Virus record (IMG/VR): IMGVR_UViG_3300032087_006453
Span: 1 to 64,000 of that record
Strand: one strand, 5' to 3'
Length of the DNA stretch: 64,000 bases
Origin: a virus
Shown: positions 1-64,000 of the stretch, piece after piece
Layout of the letters: every line of letters starts with the position of its first letter
How positions within the stretch are numbered: the stretch's first letter is position 1
Notes under the pieces: model-generated
The model's input: only the letters and a program-made list of their open reading frames with translations
The model's database searches: none
Told to the model about the DNA's origin: nothing
Program-made: the position numbers and the translations under genes

Positions 1-55
1 CTTCCAATCGAGCCTTGAGGAGCTCGGCGCGGCGAGCGTCATTCATGCGTGGCAT
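1..55 (-). CDS. Partial small protein, unknown
   Basis: The gene starts at an ATG at position 55, 7 bases after a strong AAGGAGG ribosome site, and runs off the left edge. The visible N-terminus is MPRMNDARRAELLKARLE, which looks helical and charged. It follows directly behind a copy of the recurrent promoter cassette (62-109), so it belongs to the class of small genes that each have their own promoter. No family is recognised from 18 residues. Confidence 0.6.
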   Translation of the reverse strand, partial: MPRMNDARRAELLKARLE

Positions 56-61
56 ACAGAA

Positions 62-109
62 CCTCCTTACAATGATATACTATCACATCACAGAAGAATC
101 TGCACTCAA
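62..109 (-). promoter_or_regulatory. Recurrent phage promoter cassette, copy 1
   Basis: On the minus strand it reads GTGCAG (-35-like), 17 bases, TAGTAT (-10), then TGTAAGGAGG just before the start codon. The same layout recurs upstream of at least twelve genes in the window. The transcript leader would be only about 20 bases. Confidence 0.65.
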
Positions 110-123
110 ATGAACAAAAGTTG

Positions 124-209
124 TGGTGCCCCGAGAGGGGATCGAACCCTCACTCCCTACGGGAAGGAGGGTTTAAGCCTCCCGTGTCTACCAATTCCAC
201 CATCAGGGC
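124..209 (-). tRNA. tRNA-Leu(TAA)
   Basis: Reverse complement folds as a class II tRNA with acceptor GCCCTGA/TCGGGGC, anticodon loop CTTAAAC giving TAA, a long variable arm and T-loop TTCGATC. The 3' CCA is encoded (124-126). The 3' end of the upstream membrane-protein gene overlaps it. Confidence 0.95.
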
Positions 210-380
210 TCTGTCCCACCACTTCTCGAAAGCATAATGAATGACCGTGAGAACTGTCATGAGAGCCACAGTAAGTACAAAGGACTTCTGCCATCCTCCG
301 AGAAAAATCAAGTTGTAAATCATAGCAATGAAAAAGCTGATGAGCCGCCAAGCAATGACCTTCTTAACCGTATCAGACAC
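150..380 (-). CDS. DUF2061-like small membrane protein
   Basis: 76 codons from a GTG at 380, preceded by GGGAG. Two membrane segments are visible (about residues 11-28 and 33-50), with the pattern VKKVIAWRLISF near the start and HYAFEKWW near residue 48, as in the DUF2061 family of small predicted inner-membrane proteins. The role of that family is not established. The start overlaps the end of the previous gene by 8 bases. The last 17 codons lie inside the tRNA-Leu gene, so the C-terminus is a translation of tRNA sequence; either the overlap is tolerated or the true end was lost when the tRNA arrived. Confidence 0.65.
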   Translation of the reverse strand: MSDTVKKVIAWRLISFFIAMIYNLIFLGGWQKSFVLTVALMTVLTVIHYAFEKWWDRALMVELVDTGGLNPPSRRE

Positions 381-594
381 TTTGCAGCTCCCACTTGGTT
401 CTGTCGTTGATGAAGCCTATTTGGTAGCCGACGACAGTTTCTCTTTTGCCCAGAATGTAAGCAATACTTCCTTCAACCTCTGACAGTCCGTTGGGTTTCT
501 CATCAACAAGTATTCCAACGTCAAGTTCCTTGACCACTTCACCGCAGTCAAGGAACTTCCTGCTAACAACCCTAACGAGATCCCCTACTTTCAC
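373..594 (-). CDS. Small beta-rich protein, unknown
   Basis: 73 residues, with a GTG start whose last bases overlap the TGA stop of the gene before (GTGA). The opening MKVGDLVRVVSRK resembles the SH3/KOW-like small phage proteins found elsewhere in this window (12675-12941, 3243-3518), suggesting a small beta barrel. No catalytic motif is visible. Tight coupling on both sides supports it being real. Confidence 0.6.
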   Translation of the reverse strand: MKVGDLVRVVSRKFLDCGEVVKELDVGILVDEKPNGLSEVEGSIAYILGKRETVVGYQIGFINDRTKWELQSV

Positions 595-779
595 TCCTCA
601 TCTTTGGGGGTTAGCCAGCTTTCCCTTGCGTGAGTGATGCAGCCGAAGCTAGAACCCTGCGTGATGCGAATCAGGTAGACATCCTCGTTCAGTCCCCATC
701 GCATCTTCTTCAAAACCTCGGCCTGGAACTTGTCTTGCTGGCCGTTGTCGACCACAACGCGTGTGTTGTTCTTAAGCAT
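591..779 (-). CDS. Small protein, unknown
   Basis: 62 residues with ATG at 779 preceded by GGGGAGTAGCA. Contains alternating strands and charged segments (TRVVVDNGQQ, VYLIRITQG). The stop overlaps the next start. No family recognised; probably an accessory gene of the early region. Confidence 0.55.
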   Translation of the reverse strand: MLKNNTRVVVDNGQQDKFQAEVLKKMRWGLNEDVYLIRITQGSSFGCITHARESWLTPKDEE

Positions 780-781
780 TG

Positions 782-934
782 CTACTCCCCTCTGTTTCGA
801 TCAATGGATTGTACTCGAGTTTCCTTGTGTTTTTCAACAAACTCTGAATGTTTTGTGAAAGCGAACTCGAGACCGTGAAAAATAAAAGCAGAAACAATTG
901 TAATGGAAAGGATGAACAGGATTGCTGTGTCCAC
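782..934 (-). CDS. 50-residue single-pass membrane protein
   Basis: A GTG at 934 follows AGGAG by 7 bases and opens a 50-residue protein. Residues 3-20 (TAILFILSITIVSAFIFH) form one membrane segment, followed by a charged tail ending in DRNRGE. The stop sits in the ribosome site of the next gene. A longer open frame overlaps here but begins inside tRNA-Gln, so this shorter frame with a proper ribosome site is preferred. Function unknown; it could be a small inner-membrane modulator. Confidence 0.6.
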   Translation of the reverse strand: MDTAILFILSITIVSAFIFHGLEFAFTKHSEFVEKHKETRVQSIDRNRGE

Positions 935-955
935 TTTAACTCCTGACTCAAAAAG

Positions 956-1028
956 CTGGGGTGGTAGGACTCGAACCCACGGTAGCTGGTGCCAAAAACC
1001 AGCGCCTTACCAACTTGGCCACACCCCA
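956..1028 (-). tRNA. tRNA-Gln(TTG)
   Basis: Acceptor TGGGGTG/CACCCCA, anticodon loop TTTTGGC giving TTG, T-loop TTCGAGT, discriminator G. The 3' CCA is not encoded (the next bases are CTT), so it depends on a CCA-adding enzyme, which this phage itself encodes at 33906-35273. Confidence 0.95.
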
Positions 1029-1048
1029 ATAATGTAGGTTGGCACACT

Positions 1049-1765
1049 TTAACCGGTATGCCAGCGGAAAGAGTGTTTAGTCGCTAACAGTCTATACGCC
1101 CTTTCATAGTTACCTCCCTTGGCTGCGATCCCCACGGAAAGCAGAGCCTGACGAATGCTGGGCTCTCGTTCCAGTGCCTCTAAAAGATCATTGTCGCTAA
1201 CCCTTTTCCCGGACTTTCCTTTATTTTTGTTCCTGCCTCGCCATGTCTTTGTTTGGCTGTGGCAGTTTGGACATAAGAACTCTAGGTTATCTCTGCTGTT
1301 GTTCTTGTTATCGCCGTCAATATGTTCAAGCTCGAGTACTAAGGTTTCACCCAACCAGTCTCCAATTCCGCACCGGTTACATTTCCCATCTTGTTCCCTA
1401 TGAATCTTGAGCCTCTTTAGTCCCATGTTCGGTATTGACTCCCATGGCAGTGACAATTGTTCGAGTAATTTTTGTTCCCGTAATTTCTCTCTAGTCACTG
1501 CATCTGGATTTTTGTCACAACGAACTATATGACCCCCAAGGCTTGAGCCCTTAGCATATCCCTTACCACACCACTCACATATATGTGGCTTTTCCTTACC
1601 TTGACTTTCTTTTCTGGTATTCCTACCTTTCAAGGCTTTTGAGGTTTTGGCATTAATTGACTTTCTTTTCGTCTTTGTTGAAAAGCCTCTTGCACATTTG
1701 ATTGAACAGAATCGCCCTGATCCGTATGTGCCATCGTGGCCTTTGTTACAGTTTTCACAGTTCAT
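1049..1765 (-). CDS. HNH endonuclease with zinc-finger domains
   Basis: 238 residues from ATG 1765, 6 bases after GGAGGG. The N-terminus carries Cys pairs (CENC, then FCSIKCARGF), a second zinc-finger-like block (CEWCGKGYAKGSSLGGHIVRC, about 65-85), and near 130-175 the HNH core: CNRCG, LELEHIDGDNKNN, LEFLCPNCHSQ. This is the layout of homing-type HNH nucleases that use zinc fingers to bind DNA. It lies between tRNA-Gln and the intron-bearing tRNA-Lys, so it may be, or descend from, the element that mobilised this tRNA segment. It is not inside the intron. Confidence 0.85.
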   Translation of the reverse strand: MNCENCNKGHDGTYGSGRFCSIKCARGFSTKTKRKSINAKTSKALKGRNTRKESQGKEKPHICEWCGKGYAKGSSLGGHIVRCDKNPDAVTREKLREQKLLEQLSLPWESIPNMGLKRLKIHREQDGKCNRCGIGDWLGETLVLELEHIDGDNKNNSRDNLEFLCPNCHSQTKTWRGRNKNKGKSGKRVSDNDLLEALEREPSIRQALLSVGIAAKGGNYERAYRLLATKHSFRWHTG

Positions 1766-1817
1766 TCGAACCCTCCTTACATAAATAGTAAGGTCAAACT
1801 GTAAGTTCAAAAGAAAA

Positions 1818-2097
1818 TGGTGGGGTGTCTGGGGCTCGAACCCAGGACCTGCGGTTTACGTACCACTACAATTTTCATTGCCGTCATATGACGTTTGTGG
1901 TCTGGACTTTCTCTTTATCCCGAAGGATACCGCCCGTCAAGTCTCTACACCTTCCACCTTGTGGTGGCTTGGCTCGGGATTGCCATCAGCGTTACCTGTT
2001 AAGGGTTCCCCGAATTTGAGCGGTTATTCGACACCGGTTACCCGATGAAGCTCCCATTTGAAAAAGACCGATGCTCTACCAACTGAGCTAACACCCC
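1818..2097 (-). tRNA. tRNA-Lys(TTT) interrupted by a group I intron
   Basis: 5' exon 2097-2063 (acceptor GGGGTGT, D arm, first half of the anticodon arm) and 3' exon 1858-1818 (AAACCGC, variable loop, T arm CTGGG/CCCAG, acceptor ACACCCC, encoded CCA). Joining the exons gives loop CTTTTAA, hence anticodon TTT, splitting between anticodon bases 2 and 3. The anticodon stem has one T-C mismatch at its base. The exact splice base is ambiguous by one or two positions because the 5' site lies in a run of five T. Confidence 0.85.
1859..2062 (-). ncRNA. Group I self-splicing intron in tRNA-Lys
   Basis: About 204 bases. The minus strand shows the conserved core: a P1 pairing of exon CTTTT with GGGAG, AATCCCGAGCCAAG (P6/J6 region), GTAGAGACTTGACGGG (P3'/P8/P7) and AAGAGAAAGTCC (P7'), ending in G. 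This matches the small IC3-type introns of cyanobacterial tRNA-Leu(UAA) in layout. No reading frame with nuclease motifs lies inside. Confidence 0.88.
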
Positions 2098-2100
2098 GCA

Positions 2101-2135
2101 AATTTTACGTGCTCTACCAACTGAGCTAGCGTCCC
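2101..2135 (-). pseudogene. Truncated tRNA 5' half
   Basis: The minus strand begins GGGACGCTAGCTCAGTTGG and continues GTAGAGCACG, a normal tRNA acceptor 5' strand plus D arm. It then runs into A/T-rich bases and the start of tRNA-Lys. No anticodon arm or 3' half follows. It carries ACGTAAA, the same bases as the 3' splice junction of the neighbouring intron. Confidence 0.7.
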
Positions 2136-2149
2136 GATATCGGTAGTCT

Positions 2150-2179
2150 ATTATAGGCTCGAATGAACGACGTTTTCAA
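2150..2179 (-). promoter_or_regulatory. Sigma70-like promoter for the tRNA-Lys segment
   Basis: TTGAAA, 18 bases, TATAAT on the minus strand, ending 15 bases before the tRNA relic and tRNA-Lys. It lies at the 3' end of the lipoprotein gene. Close to the bacterial housekeeping consensus, so it could be used by host polymerase from the start of infection. Confidence 0.6.
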
Positions 2180-2402
2180 GCCTGTACTGAACATTTCCCT
2201 CATCGCTAATGGGGAAGCATTCGAGCGTGTCGCTGTAGTGTGCGTAGCAAACAACGTTGTATCGACTGTCCACCCAACGCTGAAGCCCTCGGAAGTCGGA
2301 GCGCATCACATCAGGATCCGCGATGACCACAATCTCTCCGTCATTGCTCACTGGCGTCGTGGTGGAGCATGCGGCGACGAGCATCAGTGCTAGAAACTTC
2401 AT
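2151..2402 (-). CDS. Small lipoprotein
   Basis: 83 residues. Of two adjacent ATG codons, the one at 2402 is preferred because it sits 5 bases after GGAG. MKFLALMLVAAC is a short type II signal with lipobox VAAC at residue 12, after which the mature protein is Ser/Thr-rich. It would be anchored in a membrane of a Gram-negative host, as expected for superinfection-exclusion or o-spanin-like lipoproteins, but no partner is visible next to it. The mature part shows no known domain. Confidence 0.65.
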   Translation of the reverse strand: MKFLALMLVAACSTTTPVSNDGEIVVIADPDVMRSDFRGLQRWVDSRYNVVCYAHYSDTLECFPISDEGNVQYRLENVVHSSL

Positions 2403-2420
2403 CATCTCTCCTGTCTTAAG

Positions 2421-2495
2421 TGGTACTCCCAAGGGGAATCGAACCCCTATCGCGAGAGTGAAAATCTCGCATCCTAACCGTTAGACGATGGGAGC
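2421..2495 (-). tRNA. tRNA-Glu(TTC)
   Basis: Acceptor GCTCCCA/TGGGAGT, anticodon loop TTTTCAC giving TTC, T-loop TTCGATT, discriminator A, CCA encoded. Clean cloverleaf with a G-U pair at the acceptor end. Confidence 0.95.
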
Positions 2496-2499
2496 AAAG

Positions 2500-2575
2500 T
2501 GGTACGGGCGGGGGGAATTGAACCCCCGACATCTGCTTTATAAGAACAGCGCTCTAACCCCTGAGCTACGCCCGC
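2500..2575 (-). tRNA. tRNA-Ile(TAT)
   Basis: Acceptor GCGGGCG/CGCCCGT, anticodon loop CTTATAA giving TAT, which reads AUA directly. Most bacteria read AUA with a lysidine-modified CAT tRNA, so a TAT version frees the phage from that modification. CCA is encoded. Confidence 0.93.
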
Positions 2576-2682
2576 ATAGTGTAGGGATTATGTTCTGAAC
2601 GCCAGAGACAGTGACCGGAGTGTGTCTCACTTAGGCTCTGTAGATGCCTCCTAGTAAACTCTACAATCTTGCAAGCGAATGT

Positions 2683-2964
2683 TCAGCTCCAGGTGCCAGA
2701 AAGTGGAGGGTAGCGATCGTGAATGACAGCCCTGACGGCAGGGTCGGAACACGACGAACGCAGTCGCCTGAGGCAGCTTCGGCGCCAGCTCTTCCTCTCG
2801 AACCGACTCATTTCGTAGTGCTTGCTCTTTGGCTTGAAGTCGTTGACGACGGCAGCGAAATCAGCATCATTCTCGATCAGCCAATCAGCAACCACTCGAG
2901 ATCGATAGCGAGCATCCCAGCCAATGAGAGGACTTAGCAGAAGGTGAAAAATCGAAGCAAACAT
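2683..2964 (-). CDS. 93-residue protein, unknown
   Basis: Start at ATG 2964, 7 bases after GGAGGG; the longer upstream open frame is the previous gene read in another frame. The N-terminal 15 residues are hydrophobic (MFASIFHLLLSPLIG) and the C-terminal half is very basic with two cysteines. It could be a membrane-anchored or secreted peptide. The stop of the previous gene lies one base before this ATG, giving coupling. Confidence 0.5.
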   Translation of the reverse strand: MFASIFHLLLSPLIGWDARYRSRVVADWLIENDADFAAVVNDFKPKSKHYEMSRFERKSWRRSCLRRLRSSCSDPAVRAVIHDRYPPLSGTWS

Positions 2965-2965
2965 G

Positions 2966-3235
2966 TCAGTCCCTCCAGGTAATGTAAATGCCGTCCAACC
3001 TCTTGAACCCCAGCTTAAAAAGGGCTTCAAGAATCTCACCCTCCATCTCTTCGTCGCATGGCTGATATTGAGGCATCTCCGAATGGAATGCGATCGCGTA
3101 CCTGCCCATCTTTGAGGCCTTGGCACAATCATCGAGCACTCGCCTGAGCTGGCGATTGATGATCCTCACGCGCCTCTCATCTGTCGCCTTCTTGAGATCG
3201 CTAGCTTTGGTCAGACTTTCTAGATTTGTAATCAT
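2966..3235 (-). CDS. 89-residue protein, unknown
   Basis: ATG at 3235 follows GAGGAAACA. N-terminal helix rich in Lys and Arg, then an alternating pattern ending in LFKLGFKRLDGIYITWRD. Plausibly a small soluble alpha/beta protein. No motif recognised; one of a set of accessory genes in the 2.6-5.2 kb block. Confidence 0.6.
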   Translation of the reverse strand: MITNLESLTKASDLKKATDERRVRIINRQLRRVLDDCAKASKMGRYAIAFHSEMPQYQPCDEEMEGEILEALFKLGFKRLDGIYITWRD

Positions 3236-3242
3236 TGTTTCC

Positions 3243-3518
3243 TCACGCAATCTTTGTTAGTGAACCTAGACGGACATCCCACGTCTGGTAATCATCTGCC
3301 TTAATCAAGGCATTGACTCGCTTGACCTTGGTGATGGTACCGGTGATCGTGCCGTGCCTGGATGGGAACGATACTCGATCGCCCTTTTTCAGGAGCTTCT
3401 TGTTCTCGGAACCCTTGACTTTCTTGCGGCGCTTGTGCTCATTTGCAACGCAGCGCCACAGGGTCATGATGTCTTCGTCTGACATCGTGCTAACCATTGC
3501 TTCGTAAACTTCTTTCAT
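3243..3518 (-). CDS. Small protein with KOW/SH3-like tail, unknown
   Basis: 91 residues. The first half is helical and ends in a strongly basic stretch (HKRRKKVKGSENKK). The second half (LLKKGDRVSFPSRHGTITGTITKV) has the G-D-x-V and G-T-I-T-G pattern of small SH3-like barrels such as KOW motifs, which often bind nucleic acid or ribosomes. Its ATG overlaps the stop of the preceding gene by 4 bases. Function not known. Confidence 0.6.
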   Translation of the reverse strand: MKEVYEAMVSTMSDEDIMTLWRCVANEHKRRKKVKGSENKKLLKKGDRVSFPSRHGTITGTITKVKRVNALIKADDYQTWDVRLGSLTKIA

Positions 3519-3739
3519 TGGTCAAACCCCAGGAACTCATCGTTGCGCATGCAGCTTTCGGCATCGGCTCGGTCATAAAACCAAAGCTTTGGAGTCCGGA
3601 AGGGCGACCGGCCGGGGCATCGAACCTCGACGCAGACCATCCAGCCCCGCTCTCCCGAGTCGGAGAAGGCCTCGACCAAGCAGAGCTCGTCGCCGAGGTC
3701 GTTCTTGCGACCGCTGTAGTTGACGTTGTTGTTTTTCAC
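3515..3739 (-). CDS. 74-residue protein, unknown
   Basis: GTG start at 3739, 7 bases after AAGGAGG, directly behind promoter cassette copy 2. Compact, mixed composition with two cysteines. Its position as first gene after a promoter, followed by coupled genes down to 2683, suggests a five-gene early operon. Confidence 0.6.
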   Translation of the reverse strand: MKNNNVNYSGRKNDLGDELCLVEAFSDSGERGWMVCVEVRCPGRSPFRTPKLWFYDRADAESCMRNDEFLGFDQ

Positions 3740-3745
3740 TCAGCA

Positions 3746-3792
3746 CCTCCTTACAATGATATAGTACCACAGTTTGGGGGAATCTGCACTCA
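3746..3792 (-). promoter_or_regulatory. Recurrent phage promoter cassette, copy 2
   Basis: GTGCAG, 17 bases ending in TGG, TACTAT, then TGTAAGGAGG. The TGG just before the -10 gives an extended -10 look. It begins 4 bases after the previous stop codon. Confidence 0.7.
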
Positions 3793-3796
3793 ACTC

Positions 3797-4027
3797 TTAC
3801 GGAACTCGGGTGAAATGAAACCAACAAGTCTGAACCTTTCCCTCGTGGAGGACATCTACAATCCTGCGTGGCCATGCGGCAGGAACTTTCTGGCCACGAG
3901 ATTTCCAACGCCTCACTTGGTCAATGTCTGCAGGGTTGGATCGAATCTCCAAAACGAGACCCTGAGCCCATCCTGGACCGCTTTCCGCAGACCTGAACTG
4001 CACGATGTCACCGGGCTTAATTCCCAC
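3797..4027 (-). CDS. 76-residue SH3-like protein, unknown
   Basis: GTG start at 4027 preceded by GGAGGAAGAAG; the 11-base overlap with the previous gene fits coupling. The opening MGIKPGDIVQFRS and later GLVLEIRS suggest a small beta barrel. A longer frame reaches 4186 but covers the upstream gene and has no ribosome site. The next promoter cassette begins just past its stop. Confidence 0.55.
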   Translation of the reverse strand: MGIKPGDIVQFRSAESGPGWAQGLVLEIRSNPADIDQVRRWKSRGQKVPAAWPRRIVDVLHEGKVQTCWFHFTRVP

Positions 4028-4484
4028 CTTCTTCCTCCACGACTTCCAGACTGTCGATGTCGATGAACCCTCGCCACCCTTTTCGGCCACGCTTTTTCTG
4101 GTTTTCAGTTGGGTCCATCTGCACTTCGTAGATCCAGTAACCACGAGCCTCACTGGCTCGACCGCCGAACACATCGTCTTCGTCAACGTGTTCCCAATCG
4201 CTAGGATGGTAGTAGTCGTCGGAACCCATGAACAACATCACGCTGGTTGACACAACGGTTCCGAGGCGTTCGCGGTTGGCTCTTGACTTGACCCTGGCGC
4301 CGACCGGAATGGCGGGCTGTGTTTCTCGCTTGATTCGCTCCACTTCAGCCTTTCGCAGATCCTCGAGCATCGTGTCCCAGACTTGGTGAACCTGTTCTAA
4401 TGCTCTAGCTCTCTCTGCGAAGAAGTGGTTATGGTTCATGATGTAGCCCTTGCTAACAAGGGACTTCTTGTCTAAGATGCTCAT
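4017..4484 (-). CDS. 155-residue protein, unknown
   Basis: Start at ATG 4484, 6 bases after GGAGG and directly behind promoter copy 3. A helical N-terminal third (EQVHQVWDTMLEDLRKAEVERIKRE) precedes a beta-rich part starting IPVGARVKSRANRERLGTVVS, again SH3-like, and an acidic tail EVVEEEGGN. Likely a soluble accessory protein; no enzyme motif. Confidence 0.6.
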   Translation of the reverse strand: MSILDKKSLVSKGYIMNHNHFFAERARALEQVHQVWDTMLEDLRKAEVERIKRETQPAIPVGARVKSRANRERLGTVVSTSVMLFMGSDDYYHPSDWEHVDEDDVFGGRASEARGYWIYEVQMDPTENQKKRGRKGWRGFIDIDSLEVVEEEGGN

Positions 4485-4489
4485 CAGCA

Positions 4490-4534
4490 CCTCCTTACAA
4501 ACAGATATTACCACAGTTTCAGGGTTTACACTCA
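4490..4534 (-). promoter_or_regulatory. Recurrent phage promoter cassette, copy 3
   Basis: GTGTAA, about 15 bases ending TGTGG, TAATAT, then TTTGTAAGGAGG. The TGA inside TTGAGTG is close to the previous gene's stop, as in other copies. Confidence 0.6.
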
Positions 4535-4771
4535 AGCCGCGGCTGTTTTCAGCGCCTCGATGAGCTCCATGACCTTGCGCCACTCCTTAGCCGCGCGCTC
4601 CTCACCCTCGTCGACCCGGTCCATCGCGCGAAGCCACTGCTTCGTTCCCGGCGTCCAGCGCTTGGCTTCCTTCCGCCACTCCTTGGTACCGTTGTTCCAG
4701 CTCTTGTGCCGGAACATCGCGTTCTCCAGGCGAGTCTTCAGGAGCGCCACCCGGTCAGTTGCATCAGCCAT
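4532..4771 (-). CDS. 79-residue helical protein, unknown
   Basis: ATG 4771 with AAGGAGG. Almost entirely helical and Trp/Lys-rich, with two similar blocks (NGTKEWRKEAKRW and PGTKQWLRAMDRV), suggesting an internal repeat of about 15 residues. Follows promoter copy 4. No known family; the Trp-Lys repeats could bind a host protein or nucleic acid. Confidence 0.6.
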   Translation of the reverse strand: MADATDRVALLKTRLENAMFRHKSWNNGTKEWRKEAKRWTPGTKQWLRAMDRVDEGEERAAKEWRKVMELIEALKTAAA

Positions 4772-4778
4772 ACTGCAT

Positions 4779-4826
4779 CCTCCTTACAATCAGATATTAC
4801 CACAGTTGCCTATTGACTTGCACTCA
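4779..4826 (-). promoter_or_regulatory. Recurrent phage promoter cassette, copy 4
   Basis: GTGCAA, about 18 bases ending TGTGG, TAATAT, then TGTAAGGAGG. Its GAGTG start overlaps the stop of the gene before. Confidence 0.65.
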
Positions 4827-5135
4827 GCTTCGGTTCTTGCTTGCCTGGCGCTCGCGCATCAGCCGATCGAACCTCTCCATCGAGGTTTCCGGGCGCTCAT
4901 TCTCCCAGACGAGCTTGCCTTCACCGGGAAGGGCGGTCGGGTTCGGCGTCACCCGGATCTCGGTGCGCTTGCCCATGCGCTGCGAGCCGAGTGCAGCTTC
5001 GATCGCGAACTCAAGGCTCGGCCATGTCGAGGTCAAGAGCTTGCCTCGCAAGTGGGGTGCGCTCTGGTCGATCGGTCGGTTTCGGCTGTCGAAGCAGGTG
5101 ATGTGGAAGAAGGTGGTGGGGTTTGCATGGGTCAT
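4824..5135 (-). CDS. 103-residue protein, unknown
   Basis: ATG 5135 after AAGGAGG and promoter copy 5. Mixed alpha/beta; the C-terminal 20 residues are a charged helix (MERFDRLMRERQASKNRS). The codon use is notably GC-richer than in neighbouring genes (4.5-5.1 kb as a whole), which may mark a recent acquisition. Confidence 0.6.
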   Translation of the reverse strand: MTHANPTTFFHITCFDSRNRPIDQSAPHLRGKLLTSTWPSLEFAIEAALGSQRMGKRTEIRVTPNPTALPGEGKLVWENERPETSMERFDRLMRERQASKNRS

Positions 5136-5142
5136 GTTGTTT

Positions 5143-5190
5143 CCTCCTTACAGTCAGATAATACAACAAAGGAGAATTTTCTGCACTCAG
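5143..5190 (-). promoter_or_regulatory. Recurrent phage promoter cassette, copy 5
   Basis: GTGCAG, 17 bases, TATTAT, then TGTAAGGAGG. Located between the orphan leader peptide (5197-5232) and the 4824-5135 gene. Confidence 0.68.
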
Positions 5191-5196
5191 TTTTAG

Positions 5197-5232
5197 CTAA
5201 ATTTTATGTAGCTGCTTCTTCGTGAGTTTCAT
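5197..5232 (-). CDS. Orphan capsid-targeting-like leader peptide
   Basis: An ATG overlapping the previous stop (ATGA) opens MKLTKKQLHKI and then stops. The 11 residues match the first residues of the MKITRKQLRRIISEA leader found at 16716-17009 and 27728-28180. It is either the remnant of a leader-bearing gene replaced by the promoter cassette and downstream gene, or a tiny expressed peptide. No ribosome site of its own is obvious. Confidence 0.4.
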   Translation of the reverse strand: MKLTKKQLHKI

Positions 5233-5744
5233 GACAAAGCCTTGTATAGCCTTTCCGCATGTTCATCGGTCCCATACTTTTCGACAAAATCAGCGACGCT
5301 CATTTTTTCAACTTTCGGTGAGGTGTTACGCCCGGTGTACTGTTCAAGAAACATGATCTGCTTCTCTGGATCGTACTTCAGCTCTTTAGCACAACCCAGT
5401 ACAATTTCTAAAATTGAATAAATGACGTAATCAGGCTGGTTAATCAAAGGTTCAATGAAGTTAAAATCCAACCCGTTTGAAACCCTGACATACCCTTTTC
5501 GCATTGCGACTTCATCGGCGTAGAGTCCAGAGAAGCCGGTATCATACCAGCCTTCGTCTTTACTACGTTCTTCTGCCCACTGAAGGTGCGTTTGACGGGG
5601 AGCCAAAATATTAATTTTGCCATTTCGTTCAATCCACGCCAAGGAATGAGTATACGGGCTGCAAGTTGCGTGATCCAATTCCTTGGACACTTCGTTAAGT
5701 GCGGTTCTAACAATGCGTCTAAGCTGGTTGGCGGTTACTATCAT
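5229..5744 (-). CDS. Leader-tagged protein, unknown
   Basis: 171 residues from ATG 5744. Residues 1-22 (MIVTANQLRRIVRTALNEVSKE) fit the shared leader: amphipathic helix, Leu-Arg-Arg-Ile core, then a possible cut after LNE. The rest has no recognised motif but is well-formed alpha/beta. By analogy with T4 internal proteins it may be packaged in the capsid. An ATATTTATT element precedes the start. Confidence 0.6.
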   Translation of the reverse strand: MIVTANQLRRIVRTALNEVSKELDHATCSPYTHSLAWIERNGKINILAPRQTHLQWAEERSKDEGWYDTGFSGLYADEVAMRKGYVRVSNGLDFNFIEPLINQPDYVIYSILEIVLGCAKELKYDPEKQIMFLEQYTGRNTSPKVEKMSVADFVEKYGTDEHAERLYKALS

Positions 5745-5759
5745 GCCAATAAATATGTG

Positions 5760-5849
5760 TCAGTGATCTCTAAACGTGCCATAGACGTGGCCTACGTGAA
5801 AGCTGATGAAGCACAGCGCTGCCGTGATTACAATTCCTCCAATAGTCAT
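5760..5849 (-). CDS. 29-residue membrane peptide
   Basis: ATG 5849 follows a strong AAAGGAGGT by 7 bases. Residues 2-17 (TIGGIVITAALCFISF) form one membrane segment; the tail is short and His-rich. Fills the space between two genes exactly. Function unknown. Confidence 0.5.
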   Translation of the reverse strand: MTIGGIVITAALCFISFHVGHVYGTFRDH

Positions 5850-5862
5850 GTTCTTACCTCCT

Positions 5863-5991
5863 TTACCCTGAAATAACCTTGATTAGCAAAAATCCGGCTG
5901 CCAAGACAATCATGCCAGAAACAATGCTGATGTCTCTTACAACTCTAGCGACAGCAAGTGCCAAAACTTTATCCCTATTGCTTTTCTTCAT
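5863..5991 (-). CDS. 42-residue single-pass membrane protein
   Basis: ATG 5991 follows GGAGAGCGAAGA and lies inside the end of thyX (17-base overlap). A basic N-terminus (MKKSNRDK) is followed by a long hydrophobic helix ending IVLAAGFLLIKVISG. A longer in-frame start at 6063 is inside thyX and has no ribosome site. Role unknown. Confidence 0.5.
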   Translation of the reverse strand: MKKSNRDKVLALAVARVVRDISIVSGMIVLAAGFLLIKVISG

Positions 5992-6790
5992 TCTTCGCTC
6001 TCCTATAAGCCCCAACCGCAACAGGCCATAGTCCTTCCGCAATCTCCAGACAAGCCTCGGCAACCTTTTGAATCTCCCATTGCGCCCCTTCGTGCGTGCG
6101 AAGGTCGACGAATTTCAGGAGATTTGATAGGTCGACTGTGCCATAGTACTCGGTGTAAAGGTTCTGTGGCAGAACACCGCGAGCTTGTTCGCGGCAAACG
6201 CCTGCTTCGATGAGACTATCATAGAGCTTCAAGCTTTTCGCATGCCAGTCTCCGATAACCTTGCTCGCATCTCCTCGATGACCGGAAGGTCCATAAGGAA
6301 CCTTAACTACTGGATTCACCAACTCGCCGGCGTTACTTGCCTGACGGTTGCTTTTGTGTTGTGTCCTAAAAGCCTGTGGCTCGTAGAACCTCAGATTCAC
6401 ATCTGTATACCTGCGAGAAATTTCATTATAGGACCAGGTCCTATGGCGATGATGCTGGCTGCGGACAAACAAAGGAACAGTAAACCTAAATGTAGCCAGA
6501 TTATGTTCAAAAGTAGAGGTGTGTCGATGTTCGACCAGGTACTTAATGAGTCTTTTGTCTTTTTCATCTAACGCCTCCTTATGCTTCCCAAAACTGACAC
6601 GAGCACTGTTGACGATAGTAAGATCGCTGCCCATCCACTCCACCAAATCAACTCTGCCAATTCCGTCTCCATAGATCTCAATGCTCCTCATAGAATCGTT
6701 TAAAAAACGCTCTGCTTTGGGCACCGTTGCCCTAATGTTTGGGTCCACAAACCACTCCCTTTTCGTCCTGTATGCGTCTGGATCGCTCAC
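5975..6790 (-). CDS. thyX: FAD-dependent thymidylate synthase ThyX
   Basis: 271 residues. Converts dUMP to dTMP using methylene-tetrahydrofolate, FAD and NADPH. The ThyX signature is present near residue 118 as HRHRTWSYNEISRRY, with RHR for FAD binding and the Ser/Arg for dUMP; ARVSFGK near 65 and EHNLATFRF near 97 are also typical. It is the probable dTMP source, which makes the second, ThyA-fold enzyme at 52001-52879 available for a different job. It is followed by a cysteine-synthase-like gene. Confidence 0.95.
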   Translation of the reverse strand: MSDPDAYRTKREWFVDPNIRATVPKAERFLNDSMRSIEIYGDGIGRVDLVEWMGSDLTIVNSARVSFGKHKEALDEKDKRLIKYLVEHRHTSTFEHNLATFRFTVPLFVRSQHHRHRTWSYNEISRRYTDVNLRFYEPQAFRTQHKSNRQASNAGELVNPVVKVPYGPSGHRGDASKVIGDWHAKSLKLYDSLIEAGVCREQARGVLPQNLYTEYYGTVDLSNLLKFVDLRTHEGAQWEIQKVAEACLEIAEGLWPVAVGAYRRAKNEEKQ

Positions 6791-6798
6791 TTAAACCC

Positions 6799-7677
6799 TC
6801 AAATGCAACTAAGATAACGCTCACCACGATCGCAAAGCATGGTGAAAATAACTCCATCAAATTCATTCTCGCTCGCCCACTTTTCGCAGGCTAACACGTT
6901 TGCACCAGAACTAATGCCAACCAGCATGCCCTTTTGCTTGATGAGTTCCCTGGCTCTCTGCTTTGCAGACTCAGTCGGTATCACAACTATTTCATCAACC
7001 TCTTCGAGATCAACAAGAAACTTGCTTCCGTCACCGATACCTTGGATACCGTGTAGCCCGGGTTCTCCGCCGCTCATCACTGGAGATTCTGCAGGCTCGA
7101 CTGCAATGATCTTTACATCCGGATAGTTCTCACGAAGTTTTGCTGCAACTCCCATGATTGTTCCACCTGTTCCCGTTCCGGATACGAATGCAGCAGGCTT
7201 CGTGTTCATCGACCTGCAAGCTTGGACAATCTCCTCTCCGGTGGTGTGGTAGTGGCACTCGATGTTCAGCGGGTTATTGAACTGATTCGTGTTGTACCAT
7301 CCATTCTCTTCCGCAAGTCGATCCCTTAGTGCAATTGCACCGTCAAAATCACCGGCATCGACCTCGATGAGCTCTGCGCCGAGGGTCGTCATCATCTGTT
7401 TTCGCTCTTCAGACATGTTGCAAGGCATGACAATCTTCATGTCATAACCTCTCTCTGCAGCAAGAAGAGCAAATGCAATCCCCGTGTTTCCTGATGTTGC
7501 CTCAACAAGAGTGTCGCCGGCCTTAATTTGACCAGCGTTCTCTGCAGCGTCGAGGATGTACTTTGCCAGACGATCCTTCACACTTCCAGAGGGACTGTAC
7601 GTTTCAAACTTTCCATAAATGCCTTCTTCAACTTTGAGAAGAGGCGTATTCCCCACGTGATCAGATGGTCTAGACAT
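6799..7677 (-). CDS. Cysteine synthase-like PLP enzyme (CysK/CysM family)
   Basis: 292 residues with start at ATG 7677 after GGAGCTGGA. Fold-type II PLP enzyme with the Schiff-base lysine in PSGSVKDR, the substrate loop EATSGNTG, the phosphate loop GTGTGGT and GISSGAN near the end, as in O-acetylserine or O-phosphoserine sulfhydrylases and cystathionine beta-synthase cores. All key residues are intact, so it should be active. It could supply cysteine during infection, or feed an amino acid derivative to a pathway such as the PLP-containing unit at 29.7-32.7 kb. Phage copies are uncommon. Exact substrate cannot be told from sequence. Confidence 0.9.
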   Translation of the reverse strand: MSRPSDHVGNTPLLKVEEGIYGKFETYSPSGSVKDRLAKYILDAAENAGQIKAGDTLVEATSGNTGIAFALLAAERGYDMKIVMPCNMSEERKQMMTTLGAELIEVDAGDFDGAIALRDRLAEENGWYNTNQFNNPLNIECHYHTTGEEIVQACRSMNTKPAAFVSGTGTGGTIMGVAAKLRENYPDVKIIAVEPAESPVMSGGEPGLHGIQGIGDGSKFLVDLEEVDEIVVIPTESAKQRARELIKQKGMLVGISSGANVLACEKWASENEFDGVIFTMLCDRGERYLSCI

Positions 7678-7736
7678 TCCAGCTCCGCTATGTATTTCAT
7701 TGTACGGCACAGCGCAGCCGCTTTACAGAACCTAAA

Positions 7737-8402
7737 TTACACTATGTTCGGAGAGATGTCCAGCAAGTCCCTGATGCTGTTGAAGTGAGCTCGTGCAATG
7801 TCCCACTGACCCTCTTCGGTCATGAGGTACTTTGCTTCGTCGAGGTTGACAAAGAAGCCGTTCTCGCTAAGAAGCGCTGGCATCGCTGTTTTCCGAAGCA
7901 CGTAGAAAGACTGATTCTCCACAACCTTGCGCGGCCTTAGTTCCGTGTTGCCGTACTCGGCGAGGAGGTTGTTGGCAATGTCTCCTGACAAACCGCTTGC
8001 CCTGTAAACGAACACAGACGCGCCTCTAACGTCGATCGAAGGTCCTCTGATGTCCATGCCAATTGCATTTGCGTGAATGGACACAAAGATCGTGCTACCG
8101 CTCTTGTTTTCTCTGTTTGCGTTTGCAACCCTTTGCGAAAGGGAGACATCCGCCTGCTCAAGGCTCACAGTGTCGATAGAGTCCACAACGTACCTACCAG
8201 AAACGCAGTCGTATGTCTCAACACCTGCTCTGACGAGAAGAGACATGAACTTGCTAGCGGTGCCTCGGTTGAAGACTCCCTCGTAAATCGAGAACTCTTC
8301 AGGCTCCGTGAAGTGGTACTGTTTAGAACCAGGAGTCTGGTACTCGCCATCAATCATACCGCCGTGACCGTAGTCGACGATAACCCTATCTACTGTTGCC
8401 AT
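7737..8402 (-). CDS. N-acetylmuramoyl-L-alanine amidase (Amidase_3)
   Basis: 221 residues, start taken at ATG 8402. Zinc ligands of the Amidase_3 fold are visible: His in VDYGHGG (residue 12), Glu in IYEGVFNRG, His in SIHANA near 115 and catalytic Glu in ALLSENGFF near 185. It cleaves the amide between MurNAc and the stem peptide, so it is the likely endolysin or a virion lysin. No signal peptide, so release from the cytoplasm would need a holin or another route. The longer open frame to 8486 runs into tRNA-Leu and is rejected. Confidence 0.9.
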   Translation of the reverse strand: MATVDRVIVDYGHGGMIDGEYQTPGSKQYHFTEPEEFSIYEGVFNRGTASKFMSLLVRAGVETYDCVSGRYVVDSIDTVSLEQADVSLSQRVANANRENKSGSTIFVSIHANAIGMDIRGPSIDVRGASVFVYRASGLSGDIANNLLAEYGNTELRPRKVVENQSFYVLRKTAMPALLSENGFFVNLDEAKYLMTEEGQWDIARAHFNSIRDLLDISPNIV

Positions 8403-8447
8403 TAAACCCATCCAGACACGTTGCAGTGTCGATTCAGGGTATAAATA

Positions 8448-8529
<82 letters not shown>

Positions 8530-8533
8530 TAAA

Positions 8534-8606
<73 letters not shown>

Positions 8607-8612
8607 AAGGTA

Positions 8613-8686
8613 TCGGGATAGCTGGATTCGAACCAACGACCCTCTGCTCCCAAAGCAGATGCGCTACCAGACTGCGCTATATCCCG
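8613..8686 (-). tRNA. tRNA-Pro(TGG)
   Basis: Acceptor CGGGATA/TATCCCG, anticodon loop TTTGGGA giving TGG, discriminator A, CCA not encoded. The last codons of the VWA lipoprotein gene overlap its first 10 bases. Confidence 0.95.
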
Positions 8687-10062
8687 TCAACACATTTTAA
8701 GTACTGATAGGTGATTTGTACAACGTCTTCTCCCGTTGGTGCGTTCGACCTATCAAAGATTATCCTGTTACCGGCAGTTCCGTCATACTCCCAATCGCTT
8801 GGCGGTGATATCATTCCGTTGATCGTAACCTCAATGAATGCAGGCTCAACTGGCGTCCTGCTCATCTCAAACTCAAGAACAGGGTTGTAACTAGACTCCG
8901 CTATCATTGTCAGGCTGTCGCCCCAAGAGCCGCAAATGTCGATGGAAGAACCCGGGTTTAGCTTTGAAAGTTCCACGTATCGAGGTGCGTAAAATGCGGA
9001 ACAATGGCGCTTTTCACCCGTATCTGGAATTAGAGGATCGATCGGGTCGATGACTGAGAAGATGGCAATGTTTTCGTGTCCGTAAAGTCCTTGGAACCAA
9101 TCGGAGTATTCTATCACAGATCTAGAATCGTCTCCGGGCTCGTCTGTTACAAACACGAGCGTTAGGAAACTGTCTTCCCTCAGCACGCCGGTATCCCATG
9201 AGAAAGCACCGAATGGACCAGCGCCACCGCCAGTAGCTTGGAAAGCCATTTCCATTCCTGTCTCATAGGGATTTCCAGAAGTTCCTGCAGTCAGCTGAGC
9301 CTGCAATTCGCCAACTATGTCAGGCGTTGCGGGAGTAACGATCGGTCCTCGAAGAGCAGCGGAATCTGTCGTGATGACTCCTATCTGGAAGTCTACGTCA
9401 GATCCCTCGAGAGCTCTTGCAAACTTAGTTACGTTTGCAGAAAGGTCCGCTTGTTCCTCTGCCATAGAGCAAGAGTTGTCAATCACAAACAGAACGTCAG
9501 CCTTGTAGCTTTCTTCCCCAAGATGTGTATCGATCTGCTCGGGATAGTCGTTGGCATAGAAATCCTGGTCTATCCATATGTAGGGATCGTTGATTGCGTT
9601 CGATCTAATGAACAGCCTTGCTCCGTCGTCCACACCGTTGTTCTCGATGTGCTTGTACTCTATGACAATCTCTTCGCCGGGATCCAGGATCGCTTCGGTT
9701 GGATGCGTAACAATAACGTCTGGTGCAGCCAAACCATTCCATTCGATCGAATCGATCACTAACGGCTGCTGACCCACAGAACGAATTGTAACCGTGGCAT
9801 CTACTTCGCACTCCCGATCAGTTGGACCGGTCTCTAGTCGCTCTGGGAAGACCCTGATTTTTGGAAATCCACCAACAGGTGGGTCATCATAAGGCGAACT
9901 GGGCGGAGTGATCCAACCACTGTCGTAGCACAAGCACGATGAGTCTTCGGTATCCACTATGCTTTGATGTGTGTCGATTCCTGCAATCTTTTCTCTGACG
10001 TGGAAATCGTTTTCAGAAGAGCAGGAGAAAATGGCTAGGATACAAAATACTAAGAAACGCAC
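8677..10062 (-). CDS. VWA-domain lipoprotein, predicted surface adhesin
   Basis: 461 residues. A lipoprotein signal (MRFLVFCILAIFSC) ends in a lipobox Cys at residue 14. Residues about 70-165 look like a beta-sandwich of the choice-of-anchor type (FPERLETG, LDPGEEIVIEY). A von Willebrand type A domain starts near 190 with the MIDAS motif FVIDNSCSM (DxSxS), followed by TTDSA and VTDEPGDDSR. Such proteins bind metal and ligands at the surface of Gram-negative, often predatory, bacteria. In a phage it might alter the infected cell surface, exclude other phages or mediate cell contact. The stop codon lies inside tRNA-Pro; it sits between two tRNA groups, as many acquired genes do. Confidence 0.85.
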   Translation of the reverse strand: MRFLVFCILAIFSCSSENDFHVREKIAGIDTHQSIVDTEDSSCLCYDSGWITPPSSPYDDPPVGGFPKIRVFPERLETGPTDRECEVDATVTIRSVGQQPLVIDSIEWNGLAAPDVIVTHPTEAILDPGEEIVIEYKHIENNGVDDGARLFIRSNAINDPYIWIDQDFYANDYPEQIDTHLGEESYKADVLFVIDNSCSMAEEQADLSANVTKFARALEGSDVDFQIGVITTDSAALRGPIVTPATPDIVGELQAQLTAGTSGNPYETGMEMAFQATGGGAGPFGAFSWDTGVLREDSFLTLVFVTDEPGDDSRSVIEYSDWFQGLYGHENIAIFSVIDPIDPLIPDTGEKRHCSAFYAPRYVELSKLNPGSSIDICGSWGDSLTMIAESSYNPVLEFEMSRTPVEPAFIEVTINGMISPPSDWEYDGTAGNRIIFDRSNAPTGEDVVQITYQYLKCVDGI

Positions 10063-10100
10063 TGACCACCCCTTTGTATAAGTAGACAGTGGAGAAGGGA

Positions 10101-10174
10101 AGCCGCCTGTCGGATTCGAACCGACGACCTGCTGATTACAAATCAGCTGCTCTGGCCAACTGAGCTAAGGCGGC
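10101..10174 (-). tRNA. tRNA-Thr(TGT)
   Basis: Acceptor GCCGCCT/AGGCGGC, anticodon loop TTTGTAA giving TGT, T-loop TTCGAAT, discriminator T, CCA not encoded. Confidence 0.94.
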
Positions 10175-10314
10175 AAATGGGGAGACGACGTAGCAGGATG
10201 ATAATCGGACGAGAAGGCGAGTAAGTTGCTTTCACCAACTCTCATGACCGACCGTAGGGCAACTAATCTACAGTCTTGGTTTTTTGTTTTGATTTCCTGC
10301 TTCCGTCGTCGACT

Positions 10315-10336
10315 CCTTCGTCCCGTCGGACGAAGG
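10315..10336 (-). other. Strong hairpin between tRNA-Arg and tRNA-Thr
   Basis: A perfect 9-bp inverted repeat (CCTTCGTCC/GGACGAAGG) with a 4-base loop, 13 bases downstream of tRNA-Arg. No T-run follows on either strand at once, so a processing stem for the tRNA precursor or an RNA stability element is more likely than a terminator. The rest of 10175-10349 shows no gene. Confidence 0.5.
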
Positions 10337-10349
10337 CCCCAAAGGGAAA

Positions 10350-10422
10350 CGAGAGATACTGGATTCGAACCAGTGACCTACGGCTTAGAAGGCCGGTGCT
10401 CTATCCACTGAGCTAATCTCCC
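10350..10422 (-). tRNA. tRNA-Arg(TCT)
   Basis: Acceptor GGGAGAT/ATCTCTC, anticodon loop CTTCTAA giving TCT, T-loop TTCGAAT, discriminator G, CCA not encoded. Confidence 0.95.
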
Positions 10423-10551
10423 AAAGTGTTGGTTACTCGGGCGCGTGAGATCCCTTTCACCTTGAGAAGCACGAGTCTCCTCACTAATACCCCACTCAGC
10501 TGAGGGCGGAATGATTACAGCAACAGCCCCATTCCGCTGCGGGCACCTGGG

Positions 10552-10617
10552 TCAATCCCCCAGGATTTCGACAACCGCTAGAAGAGCTAGCGGAATCATA
10601 ATGGCCATGGTCGCCAT
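10552..10617 (-). CDS. 21-residue hydrophobic peptide
   Basis: ATG 10617 follows GGAGTGAATC and encodes MATMAIMIPLALLAVVEILGD, a single short membrane helix. The middle of the gene forms a CCGCTAG/CTAGCGG hairpin. Short, so support is limited to the ribosome site and composition. The flanking stretch 10423-10551 has no visible gene. Confidence 0.35.
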   Translation of the reverse strand: MATMAIMIPLALLAVVEILGD

Positions 10618-10647
10618 GATTCACTCCAGTTAGTTAAGGGTTGAAGT

Positions 10648-10923
10648 TTAAGCTTCGCCGGAGATTGGAAGAGAGCTGATTAGTTCAACCAAGCCGGCCT
10701 CAGCCAACGGAAGAAGTGCTCTGTTCTCAAGATCGACATCATTTCGAAGAACCTCTACTTCGTCGATCTGTTCAGCAACATCCTGAAGTTCTGCGTACGT
10801 TGAAAGCATGATTGCTGACATCGTTGCATCGTAAGTTGCCCTCTCGAGAGGAGTTAGGCGACTCAAGATGGTTTCCACTGTCTCCTCTGGGGAGTCGTCG
10901 TTCATCATTTCCCTTGTTGCCAT
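10648..10923 (-). CDS. 91-residue acidic helical protein, unknown
   Basis: ATG 10923 preceded by GGAGATATTTAGAA. Highly acidic, almost all helical, with a possible coiled coil around LQDVAEQIDEVEVLRNDVDLE. Stands alone between the RNA ligase gene and the tRNA cluster. No family recognised. Confidence 0.6.
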   Translation of the reverse strand: MATREMMNDDSPEETVETILSRLTPLERATYDATMSAIMLSTYAELQDVAEQIDEVEVLRNDVDLENRALLPLAEAGLVELISSLPISGEA

Positions 10924-10953
10924 TTCTAAATATCTCCTCAGAAGCTCGATTGT

Positions 10954-12225
10954 TTAGGACACATAGATGGGAAGGAAATCATTTGCACGATTGTGCGAGA
11001 AATTCCTGTCCCTGTTCCATCGGTAGTACTTTCGGCAAACCGTTCGGAAGTACTCTACACTTCCCTCCTGGTCTCCGTGAAGAACGTAAAGCGCCTTGTA
11101 GCTGTTGGAATTTGAGAGATGCTTGATCTTGTCGACCATCCGATATGCAACATCTCGAATCTCTTCGGGAAGCGTGATGAGCATCTTGTCAAGCCTTTCG
11201 TTGACCATGCAATTCATCAGGTACTTGTAGCTGAGCTTGGATTTGACCATCTCACCGATGTAGTTCACGTACTTGAACTTGATTCGCTGAGCATCTTTGC
11301 CTGTGCCGATGCATGCAACCCAACCTTCGTTGTTGTGCACGTCTCGCCTGTTGATCTCATCGATGACTTCGCTAATGGTCATCATCTTGCGTTCCGGCAG
11401 AACAATGCTAGTGTTTCCTACCTCACGAACCTTCATGATGATTCTCTCAAGCACGTCCGAAGGAATCTCGTTGCCTCCTGTGTCGTATGCTGCGAGAAGA
11501 TATACCGACTCCTCGTTGCCATAGTCAACATGCACACGGCTGATGGGGTGGACAAGTTCCACAACAACGGTCATCAGGGAGTAGCCGAACAGCTTACATG
11601 CGTGAGCTGCTGCATCGAAGGACTTTCGATCTAGAAGCCCTAGAGCTGCATCGACATACGGAGTCTCCAGCCTTCCTCGAGTGGTTGCACACAGCTGATC
11701 GTTGTGAATGAAGTACTGGAGCATTGCCCCATCTTCTTTGCGCTGCATCATGACGGGATCTGGACCGGCAACCTTGTGAATGAACTCGGTCTCTGAGCTC
11801 GGCACCTCATCGCGATTGAAGAACTTTCGGAAGCTTCGGGATGCAAGCTTAACCCCAGAGACCTCACCTGGTGTCTCGTAGGAATACACTAGGCCACGCA
11901 TCAGTCTGAGTGAAGTCGTCCAGCCATCGCCGCCTGCAACATCGTGAAGTACGTTGTGAGCCTGAGGAGTGTAGTTGAACAAGACAAGCTTGCGACGTGC
12001 ATCAAGGTCGAAGCTGAAGAGATTGCCTGCCTTTACGCCCCACTTTGGATTGATTCCAAGAATGCTGTTGAGCTCATCGTTCCACTGCTTCTTGAGATGA
12101 CGCCAGCGATTCTTCTTGTCCTCTCGGGTCGTCATCTCGCTGGTAATCCTAGCAACAAGCTTTGGAAACTCGACGTCGAGAAAGATGGACTCTTCCATGG
12201 TTTGATGAGTTCTAAAATTTTTCAT
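10954..12225 (-). CDS. RNA ligase, T4 Rnl1-like
   Basis: 423 residues with start at ATG 12225 after GGAGGG. The nucleotidyltransferase motif I is MQRKEDGAML near residue 163, with the Lys that takes AMP; a motif IIIa-like segment RVHVDYGNEESVYLLAAY follows near 255 and lysines typical of motif V (RIKFKYVNY) near 325. This order fits ATP-dependent RNA ligases of the T4 Rnl1 family, which reseal tRNAs cut by host anticodon nucleases. No polynucleotide kinase partner is seen in this window. It has its own promoter at 12243-12271. The tRNA genes and CCA enzyme nearby support a tRNA repair role. Confidence 0.82.
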   Translation of the reverse strand: MKNFRTHQTMEESIFLDVEFPKLVARITSEMTTREDKKNRWRHLKKQWNDELNSILGINPKWGVKAGNLFSFDLDARRKLVLFNYTPQAHNVLHDVAGGDGWTTSLRLMRGLVYSYETPGEVSGVKLASRSFRKFFNRDEVPSSETEFIHKVAGPDPVMMQRKEDGAMLQYFIHNDQLCATTRGRLETPYVDAALGLLDRKSFDAAAHACKLFGYSLMTVVVELVHPISRVHVDYGNEESVYLLAAYDTGGNEIPSDVLERIIMKVREVGNTSIVLPERKMMTISEVIDEINRRDVHNNEGWVACIGTGKDAQRIKFKYVNYIGEMVKSKLSYKYLMNCMVNERLDKMLITLPEEIRDVAYRMVDKIKHLSNSNSYKALYVLHGDQEGSVEYFRTVCRKYYRWNRDRNFSHNRANDFLPIYVS

Positions 12226-12242
12226 GAATCCCTCCATGCATG

Positions 12243-12271
12243 ATTGTAATTGAGACAGCCTTAGTTTACAT
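12243..12271 (-). promoter_or_regulatory. Recurrent-type promoter for the RNA ligase gene
   Basis: ATGTAA, 17 bases, TACAAT on the minus strand, 18 bases before the ligase start. The TAA in the -35 is the stop codon of the preceding small gene, the same economy as in the cassette copies. Confidence 0.6.
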
Positions 12272-12373
12272 CGAAAGAGCAAGAATCAAAAAGAGGTATA
12301 CCAGCGGTGCCATCAGAATCGCAAACACGGTATCCTTGATCTGATCGCTCTTGGTGTAGTGTTCGTTGTTCAT
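12266..12373 (-). CDS. 35-residue membrane protein
   Basis: ATG 12373 lies 5 bases after GGAGGAAAG and overlaps the previous stop by 4 bases. A charged N-terminal half (NNEHYTKSDQIKD) is followed by one membrane helix (VFAILMAPLVYLFLILALSM). Good ribosome site and coupling make it credible. Function unknown. Confidence 0.6.
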   Translation of the reverse strand: MNNEHYTKSDQIKDTVFAILMAPLVYLFLILALSM

Positions 12374-12675
12374 CGCTTTCCTCCTGCGCTGTTTCTCTTG
12401 ACCTGGCTCTTTACCTTTCGTGCCGTTTTTGCATCCGGCGGTTCTTCCTGAAGATTCCCGATGTCCGTGCTGTAAAGTGCTCCCTCGCTAAGGTCACACA
12501 GTGTGACCCACTGCTTGCCGGCTGCAGTCTTGCTGAAGTACATGAGAGTTCCCCAGCGCCACTGCCCGCCGTAGTCCTGGAACCACAGGCAGTCGTTCTT
12601 CTTGTACGGGGAATCCGGATGCTTTTCAGTCATGGTGTTGGTACCTGGAAGTGGCTTGGCCTTCTTGCGTTTCAC
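12370..12675 (-). CDS. 101-residue basic protein, unknown
   Basis: GTG start at 12675 after GGAGGCATA, overlapping the previous stop by one base. Lys-rich at both ends, with an SH3-like centre (YKKNDCLWFQDYGGQWRWGTLMYF). May bind nucleic acid. The longer frame to 12870 is the previous gene out of frame. Confidence 0.6.
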   Translation of the reverse strand: MKRKKAKPLPGTNTMTEKHPDSPYKKNDCLWFQDYGGQWRWGTLMYFSKTAAGKQWVTLCDLSEGALYSTDIGNLQEEPPDAKTARKVKSQVKRNSAGGKR

Positions 12676-12941
12676 TATGCCTCCGTGCTGTGAATGACTT
12701 TGAAGCTTCCCGAGTGGTAGTTGCCGCATCGATGAGTGTCGCCCTCGGGAGTTGTCAGCAGAACATCGACGTAAACATCGCCGCGACCGTTGGCGTTGTG
12801 CGCGCTGTTGAGGGTAGTCTGCCTGACCTCGAGAACGATGCCGGTGCAGCCTTCGGGAATGGGCTTCCATCCCCTCGACTCGTTAACGACCGGGTTGTTT
12901 CGAACGGCGTAAATGTTTTTGACGATGTCGCCAGCTTTCAT
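12675..12941 (-). CDS. 88-residue SH3-like protein, unknown
   Basis: ATG 12941 after AAGGAGG, directly behind promoter copy 6. MKAGDIVKNIYAVR and CTGIVLEVRQ are typical of small beta barrels. Ends HRCGNYHSGSFKVIHSTEA. First gene of a three-gene unit (12675, 12370, 12266). Confidence 0.6.
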   Translation of the reverse strand: MKAGDIVKNIYAVRNNPVVNESRGWKPIPEGCTGIVLEVRQTTLNSAHNANGRGDVYVDVLLTTPEGDTHRCGNYHSGSFKVIHSTEA

Positions 12942-12948
12942 GATGCAA

Positions 12949-12995
12949 CCTCCTTACATTTTCATCATACCACGTGTAGATGAAATCTGCACTCA
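12949..12995 (-). promoter_or_regulatory. Recurrent phage promoter cassette, copy 6
   Basis: GTGCAG, 17 bases ending GTGG, TATGAT, then TGTAAGGAGG. The TGA of TGAGTGCAG is the stop codon of the HD hydrolase gene upstream. Confidence 0.75.
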
Positions 12996-13499
12996 GATTG
13001 AGTAGTAGTCGTCAACTATTTTCTTGGCTCGAGCGTAGAGCGTAGGGTCACCCTCGGTTAGCACCTTGAGTAGTGCAGCCTTTTCCTTCATGTAGACCTT
13101 CGCAAACTTGGGATCGTGCTCAGTAATGCTCTTTGAGTTACTGATTAGATCTGCTAGCTTGACCGTCTTAGACTGAGGAAGAGCCTTCGCAGTGTGAATC
13201 AGGTCTAAGTGCTTGCGTGCCTTTCGATTGCCGTCGCTCGGAACGCTGACGTCCGTGAGGTCTGCAACAAGCTGGCGTACCTTGTATCCAAACTCATTCC
13301 AGATATCTGACAGTGTGACGTCGGTGTCTTCGACAACGTCATGCAACACGGCAGCCGCAAGCATCTCGGGGGTGTGAGGAACCGTCTTCACGATTTCCAT
13401 AACCTCCAGAGGGTGAACGATGTAAGGCTCACCAGTGTACTTTCTGGTCTGACCCTGATGAGCTTCGGTTGCGAACAGTATGGCACGTTGAACAAGCAT
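12993..13499 (-). CDS. MESH1/SpoT-like HD hydrolase
   Basis: 168 residues. HD-domain metal and substrate motifs of the RelA/SpoT hydrolase family are intact: TRKYTGEPYIVHPLEV near 19 (contains the first His), LHDVVEDT near 52 (HD and ED) and VKLADLISN near 113 (Asp). Length and lack of any synthetase or TGS part match the stand-alone MESH1 type, which removes the 3' pyrophosphate of ppGpp and also acts on NADPH in animals. In a phage it would keep the host from shutting down growth by the stringent response. Coupled to the 13499-13837 gene. Confidence 0.88.
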   Translation of the reverse strand: MLVQRAILFATEAHQGQTRKYTGEPYIVHPLEVMEIVKTVPHTPEMLAAAVLHDVVEDTDVTLSDIWNEFGYKVRQLVADLTDVSVPSDGNRKARKHLDLIHTAKALPQSKTVKLADLISNSKSITEHDPKFAKVYMKEKAALLKVLTEGDPTLYARAKKIVDDYYSI

Positions 13500-13837
13500 C
13501 AGATGTACATCATCGTTTCGCTGTTCGACGCTGCGGCTTCGGCAGCATCGAAGTTAATGTTTCGCCAGTGGAAAGTTGCGAACGGCATCCGCGTGGTCTT
13601 CTTCGAGAACTTGTGCTGGACGATGACGTTCTTCTTCGTGATCGACTTGATCGGACCGAAGTAGCTCAGGTTGAACGAGTCGTACTCAGCAAACTCGCCA
13701 ATCTTGAAGGTCCGTTCCTTGAGCACAGGAATTTCTAGTTTGCCATCGATGTCGTTGGAGACCAGTGTGATGGACTCGCCGGGTGTCACGACAGCCCAGG
13801 AAGTTTTGCTCAGGTTTACAGTGAATGACTTGGCCAT
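13499..13837 (-). CDS. 112-residue beta-rich protein, unknown
   Basis: ATG 13837 after AAGGAGG, directly behind promoter copy 7, overlapping the hydrolase start by one base. Alternating beta pattern (FTVNLSKTSWAVVTPGESITLV) and a C-terminal tail rich in Ala and Met. Its pairing with the alarmone hydrolase is constant only within this window, so a shared role is unproven. Confidence 0.6.
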   Translation of the reverse strand: MAKSFTVNLSKTSWAVVTPGESITLVSNDIDGKLEIPVLKERTFKIGEFAEYDSFNLSYFGPIKSITKKNVIVQHKFSKKTTRMPFATFHWRNINFDAAEAAASNSETMMYI

Positions 13838-13844
13838 GTTCTTT

Positions 13845-13892
13845 CCTCCTTACATTCTCATCATACCATGCTTGGAGGAAATCTGCACTCAG
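13845..13892 (-). promoter_or_regulatory. Recurrent phage promoter cassette, copy 7
   Basis: GTGCAG, 17 bases ending ATGG, TATGAT, then TGTAAGGAGG. Drives 13499-13837 and the HD hydrolase. Confidence 0.75.
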
Positions 13893-13908
13893 TTTTGTAT
13901 GGCGTATT

Positions 13909-14574
13909 TTACTTCTGCCAAATTCTTTTTATCTCGTCGGCTACACCTTGCAAGTATTCTGCAATCTTTTCACCATCATCCATTCCAGACACAGCTCTGC
14001 GAATGTCATAGATCTTTTCCATCGCTTCAGCATTCTTGTCGCTTGGAAGGTCAATCGTCATCTCTCCGGCCGACGTCGATGTGTTAAAAATTGCCTCAAG
14101 CGCGCGGATAGAATTAGGTCTTCTTAATTTCCCAGCGGTGTCAAAAGCAGTTTCTCTTTCAACCGGACCAAAAATTGTTAGTTTGAGTTGCCCACTATCC
14201 TCGCTAGCTGTGATGATTACTAGCGCAACTCTATCGGTCCCTGCTTCTTGAATCTTGTCAGCGGTCAATCCTTTTATATTGTCTTTCGCAACCAAGCTAT
14301 GCAGTTTATCTGTGCGACGTGAACCCTTAACGCCTATTCCGAGATCGTCAACTTCAACGTCCTTGAAAACAGTTGGGTCTTTACCTTTATTGGTGTTTAG
14401 TCCACCAACCAACAGAGCGACAATGTCTTCTCCCACTTTCCCATCGGTGGAAAAATTATTATCAGCCAACATGCGAGCGATCCGGAGCTTGGTCTCTTTG
14501 TCAGTATTCTTAATCAGGGATTTGGGATCAACCTGCTCGAGCAGCAATCTTTTAAGTGAATATCGCATGCTCAT
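13909..14574 (-). CDS. Leader-tagged protein, possible nuclease-like fold
   Basis: 221 residues. It begins MSMRYSLKRLLLEQVDPKS, a variant of the shared leader with a possible cut after LLLE. The middle (KDVEVDDLGIGVKGSRRTDKL) loosely resembles the D-x(n)-(D/E)-x-K core of PD-(D/E)XK nucleases, but the spacing is not convincing. The C-terminal third is helical. No firm family; candidate internal virion protein. Confidence 0.6.
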   Translation of the reverse strand: MSMRYSLKRLLLEQVDPKSLIKNTDKETKLRIARMLADNNFSTDGKVGEDIVALLVGGLNTNKGKDPTVFKDVEVDDLGIGVKGSRRTDKLHSLVAKDNIKGLTADKIQEAGTDRVALVIITASEDSGQLKLTIFGPVERETAFDTAGKLRRPNSIRALEAIFNTSTSAGEMTIDLPSDKNAEAMEKIYDIRRAVSGMDDGEKIAEYLQGVADEIKRIWQK

Positions 14575-14583
14575 AAGTATGTC

Positions 14584-14919
14584 TCACCCATGCGAACGAC
14601 AGAGCAGATCGGCCGCGGCAACGTTACCTCTCTCCAGAAGCGTTACGCGACCCCAGTGGTCTGCGGCGCTCTCGTTTTCGGTCTCGAGCTTGATGTGACC
14701 CATCTCGTGTGCAATGATTGCCGTGATGTGGTCGTCCGTGTACCCGTGCGTCTCTCGGATTCTTCCGTCGACAACGATGATCGGTGTCTCAACGTCTTCA
14801 CCCCAGAAGCAGTAACCGTGCCCTCGAGACTCGAGAAGATCGACGGCATCACCCGTATCTCCCTTCTCGATCTCGAACACAGTAATGCTATCGTCAAACT
14901 CACATGCGTAAGCTTTCAT
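14584..14919 (-). CDS. HEXXH zinc metallopeptidase-like protein
   Basis: 111 residues from ATG 14919, overlapping the HAD gene stop by 4 bases. It has IIAHEMGHIKLETENESAADHW: HExxH with a downstream Glu-Asp-rich helix (ESAAD) giving the third ligand, as in minimal gluzincin/IrrE-like peptidases. Too small for a secreted protease, so it is more likely an intracellular regulator-cleaving or maturation peptidase. Coupling to the HAD phosphatase suggests joint expression. Confidence 0.7.
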   Translation of the reverse strand: MKAYACEFDDSITVFEIEKGDTGDAVDLLESRGHGYCFWGEDVETPIIVVDGRIRETHGYTDDHITAIIAHEMGHIKLETENESAADHWGRVTLLERGNVAAADLLCRSHG

Positions 14920-15365
14920 ACCGCTGGATACCTCACTTCCAAATCGCTCCAAGGCTTGATGTCGCCAGTCTGAAACTCCACCTGCATTCCCTGTGTGCCG
15001 TCTGGAAGTGCGCTTAGCTCTTCTGTGTCATCATCGTAATGCACCGCAGATTCCAGTCGCTTAAGAACTCCGCGCTTCAGGTTTCCGTTCGTGAAGTAAA
15101 CCTGCTCAATGAACCGGTCCAGACCGTGGCTCCTCAGAAAGTGCTCAACGCCTGGGGTTATCATCCTCTCGTACTCATCGAATTCTGGAAGGCTTCTCTC
15201 ATGAGATTCTTTTCTGGATGTCACTACAAAAACGATGGCACCGTCTCTGTAGTGTTTCTTGAGAGCATTGATCGCTTCGGCGTTTGGGCCGGTGTATCTG
15301 ATACCGTAGTCCTCGTCTGGCTTGTACAGCGCAAGTGTGCTGTCAAAATCGAAGGTGATGACCAT
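14916..15365 (-). CDS. HAD-superfamily phosphatase
   Basis: 149 residues, start at ATG 15365 after GAGAGGAAAAC. Motif I DFDSTLALY (DxDxT) is at residue 5, motif II VVTSRK near 50, and motif IV VHYDDD near 108. This is a compact haloacid dehalogenase phosphatase with little or no cap, as in phage nucleotidase- or kinase-linked members. Possible substrates are nucleotide 5'- or RNA 3'-phosphates; the latter would pair with the RNA ligase, but this is a guess. Confidence 0.8.
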   Translation of the reverse strand: MVITFDFDSTLALYKPDEDYGIRYTGPNAEAINALKKHYRDGAIVFVVTSRKESHERSLPEFDEYERMITPGVEHFLRSHGLDRFIEQVYFTNGNLKRGVLKRLESAVHYDDDTEELSALPDGTQGMQVEFQTGDIKPWSDLEVRYPAV

Positions 15366-15399
15366 TGTTTTCCTCTCACATCCATATGGATAAGTATCC

Positions 15400-15771
15400 T
15401 CACAGCCGACCCTTGTGATTTGCATTGCCACGGTTCTCGGCAACCTTGCGGAACTTCAGTCCACCCATGTGAGTATTGCTACCAGAGAGATGGCAGCTCT
15501 TTCCCTTGTGGAATCCGGTGTTCGACTTCCATGCACGCTGGTACTTGTCTCTGTCCTCGTTGCTCTCGAAGGCCAGGATCGTGATGTTTGCCATCTTGCC
15601 GTCACCACCCTGAACTGCGAGGTAGCGAGGAGCACTATCATCACCTCCGCGTTCCCAGACGCAGTCAGCACACTCGTTTGCATACCCCTCTGCCTGACGC
15701 TTTTCCGGAGAGTCGAGATCGAAATCTTCGCCGCAGTGCTTACAAGTCTTGATTCGTGAGTAACCCATCAT
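15400..15771 (-). CDS. Zinc-ribbon protein, unknown
   Basis: 123 residues. Near the N-terminus CKHCGEDFDL and NECADCVW form a four-Cys zinc site; the remainder carries an HMGGLKFRKV segment and is Gly/Asn-rich. Two ATG codons lie side by side; the second has better spacing to GGAGG. Behind promoter copy 8. May bind nucleic acid. Confidence 0.65.
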   Translation of the reverse strand: MMGYSRIKTCKHCGEDFDLDSPEKRQAEGYANECADCVWERGGDDSAPRYLAVQGGDGKMANITILAFESNEDRDKYQRAWKSNTGFHKGKSCHLSGSNTHMGGLKFRKVAENRGNANHKGRL

Positions 15772-15772
15772 G

Positions 15773-15822
15773 CCTCCAAGTTTCTATACTGTTATACCAC
15801 ACATGAAAGGAAAACTACACCA
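15773..15822 (-). promoter_or_regulatory. Recurrent phage promoter cassette, copy 8
   Basis: GTGTAG, 18 bases ending TGTGG, TATAAC, and GGAGG 12 bases on. Lies at the 3' edge of the 15815-16213 gene. Confidence 0.55.
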
Positions 15823-16213
15823 ACCTCATTACAAGACTCTTCTTTTTTCTCTGGATTTTGACAGAGCCGTTTACCATGATCTCAACGGTCTTCGGAGTAA
15901 CGTTTACGACAACGCCTTGGATCACCTTGTCACCATCATACCTGGTTTTATCGACAAACATTACCATCTCGCCAGACTCAAAGTCTTCGTTCTGATCTTT
16001 GTGATCGATAACGGACTCGATGAAATCTGGTTCGACCTTCAAGCAGAAAGAAGAACTTGTAACCCACTTTGCGGGAGCAGTTCCAAAGCCTTGGTACATG
16101 GATTCGACTAGAACCTTTTCTCCATCAACCGACATGACTTTTGCAAAAGATGGCCTGCTAACACCAGACACGGCATCCTTGTTCATGACAACAACCAAAT
16201 CATTTATTTGCAT
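15815..16213 (-). CDS. 132-residue beta-rich protein, unknown
   Basis: ATG 16213 with GGAGGC ten bases upstream. MQINDLVVVMNKDAV, GEKVLVESMYQG and ESGEMVMFVDKTRYDG suggest two SH3-like barrels in tandem, larger than the related single-barrel proteins of this phage. Basic C-terminus (KIQRKKKSLVMRLV). Unknown role. Confidence 0.6.
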   Translation of the reverse strand: MQINDLVVVMNKDAVSGVSRPSFAKVMSVDGEKVLVESMYQGFGTAPAKWVTSSSFCLKVEPDFIESVIDHKDQNEDFESGEMVMFVDKTRYDGDKVIQGVVVNVTPKTVEIMVNGSVKIQRKKKSLVMRLV

Positions 16214-16230
16214 CTTTTTGCCTCCGGACT

Positions 16231-16259
16231 ATCATACAAAGCTTTTGTCTGATTTACAA
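16231..16259 (-). promoter_or_regulatory. Recurrent-type promoter for 15815-16213
   Basis: TTGTAA, 17 bases, TATGAT on the minus strand, 17 bases before the start codon with GGAGG between. A hybrid between the housekeeping TTGACA and the phage KTGYAR -35. Confidence 0.6.
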
Positions 16260-16290
16260 CCGGCTACTTATGATTTGTGGGGGTGTTCGA

Positions 16291-16464
16291 ATGTGGTTTG
16301 TGAAACAGTATGTTGGTGCCCTTCTTGGCACAATGTTTGGTGCAACCGTTGCGACTCTGACAACAATGGCTTTATATGGAGACCTACCGCCGATCGGCAT
16401 TGGCATCGATGATACCGAAGCTATCATGAAGTGCCTGGCGGACGGGACCAGCTCCGACAGCTAG
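16291..16464 (+). CDS. Possible plus-strand membrane protein
   Basis: 57 residues from ATG 16291, preceded by GGGGGTG. Residues 5-30 (KQYVGALLGTMFGATVATLT) form a membrane helix and the tail is acidic. It overlaps the 3' end of the GIY-YIG gene on the other strand by about 80 bases, so only one of the two ends may be accurate. It fills an otherwise empty 170-base gap. Moderate to low support. Confidence 0.35.
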   Translation: MWFVKQYVGALLGTMFGATVATLTTMALYGDLPPIGIGIDDTEAIMKCLADGTSSDS

Positions 16465-16701
16465 GAGTTCCTTTGCTGCCTTGCTCTGCTGCTTAATGTA
16501 GTACTCAGCCTTGAGTGCTGTACTTCTGTCTGTGGTTGAAGACTGCCACGCAAGCTCGACTGGCAACCTGGAACGCGTGTACTTGGATCCCTTGCCGGAC
16601 GAGTGCTTCGCCACTCTCCTTTCCACGTTGTTGGTAACACCACAGTACAGACTTCCGTCAGAGCATCGAAGAAGGTAGACGAACCATGGTTTAGATGTCA
16701 T
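16384..16701 (-). CDS. GIY-YIG nuclease-domain protein (UPF0213/YhbQ-like)
   Basis: 105 residues. WFVYLLRCSDGSLYCGVTNNVERRV supplies the GIY-YIG-like pair (VYLL, YCG) and the Arg, and ALKAEYYIKQQSKAAKELL contains the catalytic Glu region. This is the single-domain URI/UPF0213 type, whose cellular role is unclear, rather than a homing enzyme with a DNA-binding tail. About 20 residues longer than usual at the C-terminus. Confidence 0.85.
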   Translation of the reverse strand: MTSKPWFVYLLRCSDGSLYCGVTNNVERRVAKHSSGKGSKYTRSRLPVELAWQSSTTDRSTALKAEYYIKQQSKAAKELLAVGAGPVRQALHDSFGIIDANADRR

Positions 16702-16715
16702 AAGTTCATTTGTTG

Positions 16716-17009
16716 CTAGTCTAGGAAAGAGTGGGAGCGCCTACGACGACGTGCATCCGTCTCTGTCTTCCATGCTTGGCTAACGACCGAATTGATTTCC
16801 TTCATTGACATCCCACCACGCCGAGCTTCATCGACCATGCCTGAAATGTACTTTCTGAAGTCTCTTACGTTTCTAACGCCGTCGAACCATGCCTCTGCAG
16901 GTTGTCCAGTGTCCATGATCATGTTGTAGAGATCTTCTCGGTTGACGATAGTCTCTTCATGCATTGCTTCGCTGATAATTCTTCTGAGTTGCTTTCTTGT
17001 GATCTTCAT
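16716..17009 (-). CDS. Leader-tagged protein, unknown
   Basis: 97 residues. MKITRKQLRRIISEAMHEE is the clearest example of the leader, with a predicted cut after IISE. The mature part is helical and ends in a basic tail with RRRRRS. Same leader at 27728-28180 on the other strand. Probable small internal virion protein. Last gene of the long 16.7-26.4 kb minus-strand series. Confidence 0.65.
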   Translation of the reverse strand: MKITRKQLRRIISEAMHEETIVNREDLYNMIMDTGQPAEAWFDGVRNVRDFRKYISGMVDEARRGGMSMKEINSVVSQAWKTETDARRRRRSHSFLD

Positions 17010-17035
17010 AGGGTTTCTCTCATTGTGTGTTCTGT

Positions 17036-17698
17036 TTATGACGAAGAAACGCCACCAGCTGCAGCAGCTGCTCCAAACGCACCGAGCTCTGTCAGAATCT
17101 CGCCAACGTATGCTGTGATCTCACCGGATTTGATTGCCGATGTTGCACCCTCAACTGCTGCGTGCATGATGTCACCGTGCTCAAGACCCTTCATCACAGC
17201 GATGCCGCCATTGTAGACAAGGAACCCAAGAAGAATTGCGAACAGCACCTTGCCGGCCATCTCAGCTTTCTTTGGGTCCTTGATTCTCAAAACGTTCTTT
17301 GCGAAGAGAATGAAAGGCTTTTCGAAGAGATGGTGAACCTTGTTTGCTGCATCGTAAACAAGCTGAGCCTTTTCATCAGCTCCAAGCTCAAGGCCCAATG
17401 TATCCTCAAGCTTCTTTCCGAAGAACTTCCCAACCTTAGCAAACCCCTTTACGATAGCCGGCGCAGCCAGGGTAATTCCAAGTGCAGCAAGGCCAACGGC
17501 TTCCTGAAGCTCTTCCTCTTTCTCCTCGGCCTTCTCTTCAACGTACTTCGAGACCTTTGGAAACATTGACTTGAAAGATGAGAGGATGTCCTTGAACATC
17601 TTATCGACCTCATCTCCCTTGGCTTCAAGAATAATCTTCCTGTGCTCAGAAATAACAATCGATCGAAATTGTGATTCTGTAAGTCGCCTGGCTTTCAT
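17036..17698 (-). CDS. Leader-tagged membrane-active protein, unknown
   Basis: 220 residues. Leader RLTESQFRSIVISEHRKIILEAK with a possible cut after IILE near residue 26. Then a charged coiled segment rich in Glu/Lys, an Ala-rich hydrophobic part (GLAALGITLAAPAIV), another helix FAILLGFLVYNGGIAVM near 150, and an Ala/Gly tail. Hydrophobic helices in a packaged protein could help pass the host envelope during ejection. Inference only. Confidence 0.6.
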   Translation of the reverse strand: MKARRLTESQFRSIVISEHRKIILEAKGDEVDKMFKDILSSFKSMFPKVSKYVEEKAEEKEEELQEAVGLAALGITLAAPAIVKGFAKVGKFFGKKLEDTLGLELGADEKAQLVYDAANKVHHLFEKPFILFAKNVLRIKDPKKAEMAGKVLFAILLGFLVYNGGIAVMKGLEHGDIMHAAVEGATSAIKSGEITAYVGEILTELGAFGAAAAAGGVSSS

Positions 17699-17716
17699 TT
17701 CGTTCCTATAGCTCTG

Positions 17717-18064
17717 CTACTTTAAGTATGCTTGAACACCGAGAATGCACAGGGCTAAAAAGACGCAAGCCATGGTCTTCAGCGTAAAGGGAGACTCTCC
17801 CAGGAAGTACCAGGTAAGTGGCGGAAACACAAAGAACGTTAAAGCAAACCCTATGAACCTTGTTGCCCACCAACCGCCGAAAGCAACAATAGCGTGAGAC
17901 CAAGCATAGTAATAGCCAAACGCAATGGGAAAAGCAGTCAGGGCGCACATGAGAATGGGCCTCTGCTTCCACCATTCGCTGATGAACTGAGCGTTGAGCT
18001 GAAACCAGACTATGGCATCAGTGATGAGAAATAGTGCAATAGCGATTACTGCATTCTTGTTCAC
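17717..18064 (-). CDS. Four-helix membrane protein, DMT-transporter-like
   Basis: 115 residues with four hydrophobic helices (about 5-22, 36-52, 60-80, 92-112). Size and helix layout resemble small multidrug-resistance/DMT half-transporters, and GESPFTLKTMACVFLALCILGVQAYL resembles the last EamA helix pair. No lipobox or enzyme motif. A transporter assignment is tentative; a holin is also possible. Confidence 0.6.
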   Translation of the reverse strand: MNKNAVIAIALFLITDAIVWFQLNAQFISEWWKQRPILMCALTAFPIAFGYYYAWSHAIVAFGGWWATRFIGFALTFFVFPPLTWYFLGESPFTLKTMACVFLALCILGVQAYLK

Positions 18065-18264
18065 GGTCTCTCAACAATCTTAAGCTCATTTAGCATGACG
18101 AGTTGAGTTCTGCCGTCGTCCCACTTTACCTCTGCCTTCAGAGTGCTTGCGGGCACACCGCCTACAAACCACGAATCAGTTTCGGTAATTGCAACCTTCT
18201 TCACAGTTCCAACGCGTGTCATGTTTGACCAATGGCAAACTCGATCTTTTTCTCTTGGAGTCAT
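18061..18264 (-). CDS. 67-residue protein, unknown
   Basis: Overlaps the next start by 4 bases (ATGA). Beta-rich small protein (TVKKVAITETDSWFVGG, KAEVKWDDGRTQLV). A GTATAA-17-TACAAT promoter-like sequence lies just upstream. No known family. Confidence 0.55.
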   Translation of the reverse strand: MTPREKDRVCHWSNMTRVGTVKKVAITETDSWFVGGVPASTLKAEVKWDDGRTQLVMLNELKIVERP

Positions 18265-18310
18265 TTATCACCTCAAGTGATTGTAACTAGCAAACAGGCA
18301 GTTTATACTC

Positions 18311-19024
18311 TCAGCGAATTATTGCACCAAGAACCCTGTTCTCGCCGCCGCCGTTGGGTGGATCATCCGTAAAGTTGTCGCCACCGCTGTGGATGATCAA
18401 GGCTCTGCCGTAAACATCCTGAAGCGTAAGACGTGGTGCAAGGACCGGAATGTCTGCGTCACCGTCCATGTCAAAGTACAGCGGAGGAAGATCCCCTAGG
18501 TGGCCGTTGCCGTAAGGACCTTGATGAGTTCCTGTCCCACGAGGATCGTAATGGCTACCAGCGGCTAGCCCAATAACAAGCTTGCCATCCTTCATTCCAG
18601 GACCAAGCTCGCCGTATTCATGGACGTGGAAGCCTCTGAGACCGCCTGCCAGTGGCTTGTAGGAAACCTGCGGCATGAACATGAGGCCGAGGTCTGTATC
18701 CTCGATAGTGATCTGTCCGACCGGCTCACCAGCTCCGATGTGTGTGAGAGTCTGGATGGGAACTGTTACCGATCCAATGTTGAGGTTTTCGTTAATCTGC
18801 TTCGTTGGAATCACGGGCTCGGAGAGATCCATGTATTCCGGGTAGGGCTCGTACTCTTCCTTGAGCATGTGCTGACCAGAAAGAAAGTGCTCGGGATCTG
18901 ACATGAACATTTCCCTATGACCTCTGCTGCAGAAGTGGTAGATCTCACCGTCAGCTTCAACAACCGGGGTTCTTGTTGTCACGTCAATTGGCTTTCCAGA
19001 AACAGGGCAAATTCGCTTGCTCAT
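18311..19024 (-). CDS. YHS-domain / Cu,Zn superoxide dismutase fusion
   Basis: 237 residues. Residues 1-46 form a YHS metal-binding domain (CPVSGKPI, then YHFCSRGHREMF). Residues about 80-237 are SodC: FHVHEYG (two Cu ligands), GSHYDP (bridging His), TGTHQG, NGHLGDLP with the Zn Asp downstream, and IIHSGGDN (last Cu His). All seven metal ligands are present, while the usual intrasubunit disulfide cysteines are absent. No signal peptide, so it works in the cytoplasm or in the virion, unlike most bacterial SodC. The YHS domain may pass copper to the active site. A rare gene for a phage. Confidence 0.88.
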   Translation of the reverse strand: MSKRICPVSGKPIDVTTRTPVVEADGEIYHFCSRGHREMFMSDPEHFLSGQHMLKEEYEPYPEYMDLSEPVIPTKQINENLNIGSVTVPIQTLTHIGAGEPVGQITIEDTDLGLMFMPQVSYKPLAGGLRGFHVHEYGELGPGMKDGKLVIGLAAGSHYDPRGTGTHQGPYGNGHLGDLPPLYFDMDGDADIPVLAPRLTLQDVYGRALIIHSGGDNFTDDPPNGGGENRVLGAIIR

Positions 19025-19033
19025 ACGCTCACC

Positions 19034-19780
19034 TCAGTACACAAATTCAACATTGATCATCTCCGGTTTTCCCTTGGGGAACCTTGCTTTCCATGCATCG
19101 ATTTTTTCTTTGGCCTTTTGCATGACTTCTCTTCGCTCGCCCGTCGGATCGTTGTCTTCGTTGAAATCTTCAGGTCCGAAACGGTTTGCAAAGATCGCGG
19201 CGAGAACATCGGGAGATCTGTCGGTTCCCGACTTAGCAATATCAAAATCTTCTGGAACGAAATCGGGAATGCCGGCGTCAAGAATCTGGCGTGATATATC
19301 AGGACCGACAGCGCCTACCATTCCATGGCCAATGATGTCATGAACAACTTCCCAATCAACACCTTGAAAGTCTTCAGGGCCAGGCGGTTCAAGAACGACC
19401 ATGTACTTTGCATCCTTTGGCCAACCTTTTGATGCAACCCAATCCTGGAAGTCTTCGTCAAACTCGTCGTAGTCACGGTAGACATTCTCAAACTCATCGA
19501 TGTCTTCCACGGTTATGATGTACCACGTATCCTTCGTGTCTGTGAACCACTTCTTTGCTGCCTCAATGTAGTCAGGCTTTGCGCCGTATGCAATCGACGA
19601 GTAGGAAGTTCGAGGACCACCGCCATAAGATTCGATATCGGCGAGCGGAACCTCCATGATGATCTGCTTGACGTACTCTCTGAGCGTAGACTCAGTGACC
19701 ATACCTTCGAGGGAATCTAGCAAGCCGTCCGGAATGGGAACGTCTTGTGCCTGCAAATTTGTAAAGATGTTTTTCTTCAT
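19034..19780 (-). CDS. Leader-containing protein, unknown
   Basis: 248 residues from ATG 19780. The leader-like segment STLREYVKQIIMEVPLAD is at about residues 31-48 rather than at the very start, so a cut after IIME would remove about 43 residues. The body is acidic and Trp/Tyr-rich, with HDIIGHGMVG near 140 (a possible metal site) and PEDFDIAKSG/PEDFNED repeats. No enzyme family recognised. First gene after SodC in the series. Confidence 0.6.
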   Translation of the reverse strand: MKKNIFTNLQAQDVPIPDGLLDSLEGMVTESTLREYVKQIIMEVPLADIESYGGGPRTSYSSIAYGAKPDYIEAAKKWFTDTKDTWYIITVEDIDEFENVYRDYDEFDEDFQDWVASKGWPKDAKYMVVLEPPGPEDFQGVDWEVVHDIIGHGMVGAVGPDISRQILDAGIPDFVPEDFDIAKSGTDRSPDVLAAIFANRFGPEDFNEDNDPTGERREVMQKAKEKIDAWKARFPKGKPEMINVEFVY

Positions 19781-19781
19781 C

Positions 19782-20111
19782 TCATAGTCCTGTTGATGTT
19801 TGTAGATCCCATGGACCGTAGTGCTCGTACTCAAGGGCACGTCTCAACATTTCATCATAATCGTATTCATGAATGTTGTCAAGATATTCTATTCTTCCAA
19901 GCGCGTAATACACAGGCGCAGGCATTCTAAGGTCTCTTCCATTCGACTTGTCAATGACCGTGTCACCGTCTAGAACAAATGCGTGGCCATACGATATGCC
20001 CTCAATGTCACCCTGCCCCATGACCTCTGCGTGAATCAACTTCAGCCCAGAACCAGGTCCTTCGCTGAGCATGTATTGGAATGCAGCTTCGTAGCAATCG
20101 CCGAGTTTCAT
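19782..20111 (-). CDS. Small papain-like-fold candidate
   Basis: 109 residues. KLGDCYEAAF places a Cys at the start of a helix, YGHAFVLDGDTVIDKSNG supplies His then Asp on strands, the order seen in small cysteine peptidase or transglutaminase folds. Its ATG overlaps the preceding stop (TGATG). The assignment rests on the C-H-D pattern only. It might be a peptidase or toxin-like internal protein. Confidence 0.5.
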   Translation of the reverse strand: MKLGDCYEAAFQYMLSEGPGSGLKLIHAEVMGQGDIEGISYGHAFVLDGDTVIDKSNGRDLRMPAPVYYALGRIEYLDNIHEYDYDEMLRRALEYEHYGPWDLQTSTGL

Positions 20112-20722
20112 CAGTCCTCCAACGTCACTAGCCTGTTCAAGCTAGCAAGCTTATAAGTTGCGTATTGTGACTTTGGCCCTGTCTTCACATACCTTTTGCT
20201 CAGGGGTGATTCGGTCCACGGAGTTTTCGATGGTAGATCCTCGCCAAAGTCGTAGACCGCAGTCTCCTGACCGCAATTGTCATCAGGCTCAGCGGTAAGC
20301 GAATTCGACGGGCTATCCATCTGAATTGCTTTCACATCTTTTCTTTTTCTCAGGTAGTATGACCAAACTTTCCTTGCATCTGGTGATACGCTGTACCTGT
20401 CTGCGATCAATCCTCCACCGTACTCGGTCGCATACTCCATCGCAACATCGTACAGTAGCGGACCCCAGCCTCTCGTGGCTTTGGCCGATGTTACTTCGAA
20501 CGCACCGCCGCATGGCAAGTCAGGCTTTGAAATTGCAATGCGTCCTTCCATGTCGTCAATATGGTCAAAGAACCTTTGTCCCTTTTCGTTTGAGTAGAAG
20601 ATTTCTACGTCATCGGGACCATCTGCGACAATAGTGACGTAGACATCAGCCTCTGGAAGGTCTCGTGGTTGCTTTGCTGCTTCGAACAGAAGCTCTCTCA
20701 CATATTCACGTAGAAGTTTCAT
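20111..20722 (-). CDS. Leader-tagged GNAT-like paralogue 1
   Basis: 203 residues. Leader MKLLREYVRELLFEAAKQP, cut predicted after LLFE. The body has beta strands (VYVTIVADG), CGGAFEVTSA, then RGWGPLLYDVAMEYAT, which resembles the acetyl-CoA loop (R-G-x-G) and helix of GNAT acetyltransferases, then ADRYSVSPDARKVWSYY and an SPLSKRY motif near the end. Four relatives lie in the next 5 kb. If GNAT, it would acetylate a host target; the catalytic site cannot be fixed by eye. Confidence 0.7.
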   Translation of the reverse strand: MKLLREYVRELLFEAAKQPRDLPEADVYVTIVADGPDDVEIFYSNEKGQRFFDHIDDMEGRIAISKPDLPCGGAFEVTSAKATRGWGPLLYDVAMEYATEYGGGLIADRYSVSPDARKVWSYYLRKRKDVKAIQMDSPSNSLTAEPDDNCGQETAVYDFGEDLPSKTPWTESPLSKRYVKTGPKSQYATYKLASLNRLVTLED

Positions 20723-21252
20723 CAGTAGTACACTGCCCCCGTTATGGTGACGTTAGGGTACTTCTCCGCCATCTTGTCTTTGAGATGCCCGATCTCCTCT
20801 CTCATCATTCTGCCAAACTGAACGTATCCTCCGTCTGGATCAACGTGCCGAGAAAAGAATTCGTCTATGAGTTTGCTAGCAACGCCCTTGCCACGAGAAT
20901 CGCTCCTTGTCTTTATGTAGTCGATGTACCATATCTGCTTTCCGGCGGTGGTCTTACCGTCAGCATGATAGTCTAGAAACCCGATGATGCAAACATTGGA
21001 GACACCAGGGATGAACTCACCTTTCCTAGGCTTCTTAAGCCTTTGGCCTCGCTTACCGTATCTTATCATCTTTTGGTAATCAACGAAATATGCATCATGG
21101 TGCTTGGGAGGTTCGGTGACTGAAGAGTCGCAGTAGGCCAAGCGCTTTACGTTGCCTCTGTATGCACGTGCATAAGGCAGAGGAGAGTCTAGTTCATGAA
21201 ACGAAACATCCTCTGTGATAAGTTCTCTTACGTATTCTCGAAGTAGATTCAT
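20722..21252 (-). CDS. Leader-tagged GNAT acetyltransferase
   Basis: 176 residues from ATG 21252. Leader MNLLREYVRELITEDVSF. The motif TRSDSRGKGVASKLIDEFF near 130 is a textbook GNAT motif A (R-x-x-G-x-A), preceded by IWYIDYIK on the beta-4 strand. It is a different GNAT subfamily from the neighbouring paralogues. Overlaps the previous stop by 4 bases. Likely packaged and active on host proteins or small molecules; substrate unknown. Confidence 0.75.
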   Translation of the reverse strand: MNLLREYVRELITEDVSFHELDSPLPYARAYRGNVKRLAYCDSSVTEPPKHHDAYFVDYQKMIRYGKRGQRLKKPRKGEFIPGVSNVCIIGFLDYHADGKTTAGKQIWYIDYIKTRSDSRGKGVASKLIDEFFSRHVDPDGGYVQFGRMMREEIGHLKDKMAEKYPNVTITGAVYY

Positions 21253-21923
21253 CCCACTCTCCGTTTCATATCGCCGACAAGCTTGCCAGCCTTCTTCAGG
21301 GCTCTGAGAGTTGTCGATTCGTTTCCTCGAGTCTTCGACCACATCTTGCTAAGCGGTGATCTCATCCATTTTTGACCCGGAAGTTGTTTTGTGAGGTCGG
21401 TGTCAGGGACCAGGTAGCCCTGATCGGACGACAATGAAGCCCGGGCAGATTGCTTTATTGATACGCCCTGATCGCAATTGTCTCGGTCAGTTGGAGTTAA
21501 CGTGTTCTTCAGATCGTCCAGCTGAGTGCTGACAACATCGGGGCGTTTATTCATGTAGTGTGTCCACACCTTTGCAGCGGAGTACGATACTTCCTCTCGG
21601 TCTGCGATGAGACCTGTGCCGTCCCTTGTTGCAAACTCCATCGCAAGATCGTAGAGCATAGGTCCCCAACCTGGCGCCGCACTAGACCATGCAACCATCC
21701 ATGCACCTTCGCACGGACCGTCTTCGTCGTCATCAACTATTTGAATCGTTCCGTAAATTTTGTCAACACCGGCCCTGAATGGCTTTCCTTGAGCATCGGT
21801 ATAGGAAATGTTCACGAGACCATCTTCAACTTCGAACTTGACGAACACGTCATCAGGTAGGTCGGCTGGGCCTTTTGCTGCTTCTGACAGAAGCTGTCTC
21901 ACATATTCACGTAGCAGTTTCAT
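21249..21923 (-). CDS. Leader-tagged GNAT-like paralogue 2
   Basis: 224 residues from ATG 21923; the longer frame to 21980 lies in the previous gene. Leader MKLLREYVRQLLSEAAKGP. Shares CEGAWMVAWSSA, PGWGPMLYDLAMEFAT, ADREEVSYSAAKVW and MRSPLSKMW with paralogue 1. About 20 residues longer, with an insertion before the SPLSK motif. Confidence 0.7.
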   Translation of the reverse strand: MKLLREYVRQLLSEAAKGPADLPDDVFVKFEVEDGLVNISYTDAQGKPFRAGVDKIYGTIQIVDDDEDGPCEGAWMVAWSSAAPGWGPMLYDLAMEFATRDGTGLIADREEVSYSAAKVWTHYMNKRPDVVSTQLDDLKNTLTPTDRDNCDQGVSIKQSARASLSSDQGYLVPDTDLTKQLPGQKWMRSPLSKMWSKTRGNESTTLRALKKAGKLVGDMKRRVG

Positions 21924-22498
21924 TCTATCAGCTTCCCCATTGACCGAAGCTTCTGGATCGTGTCTAGCTTCTTTGTCCACCTCTTGCTTAGTGGAGACTC
22001 ATGCCATTCGATGTCGGCCAGCTCTTCGCTTTTGTATGCCGAGGTCTGGCCGCAGTTGTCGTCGCGGGTAGGCGTGAGTGTGTTGTCCAGGTCGTCCATC
22101 TGAATTCCTGTTACGTCAGCCCTTTTCTCTGCGTAGTAATCCCAAACGTCTCTTGCACGCAGTGAGACACTGTTTCTTCCCGAAGCAAGACCGCCACCGA
22201 GCTGCGTCGCAAACTCCATCGCGACATCATACAGCAGTGGACCCCAGCCCTTAGCGGCTCCGGAGTCCAAGACAATGAATGCGCCACCGCAGGGTTCATC
22301 AGCTTCCTGTATTTCGATCAAGCCTCTAACCGGGTTTTGCTTTCCTTCGATGTAGTACCCCTCTTCGTCGGCGTAATAAATCTCGTATGTGCCCGCGTCT
22401 GTCAGATCAATTCTGACAAACACACCGTCAGGTAGATCTTCCGGACCTTTTGCTGCTTCCGACAGAAGCTGTCTCACATACTCTCGTAGAAGTTTCAT
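21920..22498 (-). CDS. Leader-tagged GNAT-like paralogue 3
   Basis: 192 residues. The leader is identical to paralogue 2 over MKLLREYVRQLLSEAAKG. Contains CGGAFIVLDSG, KGWGPLLYDVAMEFAT, SGRNSVSLRARDVWDYY and ESPLSKRW. Closest neighbour and probably a recent tandem duplicate of paralogue 2; start and stop overlap by 4 bases. Confidence 0.7.
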   Translation of the reverse strand: MKLLREYVRQLLSEAAKGPEDLPDGVFVRIDLTDAGTYEIYYADEEGYYIEGKQNPVRGLIEIQEADEPCGGAFIVLDSGAAKGWGPLLYDVAMEFATQLGGGLASGRNSVSLRARDVWDYYAEKRADVTGIQMDDLDNTLTPTRDDNCGQTSAYKSEELADIEWHESPLSKRWTKKLDTIQKLRSMGKLIE

Positions 22499-23799
22499 AG
22501 CTCTATCAGTCTCCCGGCATCCTTTAGTGCATTGATTGTTGCAGGCCGCTTCTTGAAGGTCTTGCTCGAAGAGGAATCATACCACGTCCGAGGGGTTTTG
22601 TCATCCGCCGAAACATCCTGATCACAGTCATCGTAATTACGATCAGGCGTTAGCTGCGGCCCGGGTATTCCGCTGTCAGGAAGTTTATCGAGTTGGCGCT
22701 TTGTCACATCTGGCCGATTGTCATTGTAGTAATCCCACACCCGCCTTGCATCTCTTGACACTGAAGATCTATCTGACATGAGACCTGAACCATCCATCGT
22801 CGCAACTTCCATTGCAACATCATAGAGAAGCGGTCCCCAACCGGGTGGCTGTGCACTGGCATACATAACCTCCCAGGATCCCTCACAGCCGTTCTTGCTC
22901 TTAAACATGATTATGTGCCCAGCGACGCTAGAGTCGTCGGCGTACTGCTCATAGCCAAATTCGTCTGAGTAAAATATCTTTATGAATTTGTCTCTTGCTA
23001 TGGCGATGTAGAGATCTTTTGACTCAAGGTCTTCGACATCTTTTGCTGCTTCGGTTAGAAGCTTTCTTACGTATTTACGAATGTGAGTTTCATTCTTTGT
23101 CTTGGTCTTCTTCTTCAGTTTTTCGAGATGGCTAGACCAGATCTTGTTCGCTGCTCTGAGATTCTTCTTTTTCTCTGGGTCCTTTGTTCTCTCGATTGCA
23201 ACCTTCCCTCTTTGAACCATGACTAGAGACGCCTGAACCTTATGGGCGTGTGTTCTATTGGCCTTGTTAACTGTTGCAACACCCTTTCGAGCTGTGGCAG
23301 CATCCTTGAACCCAAGACCCTTGATCGTTCCCTTTGGGTCTTCGTCAGTGTAGAGGTCGGAATGCTTGGAACTTTTGCGGCGCTGGCCTTTCTTCCTTGG
23401 CTTCCTGGTTGCTTCGCTAACTCGCGGAGACCTTCTCATGCCGCCAAACTCAGGATCATCAACGAATCCGTTGCGAGCATACCAACTCTCGAGACCTTCC
23501 GAGTCGATCGTCGCCTGGGCAAACGGTGTTGGGTCGAGCGACATGACGACGTCATTTTCGTCTGCTAAGCTGACAAGCCTTCCCAACACTTGAGAGGCAA
23601 ACCCCTTGCCCTCACATTCACCCGCTGGTCGCGTCTGGATTGAACTGATGTGGATTGTATCATCGAATATCGAAATGTCCGTAAGCACTAAGCAGTGCTC
23701 TCCGTTTGATTTACCCATGTAGAAGTATCGTTCCCGAGGATCCATGGGATTCTGGGTTGACATCTTCTCATATTGTTCGATGTACCTTTCGAGACTCAT
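22495..23799 (-). CDS. Polyprotein-like: GNAT + basic domain + GNAT-like paralogue 4
   Basis: 434 residues from ATG 23799. Residues 1-125: a GNAT domain with ECEGKGFASQVLGRLV (R/Q-x-x-G-x-A region). Residues 130-235: a very basic Lys/Arg/His part (TRKPRKKGQRRKSSKHSDLY, then DPKGTIKGLGF and HAHKVQASLVM), a conserved type of phage basic domain. Residues 237-434: an internal copy of the leader, THIRKYVRKLLTEAAKD, followed by the same GNAT-like body as paralogues 1-3. Two possible prohead-protease sites (after VSE at 129 and LLTE at 250) would release three pieces. A leader is missing at the N-terminus. Confidence 0.72.
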   Translation of the reverse strand: MSLERYIEQYEKMSTQNPMDPRERYFYMGKSNGEHCLVLTDISIFDDTIHISSIQTRPAGECEGKGFASQVLGRLVSLADENDVVMSLDPTPFAQATIDSEGLESWYARNGFVDDPEFGGMRRSPRVSEATRKPRKKGQRRKSSKHSDLYTDEDPKGTIKGLGFKDAATARKGVATVNKANRTHAHKVQASLVMVQRGKVAIERTKDPEKKKNLRAANKIWSSHLEKLKKKTKTKNETHIRKYVRKLLTEAAKDVEDLESKDLYIAIARDKFIKIFYSDEFGYEQYADDSSVAGHIIMFKSKNGCEGSWEVMYASAQPPGWGPLLYDVAMEVATMDGSGLMSDRSSVSRDARRVWDYYNDNRPDVTKRQLDKLPDSGIPGPQLTPDRNYDDCDQDVSADDKTPRTWYDSSSSKTFKKRPATINALKDAGRLIEL

Positions 23800-24362
23800 T
23801 CCCCTGCAGCTCCCGCTGACTTCTCCTGCCACTCTGCTGACTGTTCATCCTCATCAATCGGGCCACCCGCAGCGTACGTGTCACAAGACCTTGCGCTGTG
23901 GCACTTGAAGTGATGCATCCAGCAATAGCCAAACCCAAGAAAGAAGTCATCGCCCTCGGGAAGATCTGGAAAGGATTCGCGTGGCTCCTTCAAAAGCTGA
24001 GCATTGACAATGTCAATCGTCGACATGTCCTCGGGATCGACTTGCTCATCAGATATCGGCATGCATTTCTGCATTCGCTTCGAAACATCGAAGGCAACAC
24101 AGTTGCCGCACCTCATTCCCCTTGCCTCTTCTGGCGTCGCTCCTTCCCACTTTTCAGCCATGCTCTCCCAGTATCCGTCGCTCGGCTGCAATGGGTTCAT
24201 TGGACCGTAGGCGTGATTCTTTCTGGTGAGGTTTCTATTCTTGGTGTTTACCTTAACGTCCTGCGTTGCAACGGGGCACTCGAGGTCTTCGACCTGCTCG
24301 TTTATGATTGACAGCGCTCGGTTAATTGTTTCCTTGAGATATTCTAGTCTTTTATGTTTCAT
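23796..24362 (-). CDS. Cys-rich, possible metal or Fe-S protein with leader-like start
   Basis: 188 residues. The N-terminal helix (RLEYLKETINRALSIINEQ) could be a leader with a cut after IINE. The C-terminal half holds CGNCVAF, then a Cys near 95, and GYCWMHHFKCHSARSCDTY, a pattern close to high-potential iron-sulfur or small zinc proteins. Acidic Ala/Gly tail. Coupled by ATGA to both neighbours. Confidence 0.6.
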   Translation of the reverse strand: MKHKRLEYLKETINRALSIINEQVEDLECPVATQDVKVNTKNRNLTRKNHAYGPMNPLQPSDGYWESMAEKWEGATPEEARGMRCGNCVAFDVSKRMQKCMPISDEQVDPEDMSTIDIVNAQLLKEPRESFPDLPEGDDFFLGFGYCWMHHFKCHSARSCDTYAAGGPIDEDEQSAEWQEKSAGAAGE

Positions 24363-25165
24363 CTTTCTACCACGCTAATGATTTGAATTGGTGTTGCAAT
24401 GTACTCATTCCACAGTGAGGTTCTAACGTTACCGTCACAGGTGTCTAGTTCGTAGCAAATGTTATTGACATCTCTTCCGGGATACTCTAGTCTAAGTAGA
24501 TTGCAGGCTCGCCTTCCGTTATCGACTGCTAACGATTTTACATCGCTTCTGAATCCTGCTCTGACGTTGCCCAAGAGTTTGACGATGAGATATGATTCCG
24601 GATCGAAGTACTCACGTTCGGCAACTGTGAACGTTGAAATGTCAAACTCCCTACCTTCATCTATCGCACGCTCGATGTTCTCAAGTCCGGCCGGAGACGT
24701 GTAGTGCATCAGCTCTCTGACATTATTCAGAGATCCGTACATCTGAATTGTGTATGCATCGTCGAGAAGAACGAAGGGTTCCAGATCCCCTCTGCTGTAA
24801 AAGAAACCGAAGCGAAGAGTGTTGATGTCTGGGAAGAATCTTGAGTAGTCTTCCTGAAAGCTCCAGAACCTGTGATTAACAAAGTCCTCAACAAAGTCCA
24901 GCACGTTCTTTCTCGTCAGTAACTCATATCGAGGAACCTCGACGTCTAGCTGGTACGAGAAGTATCGCCTAACCAGATTCTCAACTTCTTCGCCGGCGAT
25001 CTCTCCACCTCGAGTATCCATACCAAGTTCTTGCAGTTCAAGCATCTGGTTTACAAAGTCTTCCCACTCGCTCAGCAGAAAGAATGAAGACTCAGGCTTA
25101 ATGTAGCCTCTAACTTCGAACTGTTCGTGAAGAACTCCCTGTATGTATTCGCGCAGTAGTTTCAT
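24359..25165 (-). CDS. Leader-tagged ADP-ribosyltransferase-like protein
   Basis: 268 residues. Leader MKLLREYIQGVLHEQFEV. The C-terminal part has the order expected for an ADP-ribosyltransferase fold: LMHYTSPAGLENI (H/R-containing first motif), DISTFT near 170 (S-T-S-like), and WNEYIATPIQIISVV near the end, where the Glu would be the catalytic residue. The usual first Glu of ExE is replaced by Trp, so either this is a divergent H-Y-E-type enzyme or the call is wrong. In T4 the packaged Alt protein is also an ADP-ribosyltransferase carrying such a leader, which makes the match attractive. Confidence 0.5.
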   Translation of the reverse strand: MKLLREYIQGVLHEQFEVRGYIKPESSFFLLSEWEDFVNQMLELQELGMDTRGGEIAGEEVENLVRRYFSYQLDVEVPRYELLTRKNVLDFVEDFVNHRFWSFQEDYSRFFPDINTLRFGFFYSRGDLEPFVLLDDAYTIQMYGSLNNVRELMHYTSPAGLENIERAIDEGREFDISTFTVAEREYFDPESYLIVKLLGNVRAGFRSDVKSLAVDNGRRACNLLRLEYPGRDVNNICYELDTCDGNVRTSLWNEYIATPIQIISVVER

Positions 25166-25758
25166 TTTTCTACTAACCTTCCGGCAGAACGAAGCCGATC
25201 TATCGTTGTTGGTTCTTTGGTGTATCTTCTGCTAGATGAAGAATCGAACCACTTGTCACCGGTCTTATCTCTCACAGACGATGCCTGCTTGCAATCATCG
25301 TCAGCTGTATCAGGAGTTAGCTGCGGACCATCAATTGGTTCTCCAACAAGCTTGTCGAGCTGGTGTGATTGAACATCGGGCCTGATATTCATGTAGTAGT
25401 CCCAAACTCTGCGAGCGTCTTGAGATACGCCGACCCTATCTGATGTGAGACCGCCGCCGTTCATCGTCGCATATTCGATTGCAACGTCGTAGAGAAGCGG
25501 TCCCCAACCTTTTCTGGCCTTTGCAAAATCCACTTGCCATGCATCGTCGCAATTGCCAGTCTTCTCAGTTGGTTTTGTGATGAAGACCCCTGTGCCGAAG
25601 TCGTCTGAACGGTTTCTTCCCGTGCTGTCGCTATAGTACACGGAGACGTCGTCAATGTCACTAGATATCGTAACATAGGCGTCATTAGCAACCAGGTCGT
25701 CAACGTCCTTTGCTGCCTCTGATAGCAATTGTCTCACGTACTCGCGCAGTAAATTCAT
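25162..25758 (-). CDS. Leader-tagged GNAT-like paralogue 5
   Basis: 198 residues. Leader MNLLREYVRQLLSEAAKDVDD. CDDAWQVDFAKA, KGWGPLLYDVAIEYAT, SDRVGVSQDARRVWDYY and a DSSSSRRY tail align with the C-terminal domain of the 22495-23799 protein more than with the others (shared DSSSS instead of SPLSK). Confidence 0.7.
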   Translation of the reverse strand: MNLLREYVRQLLSEAAKDVDDLVANDAYVTISSDIDDVSVYYSDSTGRNRSDDFGTGVFITKPTEKTGNCDDAWQVDFAKARKGWGPLLYDVAIEYATMNGGGLTSDRVGVSQDARRVWDYYMNIRPDVQSHQLDKLVGEPIDGPQLTPDTADDDCKQASSVRDKTGDKWFDSSSSRRYTKEPTTIDRLRSAGRLVEK

Positions 25759-26453
25759 GAGCTAAACCTGAACCCCTTCCATGTGTCCTTGATCTCTGAG
25801 CTTTCTTCACCGGAAATCAAGCCTATCTTTTCAAAGTTCTTCAGGTAGTCGTCAACAATCTTGTTTATCGGCTCACCGGTTTTTGACGATACAGCTCTAA
25901 AGCCGACGTTGAAAGCAGGAACTTCGCAAGCCGATGTGAAGTAATCGAAGTGGGAATCTCCGTCTCTTTCCGGAAGTTCTGGACAGCCGATACGCTTCAT
26001 CGGTTCCGTTTGAGTGAAGTGATGCATCTCGTGAGCCAGCGTTTCCCTAACAGACGTTTCTATCGACTCGTAATTGTCCTCGAGGTCGATGCCTGGTCCA
26101 ACCTCTACTTCAATCTCAATAAGGTTGAAGCCGCTCTCGTTTGCCGTTGCGCCTCCGCTAACGTTGACTGGGCCGGAAAGGTCTGGCACGTTTCTCCTTA
26201 CCGTAACCTCTACAAAAAAGATCTCCGAATACTCTCCGTCGTAAACCTCCGGATCAACGGGGTACGGCCAAGAGTAATCGAACTCCATGGTTCGAATGTC
26301 AGAGCCAGAGTTTCTTGCATCAAAAATGAAACCCAGAACATCCTGATCAACCATGTCAACAGCATCGTTGTAGAAGAAGTTTTCATCAGCGAGATCGATG
26401 CTCTCTCTCAGGGTTCTTCTATTGATAATAGGAGGATACTTATAATGGAACAC
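25755..26453 (-). CDS. HEXXH zinc metalloprotease, leader-like start
   Basis: 232 residues from a GTG at 26453. The N-terminus holds NRRTLRESIDLAD, a weak leader. ETLAHEMHHFTQ near 143 is the zinc site, with CEVPAFNVGF near 180 giving the likely third ligand Glu. No signal peptide. First gene of the coupled minus-strand series, so a likely packaged protease. Target unknown. A TATATTTATG element lies 20 bases before the start. Confidence 0.7.
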   Translation of the reverse strand: MFHYKYPPIINRRTLRESIDLADENFFYNDAVDMVDQDVLGFIFDARNSGSDIRTMEFDYSWPYPVDPEVYDGEYSEIFFVEVTVRRNVPDLSGPVNVSGGATANESGFNLIEIEVEVGPGIDLEDNYESIETSVRETLAHEMHHFTQTEPMKRIGCPELPERDGDSHFDYFTSACEVPAFNVGFRAVSSKTGEPINKIVDDYLKNFEKIGLISGEESSEIKDTWKGFRFSS

Positions 26454-26503
26454 GAACTTACCTTTGGTTTGTTCATAAATATACTAGAAAAACAGGAGTT
26501 ATC

Positions 26504-26902
26504 ATGTCTCTTAAATGGCCTGAGGCTGGTATCAAGTCGGTTGGCGAATATCAGGTTTCAGCAATTCCATTCGTCACCTCGAGTACGCTAGCCGCGGCTG
26601 AAACCAGAGAGGTGAGCTTCCCGAGGTTTACGAAGTTTATCATCGTCAGAAACCAGGATTCTGCGGATACGATGCAGGTTGGGTTTACTCTAAACGGAGT
26701 TCAAGCAAACCCACCGGCAAACACAAACTTCATCAAGCTTGCGGCTGGTGAAAGTGTCTCTGCTGATCTCAGAATCAAGTCACTGTTCCTCAGCTCCAGC
26801 GATGGAACACCTGACTTCGAGGTCTTTGCAGGACTGACCGACATTAAGGCAAACCAGTTCATTACGCTAACGGGCTCAAACGGCTTCAGCGGCGTCGGCT
26901 AA
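26504..26902 (+). CDS. Beta-rich virion protein candidate
   Basis: 132 residues from ATG 26504 after ACAGGAG. All-beta, low in Cys, rich in Ser/Asn/Thr (FIIVRNQDSADTMQVGFTLNG), like small head-fiber or tail-associated proteins. Stop overlaps the start of the LamG-like gene (TAATGG), so the two are made together. Confidence 0.6.
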   Translation: MSLKWPEAGIKSVGEYQVSAIPFVTSSTLAAAETREVSFPRFTKFIIVRNQDSADTMQVGFTLNGVQANPPANTNFIKLAAGESVSADLRIKSLFLSSSDGTPDFEVFAGLTDIKANQFITLTGSNGFSGVG

Positions 26903-27717
26903 TGGCAAACGGAATAAGCGGTTACGGTCTTCAGGTTGGGGGAACAGGGATTTCCTCAACGGCTGGAAGCGTTGGGTCGGGAATTAGATCGCCCATAATT
27001 TCAGCTTCCGATTTCTCACAAAGGCTGATCCCTAGAGAAGGTTTGGTTTTCTGGTGCATGAGCGACAACAGCTCAAGGTCCAGACCTGGTGTGAAGGATA
27101 ACAATAACCGCGTCAGCTTGATTCGAGACTTTTCGAGAAGGGGAAACCACCTTCGACAATCAGCAAATGGAAGAAAGCCGACATCCGTAACTTACAACGA
27201 ACAGAAAACGTTTTACTTTGACGGCTCTGACATCTCTTCTTCGTCTGGAGACTCGCAGTTCGATTTTGGAACAGGGGACTTCACGATCGTTTTGGCAGCA
27301 TACGCAACCGTTCAGTCTGGAGGCAGGGCGGTTCTGACAAACCGGTCTTCAATAAGTGCGTCAGGTTTCATGGTCGGTCGGTTCAACCAGAAGTGGAGGT
27401 TTGACACGAAGGACTCCGGTGGAACGTCTGCAATCAACACAAGTTCAAATCATAGCTCAAACTGGAATGTTGTGTTTGCTAGAAGGTCTGGAACGAGCAT
27501 GGTCCTGCAAGTTTGGACGGATGGCTCGCTTGCTGAAGAAGTCACCTCGACTAAGACGGCTAGAAACGTGGACGGAGTTCAGCTTTCAATGGGAGCACCG
27601 CTCGACCGAAACAACGACTACACTGGCGGCGTTTCCGAAGCCTACGTGTACAACAAAGCTCTATCGGCAACAGAGCAGAACAGAATACTTACATACATGG
27701 CTGCAAAGTTCAGCTAG
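26902..27717 (+). CDS. LamG/concanavalin-like virion protein
   Basis: 271 residues. The first 35 residues are Gly/Ser-rich and low complexity. Residues about 45-271 fit a Laminin_G_3-type lectin sandwich: GLVFWCMSD, FDFGTGDFTIVLAAY, WNVVFARRSG, SEAYVYNKALSATEQNRILTYMAAKF at the end. Such domains sit on phage tail fibers and bind sugars, so a role in host recognition is likely. Confidence 0.75.
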   Translation: MANGISGYGLQVGGTGISSTAGSVGSGIRSPIISASDFSQRLIPREGLVFWCMSDNSSRSRPGVKDNNNRVSLIRDFSRRGNHLRQSANGRKPTSVTYNEQKTFYFDGSDISSSSGDSQFDFGTGDFTIVLAAYATVQSGGRAVLTNRSSISASGFMVGRFNQKWRFDTKDSGGTSAINTSSNHSSNWNVVFARRSGTSMVLQVWTDGSLAEEVTSTKTARNVDGVQLSMGAPLDRNNDYTGGVSEAYVYNKALSATEQNRILTYMAAKFS

Positions 27718-27727
27718 GGGATTGACG

Positions 27728-28180
27728 ATGAAAATCACAAAGAGACAACTCAGAACCATTATCAGAGAAGCTGTGCAAGAAGCTCAGCAGCCAATGATGT
27801 CTCGAAAGCAGATCATCACGAAGCTATTTGAGGATCTGAAGTCTGATCTCGGAGACAGAGGCATTCCCGTTGAGGGAAGGATTACGCCAACGGGCACCCA
27901 GCCGAGTTTTGACGTGACTGCGTACGTACGTTCCGTCGTCCCTACAGGAATGAGCCAGCTTGAAGAAATCGCGCAGGTTCTCGAAAGTGTCTTTAGAAAA
28001 AACGGTGTCCAAGTCTCGGCTAACATGGTGAGCGATAACCGAGCAATCTTCGATACCGAAGATTTCTTTGGAAGCATGTCTCTTGGTAAGCAGGGCGCAT
28101 TTAGGGGCAAGACTGTTGTTTACTTCACCGTGAGGATGGAGCCTTCAGGATTACGGCCAGAGAAGTACACGATGTCGTAG
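27728..28180 (+). CDS. Leader-tagged protein, unknown
   Basis: 150 residues from ATG 27728 after AGGGG. Starts MKITKRQLRTIIREAVQEAQQ, cut predicted after IIRE. The body is alpha/beta with RKQIITKLFEDLKSDLG and VYFTVRME. The same leader on the opposite strand shows the tag is selected independent of operon. Confidence 0.65.
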   Translation: MKITKRQLRTIIREAVQEAQQPMMSRKQIITKLFEDLKSDLGDRGIPVEGRITPTGTQPSFDVTAYVRSVVPTGMSQLEEIAQVLESVFRKNGVQVSANMVSDNRAIFDTEDFFGSMSLGKQGAFRGKTVVYFTVRMEPSGLRPEKYTMS

Positions 28181-28189
28181 CGTAGAACT

Positions 28190-28708
28190 TTAGCTCATGT
28201 ATTCCTGCCATGGACCTTCACACTCACCGGTTAGTTTGAGATACCTTTCGTAGGTCAAGGGCTTGGGATCCTTAGAAAGGCTGAGGCTTGTTTCATGCAA
28301 TAGCCTGTCGCCCTTTTGCTGGTTGCACTTCTTGCAGGCTGTGACAAGGTTTTGCCACGAATATCCTCCGCCCTTGCTCTTCGGAACAACATGGTCTAGC
28401 GTTGATGTTGATCGAGTCAGAGCAATACCGCAGTACTGACACTTGCCTTCGTCTCTTGCAAAGATGTACTTTGGGCAGCAAGGAAGCTGACCCGTGTACT
28501 TCTTCATTACCCTGCGAAGCATGATGACAGAAGGAAGCTTGAACGACTGCCTAGCCGAACTTACATGGCGATCGTAAGTTTCGAGAACTATGACTCGGCC
28601 AAGCATTGAGTTGACCAGTGCTTCGGTCGATGAGACAATAGCTACAGGGCGGAACGCAGCGTCTAGCTTTAGTGCCCTGTAGCTTTCTAGTGTTGTTGCC
28701 ATGCTCAT
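28190..28708 (-). CDS. HNH endonuclease
   Basis: 172 residues. CQYCGIALTRS, STLDHVVPKSKGGG and WQNLVTACKKCNQQKGD near 75-115 make a complete HNH with four zinc cysteines, like the McrA/phage HNH group. Convergent with the 27728 gene. Could be a homing nuclease or a packaging-associated HNH; no terminase is visible here, which favours the former. Confidence 0.88.
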   Translation of the reverse strand: MSMATTLESYRALKLDAAFRPVAIVSSTEALVNSMLGRVIVLETYDRHVSSARQSFKLPSVIMLRRVMKKYTGQLPCCPKYIFARDEGKCQYCGIALTRSTSTLDHVVPKSKGGGYSWQNLVTACKKCNQQKGDRLLHETSLSLSKDPKPLTYERYLKLTGECEGPWQEYMS

Positions 28709-28716
28709 AACTACTC

Positions 28717-29640
28717 TCAGGATGCAAGGCTTGTCATCTCATTGCCAAAATCATCACGATATTTCATGAGTGCAAGCTCCTTCTTCTTGCACTCTAGAAC
28801 AACGTCGACGTCTAGACCGCAGTTGTCGAAAGGCTCGTAGTACCACTGACTGTGAGACACAGCGGATGCCTTTTCATCTTCGTACTTCTTGCGACTGTTG
28901 GAATGATGGCAAACGGGCCGAACTGTTCCCCACGTGTTGGCAGCCATCTTGATTGCTTCCTCGTAGCCCTGATCCTGAGGTCCTAGACTGAAGTGATGGC
29001 TGTCGAAGACAATCGGGATTCCGGTGCGCTCGAAGATGCCCTTGTACAACATCAGTGTGCTGTAGCAGTTTGGCTTGTCATCGTTTTCAACGGTGAGACG
29101 ACTTAGTACGGCAGGGCTTAGTAGCTGAATGTTCTTGCAGAAACGTTCCATAGCAGCGTCACGGTCGCCATACGCACCGCCGATATGAATGTTGATCTTG
29201 GCTTCACGGGTTCGAGGTGCACCGATGAAGTCCATGATCTTTCCATGAATCTCCAGATCCTTGACAGAGTTGTAAACAACCTTCTCGGTTGGAGAAGCCA
29301 TGCAGTTGAACTGACCGGGATGAAACGACAGTCGATGATTGTGCTCACGAGCATAATCGCCAACCGCCCTTAGCGCTTTCTTGATCTCGTCAACACGAGG
29401 CATGGTCTCGAGATCATACTCGCTTGCCCACGGAAACAGGTTTGAGCTGATGCGAAACACCTTGATGTCGTGTGCTTCGTTCCACTTTAGAATCTCGAGC
29501 AGGTCTCTAGAACTCTGCAGCCCGAGATTTGCCATATGCGCGACGCCCTTTTTCAAGAAAGTGCGTCTGATTGCAGTGCGATTAGCCTTGATGCCTTGAC
29601 CAGTGAGTGTTTCGTTGATGCATGCGTAACCGAGCCTCAT
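28717..29640 (-). CDS. uvsE: UV damage endonuclease UvdE
   Basis: 307 residues from ATG 29640 after GGAGGCAAACAC. The TIM-barrel UvdE family is recognised from MRLGYACINETL at the start, FRISSNLFPWAS near 65, SFHPGQFNCMASP near 100, NIHIGGAYGDRD near 150, LTVENDDKP near 185 and FDSHHFSL near 220 (metal-binding His, Glu, Asp). It nicks 5' of UV lesions, starting repair without the UvrABC system. Own consensus-like promoter at 29648-29695. Confidence 0.93.
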   Translation of the reverse strand: MRLGYACINETLTGQGIKANRTAIRRTFLKKGVAHMANLGLQSSRDLLEILKWNEAHDIKVFRISSNLFPWASEYDLETMPRVDEIKKALRAVGDYAREHNHRLSFHPGQFNCMASPTEKVVYNSVKDLEIHGKIMDFIGAPRTREAKINIHIGGAYGDRDAAMERFCKNIQLLSPAVLSRLTVENDDKPNCYSTLMLYKGIFERTGIPIVFDSHHFSLGPQDQGYEEAIKMAANTWGTVRPVCHHSNSRKKYEDEKASAVSHSQWYYEPFDNCGLDVDVVLECKKKELALMKYRDDFGNEMTSLAS

Positions 29641-29647
29641 GTGTTTG

Positions 29648-29695
29648 CCTCCAAGCATATTAGTATTATAGCATGCCAGCGCCGAATCTACACTA
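29648..29695 (-). promoter_or_regulatory. Recurrent phage promoter cassette, copy 9 (uvdE)
   Basis: GTGTAG, 17 bases ending TGC, TATAAT (29665-29670), then GGAGG. Has the best -10 of the set. Confidence 0.72.
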
Positions 29696-29697
29696 GA

Positions 29698-30588
29698 TCA
29701 AAACAGCAGATCTCGCTTGTCTCCCCAATCTCGGTATGAGTCGGTTCGATCAAATATGGTTGTGTCGGTCAGACCAGGTTCTTTCCCAACATTCCACATC
29801 CAGTGATTCTCTTCCGGTCGATTCTTGGGAATGTACTTCCAAACCTTTGCATCGTAGTTTCCGACCGTAGGGAATGGAGGGAAGTTGTGCTTCTTTTCCA
29901 TTTGAGCAAAAGCTAGAGGATCAGAATCTACGGAAGCAACCCCTAGTTCGCCTGCCTTGAGGTTTCTCGAAACTGCAATTGCGTGATGCTCTGAATCCTG
30001 CCATCCAATCTGCAATGCTCGGCCTAGAACGCCGGTTGAAATGGCAAACCAAACGTGACCAGGATCCCCGTACGCCTCTCGGATGTTTTCGACGACTCGA
30101 ACAGCACAGGCTGTGACAAGCTCATGTCGAAGTCCGAGTGGAATAAATGCAGCACCACGTTCCTCCGCCCACTTCTTTGCGTAGCTGTTAAGGTTTGGCA
30201 TGGCAGCAATTCGAACGAATCGAACCTCTGCACCTCTCTCAATGCAGACCGCCTGATGATGCGAGATCTTCTTGGAGGCCGGCATGAACAGAACAACCTT
30301 CTTGTTGTAACGTCCAGCTGCTTCAACGATAGAAGGTCCTGCCAGACCGAAGCGAGGCTGAACGTATACGATCGTGTCTTCCTTCGTCGAAGCCATCAGC
30401 ATGTCTGCAAATCGGCATTTCGATCCGACCATGTGATCATCGCGAACAACATTTACGCCTTCGTGCCGAGTGACAATCGGAAGTCCGTAAGGATCGATCC
30501 ATCCTTCGGTCATTGCCAACCACTCTTCCTTTGATCGAAGCTGAAGGTCTTTGTTGATTCCATCAAGTACATGCTTATCGTGTGCCAT
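29698..30588 (-). CDS. Fold-II PLP enzyme-like protein
   Basis: 296 residues. MVGSKCRFADMLMAS near 50 mirrors the GNK-x-RK lysine site of ACC deaminase/D-cysteine desulfhydrase enzymes; QPRFGLAGPSIVEAAG takes the place of the SNT/GNH substrate loop, FMPASKKISHHQ follows, and AISTGVLGRALQIGW is the phosphate loop. The C-terminal 50 residues are Trp/Asn-rich and unlike known enzymes. Its ATG overlaps the previous stop (TAATG). It is coupled to two genes of unknown chemistry; a role in making or attaching an amino-acid group to DNA is a hypothesis. Confidence 0.65.
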   Translation of the reverse strand: MAHDKHVLDGINKDLQLRSKEEWLAMTEGWIDPYGLPIVTRHEGVNVVRDDHMVGSKCRFADMLMASTKEDTIVYVQPRFGLAGPSIVEAAGRYNKKVVLFMPASKKISHHQAVCIERGAEVRFVRIAAMPNLNSYAKKWAEERGAAFIPLGLRHELVTACAVRVVENIREAYGDPGHVWFAISTGVLGRALQIGWQDSEHHAIAVSRNLKAGELGVASVDSDPLAFAQMEKKHNFPPFPTVGNYDAKVWKYIPKNRPEENHWMWNVGKEPGLTDTTIFDRTDSYRDWGDKRDLLF

Positions 30589-31674
30589 TTACCACTCCCA
30601 CTTGCTTGTTCCCATCATCCACTTCTGCCGCCCCTTTGGATGGTTTGTAATGGATGAAGTATTCCAAATTGCTGTTCGATCCAAATGCTCGTAAGTCTTC
30701 TGCTTGTTGTCAGGAATGTAGTTCTCAACCCATCGGATGTAGTCACACATGACGTCCTCAAGGTCTCTTGGAGCACCACCTGTATCCCTAACAGCTGCTT
30801 CCATTACGTAGTCATAGTAGAGATCCTTCTTGTATCGACCTAGCTTCTCGGCGAACAGGTCCATAGATTCCTTTGCGTTCTTACCATAATACATGTGCGA
30901 CAAAGGATCTACAAGGTCTGGATAGTAATCTGCAAGATCTGCTGCCGTTGCAGTGAATTGGAAGTGGAATCGCTTCATCCCTCTTTCCTTGTTCCACTCA
31001 CACATGAAGTCAACAACTTCTCGTATGTTAGCTCTGCGATTTTCCAGATCTCGAATCCCGAAGATGAATTCCCAAGTTGCATCGACAAGATCGAGCATGC
31101 ACTCACTGATCCACAGTTTTCCTGGTGTCCTGTATTCAAAGCCAGACTTGTTCAGAGACTCCCATAGATGCTTGCTCGGAAACATTGGTATCTGGTTTCC
31201 GATTGAGGTAAACATCGGAATGTCATCGTTGTGCTTCACCCATTCCGCCATTTCCTCGCACGTCTTTAACTTTGCCAACTCGGGGATGACTGTGTTTCGA
31301 TAGCCATGATCTTCCTCGAAAGATGCTCCGCTTCCCGTGATTCTATGAAACATGAAGATCCATAGCCACTGTCGACATCCGGGCCAATGCTCATGCTGCC
31401 TGTCGTATGATTGGTTACGCTGCTGGTGCTCTTCCGTCCACTTGTAGTACTTTGGTGCGTTACTTCCAAACCAGAGATCCTGCAACATGTTCTGGAATCC
31501 GGCATGCTTTCGCTCAACCGTATCGTAGATCGTTACGTTCTCGATCAAGTCGTCACCACAAGAACCAATGTACGGATTACCGCCAAGGTTCGAGTAGTTC
31601 TGGACGTGCTTTGCCTTCTTGTAGTACTCTAGAAAATCGTAGTAGTACTCATTCAGTCTGATCTTGTCTTCCAT
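30589..31674 (-). CDS. Possible amino acid:DNA transferase-like protein
   Basis: 361 residues from ATG 31674 after GTGGAG, overlapping the previous stop by one base. Mostly helical and Trp/Tyr-rich. WLWIFMFHRITGSGASF followed by EDHGYRNTVIPEL near 125 is the most distinctive block, and RFHFQFTATAADLADYYPDL near 250 is another. From memory this resembles the amino acid:DNA transferase/aGPT-pyrophosphorylase group predicted to build hypermodified pyrimidines in phage DNA. I cannot verify this without a profile search; the fallback is a conserved phage protein of unknown function. Confidence 0.45.
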   Translation of the reverse strand: MEDKIRLNEYYYDFLEYYKKAKHVQNYSNLGGNPYIGSCGDDLIENVTIYDTVERKHAGFQNMLQDLWFGSNAPKYYKWTEEHQQRNQSYDRQHEHWPGCRQWLWIFMFHRITGSGASFEEDHGYRNTVIPELAKLKTCEEMAEWVKHNDDIPMFTSIGNQIPMFPSKHLWESLNKSGFEYRTPGKLWISECMLDLVDATWEFIFGIRDLENRRANIREVVDFMCEWNKERGMKRFHFQFTATAADLADYYPDLVDPLSHMYYGKNAKESMDLFAEKLGRYKKDLYYDYVMEAAVRDTGGAPRDLEDVMCDYIRWVENYIPDNKQKTYEHLDRTAIWNTSSITNHPKGRQKWMMGTSKWEW

Positions 31675-32729
31675 TAAATGCTCCACTTGTAGTGTTCTGG
31701 CGAGATGTGCACCGATTGTGGTCGCTCCATGTACTGAAAGTCCAGCTCGCCTGAATCGTTCTTGAAATGATTTGGCCACTCAATGAATTCGTAATCCGGG
31801 TGATCACAGAGCACCCGGGTGTGTTCGTTGAACTCATTCACAATCGCCGATCGCTGCTCCCAGGTTCCCCAATACGGCTGGCCCTTGTGATAACCAGTTT
31901 TCGGCAGCTTTCGACTAATGTTCTCGATAGGAATTGCAGCAACTACCTCAACCTGCTTGATTCCGTAAAGTGACTTGACTCGTCCAAGCTCATCGAAATA
32001 TCTCCAAACTAGTTCACGCGTGGCTTCAAGGTGAGCTTCGGGTTCGTAGATGCGACAGATGTGGTGACGAATATCGATGTTTCCGAGGTAGGTTCTCAGC
32101 TTCTTGATCCGTGTTTCGTCATGAAACGGCTGAAGCCAGGTGTCGAAACCCTTTACGATTGCGCCGTTCAAAGTTTGCCCGTCGTTTCTTGACAGCGCAG
32201 CTTCCGGATGCCATGCAGAAAGGGAGTGCGAATCTCCAAACACAACAAAGTCTCGGCCAAGATGCTCTTGCCTGATTGTCTTAGCACGACTGCAGACCTC
32301 GTCAATCTTGTCAAAGTCCAAGTTCTTGAACGAATCAGGAACCCAAGGCTTCACACGAGTCTTGAGCAGAGTTCCGTACATCGGGCAATCGATGTCAAGA
32401 GAGAACAGTTCGCCTTCGAACCGCTCAAACATTCGGGCCTTTGCGGCGAGCTTGTCCCACGAAGAAAGCTTTGGATCCTTTCCGTCTGCAACTCTTTGCT
32501 TATTTTCATCCGCAAGTTCTTGAAGCTGCTTCTCAGATGAAAGGAAGTAGTTGATGGACTTTGCCCCGACCTTCCATTCCATGCCGTGCTCTAGGTAAAC
32601 GCGTTCCTCATTCGACCAATCAGAGTTGAAACCAACTTCTGTATCGAGACAATTGGCCCACATCCTGCCCCAACCGGTTCGATGCGAGTAAGCACGGTTT
32701 GCGTGGTTGTTAATCGGACTTATGATCAT
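31674..32729 (-). CDS. SGNH-hydrolase-like protein
   Basis: 351 residues. VVFGDSHSLSAWHPE near 165 looks like block I (GDS) of SGNH/GDSL esterases and SVHISPEHYKW near the C-terminus like the block V His. The catalytic Asp normally three residues before that His is not clear, so activity is unsure. The first 160 residues have no known domain. First gene of a coupled trio with the PLP enzyme and the possible transferase. A weak TATAAT with poor -35 lies 25-50 bases upstream. Confidence 0.55.
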   Translation of the reverse strand: MIISPINNHANRAYSHRTGWGRMWANCLDTEVGFNSDWSNEERVYLEHGMEWKVGAKSINYFLSSEKQLQELADENKQRVADGKDPKLSSWDKLAAKARMFERFEGELFSLDIDCPMYGTLLKTRVKPWVPDSFKNLDFDKIDEVCSRAKTIRQEHLGRDFVVFGDSHSLSAWHPEAALSRNDGQTLNGAIVKGFDTWLQPFHDETRIKKLRTYLGNIDIRHHICRIYEPEAHLEATRELVWRYFDELGRVKSLYGIKQVEVVAAIPIENISRKLPKTGYHKGQPYWGTWEQRSAIVNEFNEHTRVLCDHPDYEFIEWPNHFKNDSGELDFQYMERPQSVHISPEHYKWSI

Positions 32730-32835
32730 AGACCCTCCAAAAGAACTTGCTTGATTATATTGCGAGGTCTCGATTTGTATGCCAATTAGTTGAGTATTTT
32801 ATTGTTTTTGGCAACTAAATATATGTGGAGATAAA

Positions 32836-33903
32836 ATGCCGGCGAAGAAGTATTCCCACATCAACTTTAAGCCCACAGCGGCCATGGCTAAAGCAGCCGA
32901 ACGAGGACTTGAGTATCGTAAAAAGGGCGGCGGTGGCGGACTAACTTCGAAGCAAGCGGGATCCTTGGGGATCGGCAGCGGAGTGTCCAGGGCATCCAGC
33001 CTAAAGAGAAGAAGCAACGTGTCTCCACAGGTCGTGCGCCGAATGAAAGCTTTCTTTGATCGTCACGAGAAGAACTCCAAGATCGACAAAGGAAAGAAGC
33101 CACACGAGGACAGAGGTTACGTTGCATGGCTTCTCTGGGGTGGTAATCCCGGGCGAAGCTGGGCAAATGCGAGGGTTAGACAGATGGATGCAGCTGACAA
33201 GAGAGCTAAGAACGAAGGTGGTCTGTTGCCACTTGAGGACCTCCTGAGCGAGATCAAAAAAGGTGACACTGTTTCTTACAAGAAAAATGGTAAGAACGTC
33301 ACAGGCAAAGTCGTGGTGCCCGATGCACGTGGTCCGTTAGTAGGCATCGATCCAAGTGGGCCGGACGAGATGGACATGGTTCCAGAGGATGAGATTTCGG
33401 AATCTGATAAGCCTCACCTTAAACAGTACGGCGCGCCGCAGGGCTCCAAGCGAGATAAGCAGCTTGATCAAACTCAGGCTGATCTGAAGAAAGCTGCCGA
33501 GCTCAAGAAGCAAGGCAAAACAAAACAAGCCGAGAAGCTTAAGCAAAAGGCATACCGTAGGAGAGAGAGAATGGAAAAGAAAGAGCGAGGCAAGAAGAGC
33601 TTTAAGAACGTTCCAAGAAAAGACACCAAGAACGAATCAAGAGACCTTCAGAGAATTCGCAGCATCATTCGAGAAGAGCTTAGCAAGAAGACTAAGGCAA
33701 CGCTGCGAAAGAAGGCAGAGAAGAGAGGGCTGACACCTGGTTCAGTCGAACAGGAGTACAAGAAGGGCCTTGCTGCTTGGGCATCCTCAGGATCCCGAAA
33801 GGGAATGAGCCAGCATCAGTGGGCCATGGCTAGGGTCAACTCAGCCAACCCAAGCAAGAAGTGGGCCGTTGTCAAGAAATCAAAGGCAAAGAAAAAGAAG
33901 TAA
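32836..33903 (+). CDS. Basic multi-part protein with internal leader motifs
   Basis: 355 residues, very rich in Lys/Arg. The N-terminal part (KPTAAMAKAAERGLEYRKKG, Gly run, then MKAFFDRHEKNS and YVAWLLWGGNPG) is a conserved type of phage basic domain. LEDLLSEIKKGD near 135 and RIRSIIREELSKK near 275 look like leader-type cut sites, after which lies MSQHQWAMARVNS. Possibly a precursor cut into basic internal proteins that help condense DNA. Convergent with the CCA enzyme gene, two bases apart. Confidence 0.65.
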   Translation: MPAKKYSHINFKPTAAMAKAAERGLEYRKKGGGGGLTSKQAGSLGIGSGVSRASSLKRRSNVSPQVVRRMKAFFDRHEKNSKIDKGKKPHEDRGYVAWLLWGGNPGRSWANARVRQMDAADKRAKNEGGLLPLEDLLSEIKKGDTVSYKKNGKNVTGKVVVPDARGPLVGIDPSGPDEMDMVPEDEISESDKPHLKQYGAPQGSKRDKQLDQTQADLKKAAELKKQGKTKQAEKLKQKAYRRRERMEKKERGKKSFKNVPRKDTKNESRDLQRIRSIIREELSKKTKATLRKKAEKRGLTPGSVEQEYKKGLAAWASSGSRKGMSQHQWAMARVNSANPSKKWAVVKKSKAKKKK

Positions 33904-33905
33904 GG

Positions 33906-35273
33906 CTAGGGCATCAAGCCCAAGCCTCTGAGGAATCTTAGAACGTTCTCTTTGCTTCTATCTTCGTAACCGCCACTCTCCGAGTCTAGAAACATCTTCT
34001 CGGCAGTTGCTTTCTGATACCCTTCTTCAGGCTGGCTTCCTGACAGGCTTCGGCGCTTGCGTCGAGCTTCTCCAATAAGGGACCTGTATGCGTCCTCTTC
34101 AGCGGCAGCCATGGCTTTGCCAATAGCCGGCCCCTTCAGACCTTGACCCATAAGTTCCTTCGGATTTGCTGCCGGAGGTGAAGATGCAAACTTCAAAAAT
34201 CCCGATGCAATATTCTCAGGAACTCCCCCATGCCTTGCAAATTCTGAGACTGCCTCAGACGGAGAGCCGATTCTCTTGAACTCCTTCTTTAGCTTTACTG
34301 CAGTGGAAGGTGTGATCTCAGATAGGGACATCAGCATATTCGCGACATCAATTGTCTTACGGTCGTACCTCATCTTGTCAAGAGCTTTCGTGATCTTCTT
34401 TTGATTGTCGTCAACAATCATGAAAGCAAGTTGGACAGGCACGCTGTTTGACGAAACCGCCAGAGAAGGATCGGCATTCAACCCCGCGAGTATCTGAGGA
34501 AGAAGATCTGTTCTCTCGACAAGTTCCATGTAGTACTCTGGACGAACCGCCGACTTGATTCCCTTCGCGAACTCGTCAGTAATTCTTTCAGCAGACATTG
34601 CGGGGTCAGACCAAAGGTCGTTGTCATCCAAGATTGCCTGAAGGGTTTCTTTGTCGAGGGCAGAATCCATCCTTGCTGCGAAGCGAAGTGCCCTAAGGAT
34701 TCTAAGCTTGTCTTCATCAAATCTACGGGCAGGATCTCCTACTGCACGAATTTTCTTCGAGCGCAAATCATCAATGCCCCCGACGTAATCAACAATCTCC
34801 CCTGCATCGATGTCGTAGAACAACGCGTTGACAGTTAGGTCTCGACGTGCTACATCTTGATCGATTGTTGTGAACTCAACGCTGTCAGGCCTTCGACCCT
34901 TTCCGATGTCCTTTCGGAATGTTGCAATCTCGTACTCACTACCTTCAGGAGTCCATGCACGAACAACTCCGAACATCTTTCCTGTGACGTCAAGCTTCAG
35001 GCTTTTGTCCTGAGAAAGAATGTCCATGACTCTTTCAGGCGATGCACCCGTTGTTAGGTCATAGTCTTTCGGCTCCTTGTCCATCAAGACATCGCGGACG
35101 GCACCACCGACAACGTAAAGCTCTTCGCCAGAAGCCTTCATCATCTCATGTATTGCGAGCAAATCCTCTGGCAGGTTCATTCGAAAGGAAACCCGCTGTG
35201 GCTTTGCAGCCTCAGCAAGGATGCTACGAACAAACAAGCGTAGCTCGTTAATCGTCTTCTTGTTCCTCATCAT
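33906..35273 (-). CDS. cca: CCA-adding enzyme / poly(A)-polymerase family with virion leader
   Basis: 455 residues. Class II tRNA nucleotidyltransferase: LYVVGGAVRDVLMDKEPKDYDL near 51 (GG-x-V-R-D and D-x-D metal site), ARRDLTVNALFYD near 140 and RRFDEDKLRILRALRFA near 180. It adds or repairs the CCA end of tRNAs. The N-terminus, INELRLFVRSILAEAAKPQR, is the shared leader with a cut after ILAE, which bacterial CCA enzymes do not have; this suggests the enzyme is packaged. About 60 extra residues at the C-terminus. Six of the phage tRNAs lack an encoded CCA and need it. Confidence 0.92.
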   Translation of the reverse strand: MMRNKKTINELRLFVRSILAEAAKPQRVSFRMNLPEDLLAIHEMMKASGEELYVVGGAVRDVLMDKEPKDYDLTTGASPERVMDILSQDKSLKLDVTGKMFGVVRAWTPEGSEYEIATFRKDIGKGRRPDSVEFTTIDQDVARRDLTVNALFYDIDAGEIVDYVGGIDDLRSKKIRAVGDPARRFDEDKLRILRALRFAARMDSALDKETLQAILDDNDLWSDPAMSAERITDEFAKGIKSAVRPEYYMELVERTDLLPQILAGLNADPSLAVSSNSVPVQLAFMIVDDNQKKITKALDKMRYDRKTIDVANMLMSLSEITPSTAVKLKKEFKRIGSPSEAVSEFARHGGVPENIASGFLKFASSPPAANPKELMGQGLKGPAIGKAMAAAEEDAYRSLIGEARRKRRSLSGSQPEEGYQKATAEKMFLDSESGGYEDRSKENVLRFLRGLGLMP

Positions 35274-35313
35274 CGATCTCTTCCAGTCCTACGACCGTAG
35301 GAGAAGAACCGCC

Positions 35314-35781
35314 TCAAGACTCATGCATCATGCTGTTGAGCATCTTGTACTCAAGGTACTCTGCAACATCGTCGACGGCTTGTTCTGCTTGGGAAATCTT
35401 TGACTGACACCATTCTGGAAGGTCGTCTTCATTCATCAGCGATTCGTGAAGCATCATGGCATTCTTTGCAATGTGGTAAAGCTGGCGCTTTGTCATCTTT
35501 GCTTCACCGTGACCGTAGTCAAAGTCACGACCGACCATGCTGTCCAACTGCATTCCGTGGCCCTCGGAAAGCATCTCGCTCTTGTCACCGTACGAAGTGA
35601 ACTGAGCGATTGACCTCTGCATCTCCTTTGCCGTCATATTCTTAAGGTTTGCAATCTCATCTAGAGAAAGCCCTAGGTCGACTAGGTCGACAAACTTAGC
35701 TTCCGAAATTGCTATCTGCTGTTCAGGCGTAATGCGAAGCCCCGCAAGGGCGAGGCTAATTGCAATCTCAAGTTCTTTCAT
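35314..35781 (-). CDS. Helical protein with conserved phage C-terminal domain
   Basis: 155 residues. The C-terminal half (KMTKRQLYHIAKNAMMLHES, DLPEWCQSKISQAEQAVDDV, EYLEYKML) is a block I have seen in many marine and T4-like phage proteins, where it often ends longer polyproteins; the role is unknown. The N-terminal half is helical. GATATTTATG lies 20 bases before the ATG. Confidence 0.65.
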   Translation of the reverse strand: MKELEIAISLALAGLRITPEQQIAISEAKFVDLVDLGLSLDEIANLKNMTAKEMQRSIAQFTSYGDKSEMLSEGHGMQLDSMVGRDFDYGHGEAKMTKRQLYHIAKNAMMLHESLMNEDDLPEWCQSKISQAEQAVDDVAEYLEYKMLNSMMHES

Positions 35782-35805
35782 GTCCAGATCTCCCGAACAT
35801 AAATA

Positions 35806-36018
35806 TCAGCTAAGAGCCTCAAGAATATTATCAAGTTCAACATCACTTCCCTTGTGGCTCGCCTTGATCTTTGCAATACGCAGTGCAGCCTTGAACGCCT
35901 TCGTGTCGAGCTTGTCTTCAAAGCTGGCGTACGTCTCCTTCAGCTGCTCGTTCAGCAAAGTCTTCTCGTTCTCGATTCGACGAATCTCGTTAGCAAGTTC
36001 AATCACAAACTGTCGCAT
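35806..36018 (-). CDS. DUF2312/GapR-like coiled protein
   Basis: 70 residues. IRRIENEKTLLNEQLKETYA followed by LDTKAFKAALRIAKIK matches the small helical family that includes GapR, a protein that binds overtwisted DNA ahead of polymerases. Somewhat degenerate in the second half. Could bind phage DNA. Confidence 0.6.
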   Translation of the reverse strand: MRQFVIELANEIRRIENEKTLLNEQLKETYASFEDKLDTKAFKAALRIAKIKASHKGSDVELDNILEALS

Positions 36019-36030
36019 ACTCTCTCCATT

Positions 36031-36228
36031 CTAAGCAAGCTTAAAGCCTTCCACAATCAAAGGCTTATCGTTAACTAAAACAATGTATCTTGTATCTTGA
36101 TTGCCCGAAAGTCGATCGAGGACTAAGCCAGGTTGATCAGCACGGACTTTGAAATAATAAGGATCGTTTTCATCTTTTACAAGGTAAAATCCTTTTGAAA
36201 CTATTTTTAGTTGCCCTGGTTCATACAT
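36031..36228 (-). CDS. 65-residue protein, unknown
   Basis: Small beta-rich protein (YLVKDENDPYYFKVRADQPG). Its start overlaps the previous stop by 8 bases. No family recognised. Confidence 0.55.
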   Translation of the reverse strand: MYEPGQLKIVSKGFYLVKDENDPYYFKVRADQPGLVLDRLSGNQDTRYIVLVNDKPLIVEGFKLA

Positions 36229-36544
36229 CCGTTTCCTTTTCCCCTGATGCCTTCACTGCCTCTGTTCTTTCCACTGGTGAGATAGTCTTGCTTTCAGTTT
36301 TGGTGACAGCCTTGGTCACTGCCTTCGGCTTTGCAGCTCTGGGCTTTCTCGTGGTCCTAGGCTTTGGTTTCGGCTTTGGCTTTGGCGGGTTGAGGATTGC
36401 ATCAACCGCTGCCTCCTCTGGGGGATTGACGCCCTTCGCTTCGCACCACTCGCAAACCTCTTTATACGAAGAAAAATTTCGTCGGACAAAAGACTTTAGA
36501 TCAATCTTTCTCCGCCTAGAAAAGAAATCCCAACTCAAATTCAT
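36221..36544 (-). CDS. Pro/Lys-rich protein, unknown
   Basis: 107 residues. The N-terminal 45 are helical with two cysteines (CEWCEAKG). Then comes a KPKPKPKPR repeat and a Lys/Ala/Thr-rich tail like histone or Alu-type linkers. Probably binds DNA or links domains. Overlaps the next ATG by 4 bases. Confidence 0.6.
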   Translation of the reverse strand: MNLSWDFFSRRRKIDLKSFVRRNFSSYKEVCEWCEAKGVNPPEEAAVDAILNPPKPKPKPKPRTTRKPRAAKPKAVTKAVTKTESKTISPVERTEAVKASGEKETDV

Positions 36545-36822
36545 GCTTCACCTCTGGTAATCTGCAGTTCCCTGACTTCCATAGAAACCTCGACCTTCAT
36601 GAGATCCAAAACACTCTTAACAATCTCATCGTCGTATTTGCCTCTAAGATCTTTTCTAACGTGTGCCGTGAGTTCGTTGAGCGAAGAACCTGAAAAAGAC
36701 ATTAGACTTTTATCAAGATCCTTCACAACCCTGGCTGCCGAGTCTTCGTCCCAGCCACAGACTTCTAGAAGCGAAGTCTGCGCTCGGACTGAGGCAATTC
36801 TATCTGTCAGGAAAGTAAACAT
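36541..36822 (-). CDS. 93-residue helical protein, unknown
   Basis: Start taken at ATG 36822, just after GAGGAA and an ATATTTATT element; the longer frame upstream is unsupported. All-helical, acidic N-terminus. Last gene of the small group reading on from the sigma genes. Confidence 0.55.
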   Translation of the reverse strand: MFTFLTDRIASVRAQTSLLEVCGWDEDSAARVVKDLDKSLMSFSGSSLNELTAHVRKDLRGKYDDEIVKSVLDLMKVEVSMEVRELQITRGEA

Positions 36823-36826
36823 TTCC

Positions 36827-37099
36827 TCAATAAATATCACGAAGCATGGCAATCATGCTTTCCTGAAACCTTGGGTCTTTTGCAATCACCTTGGGGTCGT
36901 TGCCAAGCTCTTCAGAGAATGCGTCGCAAAGTGGCTGAGCGATCTTCTCTAGAGCCCTCAGACAAACATTCCTTGCAGTGGAATGATTCATCTTGTCCCC
37001 AGATTCCGTCATGCGCTCAGCAATTTCACGATACCCAATTCCGTCAGGAGCCTTTGAGCCGTATCCGTGATCAAACTTCTTTCCGTTAGGCATTCCCAT
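36827..37099 (-). CDS. Sigma region 4.2-like helix-turn-helix protein
   Basis: 90 residues from ATG 37099 after GAGGAACAAG, overlapping the end of the sigma gene by 14 bases in a different frame. GIGYREIAERM then MNHSTARNVCLRALEKIA matches the helix-turn-helix of sigma region 4.2 (L-E-E-I-G-x-x-x...R-x-R-x-x-x-x-x-A-L-x-K-L) that reads the -35 box. The upstream sigma gene ends just before this domain should begin. Either the sigma works as two polypeptides or a frameshift joins them. Its open frame extends upstream to 37174, leaving room for a shift. Confidence 0.65.
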   Translation of the reverse strand: MGMPNGKKFDHGYGSKAPDGIGYREIAERMTESGDKMNHSTARNVCLRALEKIAQPLCDAFSEELGNDPKVIAKDPRFQESMIAMLRDIY

Positions 37100-37817
37100 C
37101 TTGTTCCTCCAGATACTTTCGGTCACTTTCATCAGGTTCAATTCCGAAGCGCATGCGAAGCACTGCCTCTTCACGAGGAGACAAGCTTCGAAGTGCGTCT
37201 CGAATTATTGACTGCATCTTTGAATTGTCGATGGCATCGGATGGATCGATCATGTTCTCGTCGGGAATTACTTCGCCAAGCTTACGAGAACCCTCTTCAG
37301 ATCCAACCTCTGCATCCAAGGAAACAAATCCGTGATGCATAGAACGAACACGGCGAAGGAGCTTCACACTGACGTCCAGTGCATCCGCCAACTCCTCCGC
37401 CGTTGGAAGAATACCGAATTCTTCCTCGTACTCTTTCTCGTACTCGTTCGCTTTCCATGCAATCAACCGAAGGTGAGACGGAATCCTTACGTCGGTTTTG
37501 TGGTTTCCAATGTGCTTAAGCACAGCTTGACGAATCCACCAGCAGGCGTATGTTGAAAACTTGAAGCCCCTGGTATGATCGAAACGATCGACCGCTTTCA
37601 TCAAGCCAATGTTCGATTCCTGAATGAGGTCTTCAAAATCAGCACCACGATTCTGATACTTCTTGGCAATAGAAACCGCCAACCGAAGATTTGCTGAAAC
37701 CATCTGGTCTCGTGCTGACTTATCGCCTGCCTTAATCCTCTTAGCTAGTTCTACTTCCTCTTCCCTCGTCAGTAGTTTGTGACTGCCAACATTGCTGAAA
37801 TAAGAGGATAAACTCAT
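37086..37817 (-). CDS. RNA polymerase sigma factor (sigma70 family) lacking region 4.2
   Basis: 243 residues from ATG 37817, overlapping the previous stop by 4 bases. Region 1.2/2: LLTREEEVELAKRIKAGD, MVSANLRLAVSIAKKY, DLIQESNIGLMKAVDRFD and FSTYACWWIRQAVLKHI. Region 3: IPSHLRL and GILPTAEELADALDVS. Region 4.1: LRSLSPREEAVLRMRFGIEPDE, then the protein ends at EEQDGNA where the -35-binding helix-turn-helix would follow. That helix-turn-helix is found in the next gene. It probably directs polymerase to phage promoters. Confidence 0.9.
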   Translation of the reverse strand: MSLSSYFSNVGSHKLLTREEEVELAKRIKAGDKSARDQMVSANLRLAVSIAKKYQNRGADFEDLIQESNIGLMKAVDRFDHTRGFKFSTYACWWIRQAVLKHIGNHKTDVRIPSHLRLIAWKANEYEKEYEEEFGILPTAEELADALDVSVKLLRRVRSMHHGFVSLDAEVGSEEGSRKLGEVIPDENMIDPSDAIDNSKMQSIIRDALRSLSPREEAVLRMRFGIEPDESDRKYLEEQDGNA

Positions 37818-38050
37818 GCTGCTCCCTTTCTGTTTGAGATCCACTGTTGATGTGCCTTTCGTCGATTCTCGCGAATCTCAATCTCTCGATAGAGATAGCA
37901 AGCATTCAACTCCAGCTCATGACGAACCTTAGGATCCTTCGTGCGACCAATGACTCGGCGAATGCCACTGAGCATGTTGCGAAGAACACTCTCATCCATC
38001 ACAGCCAGGTCATATGTGTTGAGTGGCAAAGACTTGTTACGCAATTCCAA
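37814..38050 (-). CDS. 78-residue basic helical protein, unknown
   Basis: ATG at 38050. Helical, Arg-rich (MLSGIRRVIGRTKDPKVRHELEL). Coupled to the sigma gene by ATGA, so it may be an accessory to transcription. No family recognised. Confidence 0.6.
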   Translation of the reverse strand: MELRNKSLPLNTYDLAVMDESVLRNMLSGIRRVIGRTKDPKVRHELELNACYLYREIEIRENRRKAHQQWISNRKGAA

Positions 38051-38086
38051 CCTCGACTTACTTTAATGTAGTCACGTGTTTTCAAA

Positions 38087-38108
38087 AGTGAACGGCTGTC
38101 CGCTCACT
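38087..38108. terminator. Hairpin with T-run, possible terminator or attenuator
   Basis: AGTGAACGG/CCGCTCACT with a 4-base loop and one mismatch. TTTTTTA follows on the plus strand, TTTTG on the minus strand. On the minus strand it lies between promoter copy 10 and the sigma operon, so it may attenuate transcription. Confidence 0.45.
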
Positions 38109-38113
38109 TTTTT

Positions 38114-38155
38114 ATTGTATCACAAGGATGTTGAATTTACACTCAGATTTCTGTT
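38114..38155 (-). promoter_or_regulatory. Recurrent phage promoter cassette, copy 10 (sigma operon)
   Basis: GTGTAA, 17 bases ending TGA, TACAAT. Lies between groEL and the sigma operon, overlapping the groEL stop. The phage sigma may control its own operon this way. Confidence 0.6.
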
Positions 38156-39741
38156 TCGTCAGAAATCATTGCTGCACCAACGGAAAGGAAGTTCACCGAA
38201 ACCGAGACAGCATTCTCGAGTGCTGATGTGGCAACAAGGGTAGGATCGATGATTCCTGACTCCACCATGTTGCAGTACTGCTCGTTTCGAGCATCATAGC
38301 CGTATTCAGCGTTTCTTGAACGTAGAACCTTCTGAATCACGATATCAGGAACTCCACCAGCATTTTCAATGATCTGCCTCAGCGGAGCCGTGCATGCACG
38401 AGAAACAACCTCTGCTCCCACTCGAAAGCTTCCGGAACTGTTCTTGGGAACCTTTAGACCCTTCGATGCCTTTGCCAAAGCTGACCCACCGCCTGGAAGA
38501 ATTCCTGAAACAACCGCGGCGCGTGTTGCGTGTAGTGCATCATCAACACGGTCCTTTCTTTCCTGGAGTTCTATCTGAGTGCTTCCGCCCACTCGAAGAA
38601 CACAGATTCCTGAAGACAGTCGTCTTACTCTACGAAGTAGGACCGCCTTGTGTTCATCTGAAATGCTTGGATCTTCTGTTTGGGACTTTAGTTCAGAAAT
38701 CCTTTCATCAACTTCACTATCGTCAGTACTCGTTCCGATGAAGATACTTCTGCGTCGATGAACGACAACCTTTGAACATGTTCCTAAATCCTCGATCGAA
38801 GCATCCTTTAGATCATCGATGTCCGCAGCTCCAAACACCCGGGTTCCCAAAAGGAATGCAAGGTCATCAAGTGCGTTCACTCTTCCTTGCCCGAACTCCG
38901 GAGATGCAATTGCACAAACCTTCAGAACATTCTTCATCCTGTTCAAAACTAGCATCTGAAGTGCTTCACCTTCAATGCCGTCTGCCACAATTAGAAGTGG
39001 CGAGGAAGATGAGTGAATCTTTTCAAGGATAGGAACGATTTCCTGAAGCGTTTCAATGGTCTTGTTTACAATGAGGATCCTAGGGTTCTCGAGTGTACAC
39101 GTCATCCTCTGCTGATCATCGGCAAAGTAAGGAGACAAATATCCACGATCGATCTCGGTACCATCAATGACCTCTAGAGAACTCTTGAATCCCCTGGCCT
39201 CTTCGACGGTAACGGGTCCATCCGGACCTACCGCCTCGATTGCTTCGACAATGATCTTGGAAATGTCCTCCTCACCGTTGGCGCTGATGAGAGCAACGTT
39301 TGAGATTTGATCGTCGTCGCCAACAGGGGTTGACATGTTCTGAAGGGAATCATTGATCTTCGAATGTGCCCATATCATTCCCCTTTTGAGATCAGCATAA
39401 TCGTAGCCAGCCTCGAGTGCTCGCATTCCCTCATTGCAGAGTGCTTGAGCCAAGACGGTTGCTGTGGTTGTTCCGTCTCCGGCAACTTCCGCAGTTCTCC
39501 CCGCAGCCTCCTTGACAAGCTGAACTCCCAAGTCTGGGTACTGATCTCTTAGGTTCAATGCCTTTGCAACAGTCACGCCGTCCTTTGTCAGAATAGGAGG
39601 ACCGTGATCCTGCTCGATTACAACGTTCCGACCACGAGGACCCATGGTCACTCGTACTGCACCTGCTAGCACGTTAATGCCATCCAGCATCTTTCTTCGT
39701 GCTGAGACATCGAACTCAACGACGCGATCTTGTCTAGACAT
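38143..39741 (-). CDS. groL: GroEL-type chaperonin
   Basis: 532 residues. Equatorial ATP site: RVTMGPRGRNVV, KDGVTVAKAL and VAGDGTTTATVLAQAL; ALHATRAAVVSGILPGGGSAL carries the catalytic Asp region; the C-terminal domain is complete but lacks the GGM tail. Apical domain (GYLSPYFADDQQR, LIVADGIEGEAL) is present. No GroES gene is seen here, as in some jumbo phages whose GroEL works without a co-chaperonin. Probably folds phage structural proteins. Confidence 0.95.
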   Translation of the reverse strand: MSRQDRVVEFDVSARRKMLDGINVLAGAVRVTMGPRGRNVVIEQDHGPPILTKDGVTVAKALNLRDQYPDLGVQLVKEAAGRTAEVAGDGTTTATVLAQALCNEGMRALEAGYDYADLKRGMIWAHSKINDSLQNMSTPVGDDDQISNVALISANGEEDISKIIVEAIEAVGPDGPVTVEEARGFKSSLEVIDGTEIDRGYLSPYFADDQQRMTCTLENPRILIVNKTIETLQEIVPILEKIHSSSSPLLIVADGIEGEALQMLVLNRMKNVLKVCAIASPEFGQGRVNALDDLAFLLGTRVFGAADIDDLKDASIEDLGTCSKVVVHRRRSIFIGTSTDDSEVDERISELKSQTEDPSISDEHKAVLLRRVRRLSSGICVLRVGGSTQIELQERKDRVDDALHATRAAVVSGILPGGGSALAKASKGLKVPKNSSGSFRVGAEVVSRACTAPLRQIIENAGGVPDIVIQKVLRSRNAEYGYDARNEQYCNMVESGIIDPTLVATSALENAVSVSVNFLSVGAAMISDETEI

Positions 39742-39926
39742 TATCCCCTCAGGACTTGCTTAGTCTCTGTAACGGATTCAATAACCGTAATGACACGGCG
39801 ATCGCCGGTAACAACGTTCTGAGCGACGTGGAGATCTCCAGCCTTAACGGCAATCTCGTTCTCAGAAAGAATGCCCTTCGCACGAAGGTCGCGCTGGACA
39901 ATGTCATTTAGAGGTTGTTCAATCAT
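39741..39926 (-). CDS. 61-residue protein, unknown
   Basis: Stop overlaps the groEL start by one base. Beta-rich at its end (RRVITVIESVTETKQVLRG). It is not GroES, whose mobile-loop and barrel motifs are absent, but its coupling to groEL is worth noting. Confidence 0.55.
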   Translation of the reverse strand: MIEQPLNDIVQRDLRAKGILSENEIAVKAGDLHVAQNVVTGDRRVITVIESVTETKQVLRG

Positions 39927-40728
39927 TTATAACTCCTTTGAATGTTGTAGTATACTTGGTCCAAGCGGTATTGTTTACCATAGACCAAAATCCAAGGTCA
40001 CGAAAAGCATTGCGCAGTGAATCCCAGTTGGCACTCCCATGGCTAACTTCGACATCTGCTTCGTTGAGATGTTCAAACTGAATCAGCTCTCGATTAAGGG
40101 CGTACTTCTCGTTTCCATTTTTGTCAGAAAGAAACTGTTGAAGTTTCTCTGGTGAGTCGAGAAGCTTGAGAGCAGTCTTGTTACCCACTCCCTTGAAGCC
40201 CTCAATATTATCTGAATGATCGCCAACGAGAGCTTTCCATCCAACATAATCGCTGCAAGGAGGTTCTCGAAACTTCTTTGCAACCGGATTGTACAGCTCG
40301 CAACGAGGATCCTGGTTCAGCAGCTGAAGAAAGTCAGTGTCGCTTGAAACAATGACTCTGCGATCCCAATCACCAGAAAGAGCGTAGTGACCAATGACAT
40401 CATCAGCTTCTCGCTCAGGGTGCCGTACAACCTCGATTGGCATACTCTGCAACAGCTCTAGAATCTTCTTGCGCTGCTCACCGTAGTTGTCTGAAGAATC
40501 AAAGACTCGGGTTGCCTTGTAACCTTCGTGAGCCTGCAGTCTCTTAACTGGCCGGCCTTCGAGAGCTAGGACAATCTTTGATGGACTGAACTTCTCAACG
40601 AGAGGTCGAAGAGACCTGAAGAACGCGTAGACAATTGCATTGTCCCTGTCTCCCAAGTTTCTCCTGCTGGAGAAACGGGCTCGTTGCATAAGGTTTGCTC
40701 CATCAAGCAGCAGTATCGTCTTGTTCAT
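39919..40728 (-). CDS. 5'-3' exonuclease (flap endonuclease family), copy A
   Basis: 269 residues from ATG 40728. LLLDGANLMQRARF (first Asp), EREADDVIGHYAL near 107 and VSSDTDFLQLL near 128 (acidic metal cluster), then GDHSDNIEGFKGVGNKTALKLL near 175 (Asp pair plus helix-hairpin-helix). Matches T4 RNase H/T5 exonuclease-type enzymes that remove RNA primers. A second copy lies at 61970-62914 and the two are divergent. Confidence 0.9.
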   Translation of the reverse strand: MNKTILLLDGANLMQRARFSSRRNLGDRDNAIVYAFFRSLRPLVEKFSPSKIVLALEGRPVKRLQAHEGYKATRVFDSSDNYGEQRKKILELLQSMPIEVVRHPEREADDVIGHYALSGDWDRRVIVSSDTDFLQLLNQDPRCELYNPVAKKFREPPCSDYVGWKALVGDHSDNIEGFKGVGNKTALKLLDSPEKLQQFLSDKNGNEKYALNRELIQFEHLNEADVEVSHGSANWDSLRNAFRDLGFWSMVNNTAWTKYTTTFKGVIND

Positions 40729-41056
40729 GGTCACTCACATCAGACATTGGTTCACGCTTCTTAATATCACGGCCAAAGTACTTTTGTTCAAGTCTTTTTG
40801 CCTGCGCAATAGTCTTATCGATCTTGACCATTGCTTCGTGAGTGATCGTCTCCTGTGCTGCTTCGATGCCAGTAAAGTACTCTTCCTTTTCTGGATCCAG
40901 CTCGTAGTCTTCTCCGGTCGGAGATCGAACTACGTAAGAAATCATCTTGCCCTCAAGTGTCTCACGAACAATCTTTTCTGCGACCTTGATCGGCATCAGC
41001 TGTTCATTGCCACCTCGAGCAGTAACTCTGACATACGCAATATCACCTACGTTCAT
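40703..41056 (-). CDS. 117-residue protein, unknown
   Basis: ATG 41056 chosen over an upstream TTG. MNVGDIAYVRVTARGGN begins a small beta barrel; the second half is helical and acidic at the end (DVSDHEQDDTAA). Overlaps the exonuclease start. Confidence 0.55.
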   Translation of the reverse strand: MNVGDIAYVRVTARGGNEQLMPIKVAEKIVRETLEGKMISYVVRSPTGEDYELDPEKEEYFTGIEAAQETITHEAMVKIDKTIAQAKRLEQKYFGRDIKKREPMSDVSDHEQDDTAA

Positions 41057-41065
41057 GATCAACCC

Positions 41066-41296
41066 CTACTTCTTGAAACCTGGACCGAGAAATCCCTTGG
41101 TTCCGCCAGGGCCATGAGACGTGGGTCCAGGGTTGTTCGAACTCTTGAATCCTGGGCCTGCAAATCCAAAAGCATCAGAAAGGCTCTTGGACTTCTGAAG
41201 CCTAGAAATCTCAAACTGTGCGGAACTGTCTCCACGTTGATTAAGCGAGCGAACTATTTCCTGTCGGATTACGCTGCGTAGATCGAATTTTGACAT
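41066..41296 (-). CDS. 76-residue Gly/Pro-rich protein with leader-like start
   Basis: MSKFDLRSVIRQEIVRSLNQ is leader-like; the rest is disordered with four repeats of (A/L)GPGFK (FAGPGFKS, FLGPGFKK). Overlaps the next gene by 28 bases. Might be an internal or linker protein. ATG 41296 follows GGAGATGAAAC. Confidence 0.55.
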   Translation of the reverse strand: MSKFDLRSVIRQEIVRSLNQRGDSSAQFEISRLQKSKSLSDAFGFAGPGFKSSNNPGPTSHGPGGTKGFLGPGFKK

Positions 41297-42063
41297 GTTT
41301 CATCTCCATCAATACTTTCTAGAATCACCGTGTAACTGGGATTCTTGGACTCCCACATTGCAACCTTGTTGTTGATTGCGTCAACCTTCTTCGAGAATCG
41401 AATCAACTCACGATCAATGACGCCGCCGGTCTTTTCCGCCTTAGCCGGCGATTCATTGGCCAAGCGGTCGTTCAGTTCAGTAAGCCTGTTCACATGCTTC
41501 TTGCGAACCGAGTTTAGTTCGTTTTCGTACTGTGAAATGAACGTGTCTCTTCGGTCGATGATTTCACCCATCAGAACATTGCACTTCTTCATTGCGGTAT
41601 GCTTCTTCATGCGAACACGCCCTCGAGCACCCGGAGACTCTGCGTGAAAGTCTTCTCGCTTGAGACCCTCAAAGTGAAGCACAGCAAAGTTCTCAAAGTG
41701 ATCATCGGCAATAACGTACAGAAAATCGACGCCTTCTTCGTTTCCTTCGAAAGTCATTGAATCAGATTGGAAGCTAAGAGCTCCGGAACGGTGGCGAGTT
41801 GTGAGCTTGCACTCAAGGTTCTTGCCAATCTCAGGAATGACGATGTCTGGTTCGCCGGTCTTTCCGTTACTGTATGCATTCGGAAAGTTGGCCTGAATCT
41901 GCTCAGCAAAGTAGAACTCTTGCGGACCAGACATGAGAATATTTCTACGACCCAAGTCTTCCTCAACGTTCATGCCAGAACAAGAGTAGACGTCCCTGAG
42001 AGACTTGTAGAAATGCTTCATGCTTCGGATTGCGTTCTCTGCTTGACTTCGACTGATATACAT
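41269..42063 (-). CDS. PD-(D/E)XK nuclease-like protein
   Basis: 264 residues from ATG 42063 after GGAGGTTTG. GEPDIVIPEIGKNLECKLTTR near 77-97 gives the D-x(n)-E-x-K catalytic core of the restriction-endonuclease fold, preceded by FYFAEQIQANFPNAYS. The C-terminal half is a long coiled coil (SVRKKHVNRLTELNDRLA). Resembles phage nucleases related to type II restriction enzymes; host DNA breakdown is a plausible role, with phage DNA protected by modification. Confidence 0.7.
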   Translation of the reverse strand: MYISRSQAENAIRSMKHFYKSLRDVYSCSGMNVEEDLGRRNILMSGPQEFYFAEQIQANFPNAYSNGKTGEPDIVIPEIGKNLECKLTTRHRSGALSFQSDSMTFEGNEEGVDFLYVIADDHFENFAVLHFEGLKREDFHAESPGARGRVRMKKHTAMKKCNVLMGEIIDRRDTFISQYENELNSVRKKHVNRLTELNDRLANESPAKAEKTGGVIDRELIRFSKKVDAINNKVAMWESKNPSYTVILESIDGDETCQNSIYAA

Positions 42064-42078
42064 CAAACCTCCAGTATG

Positions 42079-42107
42079 AGTATAACTGTCACGGACCCAG
42101 TTTACAA
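42079..42107 (-). promoter_or_regulatory. Recurrent-type promoter for the nuclease gene
   Basis: TTGTAA, 17 bases, TATACT, then GGAGG. The -35 lies immediately after the stop codon of 42108-42458. Confidence 0.6.
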
Positions 42108-42458
42108 CTAGGACTCAGGAGCAACGGTATCCCTAACGTTCTCGGTGATCTTCTTACCCTTTGCTGCTGCAACGGCAAGAGGTTCAAGACCGAGAGCAAA
42201 CCTGACGTTGTCAAACTCAATTGGGCTAAGCCTCTCCTTCAGAGTCTGCATGTCTGCATACTGGTGGAGTGTCATCTCCGTGACGGGAAGCTCCTCGCCC
42301 TCAGGTCCAGGCTCAAACTCACCCGTTTCCCTTGACTCAAAGACAAAGATAAACCCGGGCATCTGCTGGTCCTTCGGGACCGGAACAAACGGAATATTCG
42401 AGGTCAGACCTTCCTGATCCTCTTCGTAACAAAACTCTGGAATCCAGTTATCGCTCAT
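42108..42458 (-). CDS. 116-residue protein, unknown
   Basis: ATG 42458 after GAGAGGAAACG. Acidic N-terminus with Trp/Pro-rich stretches (FVPVPKDQQMPGFIFVFES). Helical C-terminus. No family recognised. Confidence 0.55.
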   Translation of the reverse strand: MSDNWIPEFCYEEDQEGLTSNIPFVPVPKDQQMPGFIFVFESRETGEFEPGPEGEELPVTEMTLHQYADMQTLKERLSPIEFDNVRFALGLEPLAVAAAKGKKITENVRDTVAPES

Positions 42459-42506
42459 CGTTTCCTCTCGCGTGATGCATAATGATAAGTCAAAAACACC
42501 AAAAGG

Positions 42507-43466
42507 TTAAATGCGAGATGCCAAACTTTTAATTTGATTGATTAGAGTCAGAGCCTTGTCGGCCTTCTCGTGATCAGAGGACTTCAGGTTCTCTTCCGTC
42601 GGTGCTCTCTCGAGAAGTTTGTCAATGTCTGACTTGAGTTCTGCAACGCCGGAGTTTACCAGGCCCATCATGAGATCTTTTAGGTCGTCACTTTCCGGAT
42701 TCTTTTCCTGAAAGTCCGTGATCATCTTGTTGATTTTCGAAGCATCAATCTTGGCACCTGACGAGTTTAGTACGGTTACCAGCTTTTTCAACGTTTCTGC
42801 TGTATCAACCTTCCTCATCATGGCAATGAGCTTGGACCTCTGTTCGATCGATGCTTTTGCTTGCTCGAGCATGTCGACCAGCGTGTCGAAGTGCTTGTCT
42901 CTCTGGCTTTCAGCATCAATTCCAAAAAACGAAAGAAGCTCATCGACTGCTTTTGCAGTTAATCCCTTGGGAGTCTTTCGTTCAGAAATAAGAACTTCGA
43001 CAGAGTTCTTTGACTCAAAGAAAATCTTCTCCAGTGATGATAGACCCTTTCTGAGATCCGATGTATCAGAACTCAAGTCTCTCAGCGTTTTTTCAAGAAA
43101 CGGAGGAAGATCCTTTGCTCCAGGATCATCCATCATGAACAGATAAGCGTTTACTGGAAACGTTAGAAAAAATCCAACAGGATTGTAAAGCAACTGCTCT
43201 GGATCAACCTCAAATGCACCCAGCGATCTCAAGCGCTGATTGGTATCCGAGTTGTAAGCTCTGGTTGCCTCACTGTAGTCGGTAATTGTTTTCTTCAGCT
43301 TCTCATCATCGCCTAGACTGAATGCAATTCTTAGGGGCAGGGCTAACTCTCTGCCAATTTGCAAAAAGCTTCCAACAACAATCCTGGAAACGTCTCTAAC
43401 GTTTTCCAGTCCGCCCTTTATATCGCTGAGTCTGAACAGCTCCTCGATGACATCTGGCTGTTGCAT
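42507..43466 (-). CDS. 319-residue helical protein, likely structural
   Basis: Almost all helical with an LLYNPVGFFLTFPVNAYLFMMDDPG segment near 90-110 that could lie in or on a membrane; acidic Ser/Lys-rich helices follow. It is coupled to the leader-tagged 43468-43977 gene. The composition fits an internal virion or portal-associated protein, but no family is recognised. Confidence 0.6.
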   Translation of the reverse strand: MQQPDVIEELFRLSDIKGGLENVRDVSRIVVGSFLQIGRELALPLRIAFSLGDDEKLKKTITDYSEATRAYNSDTNQRLRSLGAFEVDPEQLLYNPVGFFLTFPVNAYLFMMDDPGAKDLPPFLEKTLRDLSSDTSDLRKGLSSLEKIFFESKNSVEVLISERKTPKGLTAKAVDELLSFFGIDAESQRDKHFDTLVDMLEQAKASIEQRSKLIAMMRKVDTAETLKKLVTVLNSSGAKIDASKINKMITDFQEKNPESDDLKDLMMGLVNSGVAELKSDIDKLLERAPTEENLKSSDHEKADKALTLINQIKSLASRI

Positions 43467-43467
43467 C

Positions 43468-43977
43468 TTACTGTCCTACGACGATCGCTGCGCCCTTGGC
43501 CTTCTCGACTTCAGGAGACTTCTTTTTTCCGGAAGGCTTCCGCTTCTTCTCCTTCTTTGCACCGCCGCCCTTGCGAGTGGTAGTTACGAAATATGGATCA
43601 TCTGATGGATCTTCGACCTTCGACGCTGATTCGCCACCGGACATGATTTCCGTTAGAGCATCTAGGTACGCAAACAGAGCGGTACGCTCTGGCCCACTCA
43701 GTGAGTTGAAGTACTTCTTGACCTGGGAAGAAATTTCTTTGTCTCTAACAGACTTACCGCTTCGCATGAGGTTGAGCTTGTCAATGACCTTTGCGTATGT
43801 CGGCGTTTCAATGCCAGAGTCTTCTTCCTCGTTATCCTGCTCTTGCATTTCAGATGTCGTCTTCTTTCTTCGAAGCTTGAACGGTTCTTGATCCCTCGAG
43901 GATCTCTTTTGCATCATTCTCTCGTCAGATGCTTCGGAGATCAGTCTTCTTAGAAGCTTTGCCTTTCTAGTACTCAT
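43468..43977 (-). CDS. Leader-tagged basic protein, unknown
   Basis: 169 residues. MSTRKAKLLRRLISEASDERM is a clear leader with a cut after LISE. The body has an acidic helical part and a basic tail (KGGGAKKEKKRKPSGKKK). Internal virion protein candidate. Its ATG overlaps the stop of the small gene upstream. Confidence 0.6.
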   Translation of the reverse strand: MSTRKAKLLRRLISEASDERMMQKRSSRDQEPFKLRRKKTTSEMQEQDNEEEDSGIETPTYAKVIDKLNLMRSGKSVRDKEISSQVKKYFNSLSGPERTALFAYLDALTEIMSGGESASKVEDPSDDPYFVTTTRKGGGAKKEKKRKPSGKKKSPEVEKAKGAAIVVGQ

Positions 43978-44135
43978 TTCTTATCAACCTTTACCTTCAT
44001 TCTATGACGGTAGTTTTCTCGGTAACGGCGGTGAAGATATTCCTGTGGTGTCTCTGGCGCCTTCTTGATTTCGTTGACAGGCTTTTCGCGCTTCTCAATG
44101 TCGTCCATAAACTTGTCAAATTCAAACTTCTTCAT
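43974..44135 (-). CDS. 53-residue basic protein, unknown
   Basis: ATG 44135 after GGGTGAAGC; MKKFEFDKFMDDIEKREK, a Pro-rich middle and a tail of Arg/His/Tyr (YLHRRYRENYRHRMK). Ends ATGA-coupled to the next gene, which strongly supports translation. Confidence 0.65.
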   Translation of the reverse strand: MKKFEFDKFMDDIEKREKPVNEIKKAPETPQEYLHRRYRENYRHRMKVKVDKK

Positions 44136-44155
44136 GCTTCACCCTAAGCTAAGTA

Positions 44156-44536
44156 TCAAATTGCAGATGACTTGATCTCATCTTCGCAGTCCGAGAGATG
44201 CTTTGCACACTTCATGTCCATGTCTGTTACTTCATCGATGTCTTTCGTCGTTAGGACTACAGATACATCATAGTCACAGACGTGGTAGTCTATGTTGTGA
44301 CCCGTGGTTCTCTCTAGATCCATGATATCAAGGACAAACACATCTCTTGACTGCTTGTTTGGAAAAGAAAATCTGCGGCTAAGCTTTGTTTTGCACATTG
44401 ACATTGCCCAGCCCATGCCAGTCCAAGCACCAATTGGAGATGACGGGGCCTTGATGTGTTCCCTAGGCGGTAAAAACTCAAACTGAGTTTTCTCGACCCC
44501 GTGGTCTTCGCTAAGATCAAAAACCTCTCTAAGCAT
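44156..44536 (-). CDS. 126-residue protein, unknown
   Basis: Start uncertain: ATG 44536 (after AAGGCAAGG, overlapping the upstream stop) or 44554. Mixed alpha/beta with HNIDYHVCDYDVSVVLTTKD and a C-terminal acidic helix. A GATACTTAG element follows its stop. No family recognised. Confidence 0.55.
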   Translation of the reverse strand: MLREVFDLSEDHGVEKTQFEFLPPREHIKAPSSPIGAWTGMGWAMSMCKTKLSRRFSFPNKQSRDVFVLDIMDLERTTGHNIDYHVCDYDVSVVLTTKDIDEVTDMDMKCAKHLSDCEDEIKSSAI

Positions 44537-45809
44537 CCTTGCCTTCAAATTCATCTTGGAACGCCTGTGTTGCATCTAGTGCCTTCTCAACTTCTTGAGA
44601 TTTTCTTTTATCTGATAGCTTGTCCCATCTGTCTCGAGCCATACCGGCAACGTCTGCTCCGTCCAAGCTAGCGATTGATTTGAGTGTCGGATAGAAACCC
44701 TTGAGACGATCTACCAAAGTATCGACATCGGTGCTGGAGTCCTCTGCCGCAATGTCCTTTTGAATCTTGTTTCTCAGTTTCTCCGGGGTCATCATGGACT
44801 CTCCGAACATGATGTTCTTGATCGTAAGAGCAGACCGCTTTGGGAAACCGCTTCGCACAAGGCGAGCCTCTATGTCCTTGGATGCTGTTCTGTACAGCTT
44901 ATTGTACACAGGGAGAATGAATGAGTTAACGAAGAAAAACCTGTAAGAGTCTAGGCCTCTGGTAATGTCTCTGTTGAGCTTCAGCTCATCAATGTCGTCC
45001 TCGTCAACAAATGGCGTGAGACCTTTGATGAACTGAATCGTAGCAAATATTTCAAGCGACTTTAGATCTTTCGGCGATAGAATTCTCTCAAGAGTTCCCG
45101 TTCTGCGGATAAGCTTCTCAATCGATTGTCTGGCTCCTGAAACGCCAATCCCCATAACATCCGCAAGATCTTCCAGTGTCATGCCGTCTTTTGTGACCTC
45201 AACCGGTGCGACAATCTCGCCTGGAGGCTTTTCGTCAGAGCTTCCTTTGATCTTGTTGATGGGGTCGTCGGAAGTGAGAATTGTATCCCAGCTAGATGGA
45301 ACCTTTTCTCCAGAAGCTCTCATTCTGTCGGCCAGATCTTGAAGCTCTTCCTTTTCCTCGTCGGTCATTCCATCGAACAGCTCTTCGTCTGTGAGGCCCA
45401 TGTAATAGTCATCACCGGCTTGCTCGTTAATCCTACCGAGCATCTTCTCGGCTGTTCTTCGTATCGACCGGTAAAGTTTCTCCATTTGCTCTTCTGGTAG
45501 GTCGTTAACTATTGCATGCATGGCCAAACCGAAGTCAGAAGCGGTCTTAGGCTTGTAGTCTGGGTCATCAACCGGAGGAAGCTCGTCGGCCAACTGTGCA
45601 CTCATTACCGAAGACGGTGCTAGGGGCAGCTCCTCTCCAACCGTTGTTTCAGGATTTTTCTTGACAACCAACTTACCGTATCCGGTATTGCCAAGCACAG
45701 GATCTGCATGCAGAGTTCCTGGTGCTACGGCTCGACTGCCCATGTCTTCGTTCAGATAATTCTCAAAAATCACTGATTCGACAAGGCGATCCAAATTTTT
45801 CTTTGACAT
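44529..45809 (-). CDS. 426-residue acidic protein with leader-like start, virion candidate
   Basis: N-terminus MSKKNLDRLVESVIFENYLNED is leader-like with a possible cut after VIFE. The middle is very acidic (GLTDEELFDGMTDEEKEELQDL); EDLADVMGIGVSGARQSIEKL near 220 resembles a helix-turn-helix. The region 250-330 looks folded and helical. Size, acidity and place suggest a head or scaffold-related protein. No known family. Confidence 0.6.
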   Translation of the reverse strand: MSKKNLDRLVESVIFENYLNEDMGSRAVAPGTLHADPVLGNTGYGKLVVKKNPETTVGEELPLAPSSVMSAQLADELPPVDDPDYKPKTASDFGLAMHAIVNDLPEEQMEKLYRSIRRTAEKMLGRINEQAGDDYYMGLTDEELFDGMTDEEKEELQDLADRMRASGEKVPSSWDTILTSDDPINKIKGSSDEKPPGEIVAPVEVTKDGMTLEDLADVMGIGVSGARQSIEKLIRRTGTLERILSPKDLKSLEIFATIQFIKGLTPFVDEDDIDELKLNRDITRGLDSYRFFFVNSFILPVYNKLYRTASKDIEARLVRSGFPKRSALTIKNIMFGESMMTPEKLRNKIQKDIAAEDSSTDVDTLVDRLKGFYPTLKSIASLDGADVAGMARDRWDKLSDKRKSQEVEKALDATQAFQDEFEGKDA

Positions 45810-45837
45810 TTTGACCTCTAAAGATAAATAATCTTCG

Positions 45838-46695
45838 CTAAAATTTCGTGCCTAGCGAAACGTGACCATGTGGACTTGCATAAATATCGACTCCAACTCC
45901 CGCATGAACCCATAAATCGGTGAAAATGGGAATGTGATGGCCAATATTGTATCCTGCAGCGTCGAAATAGAAGTGAGCGTTAGACCCATTGCCGCCAATT
46001 CTCAGTCCGACAACATCGACGTTTTTTGTCGGGTGGATGAAGGAAACGAAAACTGAGCCCAAGAAGTCGGGTGAAGCACCGGCGGCGAGCGTCAATCCAA
46101 CGCCAATGTTTGGTTCGAAAAGCCTCTGCTCCTCGACGAAGTCCACCGTTAAATCGTCGATCGGTATGTCGACAAACTGATCTGGGTTTCCACTAGAAGA
46201 TACCTGGAGAAGTGCTGTCGAGCTCTTCTTCGAAATTGCAATGCTGTTTCTAAAGTTAAGGGAGTAGGTTTCGAACTTGTACGGTTCCTGCAGTTGCTTA
46301 TCGTACGAAAACTTAGCAACAGGAAGACCGGGCTTTAGTTCGAACGAGTACTCTTGCGGAGGTTCAGAAAATGACTTTTCTGATTCGACTGGAACAACAA
46401 CGGTTTCTACCCTGGTAATGTACTGAATCTTTTCCGGACGATCTCTTAGGCTCGTGACCAGATCGAGCAACTGCGTGTTTTCGTCCGTCATGCTTTTGAT
46501 CGACTTGGAAAGACCGGTTACTTTGGTCTTTGTTACGGCAATTTCATCGTGGAGTGTTTCATTCACTCCAAGAAGCTCCTCTATCTCTCTGTCTTTGCTT
46601 GCAGCCGTAAGGGATGATCCCGCCCATGCCCCCAGGGCAAGAAGTAGAACTGCAAAGAAAACAATGATGATCCTTTGTTTATTGCCAATCGTCAT
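45838..46695 (-). CDS. Membrane-anchored coiled coil with beta-barrel-like tail
   Basis: 285 residues. One N-terminal membrane helix (IIIVFFAVLLLALGAWAG), a coiled coil about 32-85, a Pro/Glu linker, then an all-beta C-terminal half ending in SLGTKF; a final Phe is typical of outer-membrane proteins. A protein fixed in the inner membrane with an outer-membrane-type tail would fit a unimolecular spanin. No signal peptidase site is evident. Confidence 0.6.
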   Translation of the reverse strand: MTIGNKQRIIIVFFAVLLLALGAWAGSSLTAASKDREIEELLGVNETLHDEIAVTKTKVTGLSKSIKSMTDENTQLLDLVTSLRDRPEKIQYITRVETVVVPVESEKSFSEPPQEYSFELKPGLPVAKFSYDKQLQEPYKFETYSLNFRNSIAISKKSSTALLQVSSSGNPDQFVDIPIDDLTVDFVEEQRLFEPNIGVGLTLAAGASPDFLGSVFVSFIHPTKNVDVVGLRIGGNGSNAHFYFDAAGYNIGHHIPIFTDLWVHAGVGVDIYASPHGHVSLGTKF

Positions 46696-46939
46696 CTTGA
46701 AAAAACACCAACTGATGGGATTCTTTGGCTGCGTCCAGAACAGGCAAAAGAATCCGATTAAACTCTACCATAAATTCGCTTTGAGCTTTTGACACAGCGG
46801 CGAGAACGTCCTGTGTTTTCCTTAGTGCAGACACAAGCTTTTCGTTTTCTTTTTCAAGCTTTTCAACTCTTTGTTTGAGATCTTCGACGTTACCCGAAGG
46901 GTGTTGATTCTTCGATCTCCCTAAAAATAGACTCAGCAT
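46679..46939 (-). CDS. 86-residue coiled-coil protein
   Basis: Start taken at ATG 46939, inside the previous gene. A clear coiled coil VEDLKQRVEKLEKENEKLVSAL, then an amphipathic helix. Ends just inside the membrane protein start. Ribosome site is weak, so the start is uncertain. Confidence 0.5.
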   Translation of the reverse strand: MLSLFLGRSKNQHPSGNVEDLKQRVEKLEKENEKLVSALRKTQDVLAAVSKAQSEFMVEFNRILLPVLDAAKESHQLVFFQDDDWQ

Positions 46940-47171
46940 CTGCTTTTGCAACTCTCTTTTTAACGACTTTGTTTCTCTTTTCGTATTCAAGCTTTTCGAG
47001 CATGTCGATGATGTAACTTTCTTTTGCGACAGTTCGAGAAACAAATTCTCGGAAAACTTCTTGCATCGACAGATTGTAGTCAATGAGAAGCTTTCTAAAC
47101 TCTCCATGGCACCATTTTTCAAGTGCAATGTGAGTTGAGACTCGCGTCTCAAAGTCGCTAAACTTGCTCAA
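46890..47171 (-). CDS. 93-residue helical protein, unknown
   Basis: Helical, basic-acidic alternating, with KWCHGEFRKLLIDYNLSMQEVF, which is somewhat like ribbon-helix-helix or small regulator folds. Overlaps the acidic 47168-47785 gene by 4 bases. No confident family. Confidence 0.55.
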   Translation of the reverse strand: MSKFSDFETRVSTHIALEKWCHGEFRKLLIDYNLSMQEVFREFVSRTVAKESYIIDMLEKLEYEKRNKVVKKRVAKADAESIFREIEESTPFG

Positions 47172-47785
47172 ACAGCGCCTCCGCCTCCGCCTGAAGCACC
47201 GACAGCAATTGGCTGCTCTAGCTCGTCAGGATCTTCACCGATAGAGATGTCATGGCGAATGTCTAACAATTCCACGAACTCTTCCGCTATATCTGAATCA
47301 TAATTCTTTTCCAGGAACTGTATAGCCTTGTTGACAATGATGGCTTCCATGTCGAGAAGAGTGTCGTAGTTTTTGACGAGTCTAGCAACATCCGATGCGA
47401 ACATGTCGACGTCAAGCTTTTCATCAGCCTCAGTTAGCAAATAGCGACGAAGTGAATACCTCGATTCAGTCTGTAGCTCTGCAGATTTTCTGGCGTTAGC
47501 TTCGTAGTCGACCAAGATTCCTTCGATGGCATCATCGACAGATTTCTCCAAGGACTCCTTGTCATCCGGAGATACTTCCTCGACCTCGTCCTCTTCGTCG
47601 TCCTGATCTTCCTCCTCTTCCTCGTCTTCCTCCTGCTCGCGAATCATGTCCGCTTCTGCAAACTCTCTAGACTCACGGCCAGCTTCGATGGAATCCATTG
47701 CAATTTCTTCAGAAGGAACAGCGCCAACGGTAGAAATGTCTTCATTCAGAAGTGCTCTTCTTGCTTTATCAAAATTCAAACTCAT
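47168..47785 (-). CDS. Acidic scaffold-like protein with internal cut site
   Basis: 205 residues. The stretch from about 52 to 72 is nearly all Glu/Asp. RYSLRRYLLTEADEKLD near 110 is an internal leader-like site. The C-terminal half is helical, ending in a Gly/Ala tail. Acid-rich helical proteins with prohead-protease sites are typical of phage scaffold and core proteins. Confidence 0.6.
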   Translation of the reverse strand: MSLNFDKARRALLNEDISTVGAVPSEEIAMDSIEAGRESREFAEADMIREQEEDEEEEEDQDDEEDEVEEVSPDDKESLEKSVDDAIEGILVDYEANARKSAELQTESRYSLRRYLLTEADEKLDVDMFASDVARLVKNYDTLLDMEAIIVNKAIQFLEKNYDSDIAEEFVELLDIRHDISIGEDPDELEQPIAVGASGGGGGAV

Positions 47786-48483
47786 TGTTCCCTTCCTTCG
47801 TAAGCTGCGGCAGCTCTCTCGGCCCTCTTGAATCTAGCGTCAATCTTATCCCAATTCAACTCTCGAATCATTGCAAAAACATAAGCCTTTCTGTCATCGA
47901 GATAATCTCTGACGTACAGGTCAGGCATTACCGCAAGACTTATGACTGGCGTGACATTCGGAGGAAGGGCATGCATACTATCCACAATGAGATTCATGTA
48001 CCTCTTGAGATCATAGTTGTATGCAGTAACGACAAAGTTGCAAGCTGTCATTGCGCATGCAATGAAGTCCTTTTGCCAAGAATCAAACGTTCCCCAGTCC
48101 CTCTCTAGCCTCATGTACGTCAGGGTGTCCATGGCTAGGCTTGACTGAGGATCCCCAATATTCGTTGAGTGCAAACCTAGGAAAAAACTGAGCTGTAGCA
48201 GGCGGCCTTCCTGGGCCTTCAGAGCACTGTATGATGATGCATCTGGCATAGAAACATCGCGGGTTGCAGAATCGAGCTGAGCGCTGACGTGGTTCAACTC
48301 GGAAGCATACAGGTCCAACTTGCTCTGCAGTATCTTCTTTGACTTCTCGCTCAGCGATTCGGTCTCAACCTTCGTCTGCGGAGACTGAACTACGTAGGCC
48401 TCGTTGATTGTTGCAACGTGAGAACTTTTCCTGACGGCATTACGCAGCTCTCTTACATTGATGATGTCCTCGAGCTTCATCAC
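47782..48483 (-). CDS. Fe/Mn-SOD-fold protein without metal ligands
   Basis: 233 residues. The C-terminal two thirds follow the iron/manganese superoxide dismutase pattern: LERDWGTFDSWQKDFIACAM, then PVISLAVMPDLYVRDYLDDR and LNWDKIDARF. At the place of D-V-W-E-H the sequence has A-V-M-P-D, so the Asp and His metal ligands are gone; the His of the VWNH helix and the N-terminal His are also not found. It cannot be an active dismutase. The leader-like part ELRNAVRKSSHVATINEA precedes. Probably a structural role in the virion. Confidence 0.65.
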   Translation of the reverse strand: MMKLEDIINVRELRNAVRKSSHVATINEAYVVQSPQTKVETESLSEKSKKILQSKLDLYASELNHVSAQLDSATRDVSMPDASSYSALKAQEGRLLQLSFFLGLHSTNIGDPQSSLAMDTLTYMRLERDWGTFDSWQKDFIACAMTACNFVVTAYNYDLKRYMNLIVDSMHALPPNVTPVISLAVMPDLYVRDYLDDRKAYVFAMIRELNWDKIDARFKRAERAAAAYEGREQ

Positions 48484-48764
48484 TTCACCTCATAATCTTT
48501 TTCAAACTCTTTTTCAGAAACTACGAGATCAGCTCCAGGCTGGAATCTTGAAGACTCTGGTGATCGGAGAACAATTTGAACTCCGTCAGGCCCACGAATC
48601 ACCTCCGCAACGGTGTACTCAAACTGAGACGGAACGTGTCGAACCTTAAGATCCTTTCCAATTACAACGTTTCCGTGATTGTCAACCACGTCAGCCTCGT
48701 CAAGATTTTCAACGATTCTGCGAAGCATCACACGCCGCATGGATTCTAAAATTGCTTTATTCAT
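48480..48764 (-). CDS. Leader-like protein, unknown
   Basis: 94 residues from ATG 48764. MNKAILESMRRVMLRRIVENLDEADVV fits the leader pattern with a cut after VEN or LDE. Then an SH3-like part (VIGKDLKVRHV, QFEYTVAEVIRG). Overlaps its neighbours, so coupled to the acidic head proteins. Confidence 0.55.
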   Translation of the reverse strand: MNKAILESMRRVMLRRIVENLDEADVVDNHGNVVIGKDLKVRHVPSQFEYTVAEVIRGPDGVQIVLRSPESSRFQPGADLVVSEKEFEKDYEVK

Positions 48765-50049
48765 CTTCTTTAATCCCCGCAAGTTTTTGCCACTGCTCTA
48801 AAATTAGTTCGCCATTTTCAGATTTGCTTTCAAGCTTCACTCTGTCCAAAGCACTCTTCAAATTCTGAATATTGCTGATGAAGCTTCTTCTATTTGCAGT
48901 GTTAGGCTTATCGACCAATCCATCGTAGCTTGACTTTAGGCTAGTATCTGCAATGTTTTGTAGGGCGATTCTTAGCCTGTTTCCGATTTCATTTTCCTGA
49001 GGATCTGTCAAGTCATCCCTCATCTTCATACCCTTCGACCGGTCGTCTGAGTCGACAGGCTGAAACAGGATACTGGAAAGCGTGGGAAGACCTTCGTCCT
49101 CGTCCTCGTCAGCAGCCTCTTCGGCGGCATCAGCAACAGCTTCAGCTTCAGCCTCGTCTGCCATCTCGTCAGCGAGATCTTCGATAGCCTCTTCGGCTTC
49201 TTCGTCAGGAGCGTCATCTCCAGCTTCGTCATCAGGCTGTTCGGCATCTTCGCCAGGTTGATCCTGGCCTTGATCCTGACCCGTGAGATCTGCAACGTCG
49301 CTTGTTGCTGCGGATACCGAATCCCTAATTTGTTCTGCTGAAGCAGGCGATGATACCCTTGTCATTGCCGGCGTAGAAGACCAAGCAATGATCTTCTCAA
49401 GAGGAATCTTCATCAGGTCTTCTGTAAATTTTGCATCTGATGGTGGAAGAGCTTCAAATCCCAAAGCTCTAACAATTTTTGCAAAAAACCCCTTCGCCTT
49501 TGGTGGCGGAGTGTAAGCATTGGAAATTCCCTTGCGGAATGTTGCATCATCAAGAGATCCAACACCTCCATGCTTTTTGATAAACTCTTCGATTGACAAT
49601 TCCCTAACGTCTTCAGCATTGTCTTTCAGTGATTTCTTAGCTGATTCGTCTGATGCAATCGCAGACTTTAGATCCTCAAAAGCACGAGTAACGCTCTGCG
49701 TAATGGTTTGCATCTTCCGCTGTGCCGAAGCAGCGCTACCGATAATCTTTGCTAGCCTTTTCTTGTTACCAACAAGCCTAATCTTTGCTGGATTCACGTC
49801 TTTGAACTCAGCATCAACCTTGTCGAGATAGGCGGTAACGTTCGTCATTTGTTCTGGGACTTTCTGCCTTAGGTCGTCCAATGCTTGCTTTGTCGACTTT
49901 AGCTGATCCTTGAGCTTCTCGACCTCGTCATCAGTAACTCGTTCTACAAGGATCGAGATTTTTCCTTCGGAGATCACGTTTGCTGCATCGAAGTAAGCAA
50001 TCCTGTAGGCCTTTTCAGTTAGCCTGATCGAAAATTCAGTATCGAACAT
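48757..50049 (-). CDS. 430-residue protein with long acidic tract, scaffold-like
   Basis: Helical N-terminus with coiled coil (DEVEKLKDQLKSTKQALDDLRQ), Lys-rich middle, then a tract about 255-325 of Asp/Glu/Ala, and a helical C-terminus. This resembles prohead scaffold or core proteins of large myoviruses. A CATATTTAG element and GAGG lie before the start. Confidence 0.6.
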   Translation of the reverse strand: MFDTEFSIRLTEKAYRIAYFDAANVISEGKISILVERVTDDEVEKLKDQLKSTKQALDDLRQKVPEQMTNVTAYLDKVDAEFKDVNPAKIRLVGNKKRLAKIIGSAASAQRKMQTITQSVTRAFEDLKSAIASDESAKKSLKDNAEDVRELSIEEFIKKHGGVGSLDDATFRKGISNAYTPPPKAKGFFAKIVRALGFEALPPSDAKFTEDLMKIPLEKIIAWSSTPAMTRVSSPASAEQIRDSVSAATSDVADLTGQDQGQDQPGEDAEQPDDEAGDDAPDEEAEEAIEDLADEMADEAEAEAVADAAEEAADEDEDEGLPTLSSILFQPVDSDDRSKGMKMRDDLTDPQENEIGNRLRIALQNIADTSLKSSYDGLVDKPNTANRRSFISNIQNLKSALDRVKLESKSENGELILEQWQKLAGIKEDE

Positions 50050-50065
50050 AAGTCATTCCTCAAGA

Positions 50066-50473
50066 CTAAATATGTACTCTCCTAACTAGGATTCCAACAG
50101 ACTCTAGTAGTTCTATGCCGCTGCTATCACGATATTCCTCGTCATAGATCACTTCGCCGATTCCAGCATTGATGATAGCCTTTGCACACATTCTGCACGG
50201 AGAGAGTGTAACATACAGCTTCTTCTTTTTCGGATTGTTGTAGTCGAGTTTGATGAGAGCGTTTATCTCCGAATGCAGCATGCCTGACTTACCAGGCTCC
50301 GTAGACTCGGCTTCGTTCGGTCCACCAGCGTAGTTACCATTGTAGCCCATGGCAAGCACCTGTGTATTGTCCGAAGTTACTACAACGGAGCCAACCTTGA
50401 AACGAGGATCGTAAGATCTTTCTGAAACAGACTTTGCAAACCTCATCCAGATTTCGTCCCAACTAGGACGCAT
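50066..50473 (-). CDS. dCMP deaminase
   Basis: 135 residues from ATG 50473 after GGAGATTTTTG. Zinc motifs MLHSEINAL (His and catalytic Glu) and LSPCRMCAKAIINAG (two Cys) are intact, with the deoxycytidylate deaminase loop GYNGNYAGGPNE. It turns dCMP to dUMP, which ThyX then methylates. The longer open frame reads back into the phosphoesterase gene. Confidence 0.92.
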   Translation of the reverse strand: MRPSWDEIWMRFAKSVSERSYDPRFKVGSVVVTSDNTQVLAMGYNGNYAGGPNEAESTEPGKSGMLHSEINALIKLDYNNPKKKKLYVTLSPCRMCAKAIINAGIGEVIYDEEYRDSSGIELLESVGILVRRVHI

Positions 50474-51305
50474 CAAAAATCTCCTCGATGTGCTTTTCAG
50501 CAGGCAGAGTAAATCCAGCAGCCTTTTTATGACCGCCGCCGCCGAACTTCTTAGCAACCTCACTGACGTCGACCGTCTCGTGGAATGCCCTTAGGGAAAC
50601 CTTGGTCATGTGATCAGAATGATCCCAATACCAGATTACGGCAAAGTCACAATCTGGTGCGAGCCTAGATCCGATCTCCGACATCCAGTGTGGTGAGTTG
50701 ACTATCAGAACGCTGTGGCCGTCAAGCTTTCGAGGCTGTGCTCGTTCACAAACCTTTTTGACAACAGTCTTGGAGTATGCAAGAATGAACGATCCACGCT
50801 TGACTGCATCGTCGAAAACACTGTCATCCTCAAACTTCTCGTACTCCTCGAACTCCCACGGCACCATGTCAAAGGCAGCGCTGAACTCCTTGCTGTACGG
50901 AAGTTCCCACTTCCATAGATCCCTGTCCTCAATGTACTGAATGAACTTTGGTGCTTCCTTTCCTGGGTGAAAGAAATTCCATGCTAGCATTGCGCCGCTA
51001 TGGTTCATGTCGAACACGGCGTGTGAAACGTCGTGAAGTTCAACCATTGCGGACTTGTGGTGATCGATGATGATGAAGCTCTCTGCTTCTTCAATCATCT
51101 TCTTGGTCGTTGCATTGTTGAACGAAAAATCAAGAACAGCAACGTTCTTTCCCTTTACGTCAGGCGGAGGATCACCGTGACTACACGCATGATATTCCGC
51201 TCGATTACCAAGAAACTTCCAAGCTGAGAAAGCGGCGCCGAATCCATCATTACAATTGGCGTGATAGATTACGCAATCCACTTCACTTGGTCTGGCAACT
51301 GTCAT
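50463..51305 (-). CDS. DHH-family phosphoesterase
   Basis: 280 residues. HANCNDGFGAAFSAW near 15 (Asp), AVLDFSF near 57, FIIIDHHKSA near 78 (DHH), GAMLAWNFF and RDLWKW near 128, and C-terminal GGGGHKKAAGFTLP (DHHA1). Family members cut short RNAs (NrnA) or cyclic dinucleotides (GdpP). Here recycling of nanoRNA or removal of defence cyclic nucleotides are both possible; I cannot choose by eye. Coupled to the dUTPase. Confidence 0.85.
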   Translation of the reverse strand: MTVARPSEVDCVIYHANCNDGFGAAFSAWKFLGNRAEYHACSHGDPPPDVKGKNVAVLDFSFNNATTKKMIEEAESFIIIDHHKSAMVELHDVSHAVFDMNHSGAMLAWNFFHPGKEAPKFIQYIEDRDLWKWELPYSKEFSAAFDMVPWEFEEYEKFEDDSVFDDAVKRGSFILAYSKTVVKKVCERAQPRKLDGHSVLIVNSPHWMSEIGSRLAPDCDFAVIWYWDHSDHMTKVSLRAFHETVDVSEVAKKFGGGGHKKAAGFTLPAEKHIEEIFDAS

Positions 51306-51742
51306 CAGGAAACTCCTGTACTTCCAAAACCGCCGGTCCCACGTTCAGTAACATTCTCAAACAAGCTTTCTTCGTTTACAACTTCAATGCTGTCATAGAA
51401 AACCGGCAGCAAAAGGAACTGAATAATCTTTTCCCCAGGGGAGATTACAACTTCGTCTTTACTTACATTCATCAGGTTAATATGTATCTCGCCCTGATAG
51501 TCTTCGTCGACTACGGATGCACCAACATGCAAACCTTTCTTAACAGCGACTCCGCTCTTGTTGAACGCAATTAGTGCATGACCCTTTGGAACATCGGCTT
51601 TAATTCCGCTCGGAATGAGACACGATTCTCCAGGACTTAGACGAATATATTCGCGACCCTGAGGAACGTAGAAATCGATTCCCGCACTCTTTTCCGTGCC
51701 TCGGGTTGGTGTCTTTACTTCTCTGACCTTGCTGATTCTCAT
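51305..51742 (-). CDS. dut: dUTPase
   Basis: 145 residues. All five motifs of the trimeric enzyme are visible: AGIDFYVP, PSGIKADVP, GLHVGASVVDEDYQGEI, GEKIIQFLLLP, and RGTGGFGSTG at the C-terminus. It hydrolyses dUTP to dUMP. Overlaps its neighbours by 1-4 bases. Confidence 0.95.
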   Translation of the reverse strand: MRISKVREVKTPTRGTEKSAGIDFYVPQGREYIRLSPGESCLIPSGIKADVPKGHALIAFNKSGVAVKKGLHVGASVVDEDYQGEIHINLMNVSKDEVVISPGEKIIQFLLLPVFYDSIEVVNEESLFENVTERGTGGFGSTGVS

Positions 51743-52008
51743 GACTTTCCCTCAATGTGGTTTTGCCAGGCGCCGAGATACGCAACGGCATCTAGCAGAT
51801 TATCTTCCTTGAAATTGTAAGACTGGCGGCTTAGCTTTAGAGCAACGAGTGCAATGTACATATCATGACTAGTCATTTGCTTTCCGGACATACCCGAAGC
51901 AATCATTGCTGCTCGCTGCATACCCTCGCTAAACGGTCCGTACTCTCGCTCCTTTTCCTCGGAACGTTGGTTGACAATTTCATTTGCCTTTTCTAGAATG
52001 TTAGACAT
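51739..52008 (-). CDS. Small helical protein, MazG/DUF6378-like
   Basis: 89 residues, all-helical, with YGPFSEGMQRAAMIAS and KLSRQSYNFKEDNLLDAVAYLG. The E-D-N-x-x-D-A pattern recalls all-alpha nucleotide pyrophosphohydrolases. It lies between dUTPase and the hydroxymethylase-like gene, the place where a dCTP/dUTP-clearing enzyme would make sense. Function unproven. Confidence 0.6.
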   Translation of the reverse strand: MSNILEKANEIVNQRSEEKEREYGPFSEGMQRAAMIASGMSGKQMTSHDMYIALVALKLSRQSYNFKEDNLLDAVAYLGAWQNHIEGKS

Positions 52009-52879
52009 AGATTAGCTCCATTTTTTCTTCGGTCCAACTGTTAATCTCTTCCTTGGTAAGCTTGTAGTATGGTAGATTCACGTGCATTCGTTGTAGCCCT
52101 TCGAGAGTTAGCGAATCACGAAGCGTGTACTTCACTAGGTCTGGATACGGAACGCTATCGGGATGATTGGCTCCGTAGTTTGCAACAATCTTGTCCATCA
52201 TTGCAAAGTGAGATTCGTAAATGTGGAACGAACCTGCCGAATGATAGTAGTGTCCTAGCTCAATCTTATCTCCGGAAACTCTCGCATTGAGCTCGTTGAG
52301 CATCAGTTGCTGATACATGCAGAACGTAAACACATCATTGCAGAAACCGAAGACTGCATCATTGGACCTCATGTGAACGCCTAGGTGCAGCTTGTTGTCT
52401 CGGATGAAGAAATGAATGTACTGCGTGCAAGGATAATCCTTGTTGTTCTTTCCCTTGTGCTGGTATCCGTTGATGGTAATGCTTGCGCGACGAGTATCAC
52501 GATCCCGAATCAACTCATCACGAACCCACTCCCACTGATTTAGCCCGGTCCTCTCGTTGATGTTTCCGTGAATCCAAACTCCGTAGTTTGACTCAACCCT
52601 GTTTTCTTCATCAGCAATGTCTCGCCAAATCTTTGCAAGCTTACCGATGTTGCTTACATCCGGATTGTGCGACAAATACCACAGCCATTCTGTAACTGCA
52701 TATGAAGGCCGAAACTTTCGGGCAGGAACTTCAATAGAAAGAGCTGTTGGATCTTCGATCATCATTGAGTGCCAAAGGATCTCTCTCTGCTTCGAACCTC
52801 TGGAGTTTACGATCGAACCCTTGCTTAGCAGTTTCAGAGATTCAACAAAAGCTTCGTTTAGATTCTTGTAAGTTTGCAT
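52001..52879 (-). CDS. Deoxynucleotide hydroxymethylase, T4 gp42-like (ThyA fold)
   Basis: 292 residues. ThyA fold: DTRRASITI, catalytic DYPCTQYIHFFIRD and GSFHIYESHF. In thymidylate synthase the segment R-S-x-D-x-x-x-G-x-P-F-N ends in an Asn that recognises dUMP; here it reads MRSNDAVFGFCNDVF, with Asp at that place. T4 dCMP hydroxymethylase has the same MRSND, VFGF and ND arrangement and uses the Asp to recognise cytosine. A second dTMP-forming enzyme is not needed because ThyX is present. Predicted product is 5-hydroxymethyl-dCMP; dUMP hydroxymethylation is the alternative. Confidence 0.8.
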   Translation of the reverse strand: MQTYKNLNEAFVESLKLLSKGSIVNSRGSKQREILWHSMMIEDPTALSIEVPARKFRPSYAVTEWLWYLSHNPDVSNIGKLAKIWRDIADEENRVESNYGVWIHGNINERTGLNQWEWVRDELIRDRDTRRASITINGYQHKGKNNKDYPCTQYIHFFIRDNKLHLGVHMRSNDAVFGFCNDVFTFCMYQQLMLNELNARVSGDKIELGHYYHSAGSFHIYESHFAMMDKIVANYGANHPDSVPYPDLVKYTLRDSLTLEGLQRMHVNLPYYKLTKEEINSWTEEKMELIYV

Positions 52880-52894
52880 GTTCTTCCTTTACTG

Positions 52895-52923
52895 ATTATA
52901 CGTTCGGCTTTTGGCTTTTACAT
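52895..52923 (-). promoter_or_regulatory. Recurrent-type promoter for the hydroxymethylase operon
   Basis: ATGTAA, 17 bases, TATAAT, then AAAGGAAG before the ATG. The -35 contains the TAA stop of the polymerase gene. Confidence 0.6.
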
Positions 52924-55900
52924 GATCTTGAACTTGGACCAGCGGCAAGACTTGCCCCAACCTTCCTGCTCGTTGATGATTGAAACGCAGATGCTGTAAG
53001 GTTGAATCTTGGTCTTTCCATCCCAGCCCCAGCAGTTCATCCATTCATTGTTGCCATCGTTTGAAGTTACTTTCATTCGAAGATAGTTCTTGCCGTTGCG
53101 AGTCCTCTTCTCCTGAACGATAGTGGGAACAAACCAGTACATCCACTCACTGTCCCATTCACCGATTGGCCTTACATCGTTATCTCGAAGTCGCTTGATT
53201 TGCCCTTCGGTAATAATCGTGTCAGGACTCACGTAGCCGAATAGATCGTTCTCATTTGCAATGATCTCACTCTTAGTAAACCCGGGCATGCCTGAGTTTT
53301 CCAAGCTGGCTCGCATGAAGTTGTCATATCCTTCCCATGGATTTCTCTTGAGCGACTTTCTAAGAGAGTTCCAGTTCGGAATCACGGTATCGTACATGTG
53401 CTTGTAAGACTCGAACTCCTTTCCAACAACCCCCATGGATTCAAAAGCACGAACACGAATCAGAGATTCCATGGTCTTCTTGTTGAACTTGGAGTGTCGC
53501 CACTTTCCTTCGTCAGTCCACAGCATAGACTTAACATCATGATAAGGTCGATTCTCCATGATCTCATCGACCGCAGATTCACCAACGCCCTTGCAGGACA
53601 TGAACGATGGCATGAATCTCTTGCCACTGAGAATTGTCCAGCTCTTCTGAGCCTCGTTGATATCAAGGGGAACAATCTTGTAGCCTAGCGCTGCAACCTC
53701 GCTGAAGGCCTTGGCACGCTTGTCAGGATTGCCTTCCATTGACTCAAGGTAAGCACAGAGCCATTCCTCTTCGTAGTAGGTCATGAGCCAAGCGCAGTAG
53801 AACGAATCAATGGCATAGGAAACAGCATGAGACTTGTTGAACGAGTAAGCGGTGAACTTCATGATGTCATCATAGAGATCTTCCGCATCGTGACGGCCCA
53901 TGCCGTTGCCAACGAAGCCGTCAATAATTCTGTTCTTTAGAGCCTTTGCCTTTTTTGCAGCGTCGCCAGAAGATTGCTGAGGCTTCATCATCTTTCGAAC
54001 CGCATTGCATTCTTCAAGTGGAATGCCGGCAACACGGTTAACGATTGCCATAGTCTGTTCCTGGAAGACGATATGACCGAAAGTAGGCGCAAGAATCTCT
54101 TCTAGGATGGGGTGCTTGTAGATGATACTACCGGGATCAGCCTTGGATTGCAGGTACTTTCTATCAATCTTCATCGCAAGTGGACCTGGCCTGTAGATTG
54201 AAGTCAGCGCAGCAATTTCTTCGATTGATTTTGGCTTAGCCTTCTTGAACAGTCGCTGAGCACCGTGATTCGTACACTGGAAGATGCCTGCCCATCTAGC
54301 TTCTGCATAGACGCGATAGACTTCTTGATCGTTGAAGTCGATGACCTCGTTCGCCATGTTGTTATCAAACCATTCGGTAACATCAGAATATGCAGGGTTT
54401 TCAATGCCATGCTTTCTGGTGAGGATTAGCTCAATCGTTCGATCGATCATCCGAAGGGTTTCAAGGCCGAGAAGATCAAACTTAATCCAACCGAAGTGTT
54501 CCAGGTGCTTGTAAGAAGCACCTTCAACCCAAGGTGTTTGCAGCTCACCCTTTGCAAGAATGAGTGGCATCCTCTCCTTGATGTTCTCAGAAACGATGAC
54601 ACCGCCGGCGTGGCGACCTAGGGACTTGTTCTGCTGGAAAAGAACACCAATGGGTTCGATAATCTCCGGATGATCTTGCGCAAGCTTTCGGAAAGATTCT
54701 GAGTACTCAAGTGCCCACTCTAGAGTCGGAGTGATAGGTCCGTTGACTGGAATCTTGTCACGCTTGAGTCCAGACCTAATGTCCTTATCGAGAGGGCCGA
54801 GAGCACGGTTTACCTTTGTGAACTCAATCCCGTAGAAGCGAGAAATGTCTTTGACGAGAGACTTCAGTTGGAACCGGTTGTAGTTAGAGATGGGGACAAT
54901 GTTGTCCTCACCAAACTCACCTCGAAGCAAGCCTAGAAGCTTATCACGGTCACCAACATCGGTATCGATATCAGGATAGTCGGTACGAGTGGGATCCATG
55001 AAGCGTGAGAAAAGAAGACCGTACTTCAGGGGATCGACGTCCGTAATCCCGAGGACGTAGTTTACCAGAGAGCCTGCTCCAGAACCACGACCCGGGCCAA
55101 CTCGCATCTGTGTCTTTGCAAGATCGATGATGGCCTTCGTTGTAAGAAAGTACTCAGAGAACTCCTTGTCAAAAATAACCTGAAGCTCTTCCTTGAGACG
55201 AGAGACATACTCTGGCTTTTGGTGGAGATTCTTCTTGATCAAACCTTCCTTCGACGCTTCTAGCAAAGCATCGTTAGCCGTCTTTCCAGCAGGAATTGTG
55301 TACGATGGAAGCTTCATCGACTTGTCTGGGTGAATGTCGCCAATCACTTCGTGTGCGATGTCATGCGTTCTTTCGATTGCTGCGCAAACAACATCGTCAT
55401 CGTAGAAATCGTAACCTTGCTTTGTAGCGTGGTAAGTTTCCCAAACCTGGTTTGCATTCTTCGGATACAGCTCACACTTCAGATCTTCTCTTGACTGAGG
55501 AAGCTTCGAGGGATCAAAATCCTTGTAGTTAAGCCATCCGAGCTTCTTGTAAAGCTCACGCTCCTTCCAGTGATCCGGATGTGAGTAGTGCGAATCACAA
55601 GTCACGACGAGCTGATCAGAAAGTCCGTTTTGCTTTGCAAATTCAATGATTGCCCTGTTGACAAGGTGCTGAGCTGAAAGATGGTTAAACTGAATCTCGA
55701 GCATCACGTTGTGCCTGCCTACGGCATCGGCAAGCATCTCATATCCGTTGCCAACGGAATTCATCATCCTTTCAAGGAGCGCAGGATTGTCCAGCAGCTT
55801 TGCATTCAAATCGTCGAACTCAACCTTCTGGAGATGTGAAAACGCTTCGTAAGCCAGGGGGCCACCGAGGCACGCAGTGCTCACGAGGAGGTGGTCACCC

Positions 55901-56505
55901 TTGGCCGCTTCCTTTAGCATCCTGTAGTCCACACGAGGAAACCGATAAAATCCCTCTGAGTAACCACGACTAACAAGGCCAAATAGTCTCTCGAGGCCAA
56001 CAGAGGTCTTTGGCAATACAACGAGATGATGCCGCCGCTTGATAGGATCGTAGAACTTACCGGACTTAGTCTCTTCCTCATTCTCAACCGTAAGGCCGGC
56101 TTCCTCGATTGCAATGTCAACGATCTCATCGTCTTCGTCAGTCTGAACCTTCAGCGGAGTTACCAGCTCCTCACGCATGCGACGGAGCTTGGCAAGCGCC
56201 GATGCGTCTCCTCGCTTAGCCGCCCTCTTGATTTCGTAATCAAGGTTCCAAGCCGTGAGATCTGGATGCACATACATCTCACACCCAGGAATGAACTTGA
56301 AGTTTGCGCCCTTCGAGTTTAGCTTCTCGGAATGCAGGTATGCATGAGCAAAACCATTCATGTGACCGTGATCAGTCAACGACCACGCGTCCATTCCATT
56401 CTCTCGAACAAAGTCAATGTGCTCCTGCGGATATCCTAGGCCGTCAAACGTTGAAAAGCCGGAATGCGCATGCAAGCCAACAAACCTAGAAGGAACTTTG
56501 CTCAT
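52918..56505 (-). CDS. dnaE: DNA polymerase III alpha subunit (DnaE-type)
   Basis: 1195 residues from ATG 56505 after GAGAGG. PHP domain: GLHAHSGFSTFDG and DAWSLTDHGH. Polymerase: VGPGRGSGAGSLVNY, the metal Asp pair in YPDIDTDVGDRD near 500, SLGRHAGGVIVS, and EAEDLYDDIMKF-like fingers (FTAYSFNKSHAVSYA). The C-terminal OB-like part is short. No DnaQ exonuclease or beta clamp is visible nearby; the PHP site (HAH, DHGH) looks intact and may proofread. An unusual polymerase for a phage, most use family A or B. Confidence 0.96.
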   Translation of the reverse strand: MSKVPSRFVGLHAHSGFSTFDGLGYPQEHIDFVRENGMDAWSLTDHGHMNGFAHAYLHSEKLNSKGANFKFIPGCEMYVHPDLTAWNLDYEIKRAAKRGDASALAKLRRMREELVTPLKVQTDEDDEIVDIAIEEAGLTVENEEETKSGKFYDPIKRRHHLVVLPKTSVGLERLFGLVSRGYSEGFYRFPRVDYRMLKEAAKGDHLLVSTACLGGPLAYEAFSHLQKVEFDDLNAKLLDNPALLERMMNSVGNGYEMLADAVGRHNVMLEIQFNHLSAQHLVNRAIIEFAKQNGLSDQLVVTCDSHYSHPDHWKERELYKKLGWLNYKDFDPSKLPQSREDLKCELYPKNANQVWETYHATKQGYDFYDDDVVCAAIERTHDIAHEVIGDIHPDKSMKLPSYTIPAGKTANDALLEASKEGLIKKNLHQKPEYVSRLKEELQVIFDKEFSEYFLTTKAIIDLAKTQMRVGPGRGSGAGSLVNYVLGITDVDPLKYGLLFSRFMDPTRTDYPDIDTDVGDRDKLLGLLRGEFGEDNIVPISNYNRFQLKSLVKDISRFYGIEFTKVNRALGPLDKDIRSGLKRDKIPVNGPITPTLEWALEYSESFRKLAQDHPEIIEPIGVLFQQNKSLGRHAGGVIVSENIKERMPLILAKGELQTPWVEGASYKHLEHFGWIKFDLLGLETLRMIDRTIELILTRKHGIENPAYSDVTEWFDNNMANEVIDFNDQEVYRVYAEARWAGIFQCTNHGAQRLFKKAKPKSIEEIAALTSIYRPGPLAMKIDRKYLQSKADPGSIIYKHPILEEILAPTFGHIVFQEQTMAIVNRVAGIPLEECNAVRKMMKPQQSSGDAAKKAKALKNRIIDGFVGNGMGRHDAEDLYDDIMKFTAYSFNKSHAVSYAIDSFYCAWLMTYYEEEWLCAYLESMEGNPDKRAKAFSEVAALGYKIVPLDINEAQKSWTILSGKRFMPSFMSCKGVGESAVDEIMENRPYHDVKSMLWTDEGKWRHSKFNKKTMESLIRVRAFESMGVVGKEFESYKHMYDTVIPNWNSLRKSLKRNPWEGYDNFMRASLENSGMPGFTKSEIIANENDLFGYVSPDTIITEGQIKRLRDNDVRPIGEWDSEWMYWFVPTIVQEKRTRNGKNYLRMKVTSNDGNNEWMNCWGWDGKTKIQPYSICVSIINEQEGWGKSCRWSKFKIM

Positions 56506-56526
56506 ATCGATACCTCTCTTTGGTCC

Positions 56527-56555
56527 ATCATAATAAAATTGCCCGCCTTTTTCAA
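56527..56555 (-). promoter_or_regulatory. Sigma70-like promoter for dnaE
   Basis: TTGAAA, 17 bases, TATGAT on the minus strand, 22 bases before the start codon. Closer to host consensus than the recurrent cassettes. Confidence 0.6.
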
Positions 56556-56595
56556 GACGAGCAACTAGTTTCAAGAACGATTTCAGCAGTCATGA

Positions 56596-56841
56596 CTAAG
56601 AGCAAATTTCAATACAGTCCTCAATCCTGTTAACGCTAAAATCAAAATCGTTTTCAAGGTGATACAAAATTGCGTTACCAAACATGAAAGCTATTTCACC
56701 ATACTTGGAAGACTCAACGCATATTCCAACATCCCCTGGCTGTAATTGGGCCGGCGCGAGCATCAGCTGTTCATCTTCTGAATCGAAGAACATCATGAAA
56801 GGTGCCCGGCAGATCACGAGATCACCGTTGCTGAAGCTCAA
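56596..56841 (-). CDS. 81-residue SH3-like protein, unknown
   Basis: LVICRAPFMMFF and LQPGDVGICVES suggest a small barrel. Its ATG overlaps the stop of the gene before it by 4 bases. Ends EDCIEICS. Unknown role. Confidence 0.55.
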   Translation of the reverse strand: MSFSNGDLVICRAPFMMFFDSEDEQLMLAPAQLQPGDVGICVESSKYGEIAFMFGNAILYHLENDFDFSVNRIEDCIEICS

Positions 56842-57056
56842 GCCTCTGCCTGAATCGTCTCAGCATCTTGAAGAAGCCTGTTGATTGACGACTCAATGTA
56901 ATCGGTGAAATCAGGATGTGGGTAAAGAACATCGTTCTCTACGGTAAGCGAAAGCGTTCGAAGTTGGTCGGTTACATCCGTCCCTGTGAGAATTGCAAGC
57001 TGAACGAGTCGTGCAATTTCTGCAATGGCCGGGTCACCTAGGGTAATCTTAGTCAT
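56838..57056 (-). CDS. 72-residue helical protein, unknown
   Basis: ATG 57056 after AAAGGAGATG. Helical with a DVTDQLRTLSLTVENDV middle. A TATAAT lies at the stop of the glycosylase gene just upstream (57074-57079), with a poor -35. No family recognised. Confidence 0.55.
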   Translation of the reverse strand: MTKITLGDPAIAEIARLVQLAILTGTDVTDQLRTLSLTVENDVLYPHPDFTDYIESSINRLLQDAETIQAEA

Positions 57057-57074
57057 GTCATCTCCTTTTCGTGA

Positions 57075-57506
57075 TTATACACTTTTGTGGTTGCTGATAA
57101 ACCAGCTATGGTAATGATTTAGCGCATGATCTTCTGGCGAAACCTCGTGGGCTCTGCCTTTAATGAAAATCATCCAGGCGTCGTTGGCGTATTTTCCACA
57201 ACCGTGAAGATCGCTGGCAATATTCCAATTGCCAGCGATGTACTGTTCTGCAAACTTCTTTAGAGATTTTGCTCTTCGATTGTAGAAACCTAGTGGCCGC
57301 ATCATCTCAACTAAGCTTTCGTGATCAGCACAAAGAATACTTTCTGCTGTTGGCCACTTATCAAAAAACTCGTCGACGATCTTGTCAAGCTGCTTCCTCC
57401 TGGTTTGGTTCAAGAGAATGCAGCAAACAAGAATTTTGTACTCGTCTCCCGGATAGTGTTCCTGTATGAGGTCATGAGGAGAAACTGGCGCTACGTAAGA
57501 ATCCAA
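57075..57506 (-). CDS. MBD4-like HhH-GPD DNA glycosylase
   Basis: 143 residues. ILVCCILLNQTRRKQLDKIV, then PLGFYNRRAKSLKKFAEQY, LHGCGKYANDAWMIF (helix-hairpin-helix) and VSPEDHALNHYHSWF with the catalytic Asp. This is the order seen in MBD4-type glycosylases that remove T or U from mismatches formed by deaminated (modified) cytosine. No iron-sulfur cluster loop. It fits a phage with modified pyrimidines. The same fold is used by predicted aGPT-type base-modifying enzymes, so a non-repair role cannot be excluded. Confidence 0.8.
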   Translation of the reverse strand: MDSYVAPVSPHDLIQEHYPGDEYKILVCCILLNQTRRKQLDKIVDEFFDKWPTAESILCADHESLVEMMRPLGFYNRRAKSLKKFAEQYIAGNWNIASDLHGCGKYANDAWMIFIKGRAHEVSPEDHALNHYHSWFISNHKSV

Positions 57507-57940
57507 TTTACCACCGAGGGGAAAACGAGACCGGCCGTGTTAAACGCGATGTGCGCAACAATGCCAGCTCTCACCGACTCTGTAGTATACCTTAGGTGAC
57601 TCAAATATACAGAAAATGGAAACAGAAAAACTGCCGACTCGAGAGGATGAACAAAGGCGAACAGGACAGCAACAAACCAAGCTACCTTGCTTTCAGAGGC
57701 AAACTTCTTTACGAACTTCCACAGTAGTCCTCTGAAGATTATTTCCTCGCCTACCGGAATGACAACCGAGATAAGGAGCACGAAAAGGACGTATTCCGCC
57801 AGAGAAGCCGACGAAACAAAATCTGAAACGGCGGAACTGAGTTCGGTCTGCTTAAGAATTGCTCTTTGGCAAAATGTCAAAATAGCATTTAAGCTAGCTG
57901 CAATTAGAGCAACACGAAAAAAATTAACTCTTAGAATCAT
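57491..57940 (-). CDS. CPBP/CAAX-type membrane protease
   Basis: 149 residues, about four membrane helices. IPVGEEIIFRGLLWKF carries the EE-x-x-x-R motif, FAFVHPLESAVFLF the second His and IVAHIAFNTAGLV the H-x-x-x-N, so the active site is complete. Bacterial relatives process peptides or give immunity to bacteriocins; some act in anti-phage or phage defence. It lacks the usual extra helices, being smaller than most. A rare phage gene. Confidence 0.8.
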   Translation of the reverse strand: MILRVNFFRVALIAASLNAILTFCQRAILKQTELSSAVSDFVSSASLAEYVLFVLLISVVIPVGEEIIFRGLLWKFVKKFASESKVAWFVAVLFAFVHPLESAVFLFPFSVYLSHLRYTTESVRAGIVAHIAFNTAGLVFPSVVNWILT

Positions 57941-58271
57941 CTTTCATGCTCAGCTTCTCAACCAGGGCAGTTAACTTTTCTCTCTCCTCCCTCAGAAACT
58001 GAACTTCGACCCTGAGCGCAGCGGTCTCTTCCGCAAGAACTCTCAGCTTTTCTAGTAGGTCGTCCCTTTCATTTCTCGATGTGTCTAACTTAGCTTCTAA
58101 AACTGCAACGCGTTCGCGCAGGTCATCACGGTAAACGTGTTGCTGCGCTTTATCTTTCTCTTCAGATGCAGCCTTGATTTCAAGCCGCTTCTGGTAGAAT
58201 TGCCACGCTGACGCGCCGCCGAGAGTACCGACAACGGCCACGAGAAGTGTGACGATGTCACTCTGTTCCAT
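57924..58271 (-). CDS. Membrane-anchored coiled coil, spanin/holin-linked candidate
   Basis: 115 residues. One N-terminal membrane helix (IVTLLVAVVGTLGGASAW), then about 85 residues of charged coiled coil (VAVLEAKLDTSRNERDDLLEKL). Inner-membrane spanins look like this, but the paired outer-membrane lipoprotein is not adjacent. Overlaps the neighbouring membrane genes by 14-17 bases. Confidence 0.55.
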   Translation of the reverse strand: MEQSDIVTLLVAVVGTLGGASAWQFYQKRLEIKAASEEKDKAQQHVYRDDLRERVAVLEAKLDTSRNERDDLLEKLRVLAEETAALRVEVQFLREEREKLTALVEKLSMKDDSKS

Positions 58272-58656
58272 TTTTCATTCTCCTTTTCGTTGCCATAACT
58301 AATCTTTCTTTATCATCTCTAAGCCATAAGAATATGGATACAAGAGCCTGAACGAGATATGTTCCATGATCAGGATAGTTCCAGTGACCGTGATTAAACT
58401 CAATCATGCTTGCGGCAGTAAAAAAAGCAATTGCCATAAGCAAGCCAGCTTGTCTAACCCTTAGTTTCTCGAACAGGAGCCCCATAAAGAGCACGATCCC
58501 AGACGTAACTCCCACTGCTGACCAAATTGTTGGTGAGCAGCAGAAAACGTGGGATCGCATAGGGTCAATGAAAATTAGAACCAAGACCAACATGAACTCG
58601 GTTAGCTCGCTGTCTGAGTAAACGAGTATCTGTTTTACATTCTGAAACACTTTCAT
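58258..58656 (-). CDS. Four-helix membrane protein, unknown
   Basis: 132 residues with membrane helices near 20-32, 45-60, 70-84 and 99-112, Lys/Arg-rich C-terminus. Could be a holin, but the helices are longer and fewer motifs fit. Coupled to the coiled-coil gene. GATATTTATAAG precedes the operon. Confidence 0.5.
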   Translation of the reverse strand: MKVFQNVKQILVYSDSELTEFMLVLVLIFIDPMRSHVFCCSPTIWSAVGVTSGIVLFMGLLFEKLRVRQAGLLMAIAFFTAASMIEFNHGHWNYPDHGTYLVQALVSIFLWLRDDKERLVMATKRRMKNGTE

Positions 58657-58698
58657 TCTGCAGGTTCCTGACTTGTTCGCTTATAAATATCATCCAAC

Positions 58699-60555
58699 TT
58701 AGATGATTTCGCAAGCACCGCCAGCACATGCAGCCTGATCAGTCAACTCCGTGTTGTCTTCCATTTCAATGACGTTTGTAAGGTCAACATTCTTCATGCT
58801 TTCCATCAGCCGATCGTAAGTCTCCTTATCGCAATCCTCGAAGGGAGCCTGCTTGTAGGTGTGATCTGAAGATGGAAGAACCGAAAGACCGTTGTAGTGT
58901 TCACGGTTTTCCCACATCCAGTCACGAACTTCGTCCCACTCATGTTCCTTGATGTTAATCGTTGCCGAGACGTTGTGGGTATTCTGGCCTTTTCGATGTC
59001 CGTTGCGAATCCAGTCTACGCTAACTCGCTTAACTCTCTCAAGCAATTCTAGGGCCGTTTCAGATCGTAGGATTGCACCATCAGGCGCCTTCTGAGGGGC
59101 GGAGATGACCGCAGTGTCATGTGGTCGGAAGAATTCATCTTCGATGAGCTCTGGATGGAACTGGACCAGGTAGTTGTAGATTGCCTCGTTCTTTCCTACG
59201 CGAAGACGGCGGATGTAGTAATCGTTGTGCCAGGCGTGAATGCCTGAAGAAGTTCCTAGCGTTAGGGAGGTTGTTCCCGCGGGCTTGACGCACGTGGTTC
59301 GGGCTGCAGGGTTGACTCCCAGCAATGCTGCCACGCGAGCGTTCTCTTCCTTTACAATTTTTGCACCTGCCTTCATGTCAAGATTCAACACATGGCCAGA
59401 AGCAATGCCGGTCATTGAAACACCGATGAGAGCATCCTTCTCAGTGTTGCGTTGCCAAACAGGTCTCAAATAGTGAAAGTCGGTGTAAGATGTTTGAAGT
59501 GTTCCAATAAACGTAGCTGCGCGAACGCGGGCCTCATATTCTTCCTGGCTATCGACGTTGGAAACGTTGATCTCGGTGAGATTGCAGAACTGGTTTGGCC
59601 TGAGTGCGATCTCGCAACAAGGGTTTGTTCCCCAGTCCTTATCATGAGAAAGGTAGATCCCTGGTTCTCCGGCGCCGGAAGCTCGGATACGCTCCCATAG
59701 ATCGTTAAAGTAATCGCGATCGATCCGATGGCGCAAAAGCACAGCAGAGTTGTTGGCTCGCCCACGCTGAGGGTTTGTCTCCCACCAGTTGCCAGACTTG
59801 CACGAAATCATTTCCTCATCATCAGCCGAGAACAGGCAAATAAGTGCAGCGCGGCGGATTCCTCCCGCAAGCACAGCATCGGCAATGTGGCACATGATGT
59901 CATGGCACTCAATCGGAGTAAGCTTGTCGCCAGTCTGCTTAGAAGCCAGAATGCCCTCAACCTTTACCAGGCATTCCTTGAGAGGCTGCGAACCTGGAGC
60001 TTTGCCACCACTCGTTACGAGTCGTGCTCCCTTTGGTCGAATGTCGGAGAAGTCGAACCTGAGCTTGGAAGTGCCCTTGAAGTAAGAATGAAGAAGTGCC
60101 TTGACTGCGTCTGCCCATCCTTCGATGGAATCTCCAACGAGAAAACGACGAGTACGGTTTAAGTTTGGAAGGCTGATCTCCGGAAGCTTTTCCACGTGGT
60201 GGGCCTGAACTGAATACCCGACTCCGGTTCCTCCCAAGAGAAGAAACATAGCTTCAGAAAAAGCCCTAGCGTCGTCAATTGGCATGTAGGCGCAGTTGTA
60301 GATTCGGTTTGGAGCAACCTCGATGGGCTTTCCGCCGAACTGCATCGATCTCATAGAAGGAAGAACCTTTCGATCGTAGACAAACCTGTACGCCTCTTCG
60401 ATCTCTTCCTTCAACTCTGGGTGCTTCTTGACGTGCATGGCAACGTTTCTTTCAACGATCTCCTCAAAAGTCTCGCGTCGAAACTTTTCAGAATCATAGC
60501 GTGCATACTTCATATGAACTGTTACGTCAGATAGAATCTTTGACGCGATTTCCAT
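58699..60555 (-). CDS. Class II (B12-dependent) ribonucleotide reductase
   Basis: 618 residues from ATG 60555, overlapping the helicase stop by one base. LPSMRSMQFGG, YNCAYMPIDD, MFLLLGGTGVGYSVQ, GGIRRAALICLF, NPCCEIALRPNQFCNLTEI and C-terminal CAGGACEII with the redox Cys pair: the monomeric adenosylcobalamin-dependent NTP reductase type. No NrdB-like radical subunit or NrdG activase is present, in keeping with this class. Makes deoxynucleotides from NTPs and needs host B12. Confidence 0.93.
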   Translation of the reverse strand: MEIASKILSDVTVHMKYARYDSEKFRRETFEEIVERNVAMHVKKHPELKEEIEEAYRFVYDRKVLPSMRSMQFGGKPIEVAPNRIYNCAYMPIDDARAFSEAMFLLLGGTGVGYSVQAHHVEKLPEISLPNLNRTRRFLVGDSIEGWADAVKALLHSYFKGTSKLRFDFSDIRPKGARLVTSGGKAPGSQPLKECLVKVEGILASKQTGDKLTPIECHDIMCHIADAVLAGGIRRAALICLFSADDEEMISCKSGNWWETNPQRGRANNSAVLLRHRIDRDYFNDLWERIRASGAGEPGIYLSHDKDWGTNPCCEIALRPNQFCNLTEINVSNVDSQEEYEARVRAATFIGTLQTSYTDFHYLRPVWQRNTEKDALIGVSMTGIASGHVLNLDMKAGAKIVKEENARVAALLGVNPAARTTCVKPAGTTSLTLGTSSGIHAWHNDYYIRRLRVGKNEAIYNYLVQFHPELIEDEFFRPHDTAVISAPQKAPDGAILRSETALELLERVKRVSVDWIRNGHRKGQNTHNVSATINIKEHEWDEVRDWMWENREHYNGLSVLPSSDHTYKQAPFEDCDKETYDRLMESMKNVDLTNVIEMEDNTELTDQAACAGGACEII

Positions 60556-61967
60556 TACTCTTCTCCGTTTGCTAGTTTGTTGGTAACTTCCCGCCACTTT
60601 TTACGAAGCAGGTTCTTTTCTGCATTGCTATCTTGATTCACAGCTTCATTTAGCGTCAGTTCAGACTCGTCTAGCAGTGTGATTCTCGATTGCGCTGTAT
60701 TGATGTTCATCGGGAACAGGATTCCGTCACGGCCAGCTCTGTTCTTCGCGATGTATAGACGACCATGCCCAGTCGACTTTTCCATGGCCTTTCTACTCAG
60801 TGACACAACAACGTCTGCAACCATTGCCTTTCCGTAGGCTTCAGACATGTTTTCAAGGCCAACGATATCGCTATTTGCGGAATCCCTGTTTGCTTGACTC
60901 GCAGTCCAGATGGGAACGTTCATTTCCATTGCGAGGTTACGAAGCTCTTCGTAGACTAACTTGAGCTCATGCCTTAGCGAGTCGTAAGACTTGGTAGACT
61001 TCATGATGTCGGCATAATCAATCACAATGAGGCTTGGCTTAAATCCTTTTAGAGAAAGCTTCTCAACGTGATTCCTAATCGTGATGACGCTAGCGGACCC
61101 TGTTGGATATTCCTTGATGATCAGTCGGCCTAGCTCTTCATTCTCGTAGAAATCGAGAACTCTCTTCTTTGAGGCAATCAAATCATTGACATCAATTCCG
61201 GTTAGGTTTGCATCATACCGACGTCCAACTGCTGTCTCGGTCAACTCAAACGTGTAGTGAAGCACATTCTTGCCGTGCCTAAGAGCGTTCGCTCCCATGG
61301 CAACAAGGTAGTGAGACTTTCCAACTCCGGTATTTGCAGTAACGACACCGATCTCACCTCGACCGAGGCCGCCGTCAAAGATGTCTGGAGCATCGAGCTT
61401 TTTAAGTCCGGTTGGGCAAGGAATACGGTGTGCCTTTACAAAGCGAGCCTCAATGTCCTCAAAGAAATCATGGCCGATAGAATGCGGCATACCTACCGCA
61501 ACGGCATCCTTCATCAGTTCGATGACGCTGTCGAAACGATCTGTTTGGATCAGTTCAACGGCCTTGTGCAAAGCATCCTTGAAAGCTTGACGCTTGCAAA
61601 AATCTAGAGTCTTGTCCTTGACGTAACCGATATCTCCCGGATGGGGATTCGACTTGAGACGATGAAGGAACTCAACAATCTGATCTCTCAGAATTACATC
61701 GTTTCCCTCGCTAAGGTCTTCCTTGATGATCGTGATGAGAAGCTGAAGCGTAGGAAACGCCTTGTACTGGGAATAGTACTTGAAGTACAACTTCGTCAGA
61801 TAGTTCAGATAATTGAGATCAAAGAACTCCGGAAGCATGACCTCGTACATCTGCGAAGCCCATTCTCTATCCATGAGAAGACCCTGGAAGATCTTTTCTT
61901 GAAATGGTTTTCCGTAGTGTGAGAAGCACGAATTGTGCCCGTGTAGTTCTACCTTTTCTGCCTGCAT
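60555..61967 (-). CDS. Replicative DNA helicase (DnaB family)
   Basis: 470 residues. Walker A VVTANTGVGKSHYLVAMG near 210, LHYTFELTETAVGRRYDANL near 240, Walker B SLIVIDYADIMK near 315, PIWTASQANRDS near 352 and an arginine-finger region KNRAGRDG near 405. The N-terminal 190 residues take the place of the DnaB N-domain. Unwinds DNA at the fork with the DnaE polymerase; no separate primase seen in this window. Confidence 0.92.
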   Translation of the reverse strand: MQAEKVELHGHNSCFSHYGKPFQEKIFQGLLMDREWASQMYEVMLPEFFDLNYLNYLTKLYFKYYSQYKAFPTLQLLITIIKEDLSEGNDVILRDQIVEFLHRLKSNPHPGDIGYVKDKTLDFCKRQAFKDALHKAVELIQTDRFDSVIELMKDAVAVGMPHSIGHDFFEDIEARFVKAHRIPCPTGLKKLDAPDIFDGGLGRGEIGVVTANTGVGKSHYLVAMGANALRHGKNVLHYTFELTETAVGRRYDANLTGIDVNDLIASKKRVLDFYENEELGRLIIKEYPTGSASVITIRNHVEKLSLKGFKPSLIVIDYADIMKSTKSYDSLRHELKLVYEELRNLAMEMNVPIWTASQANRDSANSDIVGLENMSEAYGKAMVADVVVSLSRKAMEKSTGHGRLYIAKNRAGRDGILFPMNINTAQSRITLLDESELTLNEAVNQDSNAEKNLLRKKWREVTNKLANGEE

Positions 61968-61969
61968 TT

Positions 61970-62914
61970 TTACCGCCTATTGAGAATGTTCATGGACAAG
62001 AATAACCGCGAAGGGTCATAGTTTACCAAACCAAATTTTTTAAGACAGCTCAAGAATGCAATTTTGTTGTATGACTTCTCATAGATCTCTAAGCTTCCTT
62101 CAATTTTCTGTATTTGATCGCCTGCCAAGTTTGAAACGTCGAGATGCATGAGTTTGAAGTTGCGCCTGATGAGATCTTTATTTTCCAGAATGCTCGCATA
62201 GATTTGCAGCTTCGACGTCTTTGCTCGTTCTTGGCACTCTATAAATAAATCGTCCAAGCTAACATTCTCAACTGACCGCAAAATCTCGACTCGGTTTGAC
62301 AAACTTTTTAGACCAACCCTTTTCACACCACCAATGTTATCACTAGAATCTCCGACGCAAGCTCTTACAACCGACATGTTTGACGGAAGCGAATGCATCT
62401 TTTCTAGAACGTCAGATTTACCAATTATTTTTCTTTGGTTTGGAGACCAAACCGTGACTCGGTCATCAATCAGCTGGTAAAAGTCTTTGTCTGATGACAC
62501 GATGATAACCTCGGAGTCCTTGAACTTGTATCTCGCGAGGTAACCAATTACATCATCTGCCTCACAGTCCTTTATGTAGTGTTGCGCAACCGGTAGATGC
62601 CTCAAACACTTCGTAAGAAAAGCGACTTGACCGACCTTGTTTTGATGTGAATCTGGAATTTCATCATCGTAATAGCGGTTCATCTTCTGAGGTTTCTTGC
62701 CCTTCTTGTAATCTGGAAAGATAGCTCGACGCCTAAGGCTACCGCCACCCTCCCAAACAACATGAATTTCTTTGGGTGAAAACTTCTCAGAAAGGCTCGC
62801 CATCATTCTAACGAATCCTACAACGCCTCCCGCAGGATCCCCGTTGTTCGTCATCGAAGGATTCGCTATGTAGTGCCGAATGAAACAGTTCATCCCATCA
62901 ATCAGTAGGATCAT
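61970..62914 (-). CDS. 5'-3' exonuclease (flap endonuclease family), copy B
   Basis: 314 residues. LLIDGMNCFIRHYI, DCEADDVIGYLARY near 115, VSSDKDFYQLID near 140 and GDSSDNIGGVKRVGLKSL near 190 give the metal cluster and helix-hairpin-helix. Larger than copy A and adjacent to the recombinase and helicase, so the one most likely to act at the fork. Confidence 0.9.
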   Translation of the reverse strand: MILLIDGMNCFIRHYIANPSMTNNGDPAGGVVGFVRMMASLSEKFSPKEIHVVWEGGGSLRRRAIFPDYKKGKKPQKMNRYYDDEIPDSHQNKVGQVAFLTKCLRHLPVAQHYIKDCEADDVIGYLARYKFKDSEVIIVSSDKDFYQLIDDRVTVWSPNQRKIIGKSDVLEKMHSLPSNMSVVRACVGDSSDNIGGVKRVGLKSLSNRVEILRSVENVSLDDLFIECQERAKTSKLQIYASILENKDLIRRNFKLMHLDVSNLAGDQIQKIEGSLEIYEKSYNKIAFLSCLKKFGLVNYDPSRLFLSMNILNRR

Positions 62915-62916
62915 GC

Positions 62917-64000
62917 TTACTCCGGCGAAACAAAGTCATCCTCAAGTTCCATCGAAATAGCTCTAACTTCTTCATACGATTCAGTGTCAATGTCAATCTC
63001 TGCTCGTCGAACAAACGCATTTTCGATAAGAGCATCGATGTAAGGCTTGTACTCTGGATTTTTGATGATCTCGCCGAAGTCAGACTTGTAAAACTTCTTG
63101 CTAACAATGTCCTTACCGGTTTCAGAATCCTTCACAGTGAAGTGCTTCCAGGACCCCGTTCCAGAAACATCAATCTCCTTTCCGTCTTTCACGACCGGAT
63201 CAAAACGACGAAGCTCATCAAACAGCTCTTCATGCTCGAAGATACCCTTGCCAAAGTGAATCTGAAACTTGACTGTCCTGAACGGAGGGGCAACCTTGTT
63301 TTTGATTGTCTTCGCCGATACATTGATGCCAATTACTTCCTTGTCCTTGTTCTCGATCGGTCGACCTGCGCCCAGCTTGATTCGAACCGAGGAATGGAAC
63401 GGGATGGCCTTTCCACCTGGAGTTGTGGTTGGGTCACCGTACATGACACCGATCTTCGTTCGGATCTGGTTGAGGCAGACAAACAGAACCTTTTGATTAG
63501 CGATGATTCCGTTAATCTTTCTCATGCCCTTGGAGATTGCTCGAGCCTGAAGTCCGATGCTATCCTTGTCATAATCGCCTACCAACTCTGCCTTCGGAGA
63601 TGACGCAGCCACAGAATCCCAGATAATCGTAATCGGAACGTCTTTCCCCATTGCGCGGGCCTTCATAATCGTTGCCTCGGCAATGCTCAGAACCTCCTCA
63701 GTACAGTGCGTGTCAACATAGACGAATCGTTGCTTGATATTCACGCCTAGAAGGGAAAGGTTCTCAACGGAGGTTGCATTCTCCGTGTCGATGTATACGA
63801 CGATGCCGCCTGCCTTCTGGGTGCTTACGGCTAGCTGGATTGCGATATGAGACTTTCCAATTGATGGCGGACCAAAAATTTCAACAATCCTTCCCTCTGG
63901 AAGACCTCCGTCTAATCGGTTTGCAATAATTGCATCAAGCTGTCGTGAGCCTGTGCTGATCCATCGATTCACGTGAGTAGGCGAATCATCGTATGCCAAG
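62917..64000 (-). CDS. RecA/UvsX-like recombinase (N-terminus cut by window edge)
   Basis: About 360 residues are visible, and the frame is open to the right edge, so the start is missing. ISTGSRQLDAIIANRLDGGLPEG, Walker A GPPSIGKSH, VYIDTENATS near 72, Walker B-like ITIIWDSVAASSP near 125 and LNQIRTKIGVMYGDP near 178. Close to RecA layout with phage-type inserts. Pairs strands in repair and recombination-dependent replication. Confidence 0.93.
   Translation of the reverse strand, partial: LAYDDSPTHVNRWISTGSRQLDAIIANRLDGGLPEGRIVEIFGPPSIGKSHIAIQLAVSTQKAGGIVVYIDTENATSVENLSLLGVNIKQRFVYVDTHCTEEVLSIAEATIMKARAMGKDVPITIIWDSVAASSPKAELVGDYDKDSIGLQARAISKGMRKINGIIANQKVLFVCLNQIRTKIGVMYGDPTTTPGGKAIPFHSSVRIKLGAGRPIENKDKEVIGINVSAKTIKNKVAPPFRTVKFQIHFGKGIFEHEELFDELRRFDPVVKDGKEIDVSGTGSWKHFTVKDSETGKDIVSKKFYKSDFGEIIKNPEYKPYIDALIENAFVRRAEIDIDTESYEEVRAISMELEDDFVSPE

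Follow-up and report, generated by a model that had tools for sequence, protein, structure and literature searches.

Which protein reads the -35 element of a promoter whose -10 box is ordinary is the question raised by the 64,000-nucleotide stretch analysed here (the window; positions 1 to 64,000 of IMG/VR record IMGVR_UViG_3300032087_006453, a 70-kb phage genome). A preliminary description of the window listed 14 minus-strand sites with an unusual -35 and expected a dedicated reader, naming a split sigma factor and, after it, a MotA-like switch. The analysis supported a dedicated reader, and the split sigma was the better supported of the two: a two-piece phage sigma probably recognises GTGYAAA/TATAAT and turns on the operon that encodes it.

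Promoter sites in the 70-kb genome

All 14 sites were present in the sequence. Twelve fit a shared motif of [GAT]TGYAR, a spacer of 15-18 bp and TANNAT, while two weaker candidates had atypical -10 boxes, TATAAC (15820-15791, GTGTAG, 18 bp) and TATACT (42107-42079, TTGTAA, 17 bp). The positions first given for the sites marked either the end of the -10 or the end of the ribosome site. A weight matrix built from other phages, leaving out this genome and its closest relative, produced 17 matches of ≥11 bits over the full 70-kb genome, all on the minus (coding) strand, compared to 1.5 expected on both strands of simulated sequence. These included 12 of the 14 sites and missed the two weaker candidates, which were recognised by sequence. 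Three of the matches (36182, 30914 and 22751) fall within genes and probably arose by chance.

The overlap of the -35 with stop codons was borne out, with the upstream stop inside or abutting the -35 at 8 of the 14 sites (all coordinates minus strand, matrix scores in brackets). The stop lies inside the -35 at 12243..12271 (ATGTAA-17-TACAAT, 12.4 bits and sequence), where the TAA ends a 35-codon ORF, at the candidate 15791..15820, and at 52895..52923 (ATGTAA-17-TATAAT, 18.4 bits), where it ends the DNA polymerase gene. It abuts the -35 at 4505..4531 (GTGTAA-15-TAATAT, 13.5 bits), 4794..4823 (GTGCAA-18-TAATAT, 13.7 bits), 12964..12992 (GTGCAG-17-TATGAT, 18.6 bits), the candidate 42079..42107, and 38114..38142 (GTGTAA-17-TACAAT, 22.6 bits, the highest score), which is the promoter of the sigma operon and adjoins the stop of the GroEL gene. 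The remaining sites were 77..105 (GTGCAG-17-TAGTAT, 16.7 bits), 3761..3789 (GTGCAG-17-TACTAT, 17.5 bits), 5158..5186 (GTGCAG-17-TATTAT, 16.8 bits), 13860..13888 (GTGCAG-17-TATGAT, 19.1 bits), 16231..16259 (TTGTAA-17-TATGAT, 19.4 bits) and 29665..29693 (GTGTAG-17-TATAAT, 21.5 bits). At 105, 5186 and 13888 a TGA is kept before GTGCAG though it is not the stop of the upstream gene there, which indicates that the repeated unit in this genome is TGAGTGCAGATT.

A dyad test on this genome, covering every hexamer at each of 22 spacings from a downstream TA..AT, ranked highest TGTAAA at 16 bp (6 seen, 0.07 expected), TGAGTG at 20 bp and GTGCAG at 17 bp (5 seen, 0.06 expected). A scan of the first 20 kb for consensus sigma-70 promoters showed no excess, with 15 found and 15.3 expected from shuffles.

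The promoter class in related phages and controls

The GTGYAAA/TATAAT promoter family is real and reaches well past this phage. In 55 related contigs (2.2 Mb), GTGYAA stood exactly 17 bp upstream of TATAAT at 70 sites, compared to 7 sites at 16 bp and 6 at 18 bp, and TTGACA stood at 17 bp only once. The 70 sites were spread over 39 contigs and 56 were left after removal of those with similar flanks. In the clade, the dyad test run on every hexamer and spacing gave 33 occurrences of GTGTAA 17 bp from TATAAT (0.32 expected) and 39 of TGTAAA at 16 bp (0.63 expected). The unusual -35 was thereby upheld across the clade, with GTGYAAA in place of TTGACA; the spelling KTGYAR first proposed for it is better replaced by the clade consensus GTGYAAA, of which this genome has the variant GTGCAG. 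The closest relative (G001) had few promoter sites. Sequence logos showed an extended TGN on many -10 boxes of the clade; the extended -10 was no more frequent at sigma-operon promoters (16 of 43) than at the other promoters (27 of 62).

Two control sets of phages without the split sigma were searched by the same method. In 80 marine T4-like contigs, TTGACA was found at 17 bp 42 times and GTGYAA not once; in 43 T4-like enteric contigs, GTGYAA at 17 bp occurred twice and the T4 box ATGCTT was recovered at 15 bp. At the level of sequence, the counts establish the promoter class, its rigid spacing and its absence from the two control sets. No paper on a GTGCAA phage -35 was found in the open-access papers searched, and no sigma split inside region 4 was found in those papers or in the databases covered.

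A sigma gene cut inside region 4

The first gene of the sigma operon in the ORF listing encodes 78 aa (37814..38050, minus strand) and has no Pfam match. Between it and the promoter, a hairpin, AGTGAGCGG-acag-CCGTTCACT (38087..38108, minus strand; -12.9 kcal/mol), is placed at the predicted 5' end of the transcript, and it is also present in the closest relative. The sigma-70 factor itself (37086..37844, minus strand), here called piece A, was identified by Pfam (Sigma70_r2, E 2.3e-23, with r1_2 and r3 also above the cut-off) and by alignment with RpoD, the best RpoD/SigA alignments having E below 1e-50. Its true start is perhaps the ATG at 37817, which overlaps the stop of the upstream ORF. 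Regions 1.2, 2 and 3 lie in one chain as in RpoD-like sigma-70 factors, and the homology runs through the -10-reading region, in agreement with the ordinary -10 of the preliminary description. The alignment (residues 37-237) stops at RFGI, for example at residue 568 of the E. coli chain, and the ORF ends soon after ...LSPREEAVLRMRFGI, as do those of relatives. The chain thus holds regions 1.2-2-3-4.1 only, is cut exactly at the border of regions 4.1 and 4.2, and departs from the RpoD-like type in lacking region 4.2 and in the clade's non-TTGACA -35.

The next ORF (36827..37099, minus strand) encodes a 90-aa region-4.2-like protein, piece B, proposed to read the -35. It has its own Shine-Dalgarno sequence GGAGG and, read in a different frame, shares 14 nt with the sigma ORF. 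Fifty-six relatives were found in IMG/VR via this protein and all 56 adjoined a truncated sigma; both halves were also present in 8 of 8 DnaB-relatives of 64 kb or more. In relatives the downstream ORF is a helix-turn-helix protein of 90-100 aa with its own ribosome site and variable frame. A programmed frameshift joining the two ORFs was ruled out by the relative frame (0, 1 or 2), the gap of -23 to +38 nt and the separate ribosome site of the second ORF. Upstream of the sigma gene, a promoter of 14 bits or more was found in 45 of 50 loci of relatives, compared to 1 of 50 on the reverse strand. Judged from the genomes compared, the split is conserved, its linkage with the sigma gene is universal and the promoter stands before the sigma operon. 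No match to the R4.2 protein was found in named phages (INPHARED) or GTDB genomes.

The predicted structure of piece B contains a helix-turn-helix at residues 21-80 (pLDDT above 90). Pfam Sigma70_r4_2 matches were weak (8 of 50 R4.2 members, best 3.5e-4) and the window's own protein had none; its model alone matched no PDB fold with E below 1, and profile searches against PDB found no sigma. When both pieces were modelled as one read-through chain (13 sequences, mean pLDDT 71, linker below 50), it matched region 4 of sigma-E on -35 DNA (2h27; Z 8.8, rmsd 1.4 over 69 residues) and of Taq sigma-A on -35 DNA (1ku7; Z 7.3, rmsd 2.0 over 66). The matches span both pieces at modest Z values of 7-9; on this prediction, pieces A and B together would fold as sigma region 4. 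No clear covariation was seen between recognition-helix residues and -35 letters, the comparison between a recognition-helix residue and the choice of C or T at the -35 Y being confounded by G+C content.

The probable reader of the -35 element

We infer that pieces A and B assemble physically, that piece B reads GTGYAAA directly, and that the promoters are used during infection, with autoactivation of the operon. The phage would encode its sigma factor as two polypeptides. Piece A (regions 1.2 to 4.1) would bind the host core RNA polymerase and open an ordinary TATAAT -10, and piece B would dock on region 4.1 of piece A, rebuilding region 4 and placing its TARN recognition helix at the -35, where GTGYAAA would be read, its GTGYAA being separated from the -10 by a 17-bp spacer. 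A holoenzyme carrying both pieces would transcribe phage genes including its own operon, a positive loop, and leave host TTGACA promoters behind. A split sigma as reader accords with its presence in 56 of 56 R4.2 relatives, with the cut at the 4.1/4.2 border and with the promoter that precedes the sigma operon. The linkage of motif and sigma partly reflects shared ancestry, as the two could have been passed on together even if neither reads the other.

A MotA-like activator, either free piece B or another protein, might instead bind GTGYAAA and recruit the host or phage holoenzyme, whose own region 4 would be displaced. Piece B is indeed a separate small helix-turn-helix protein, only weakly homologous to region 4.2 and lacking a fold match alone. 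However, a MotA-type middle promoter has its activator box near -30 replacing the -35, and the element here keeps a rigid 17-bp spacer; because it stands at the sigma -35 register and the T4 box ATGCTT was found elsewhere at 15 bp by the same method, we consider an activator unlikely. The phage sigma, moreover, lacks its own 4.2, and a helix-turn-helix comes from the next gene in every locus. It is very unlikely that the sites serve the host's ordinary sigma with a non-TTGACA -35 preference while the phage sigma does something else. The extended TGN on many -10 boxes could be used by the host holoenzyme alone; but the motif was seen in phages whose G+C spans 27-57% and whose contigs measure 12 to 293 kb, therefore probably from several hosts, always with the split sigma, and TTGACA is what marine T4-like phages use. 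Recombination spreading a repeated or mobile intergenic cassette (TGAGTGCAG...TGTAAGGAGG), its promoter likeness incidental, would explain why seven sites here have most of a 48-nt unit in common, with a TGA ahead of the -35 and TGTAAGGAGG following the -10. Since other phages conserve the -35 and -10 alone and flanks are dissimilar at 56 of the 70 sites, this seems extremely improbable.

Among known systems, SigO-RsoA of Bacillus subtilis is likewise one sigma whose two polypeptides divide the promoter-reading regions, with the division between regions 2/3 and 4 (PMC10141391). The phage pair resembles it in being jointly encoded as adjacent ORFs with separate starts and variable frame, but is divided inside region 4 (4.1/4.2) rather than between region 2 and region 4, occurs in phages and has an RpoD-like large piece. 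T4 late promoters are not known to have a -35. The T4 late sigma is also made of two phage proteins, gp55 and gp33, described as replacing sigma-70 (PMC11598898), whereas here the -35 is strict and regions 1.2, 3 and 4.1 are retained in the large piece. In T4 appropriation by AsiA and MotA, a small phage protein likewise takes over the -35 reading of region 4, the host sigma being remodelled and MotA reading a box near -30 (PMC11598898). Here, in contrast, the phage's own sigma lacks 4.2 and the element is at -35. The sigmas of phages 7-11 and phiEco32 are single-chain. As in the present case, a sigma encoded by the phage goes with a promoter class of its own that was recognised by comparing genomes (PMC4331800).

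One tentative extension, which we regard as doubtful, is that the -35-reading domain has become a subunit in its own right that can be exchanged: by itself, piece A might serve extended -10 promoters and the R4.2 level might time -35-dependent viral promoters, a two-step switch in one sigma. The near absence of consensus host-type promoters raises the start-up question of where the first sigma comes from; it may arrive in the virion, the host may use GTGYAAA promoters weakly, or host-type promoters may be too weak to see.

Region 4 is normally built into the sigma chain, and few promoter words in bacteria are as strongly conserved as TTGACA. In a large clade of uncultivated phages, the sigma chain appears to have been cut inside region 4 and the -35 word changed, which suggests that a split-off sigma piece re-aims the polymerase at viral genes. 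The promoter signature can be used for annotating dozens of uncultivated genomes, and the clade offers a natural system for the -35 specificity of region 4, two-part sigma function and phage takeover of transcription.

Promoter sites in the window genome and its relatives

The 14 promoter candidates with an unusual -35 and an ordinary -10 of the preliminary description were all present on the minus strand. A common pattern ([GAT]TGYAR, 15-18 bp, TANNAT) held for 12; the sites at 15820-15791 (-) and 42107-42079 (-) had an atypical -10 and fell outside it. An unbiased dyad test of every hexamer at spacings of 8-29 upstream of TA..AT ranked TGTAAA (spacing 16 bp), TGAGTG (20) and GTGCAG (17) highest in the window genome. 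Recurrence through the genome was confirmed with a weight matrix for the GTGYAAA/TATAAT class, trained without the window genome and its closest relative, which scored 17 sites at 11 bits or higher, 17/17 on the minus strand, with 1.5 expected on both strands. The virus record totals 70,003 bases, of which the window covers the first 64,000.

Nine tRNA genes (Leu x2, Gln, Glu, Ile, Asn, Pro, Thr, Arg) were located at 124-10423 (-), within the first 10.5 kb, interspersed with five promoter sites, and a tRNA nucleotidyltransferase-like gene at 33906-35273. A bacterial-type DNA polymerase III alpha subunit with a PHP domain (52918-56574 (-)) was distant from named phages, with best matches below 30% identity.

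Searches of IMG/VR gathered the relatives, 14 loci with the sigma protein as query and 56 with the small downstream protein. GTGCAA, CGTGTA or TGTAAA ranked top in the same register in relative contigs G004, G005+7+8, G006, G009 and G010 in the dyad test; for G001, G002, G003 and G012, each alone, the motif was not top-ranked. Over 54 contigs (1.66 Mb), counts upstream of TATAAT were 33 for GTGTAA with a 17 bp spacing (0.32 expected), 39 for TGTAAA with 16 bp (0.63) and 26 for GTGCAA with 17 bp (0.39). The clade logo consisted of GTGYAAA and TATAAT separated by 16 bp; a position rich in purines, 7 nt 3' of the -10, is compatible with a start site. After enlargement to 55 contigs (2.22 Mb), GTGYAA-TATAAT was counted 70 times at 17 bp, 7 at 16 bp, 6 at 18 bp and 0-4 at other spacings; the 70 sites were spread over 39 contigs and 56 were left once similar flanks were removed. 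TTGACA-17 bp-TATAAT occurred once and consensus host-type promoters were nearly absent. Judged from these sequences, the GTGYAAA motif is clade-wide. A subclade (G017, G038, G039; loci L163, L090, L096) had a -35 of CCCGTGYRA, mostly with 16 bp rather than 17, and is a natural variant for -35 specificity tests.

With the identical script, 80 marine T4-like contigs (719 kb), collected with the single-stranded DNA-binding protein of Pelagibacter phage HTVC008M, had 42 occurrences of TTGACA with the 17 bp spacing and none of GTGYAA. For 43 contigs near T4 the best TATAAT partner was ATGCTT at 15 bp, known as the MotA box; GTGYAA with the 17 bp spacing occurred twice. The results differed by phage set, so the method detects different upstream elements where these differ. 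By profile, the split sigma was found in 0/80, 0/43 and 56/56 of the marine T4-like, T4-near and family sets; together with the counts, this indicates that GTGYAAA accompanies the split sigma.

The divided sigma factor

The sigma-70 ORF at 37086-37844 (-) (piece A) contained regions 1.2, 2 and 3; its RpoD alignment reached the RFGI motif, after which the ORF ended. The ORF at 36827-37099 (-) (piece B) had its own ATG preceded by GGAGG, and its product reads YREIAERM...MNHSTARNVCLRALEKIA. A truncated sigma lay 5' of the piece B homologue in 56/56 relatives; the split, like the promoter class, is shown by sequence. A programmed frameshift joining the two ORFs was excluded because the stop-to-start gap (-23 to +38 nt) and relative frame varied over the 48 loci with a measured junction. 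Both halves were present in 8/8 related-DnaB relatives with contigs of at least 64 kb, and neither in 13 shorter fragments. At the sensitivity applied, the piece B protein had no match in named phages or GTDB genomes.

Pfam Sigma70_r4_2 was the most frequent family match of piece B homologues, weakly (8/50 members, best 3.5e-4). Modelled alone with AlphaFold2, piece B gave a confident helix-turn-helix without a match in the PDB. A joined chain was modelled from an alignment of 13 relatives whose two ORFs share a frame, the intervening TAA being read as a residue. This model (pLDDT 71, linker unreliable) matched sigma region 4 structures over both pieces, including 2h27 (sigma-E region 4 on -35 DNA; Z 8.8, rmsd 1.4 over 69 residues) and 1ku7 (Taq sigma-A region 4 on -35 DNA; Z 7.3, rmsd 2.0 over 66), and the two pieces are predicted to join into region 4. 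An alignment by eye on helix position places phage H (or I, V, L) opposite E. coli R584, S (or A) opposite E585 and N opposite Q589; T-A-R-N was invariant among 50 aligned homologues. In subclade L070, L073, L074, L082, L089 and L118 the recognition helix was ISIS/VSVS-TARN, not MNHSTARN, and the Y of GTGYAA was mainly C (27 C, 4 T), confounded by high G+C.

Promoter of the sigma operon

The best matrix match 5' of the sigma gene scored at least 14 bits in 45/50 loci, somewhat optimistically because the matrix was partly trained on them, and in 1/50 on the opposite strand. Variants of the -35 were TGTAAAA with a 2 bp shift in L085 and L108 (jumbo phages), GTGAAA in L086 and L099, both still above 14, and CGTGCGG with 16 bp in L090 and L096; no promoter-class word was found 5' of the L115 sigma gene. 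In the window, a GroEL-type chaperonin gene (38143-39741 (-); Cpn60_TCP1, E 1.2e-70) adjoins the operon upstream, its stop codon abutting the -35. A hairpin (38087-38108 (-)) at the predicted 5' end of the transcript also occurred in L067, L068, L073, L074, L101 and L102, varied in sequence from phage to phage and was missing from about half of the loci. Sigma-operon leaders had more stable folds than those of other class promoters (mean z -1.05 vs -0.20, p 0.001).

Known systems and proposed mechanism

As proposed for the window phage, sigma consists of two subunits in SigO-RsoA (PMC10141391) and T4 gp55/gp33. Also known are phage sigma factors that use dedicated promoters (PMC4331800) and the replacement of region 4 by AsiA/MotA (PMC11598898). 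The search of databases and open-access papers found no precedent for a division inside region 4 combined with a clade-wide new -35. We infer the reading of GTGYAAA by piece B, and the timing. Most likely, the system works by piece A binding core and opening TATAAT, with piece B supplying the rest of region 4 and recognising GTGYAAA; together they would activate their own operon and further phage genes.

Follow-up and report, generated by a model that had tools for sequence, protein, structure and literature searches.

A conserved three-gene unit of uncultured phages as a candidate cassette for hypermodification of 5-hydroxymethylcytosine

Three adjoining genes of a virus known from environmental sequence encode an SGNH-fold protein, an all-helical protein (here called MID) and a PLP enzyme. 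From their sequences and structural models we consider it likely that this trio forms a cassette for the post-replicative hypermodification of 5-hydroxymethylcytosine (hmC) in the phage DNA, with an added group that probably derives from an amino acid; the substrate, the chemistry and the order of steps are what we infer from gene linkage, homology, predicted folds and a sequence signature. The genes lie in the window, by which we mean the whole 64,000-nucleotide stretch analyzed here, part of a 70,003-base IMG/VR virus record. An earlier note on this DNA, made from its letters, had proposed that the trio and a gp42-like enzyme together form a hypermodification unit acting on a hydroxymethylated pyrimidine. 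Genomic context, gene fusions and the homology of the PLP enzyme support such a unit well, and the base is probably cytosine. The genes under discussion are listed in Table 1.

Table 1. Genes of the window considered in this analysis, with their positions and the basis of each assignment
Gene product	Position	Strand	Basis and remarks
ThyX	5975-6790	-	PF02511, E 2.5e-47
Cysteine synthase	6799-7710		True cysteine synthase
Fold-II PLP enzyme, 296 aa, Lys57	29698-30588	-	M6 gp52 / phrog_7093 family; phrog_7093 profile
MID, all-helical, AADT/HMUDK_hel-superfamily-like, 361 aa	30589-31674	-	Model; fold; ExxxC; fusions
SGNH-fold protein, trio gene 1, 351 aa	31674-32729	-	GDSHS; model; homology to N-terminal part of 44RR ORF233c
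dUTPase	51305-51742	-	PF00692, E 2.5e-24; upstream of the trio in loci L003-L005
DUF6378 protein	51739-52008	-	PF19905, E 1.9e-10; beside SGNH in many related loci
dCMP-hydroxymethylase-like thymidylate synthase (TS) homologue	52001-52879	-	PF00303, E 1.7e-19; Asp at ThyA N177; putative hydroxymethyl source

The gene unit and its distribution

The trio is a real gene unit. All three reading frames are open on the minus strand, and the order SGNH-MID-PLP and the sequences themselves are kept in independent contigs, with MID identity ranging from 93% to 55%, which places the arrangement far beyond chance. The TAATG or one-base overlaps noted earlier for the three genes were confirmed for SGNH and MID (..ATT TAATG GAA..) but not for MID and PLP, as these two genes abut with an overlap of 0, the stop codon of ..TGG TAA being followed directly by ATG GCA... 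The sequence block quoted for MID, FHRITGSGASFEEDHGYRN, is present, and the GDSHS block lies within FGDSHSLSAW of the upstream SGNH protein.

Related loci were collected by scanning viral contigs with each of the three families, and they represent the closest relatives ranked by similarity, not a random sample. The full trio was found in 106 environmental virus loci among the matches listed, 81 of them with a distinct MID. As the PLP scan retained the best 80 of at least 600 matching stretches, its counts describe closest relatives: within these, all 23 PLP-anchored loci with 3.5 kb on each side contained MID and SGNH, and 22 of the 23 also contained a TS homologue. SGNH-anchored loci with 3.5-kb flanks, again among the matches listed, carried the full trio in 34 of 42 cases. 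Of the remainder, one held MID together with PARA, with PLP not in range, five had an HMUDK_hel-like gene instead, and two were of the phage-25 type. PARA is a second helical paralogue that was present in 41 loci, in many of them between MID and PLP; it was absent from the window's own record and from most other records searched.

Gene orders vary among relatives (SGNH-MID-PLP; TS-deaminase-MID-(PARA)-PLP-SGNH; TS-SGNH-PARA-PLP-MID), and the order SGNH-MID-PLP recurs both in relatives of the same phage type and in those of different types. SGNH and MID form a single fused ORF in two loci (L022 and L024, the start being cut off in L022). The three proteins have diverged in a correlated manner (r 0.66-0.91 against permutation maxima of <=0.18), in part owing to shared phage ancestry.

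Many loci have the trio beside a TS homologue, dCMP deaminase, dUTPase or thymidine kinase, and in many relatives the TS homologue adjoins it. In L003-L005 the trio is located between a dUTPase gene and a thymidine-kinase-like gene (called by eye), and in L007, where the phage encodes a primase-helicase of T7 type, TS and ThyX homologues lie nearby together with a P-loop kinase and a PRA-PH protein. A TS homologue was not found in many of the large SGNH-anchored contigs, which are fragments. When the genome collection was scanned with MID, only seven contigs were returned, most of them from metagenome bins, and no phage isolate matched when three MID types were compared by tblastn with 50,697 phage records. 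An Rfam scan of 28-34 kb of the window had no match. In the last 6 kb of the whole record no further modification gene was recognised.

The hydroxymethylase signature

The gp42-like enzyme described in the earlier note does exist. It belongs to the thymidylate-synthase family, carries Asp where E. coli ThyA has Asn177 and retains the catalytic Cys, the three features used here to recognise gp42. Asp was found at this position in 59 of 59 TS homologues from the window, the trio loci and the SGNH-HMUDK_hel loci, and Asn in 14 of 14 from M6 gp55-type loci; the catalytic Cys was kept in all TS homologues compared. Phages 44RR and 25 serve as an internal control, as each encodes a gp42 homologue with Asp and a ThyA-like protein with Asn, and the gp42-like motif of these two phages, FGYRNDWAW, matches many trio-linked proteins. 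TS homologues with Asp177 mark phage contigs with modified cytosine (PMC8670742). The window also encodes ThyX, a separate source of dTMP, and the ThyA-like protein is therefore not needed for thymidine. Going by the Asp177 signature, the handle is probably 5-hydroxymethylcytosine and not 5-hydroxymethyluracil.

A 5hmdU DNA kinase has been described (PMC6449724), and the earlier note had suggested looking for one elsewhere in the genome; no HMUDK_hel protein was found in the window's own 70-kb record. A constant P-loop DNA kinase was also considered and rejected. Five trio phages (L007, L021, L022, L024 and L102) have a dNK-like P-loop gene close to the TS homologue, but most of the others searched do not, and the gene may simply encode a dNMP kinase. 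No recognised DNA kinase was consistently linked to the trio.

The three proteins

By sequence comparison, the PLP enzyme is a member of the family of gp52 of Pseudomonas phage M6. It matches phrog_7093 (E 1.9e-37), to which M6 gp52 itself belongs (E 2.2e-159), and falls below the PALP gathering cut-off of Pfam; a profile comparison with M6 gp52 by hhalign gave E 1.3e-10. An HMM built from trio PLP proteins only finds M6 gp52 (E 3.6e-7) as well as PLP domains of Erythrobacter and Microcystis phages, and does not match the window's own cysteine synthase. The Erythrobacter phage homologue is embedded in a ParB-linked DNA methyltransferase ORF, as in phage ZS04, where the ORF surrounding the PLP domain is that of a ParB/N6-N4 methyltransferase. 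Trio PLP enzymes and M6 gp52 have in common a C-terminal PFP....YD.K.W, seen in an alignment that included gp52, so that a later search with that alignment finds gp52 by construction. The active-site loop described earlier as altered reads HMVGSKCRFADM around the Lys; it is not degenerate, as the Schiff-base Lys is conserved in 98 of 98 relatives.

MID likely belongs to the AADT/HMUDK_hel fold and superfamily, as suggested by its model and by profile comparisons, and from the fold we infer a transferase function. The support for the earlier proposal of a transferase comes from the fold and from a series of weak profile links, and family HMMs did not recover it: Pfam ADDT (PF18724, threshold E<=1) and HMUDK_hel (PF18723) matched 0 of 44 MID proteins. 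Over the trio contigs, the ADDT HMM gave 0 matches at E<=10 (M6 gp51 scores 2.3e-48) and HMUDK_hel gave none over its cut-off. Nor did MID have a meaningful match in Pfam, PHROG or NCBIfam, or any match in PDB by sequence profile.

The MID model is confident (pLDDT 87.6) and all-helical. Its top VIA fold match is 8z2m (Z 9.4, rmsd 4.2, 207 residues aligned, 10% identity), a rank tied with that of 8-oxoguanine glycosylases (AGOG 7ou3, Z 9.4 vs 9.1), and the leading fold matches also include Ogg and TAG glycosylases. Foldseek alone gave weak matches to PDB, below significance. Two BFVD matches carry the name of an amino acid:DNA transferase domain protein: a close relative, whose name was not reproduced by Pfam scans of its relatives, and a protein at 14% identity. 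In profile comparisons, for which unrelated controls reached at best E 0.066, MID matched PARA (E 1e-5 to 2e-4), PARA matched HMUDK_hel (E 0.0026 and 0.039 in the two directions), and HMUDK_hel was also matched by a joint profile of MID and PARA (E 0.008). Direct comparison of MID with ADDT did not rise above controls, and direct homology of MID to either ADDT or HMUDK_hel was undetectable by HMM or hhalign. An E-x-x-x-C motif near the C-terminus, noticed in this analysis and not predefined by the ADDT family, is invariant in MID, PARA and ADDT; in HMUDK_hel its Cys is invariant and its Glu is present in 71%.

The first trio protein has the SGNH fold but an altered acid residue. Its model (pLDDT 93.4) was matched by SGNH hydrolase chains at Z 11.8-14.3. 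Ser167 of block I and His341 of block V are each present in 50 of 50 proteins, and the Asp of DxxH is absent, position 338 being K, Q, R, S or G in all 50. Glu335, which might replace the block V Asp, is invariant, as are Asp166, His168, Asp219, Arg221, His223, Arg273 and Arg293.

The SGNH protein is homologous to the N-terminal part of ORF233c of Aeromonas phage 44RR, in which it is fused to a domain weakly matching HMUDK_hel (PF18723, E 0.0036); a relative of this C-terminal domain on another contig (L062) passes the PF18723 cut-off. Phages 44RR and 31 both encode SGNH within a 795-aa protein, the C-terminal part being HMUDK_hel-like in 44RR. SGNH adjoins a UDP-galactopyranose mutase gene in phage 25 and an SSF symporter gene in 44RR, and its partners in L069-type loci are myo-inositol-1-phosphate synthase, an FkbM methyltransferase and a C5-cytosine methylase. 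Since SGNH is distributed among hmC phages more widely than MID and PLP, we speculate that it acts near the hydroxymethyl group or on a hydroxyl that the appended group carries.

Proposed pathway, alternatives and known systems

In the pathway we favour, the gp42-type enzyme would, as its sequence signature suggests, make 5-hydroxymethyl-dCMP, which would be incorporated in place of dCMP. The hydroxyl would then be activated, with SGNH, PARA or a kinase elsewhere as candidates. MID, judging from its fold, may join the activated hydroxymethyl carbon to an amine-bearing group, for which an amino acid is the likeliest candidate. The PLP enzyme, judging from its family, may trim or rearrange this amino acid while it is on the base; decarboxylation and beta-elimination are examples. 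More speculatively, SGNH could make or cleave an ester, either at the hydroxymethyl group or on the moiety that has been added, or possibly activate the hydroxyl and so replace the DNA kinase of thymine systems. The fully specified version, in which a widespread and hitherto undescribed class of amino-acid-derived hypermodified cytosine is made by a divergent AADT-like MID and an M6-type PLP enzyme, with SGNH acylating the hydroxymethyl group instead of a DNA kinase, is one we put forward tentatively and with considerable doubt.

Other explanations were weighed against this pathway. The decoration of hmC could be based on a sugar or polyol, in which case MID would be a kinase-like or other helical enzyme, SGNH would acylate or deacylate the sugar, and PLP would make an amino-sugar or amine donor. 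The mutase, inositol-phosphate synthase and symporter genes near SGNH in phage 25, L069-type loci and 44RR fit this picture, as do, inside some trio loci, a sugar epimerase gene (L005) and a match, though weak, to a glycosyltransferase (L043). We nevertheless regard it as unlikely, since most trio loci have no sugar gene, no glycosyltransferase is constant, and the PLP enzyme groups with M6 gp52. The nucleotide-metabolism genes beside the trio in many loci would suit modification of 5-hm-dCMP or its triphosphate before replication, the polymerase then incorporating the modified base. This appears improbable, however, given that the fold match of MID is to DNA-acting enzymes and that the families resembled (ADDT, HMUDK_hel and M6 gp52) act on DNA post-replicatively in thymine systems (for the 5hmdU DNA kinase, PMC6449724).

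It is more improbable still that the PLP enzyme serves auxiliary metabolism by producing or breaking down a free amino acid, with its neighbours as unrelated passengers. Similarity to the PALP family, weak HMM similarity to cysteine synthases and the true cysteine synthase carried by the same phage would agree with such a role, but the constant three-gene linkage, the fusions, the correlated divergence and the linkage to a hydroxymethylase argue against it, and the trio PLP HMM misses the cysteine synthase. We give least credence to MID as a helix-hairpin-helix enzyme of base excision or modification sensing, within a repair or restriction-like unit; the glycosylases among its best fold matches suggest this, but co-occurrence of a hydroxymethylase with an M6-type PLP enzyme fits modification better.

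The proposed cassette can be compared with the thymidine hypermodification system of Pseudomonas phage M6 (5-NedU), whose components are AADT (gp51), PLP (gp52), radical SAM (gp53), HMUDK (gp54/gp55) and dUMP hydroxymethylase (gp58), with gp52 acting on an amino acid attached to DNA. Both systems have a hydroxymethylpyrimidine synthase, a helical transferase-type protein and a phrog_7093 PLP enzyme. The trio-linked synthase, however, has Asp177 (cytosine type) where M6-like hmdU loci have Asn, the helical protein MID escapes the ADDT and HMUDK_hel HMMs, and an SGNH-fold protein is constant with the trio, whereas no radical SAM gene was noticed beside it and no HMUDK_hel protein is linked to it. 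The fold match 8z2m is PUGT, the 5-PmdU glycinyltransferase (gp46) of phage PaMx11, with which MID has no sequence-profile match. Phages 44RR2.8t (ORF233c) and 25 (ORF225c) have the homologous SGNH protein and gp42 and are without glucosyltransferases, but no MID and no trio-type PLP enzyme was found when their records were searched.

To our knowledge, amino-acid hypermodifications built on a hydroxymethylpyrimidine all occur on thymine, and no description of the trio was found in the open-licence papers searched. If the reading is correct, amino-acid hypermodification would extend to cytosine, an SGNH-fold enzyme would join the toolkit, and a new base would be predicted in many uncultured phages. 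Cytosine conjugates of other types are already known, namely carbamoyl (PMC8670742), carboxymethyl-glycine (PMC12783734) and sugars. The CmoA/CmoX/CmoY system likewise conjugates an amino acid to phage DNA cytosine (5-carboxymethylcytosine-glycine), but its handle is a carboxymethyl group derived from Cx-SAM, the conjugation uses an ATP-dependent amide ligase, and the trio families are not named (PMC12783734). The hmC carbamoylation found by MetaGPA also pairs a gp42-type synthase with a second enzyme that decorates hmC; that enzyme is a carbamoyltransferase, and a PLP enzyme or SGNH protein is not described (PMC8670742). Gene 42 is present and glucosyltransferases are lacking in Aeromonas phages 44RR, 31 and 25, and whether gene 42 phages of this kind modify Hm-dCMP in some other way was left open (PMC2993671). 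The SGNH protein in these three phages makes this old question testable.

PARA and the partners of SGNH and PLP in related phages

PARA, a second conserved helical-type protein, lies in either the MID-PLP or the SGNH-PLP interval (coordinates of all features are listed in the table). No meaningful Pfam match was obtained for PARA, and profile comparison showed weak similarity to the helical domain of 5-hmdU DNA kinase (HMUDK_hel). PARA is a possible activating enzyme.

SGNH itself is fused to an HMUDK_hel-like domain in Aeromonas phage 44RR2.8t, a culturable 5-hydroxymethylcytosine phage without glucosyltransferases, and an SSF symporter gene adjoins the fusion. At L069, the gene row containing SGNH is a candidate for inositol-based cytosine modification; a thymidylate-synthase homologue with the Asp177 signature of dCMP hydroxymethylases is encoded upstream. 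The PLP domain is inserted within a methyltransferase in Erythrobacter phage ZS04, unlike in Microcystis phage Mae-JY30, where the parts occupy separate ORFs.

Other genes of the window

The cysteine synthase, a metabolic gene uncommon in phages, adjoins a ThyX gene and is possibly a supplier for DNA modification. The UvdE-type gene is the immediate downstream neighbour of the trio. Judged by eye, the start of the 532-aa ORF reads like a GroEL chaperonin. Nine tRNA genes accompany the polymerase, RNR, nucleotidyltransferase and ligase genes.

Features of the window and of related loci (L-numbers)
Feature	Coordinates	Strand	Remark
PARA	L111:2963-4009; L055:12369-13508; L177:5377-6264
SGNH + HMUDK_hel-like domain, one ORF	L011:5992-8379		Aeromonas phage 44RR2.8t
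SGNH, myo-inositol-1-phosphate synthase, FkbM methyltransferase, HMUDK_hel-like, C5-cytosine methylase	L069:9740-15818
ParB-linked N6/N4 DNA methyltransferase, internal PLP domain	L009:2326-4764		Erythrobacter phage ZS04
Cysteine synthase, true	6799-7710	-	PALP E 9e-71
RNA ligase, T4-type	10954-12282	-
UvdE-type UV endonuclease	28717-29658	-
CCA tRNA nucleotidyltransferase	33906-35273	-
ORF, 532 aa	38143-39741	-	N-terminal sequence judged by eye
DNA polymerase III alpha, bacterial-type	52918-56574	-	PHP domain
HhH-GPD glycosylase-like, small	57075-57506	-	143 aa; same phage as trio
RNR, class-II-like	58699-60597	-

Follow-up and report, generated by a model that had tools for sequence, protein, structure and literature searches.

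A probable T4-type capsid-targeting leader on the CCA-adding enzyme of a phage

The CCA-adding enzyme encoded by a phage contig begins with a short leader that recurs on unrelated proteins of the same contig. The leader is probably a capsid-targeting propeptide of the kind known from phage T4, attached to a class II CCA-adding enzyme that is ordinary in other respects, and the enzyme is thus probably packaged in the head. Packaging is the best explanation because the leader behaves as a module, matches the dialect of leader that the phage uses elsewhere, and occurs, in relatives, in the context of head genes. No report of a packaged CCA-adding enzyme was found in the open-access literature. 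The features discussed below lie in the window, by which we mean the whole stretch of 64,000 nucleotides that was analysed (Table 1); its parent contig is a virus record of 70,003 bases and represents a fragment.

Table 1. Features of the window. A slash marks the end of a leader or a predicted cut.
Feature	Coordinates	Strand	Basis
CCA-adding enzyme gene, 455 aa	33906..35273	(-)	ORF, profile, alignment and structure search
Leader, residues 1-21, MMRNKKTINELRLFVRSILAE; lone helix 3-21; predicted prohead-protease site after Glu21 (LAE/A)	35211..35273	(-)	
Enzyme core, residues 26-402; GGAVRD, KDYD, RRD and EDKLR motifs	34068..35198	(-)	
C-terminal tail, residues 403-455; 417-440 with pLDDT < 50 (partly disordered); preceded by IGE402/A	33909..34067	(-)	
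Leader-bearing protein of the paralogue family, MKLLREYVRELLFE/AAK	20111..20722	(-)	
Leader-bearing GNAT-like protein, MNLLREYVRELITE/D from internal ATG at 21252	20722..21342	(-)	
Leader-bearing paralogue, MKLLREYVRQLLSE/AAK from internal ATG at 21923	21249..21980	(-)	
Leader-bearing paralogue, MKLLREYVRQLLSE/AAK	21920..22498	(-)	
Fusion: N-terminal domain, internal leader THIRKYVRKLLTE/AAK, paralogue domain	22495..23832	(-)	
Leader-bearing unrelated protein, MKLLREYIQGVLHE/Q	24359..25165	(-)	
Leader-bearing paralogue, MNLLREYVRQLLSE/AAK	25162..25758	(-)	
Leader-bearing unrelated protein, STLREYVKQIIME/V	19034..19840	(-)	
Leader-bearing unrelated protein, NQLRRIVRTALNE/VSK	5229..5744	(-)	
Region with nine tRNA genes, six without encoded CCA (Gln, Leu-tag, Asn, Pro, Thr, Arg)	124..10423	(-)	ARAGORN
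T4 Rnl1-like RNA ligase; possible tRNA-repair partner; no clear leader	10954..12282	(-)	

The initial annotation had assigned a tRNA nucleotidyltransferase to this gene, and the assignment holds: sequence and model alike identify the ORF as a complete class II CCA-adding enzyme, with CCA specificity as a prediction. Residues 52-176 form a PolyA_pol head domain (PF01743, E = 1e-34), the top PHROG is tRNA nucleotidyltransferase (E = 5e-54), and the AlphaFold (AF2) model, with a mean pLDDT of 89, finds CCA-adding enzymes as its best matches in a Foldseek search of the PDB (E = 1e-19). Residues G56, G57, D70, D72, R143, R144, D145, D188 and R191 do not vary among 34 aligned phage enzymes. Family profile, alignment, fold and invariant catalytic residues together indicate that the enzyme is ordinary and intact. 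It shares the fold and the GG/DxD, RRD and EDxxR motifs of class II CCA-adding enzymes (6qy6, 1miv and human TRNT1, 4x4w), and differs from them by the extra 21-residue leader and a C-tail of about 50 residues; alignments to solved CCA-adding enzymes start at residues 24-43 in most cases. The N-terminus reads MMRNKKTINELRLFVRSILAEAAKPQ (also given as MMRNKKTINELRLFVRSILAEAAK), and a purine-rich GGAAGAG stands immediately 5' of the ATGATG start of the gene. The C-tail, preceded by a candidate IGE402/A site, resembles the start of another protein in G017, a polyprotein (L186 11025-12617) in which the tail-like start precedes a zinc-protease-like stretch (HEMVHD) and a MKITKNQLRRIIKEA leader within the chain. 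A second tag was considered for the C-tail and rejected, as it occurs in just one other protein of the sets searched.

The leader of the enzyme is matched, far above chance, by N-termini of proteins from four or more unrelated families of the contig. The tag is found on other ORFs of the window as MKLLREYVRELLFEAAK, MKLLREYVRQLLSEAAK (twice), MNLLREYVRQLLSEAAK, MNLLREYVRELITED, MKLLREYIQGVLHEQ and STLREYVKQIIMEV, and the contig encodes other proteins that start with the pattern M[KN]LLREYVRxLLxEAAK. The shared tag reported initially is therefore real, although the stretch then quoted, INELRLFVRSILAEAAK, corresponds to residues 8-24 and not to the very first residues. Ungapped BLOSUM62 scores of the CCA leader against N-termini of its own contig reach 47, 43, 43, 43 and 41, against a mean of 28.1 and a maximum of 38 for 300 shuffled leaders. 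Scores of at least 35 are attained by 5 of 103 own N-termini, by none of 70 internal segments, and by 1 of 1025 N-termini of six other phages. Four of the five high-scoring N-termini belong to paralogues of one family; the GNAT-like protein (20722-21342) and the proteins at 24359-25165, 19034-19840 and 5229-5744 show, once the leader is set aside, no similarity to the paralogue family or to each other.

The stretch 20111-25758 holds five paralogues, 34-52% identical, with the leader at the start in four and inside the chain in one; they have no Pfam or PHROG match among those scanned. In the exceptional member (22495-23832) the internal copy of the leader, THIRKYVRKLLTEAAK, lies between two domains. 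A second type of leader, MKITKRQLRRII[KRS]E, was found on further small proteins. Elsewhere in the window, a pterin-4a-carbinolamine dehydratase domain (PF01329) follows a leader-like start, MNLKARMLREVFDLSE, at 44156-44575; a UvdE-type UV endonuclease (PF03851) is encoded at 28717-29658, and a 532-aa protein that is GroEL-like by eye at 38143-39741.

Relatives of the enzyme point to a leader that is a module and not part of the enzyme fold, as judged from sequences and models. We collected 80 viral relatives. Most of the non-redundant phage relatives carry some leader, and others are fusions or leaderless. The most frequent dialect is MKxxIxxILRExLxxE; a T4-like F-type dialect reads MQLKTFTEFQMVNEA, and the LREYVR-like dialect is seen in the window and in its close orthologue L199 (MNILYAYIREAMTLE). 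The initial annotation named as a refuting condition that close homologues have the leader as a normal folded part of the enzyme. This condition fails: there are homologues without a leader, and their sequences begin just where the leader of the other enzymes stops (for example, METRVKF against LIME/NRVKF). In the AF2 model residues 3-21 form a lone helix (pLDDT 74-83) and the core starts at residue 26, and in one phage relative 270 aa separate the leader from the enzyme. Leader states switch at least 14 times on a tree of 58 enzymes, under an automatic and rough classification in which at least one assignment (L213) is wrong: L213 was rejected as a leaderless case, its ORF running upstream into a leader (VKEFIKNKIRSLIME) with a probable non-ATG start.

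The leader also tends to follow the phage that carries it. When the CCA leader was compared with N-termini of unrelated neighbours at the same locus in related phages, 38 of 763 matched, as did 1 of 484 internal segments used as control (p ~1e-7), and the best own N-terminus exceeds the best internal control at 28 of the 35 loci. Most of this signal is contributed by the K and Y dialects, and most F-type loci, which have the T4-like leader, gave no own-locus match in this ungapped test. In phages of the LREYVR and MKxLIKKILRE dialects the CCA enzyme bears the phage's own dialect; the most striking pair is found in L009, where the enzyme starts MKEFIRNRIREGLITE and its upstream neighbour MKEFIRNRIRESLIEE. 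Some leader-using phages retain a leaderless CCA enzyme. The Glu that precedes the enzyme in several K-type relatives was not counted as independent support for a cleavage site, since leaderless enzymes often start with Met-Glu there and the residue may be an old Met-Glu start. In G010 (83396-86015) a GIY-YIG-like ORF (83856-84530) divides the CCA gene into two separate ORFs; the insertion is probably a mobile intron.

Neither gp21 nor gp23 was detected in the 70-kb contig, which is a fragment, so the prohead protease is deduced from a relative. The closest relative, G011, two genes of which specify proteins 87-96% identical to those of the contig, has a gp21-type prohead protease (E = 7e-27). 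Its gene order is T4-like: a terminase-like gene, a portal-sized gene, gp21, small proteins of the MAKISKTALKGLIKECLVEILQE and MKKMSVTRLRKFILEEAAK types, and scaffold-sized and capsid-like (gp23-like) genes, where all roles except that of gp21 are assigned from order and N-terminus. The leader-bearing genes MKKMSVTRLRKFILEEAAK and MAKISKTALKGLIKECLVEILQE thus sit between protease and scaffold, and the MKKMSVTRLRKFILEEAAK protein resembles the CCA leader in its LRxFxxxEAAK pattern. In the more distant relatives G001, G006 and G010, the tagged CCA gene divergently adjoins gp21, with gp23 nearby. A gp21-type match is present in 13 of 14 CCA-bearing records of at least 200 kb, two of the matches falling below the curated cut-off, which is consistent with packaging and does not discriminate. 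The presence of T4-type protease and leader genes in the head cassette of G011, the position of the CCA gene beside gp21, and the hydrophobic-x-Glu end of the leader make packaging likely. G011 also encodes, at 50598-54659, a run of eight small proteins that all have MKITKRQLRRIIKE-type leaders and differ afterwards. At 97933-98121 its CCA gene has been deleted between the same neighbours, leaving a remnant of the C-terminal tail only. This loss, together with the leaderless enzymes of some leader-using phages, indicates that packaging is not essential.

In T4, propeptides (CTS) of 10-20 residues target proteins to the prohead core and are cut off by gp21 after Glu, and they can package almost any protein, foreign ones included (PMC7697877, PMC5694885, PMC3012670). 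T4 IPII and IPIII start with MKTYQEFIAE/A, and gp24 with MAKINELLRE/S. The leaders described here resemble those of T4 IPI-III and Alt in being short, N-terminal and common to unrelated proteins, in ending with hydrophobic-x-Glu (LAE21/A in the window enzyme, as read from its sequence), and in the accompanying gp21-type protease, known here from relatives. T4 Alt is cut at ITE-6 and again near its C-terminus at LTE-619 (PMC5694885), and the candidate IGE/A site before the C-tail of the window enzyme may parallel this second cut. The dialects differ from MKTYQEFIAEA, and the likeness to T4 CTS is one of pattern rather than of demonstrated sequence similarity, being closest in the F-type relatives (MQLKTFTEFQMVNEA). 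The cargo differs as well: a CCA-adding enzyme is not among the T4 internal proteins, and its cleavage is predicted. The phiKZ-like propeptides of SPN3US gp53 and gp54 (MANFVKSKLARESVE), carried by processed ejection proteins, likewise have a short basic-amphipathic start ending in x-R-E/S; they differ in that the remaining propeptide exceeds 100 residues and the protease motif is A-x-E. A short-leader tblastn against annotated phages gave only a weak archaeal-virus match, annotated as a capsid assembly protein (E = 7), and thus tied no isolate of known virion proteome to the leader. One virion-proteome paper names a tRNA nucleotidyltransferase gene.

Several relatives encode the enzyme within polyproteins. 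In L199 (9637-11514) the leader and CCA enzyme are followed by RALIRSILNE/ELE and a second domain with CDMDGVLVDF, HAD-like by eye; the junction is closely similar to the window enzyme's own leader (RLFVRSILAE/AAK). L250 (8579-11563) and L260 (6095-9079) encode a 995-aa polyprotein of cytidylyltransferase-like and HAD-like domains and a CCA enzyme, with L/I-x-E/A at both junctions; the boundaries in L250 read FINE/A and LLRE/A. Such junctions, and likewise the internal leader between the two domains of window ORF 22495-23832, would fit a protease separating the cargoes, with the caveat that L/I-x-E is a common triplet and the cases are few.

We infer the following course of events. As the prohead assembles, the leader helix would attach to its core and bring the enzyme inside, a gp21-type prohead protease would cut the leader after Glu21 (LAE/A), the mature enzyme would be ejected with the DNA, and from the earliest minutes it would restore 3' CCA ends on tRNAs of the host or the phage. 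Immediate tRNA repair on entry is plausible. Jumbo phages have been described as carrying RNA-repair sets in which a CCA enzyme restores tRNA 3' ends, beside RNA ligases and cyclic phosphodiesterases (PMC7824862); a capsid-targeting leader is absent from the text of that survey. At 13 loci of the related phages a leader-bearing P-loop kinase is followed by a CPD-type domain with both HxT motifs visible. These fusions (AAA_33 and tRNA_lig_CPD-like), in L210 (14227-15153) and similarly in L008, L012, L205, L209, L212, L215, L220, L221, L222, L224, L227 and L229, lie within ~10 kb of the CCA gene. In G001/L005 the CCA enzyme itself carries a C-terminal domain resembling the cyclic phosphodiesterase of tRNA ligase (PF08302, E = 7e-4, below the cut-off). 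The leader-bearing kinase-CPD enzymes and the CCA-CPD fusions match the kinase and CPD of the fungal tRNA ligase Trl1 (PF13671/PF08302), that is, its end-healing domains; they differ from Trl1 in having no ligase domain in the same chain, and their CPD matches fall below the Pfam cut-off. We offer tentatively, as possible but leaning slightly to the improbable side, the wider reading that many large T4-like phages package an RNA-repair kit of CCA and kinase-CPD enzymes with their own head-targeting leaders, sometimes as polyproteins cut by the protease in the head, which would heal tRNAs from the moment of injection.

Packaging might instead have little to do with tRNA repair on entry. The enzyme could ride along, for example as part of processed polyproteins, or could mature the six CCA-less phage tRNAs later, and we regard this as rather unlikely. 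The leader-bearing proteins of these phages are very diverse, the closest relative has lost the CCA gene, and 6 of 9 phage tRNAs lack an encoded CCA; the number six given initially is confirmed, whereas the ten tRNA genes counted then are nine by ARAGORN. Against this, late maturation requires no packaging tag, and the same leader on kinase-CPD enzymes of relatives and the CPD-like domain fused to a CCA enzyme suggest RNA repair. The initial claim that the phage needs the enzyme later draws on the six CCA-less tRNAs, but is weaker than it was stated, because hosts as a rule encode a CCA enzyme themselves and the gene has been lost from this locus in G011. Less probable still is a leader serving as an assembly or addressing tag for some destination outside the head, for instance a cytosolic complex, the membrane or a replication compartment. 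Short amphipathic helices of like shape do serve elsewhere, for example as microcompartment encapsulation peptides, though the ORFs examined included no evident gene for a shell protein. Leader-bearing genes, moreover, lie within the gp21-gp22 cassette, and the hydrophobic-x-Glu ending of the leaders is that of T4 propeptides. That the first 21 residues merely form a helix at the N-terminus, or reflect a wrongly called start, as an internal Met32 and the moderate confidence of the AF2 helix might allow, is very improbable and already largely refuted by the similarity to unrelated proteins far above shuffles, by the leaderless homologues, and by alignments to cellular enzymes that start at residue 24 or later.

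Phage T4 injects proteins that were synthesised in the preceding host, including inhibitors of restriction enzymes. If the CCA-adding enzyme is packaged in the T4 manner, tRNA-cutting defences would be countered before the phage makes any protein, at the time when they are most dangerous. The leader would furthermore serve as a sequence-based criterion for predicting, among the numerous uncharacterised proteins of large phages, those that are injected.
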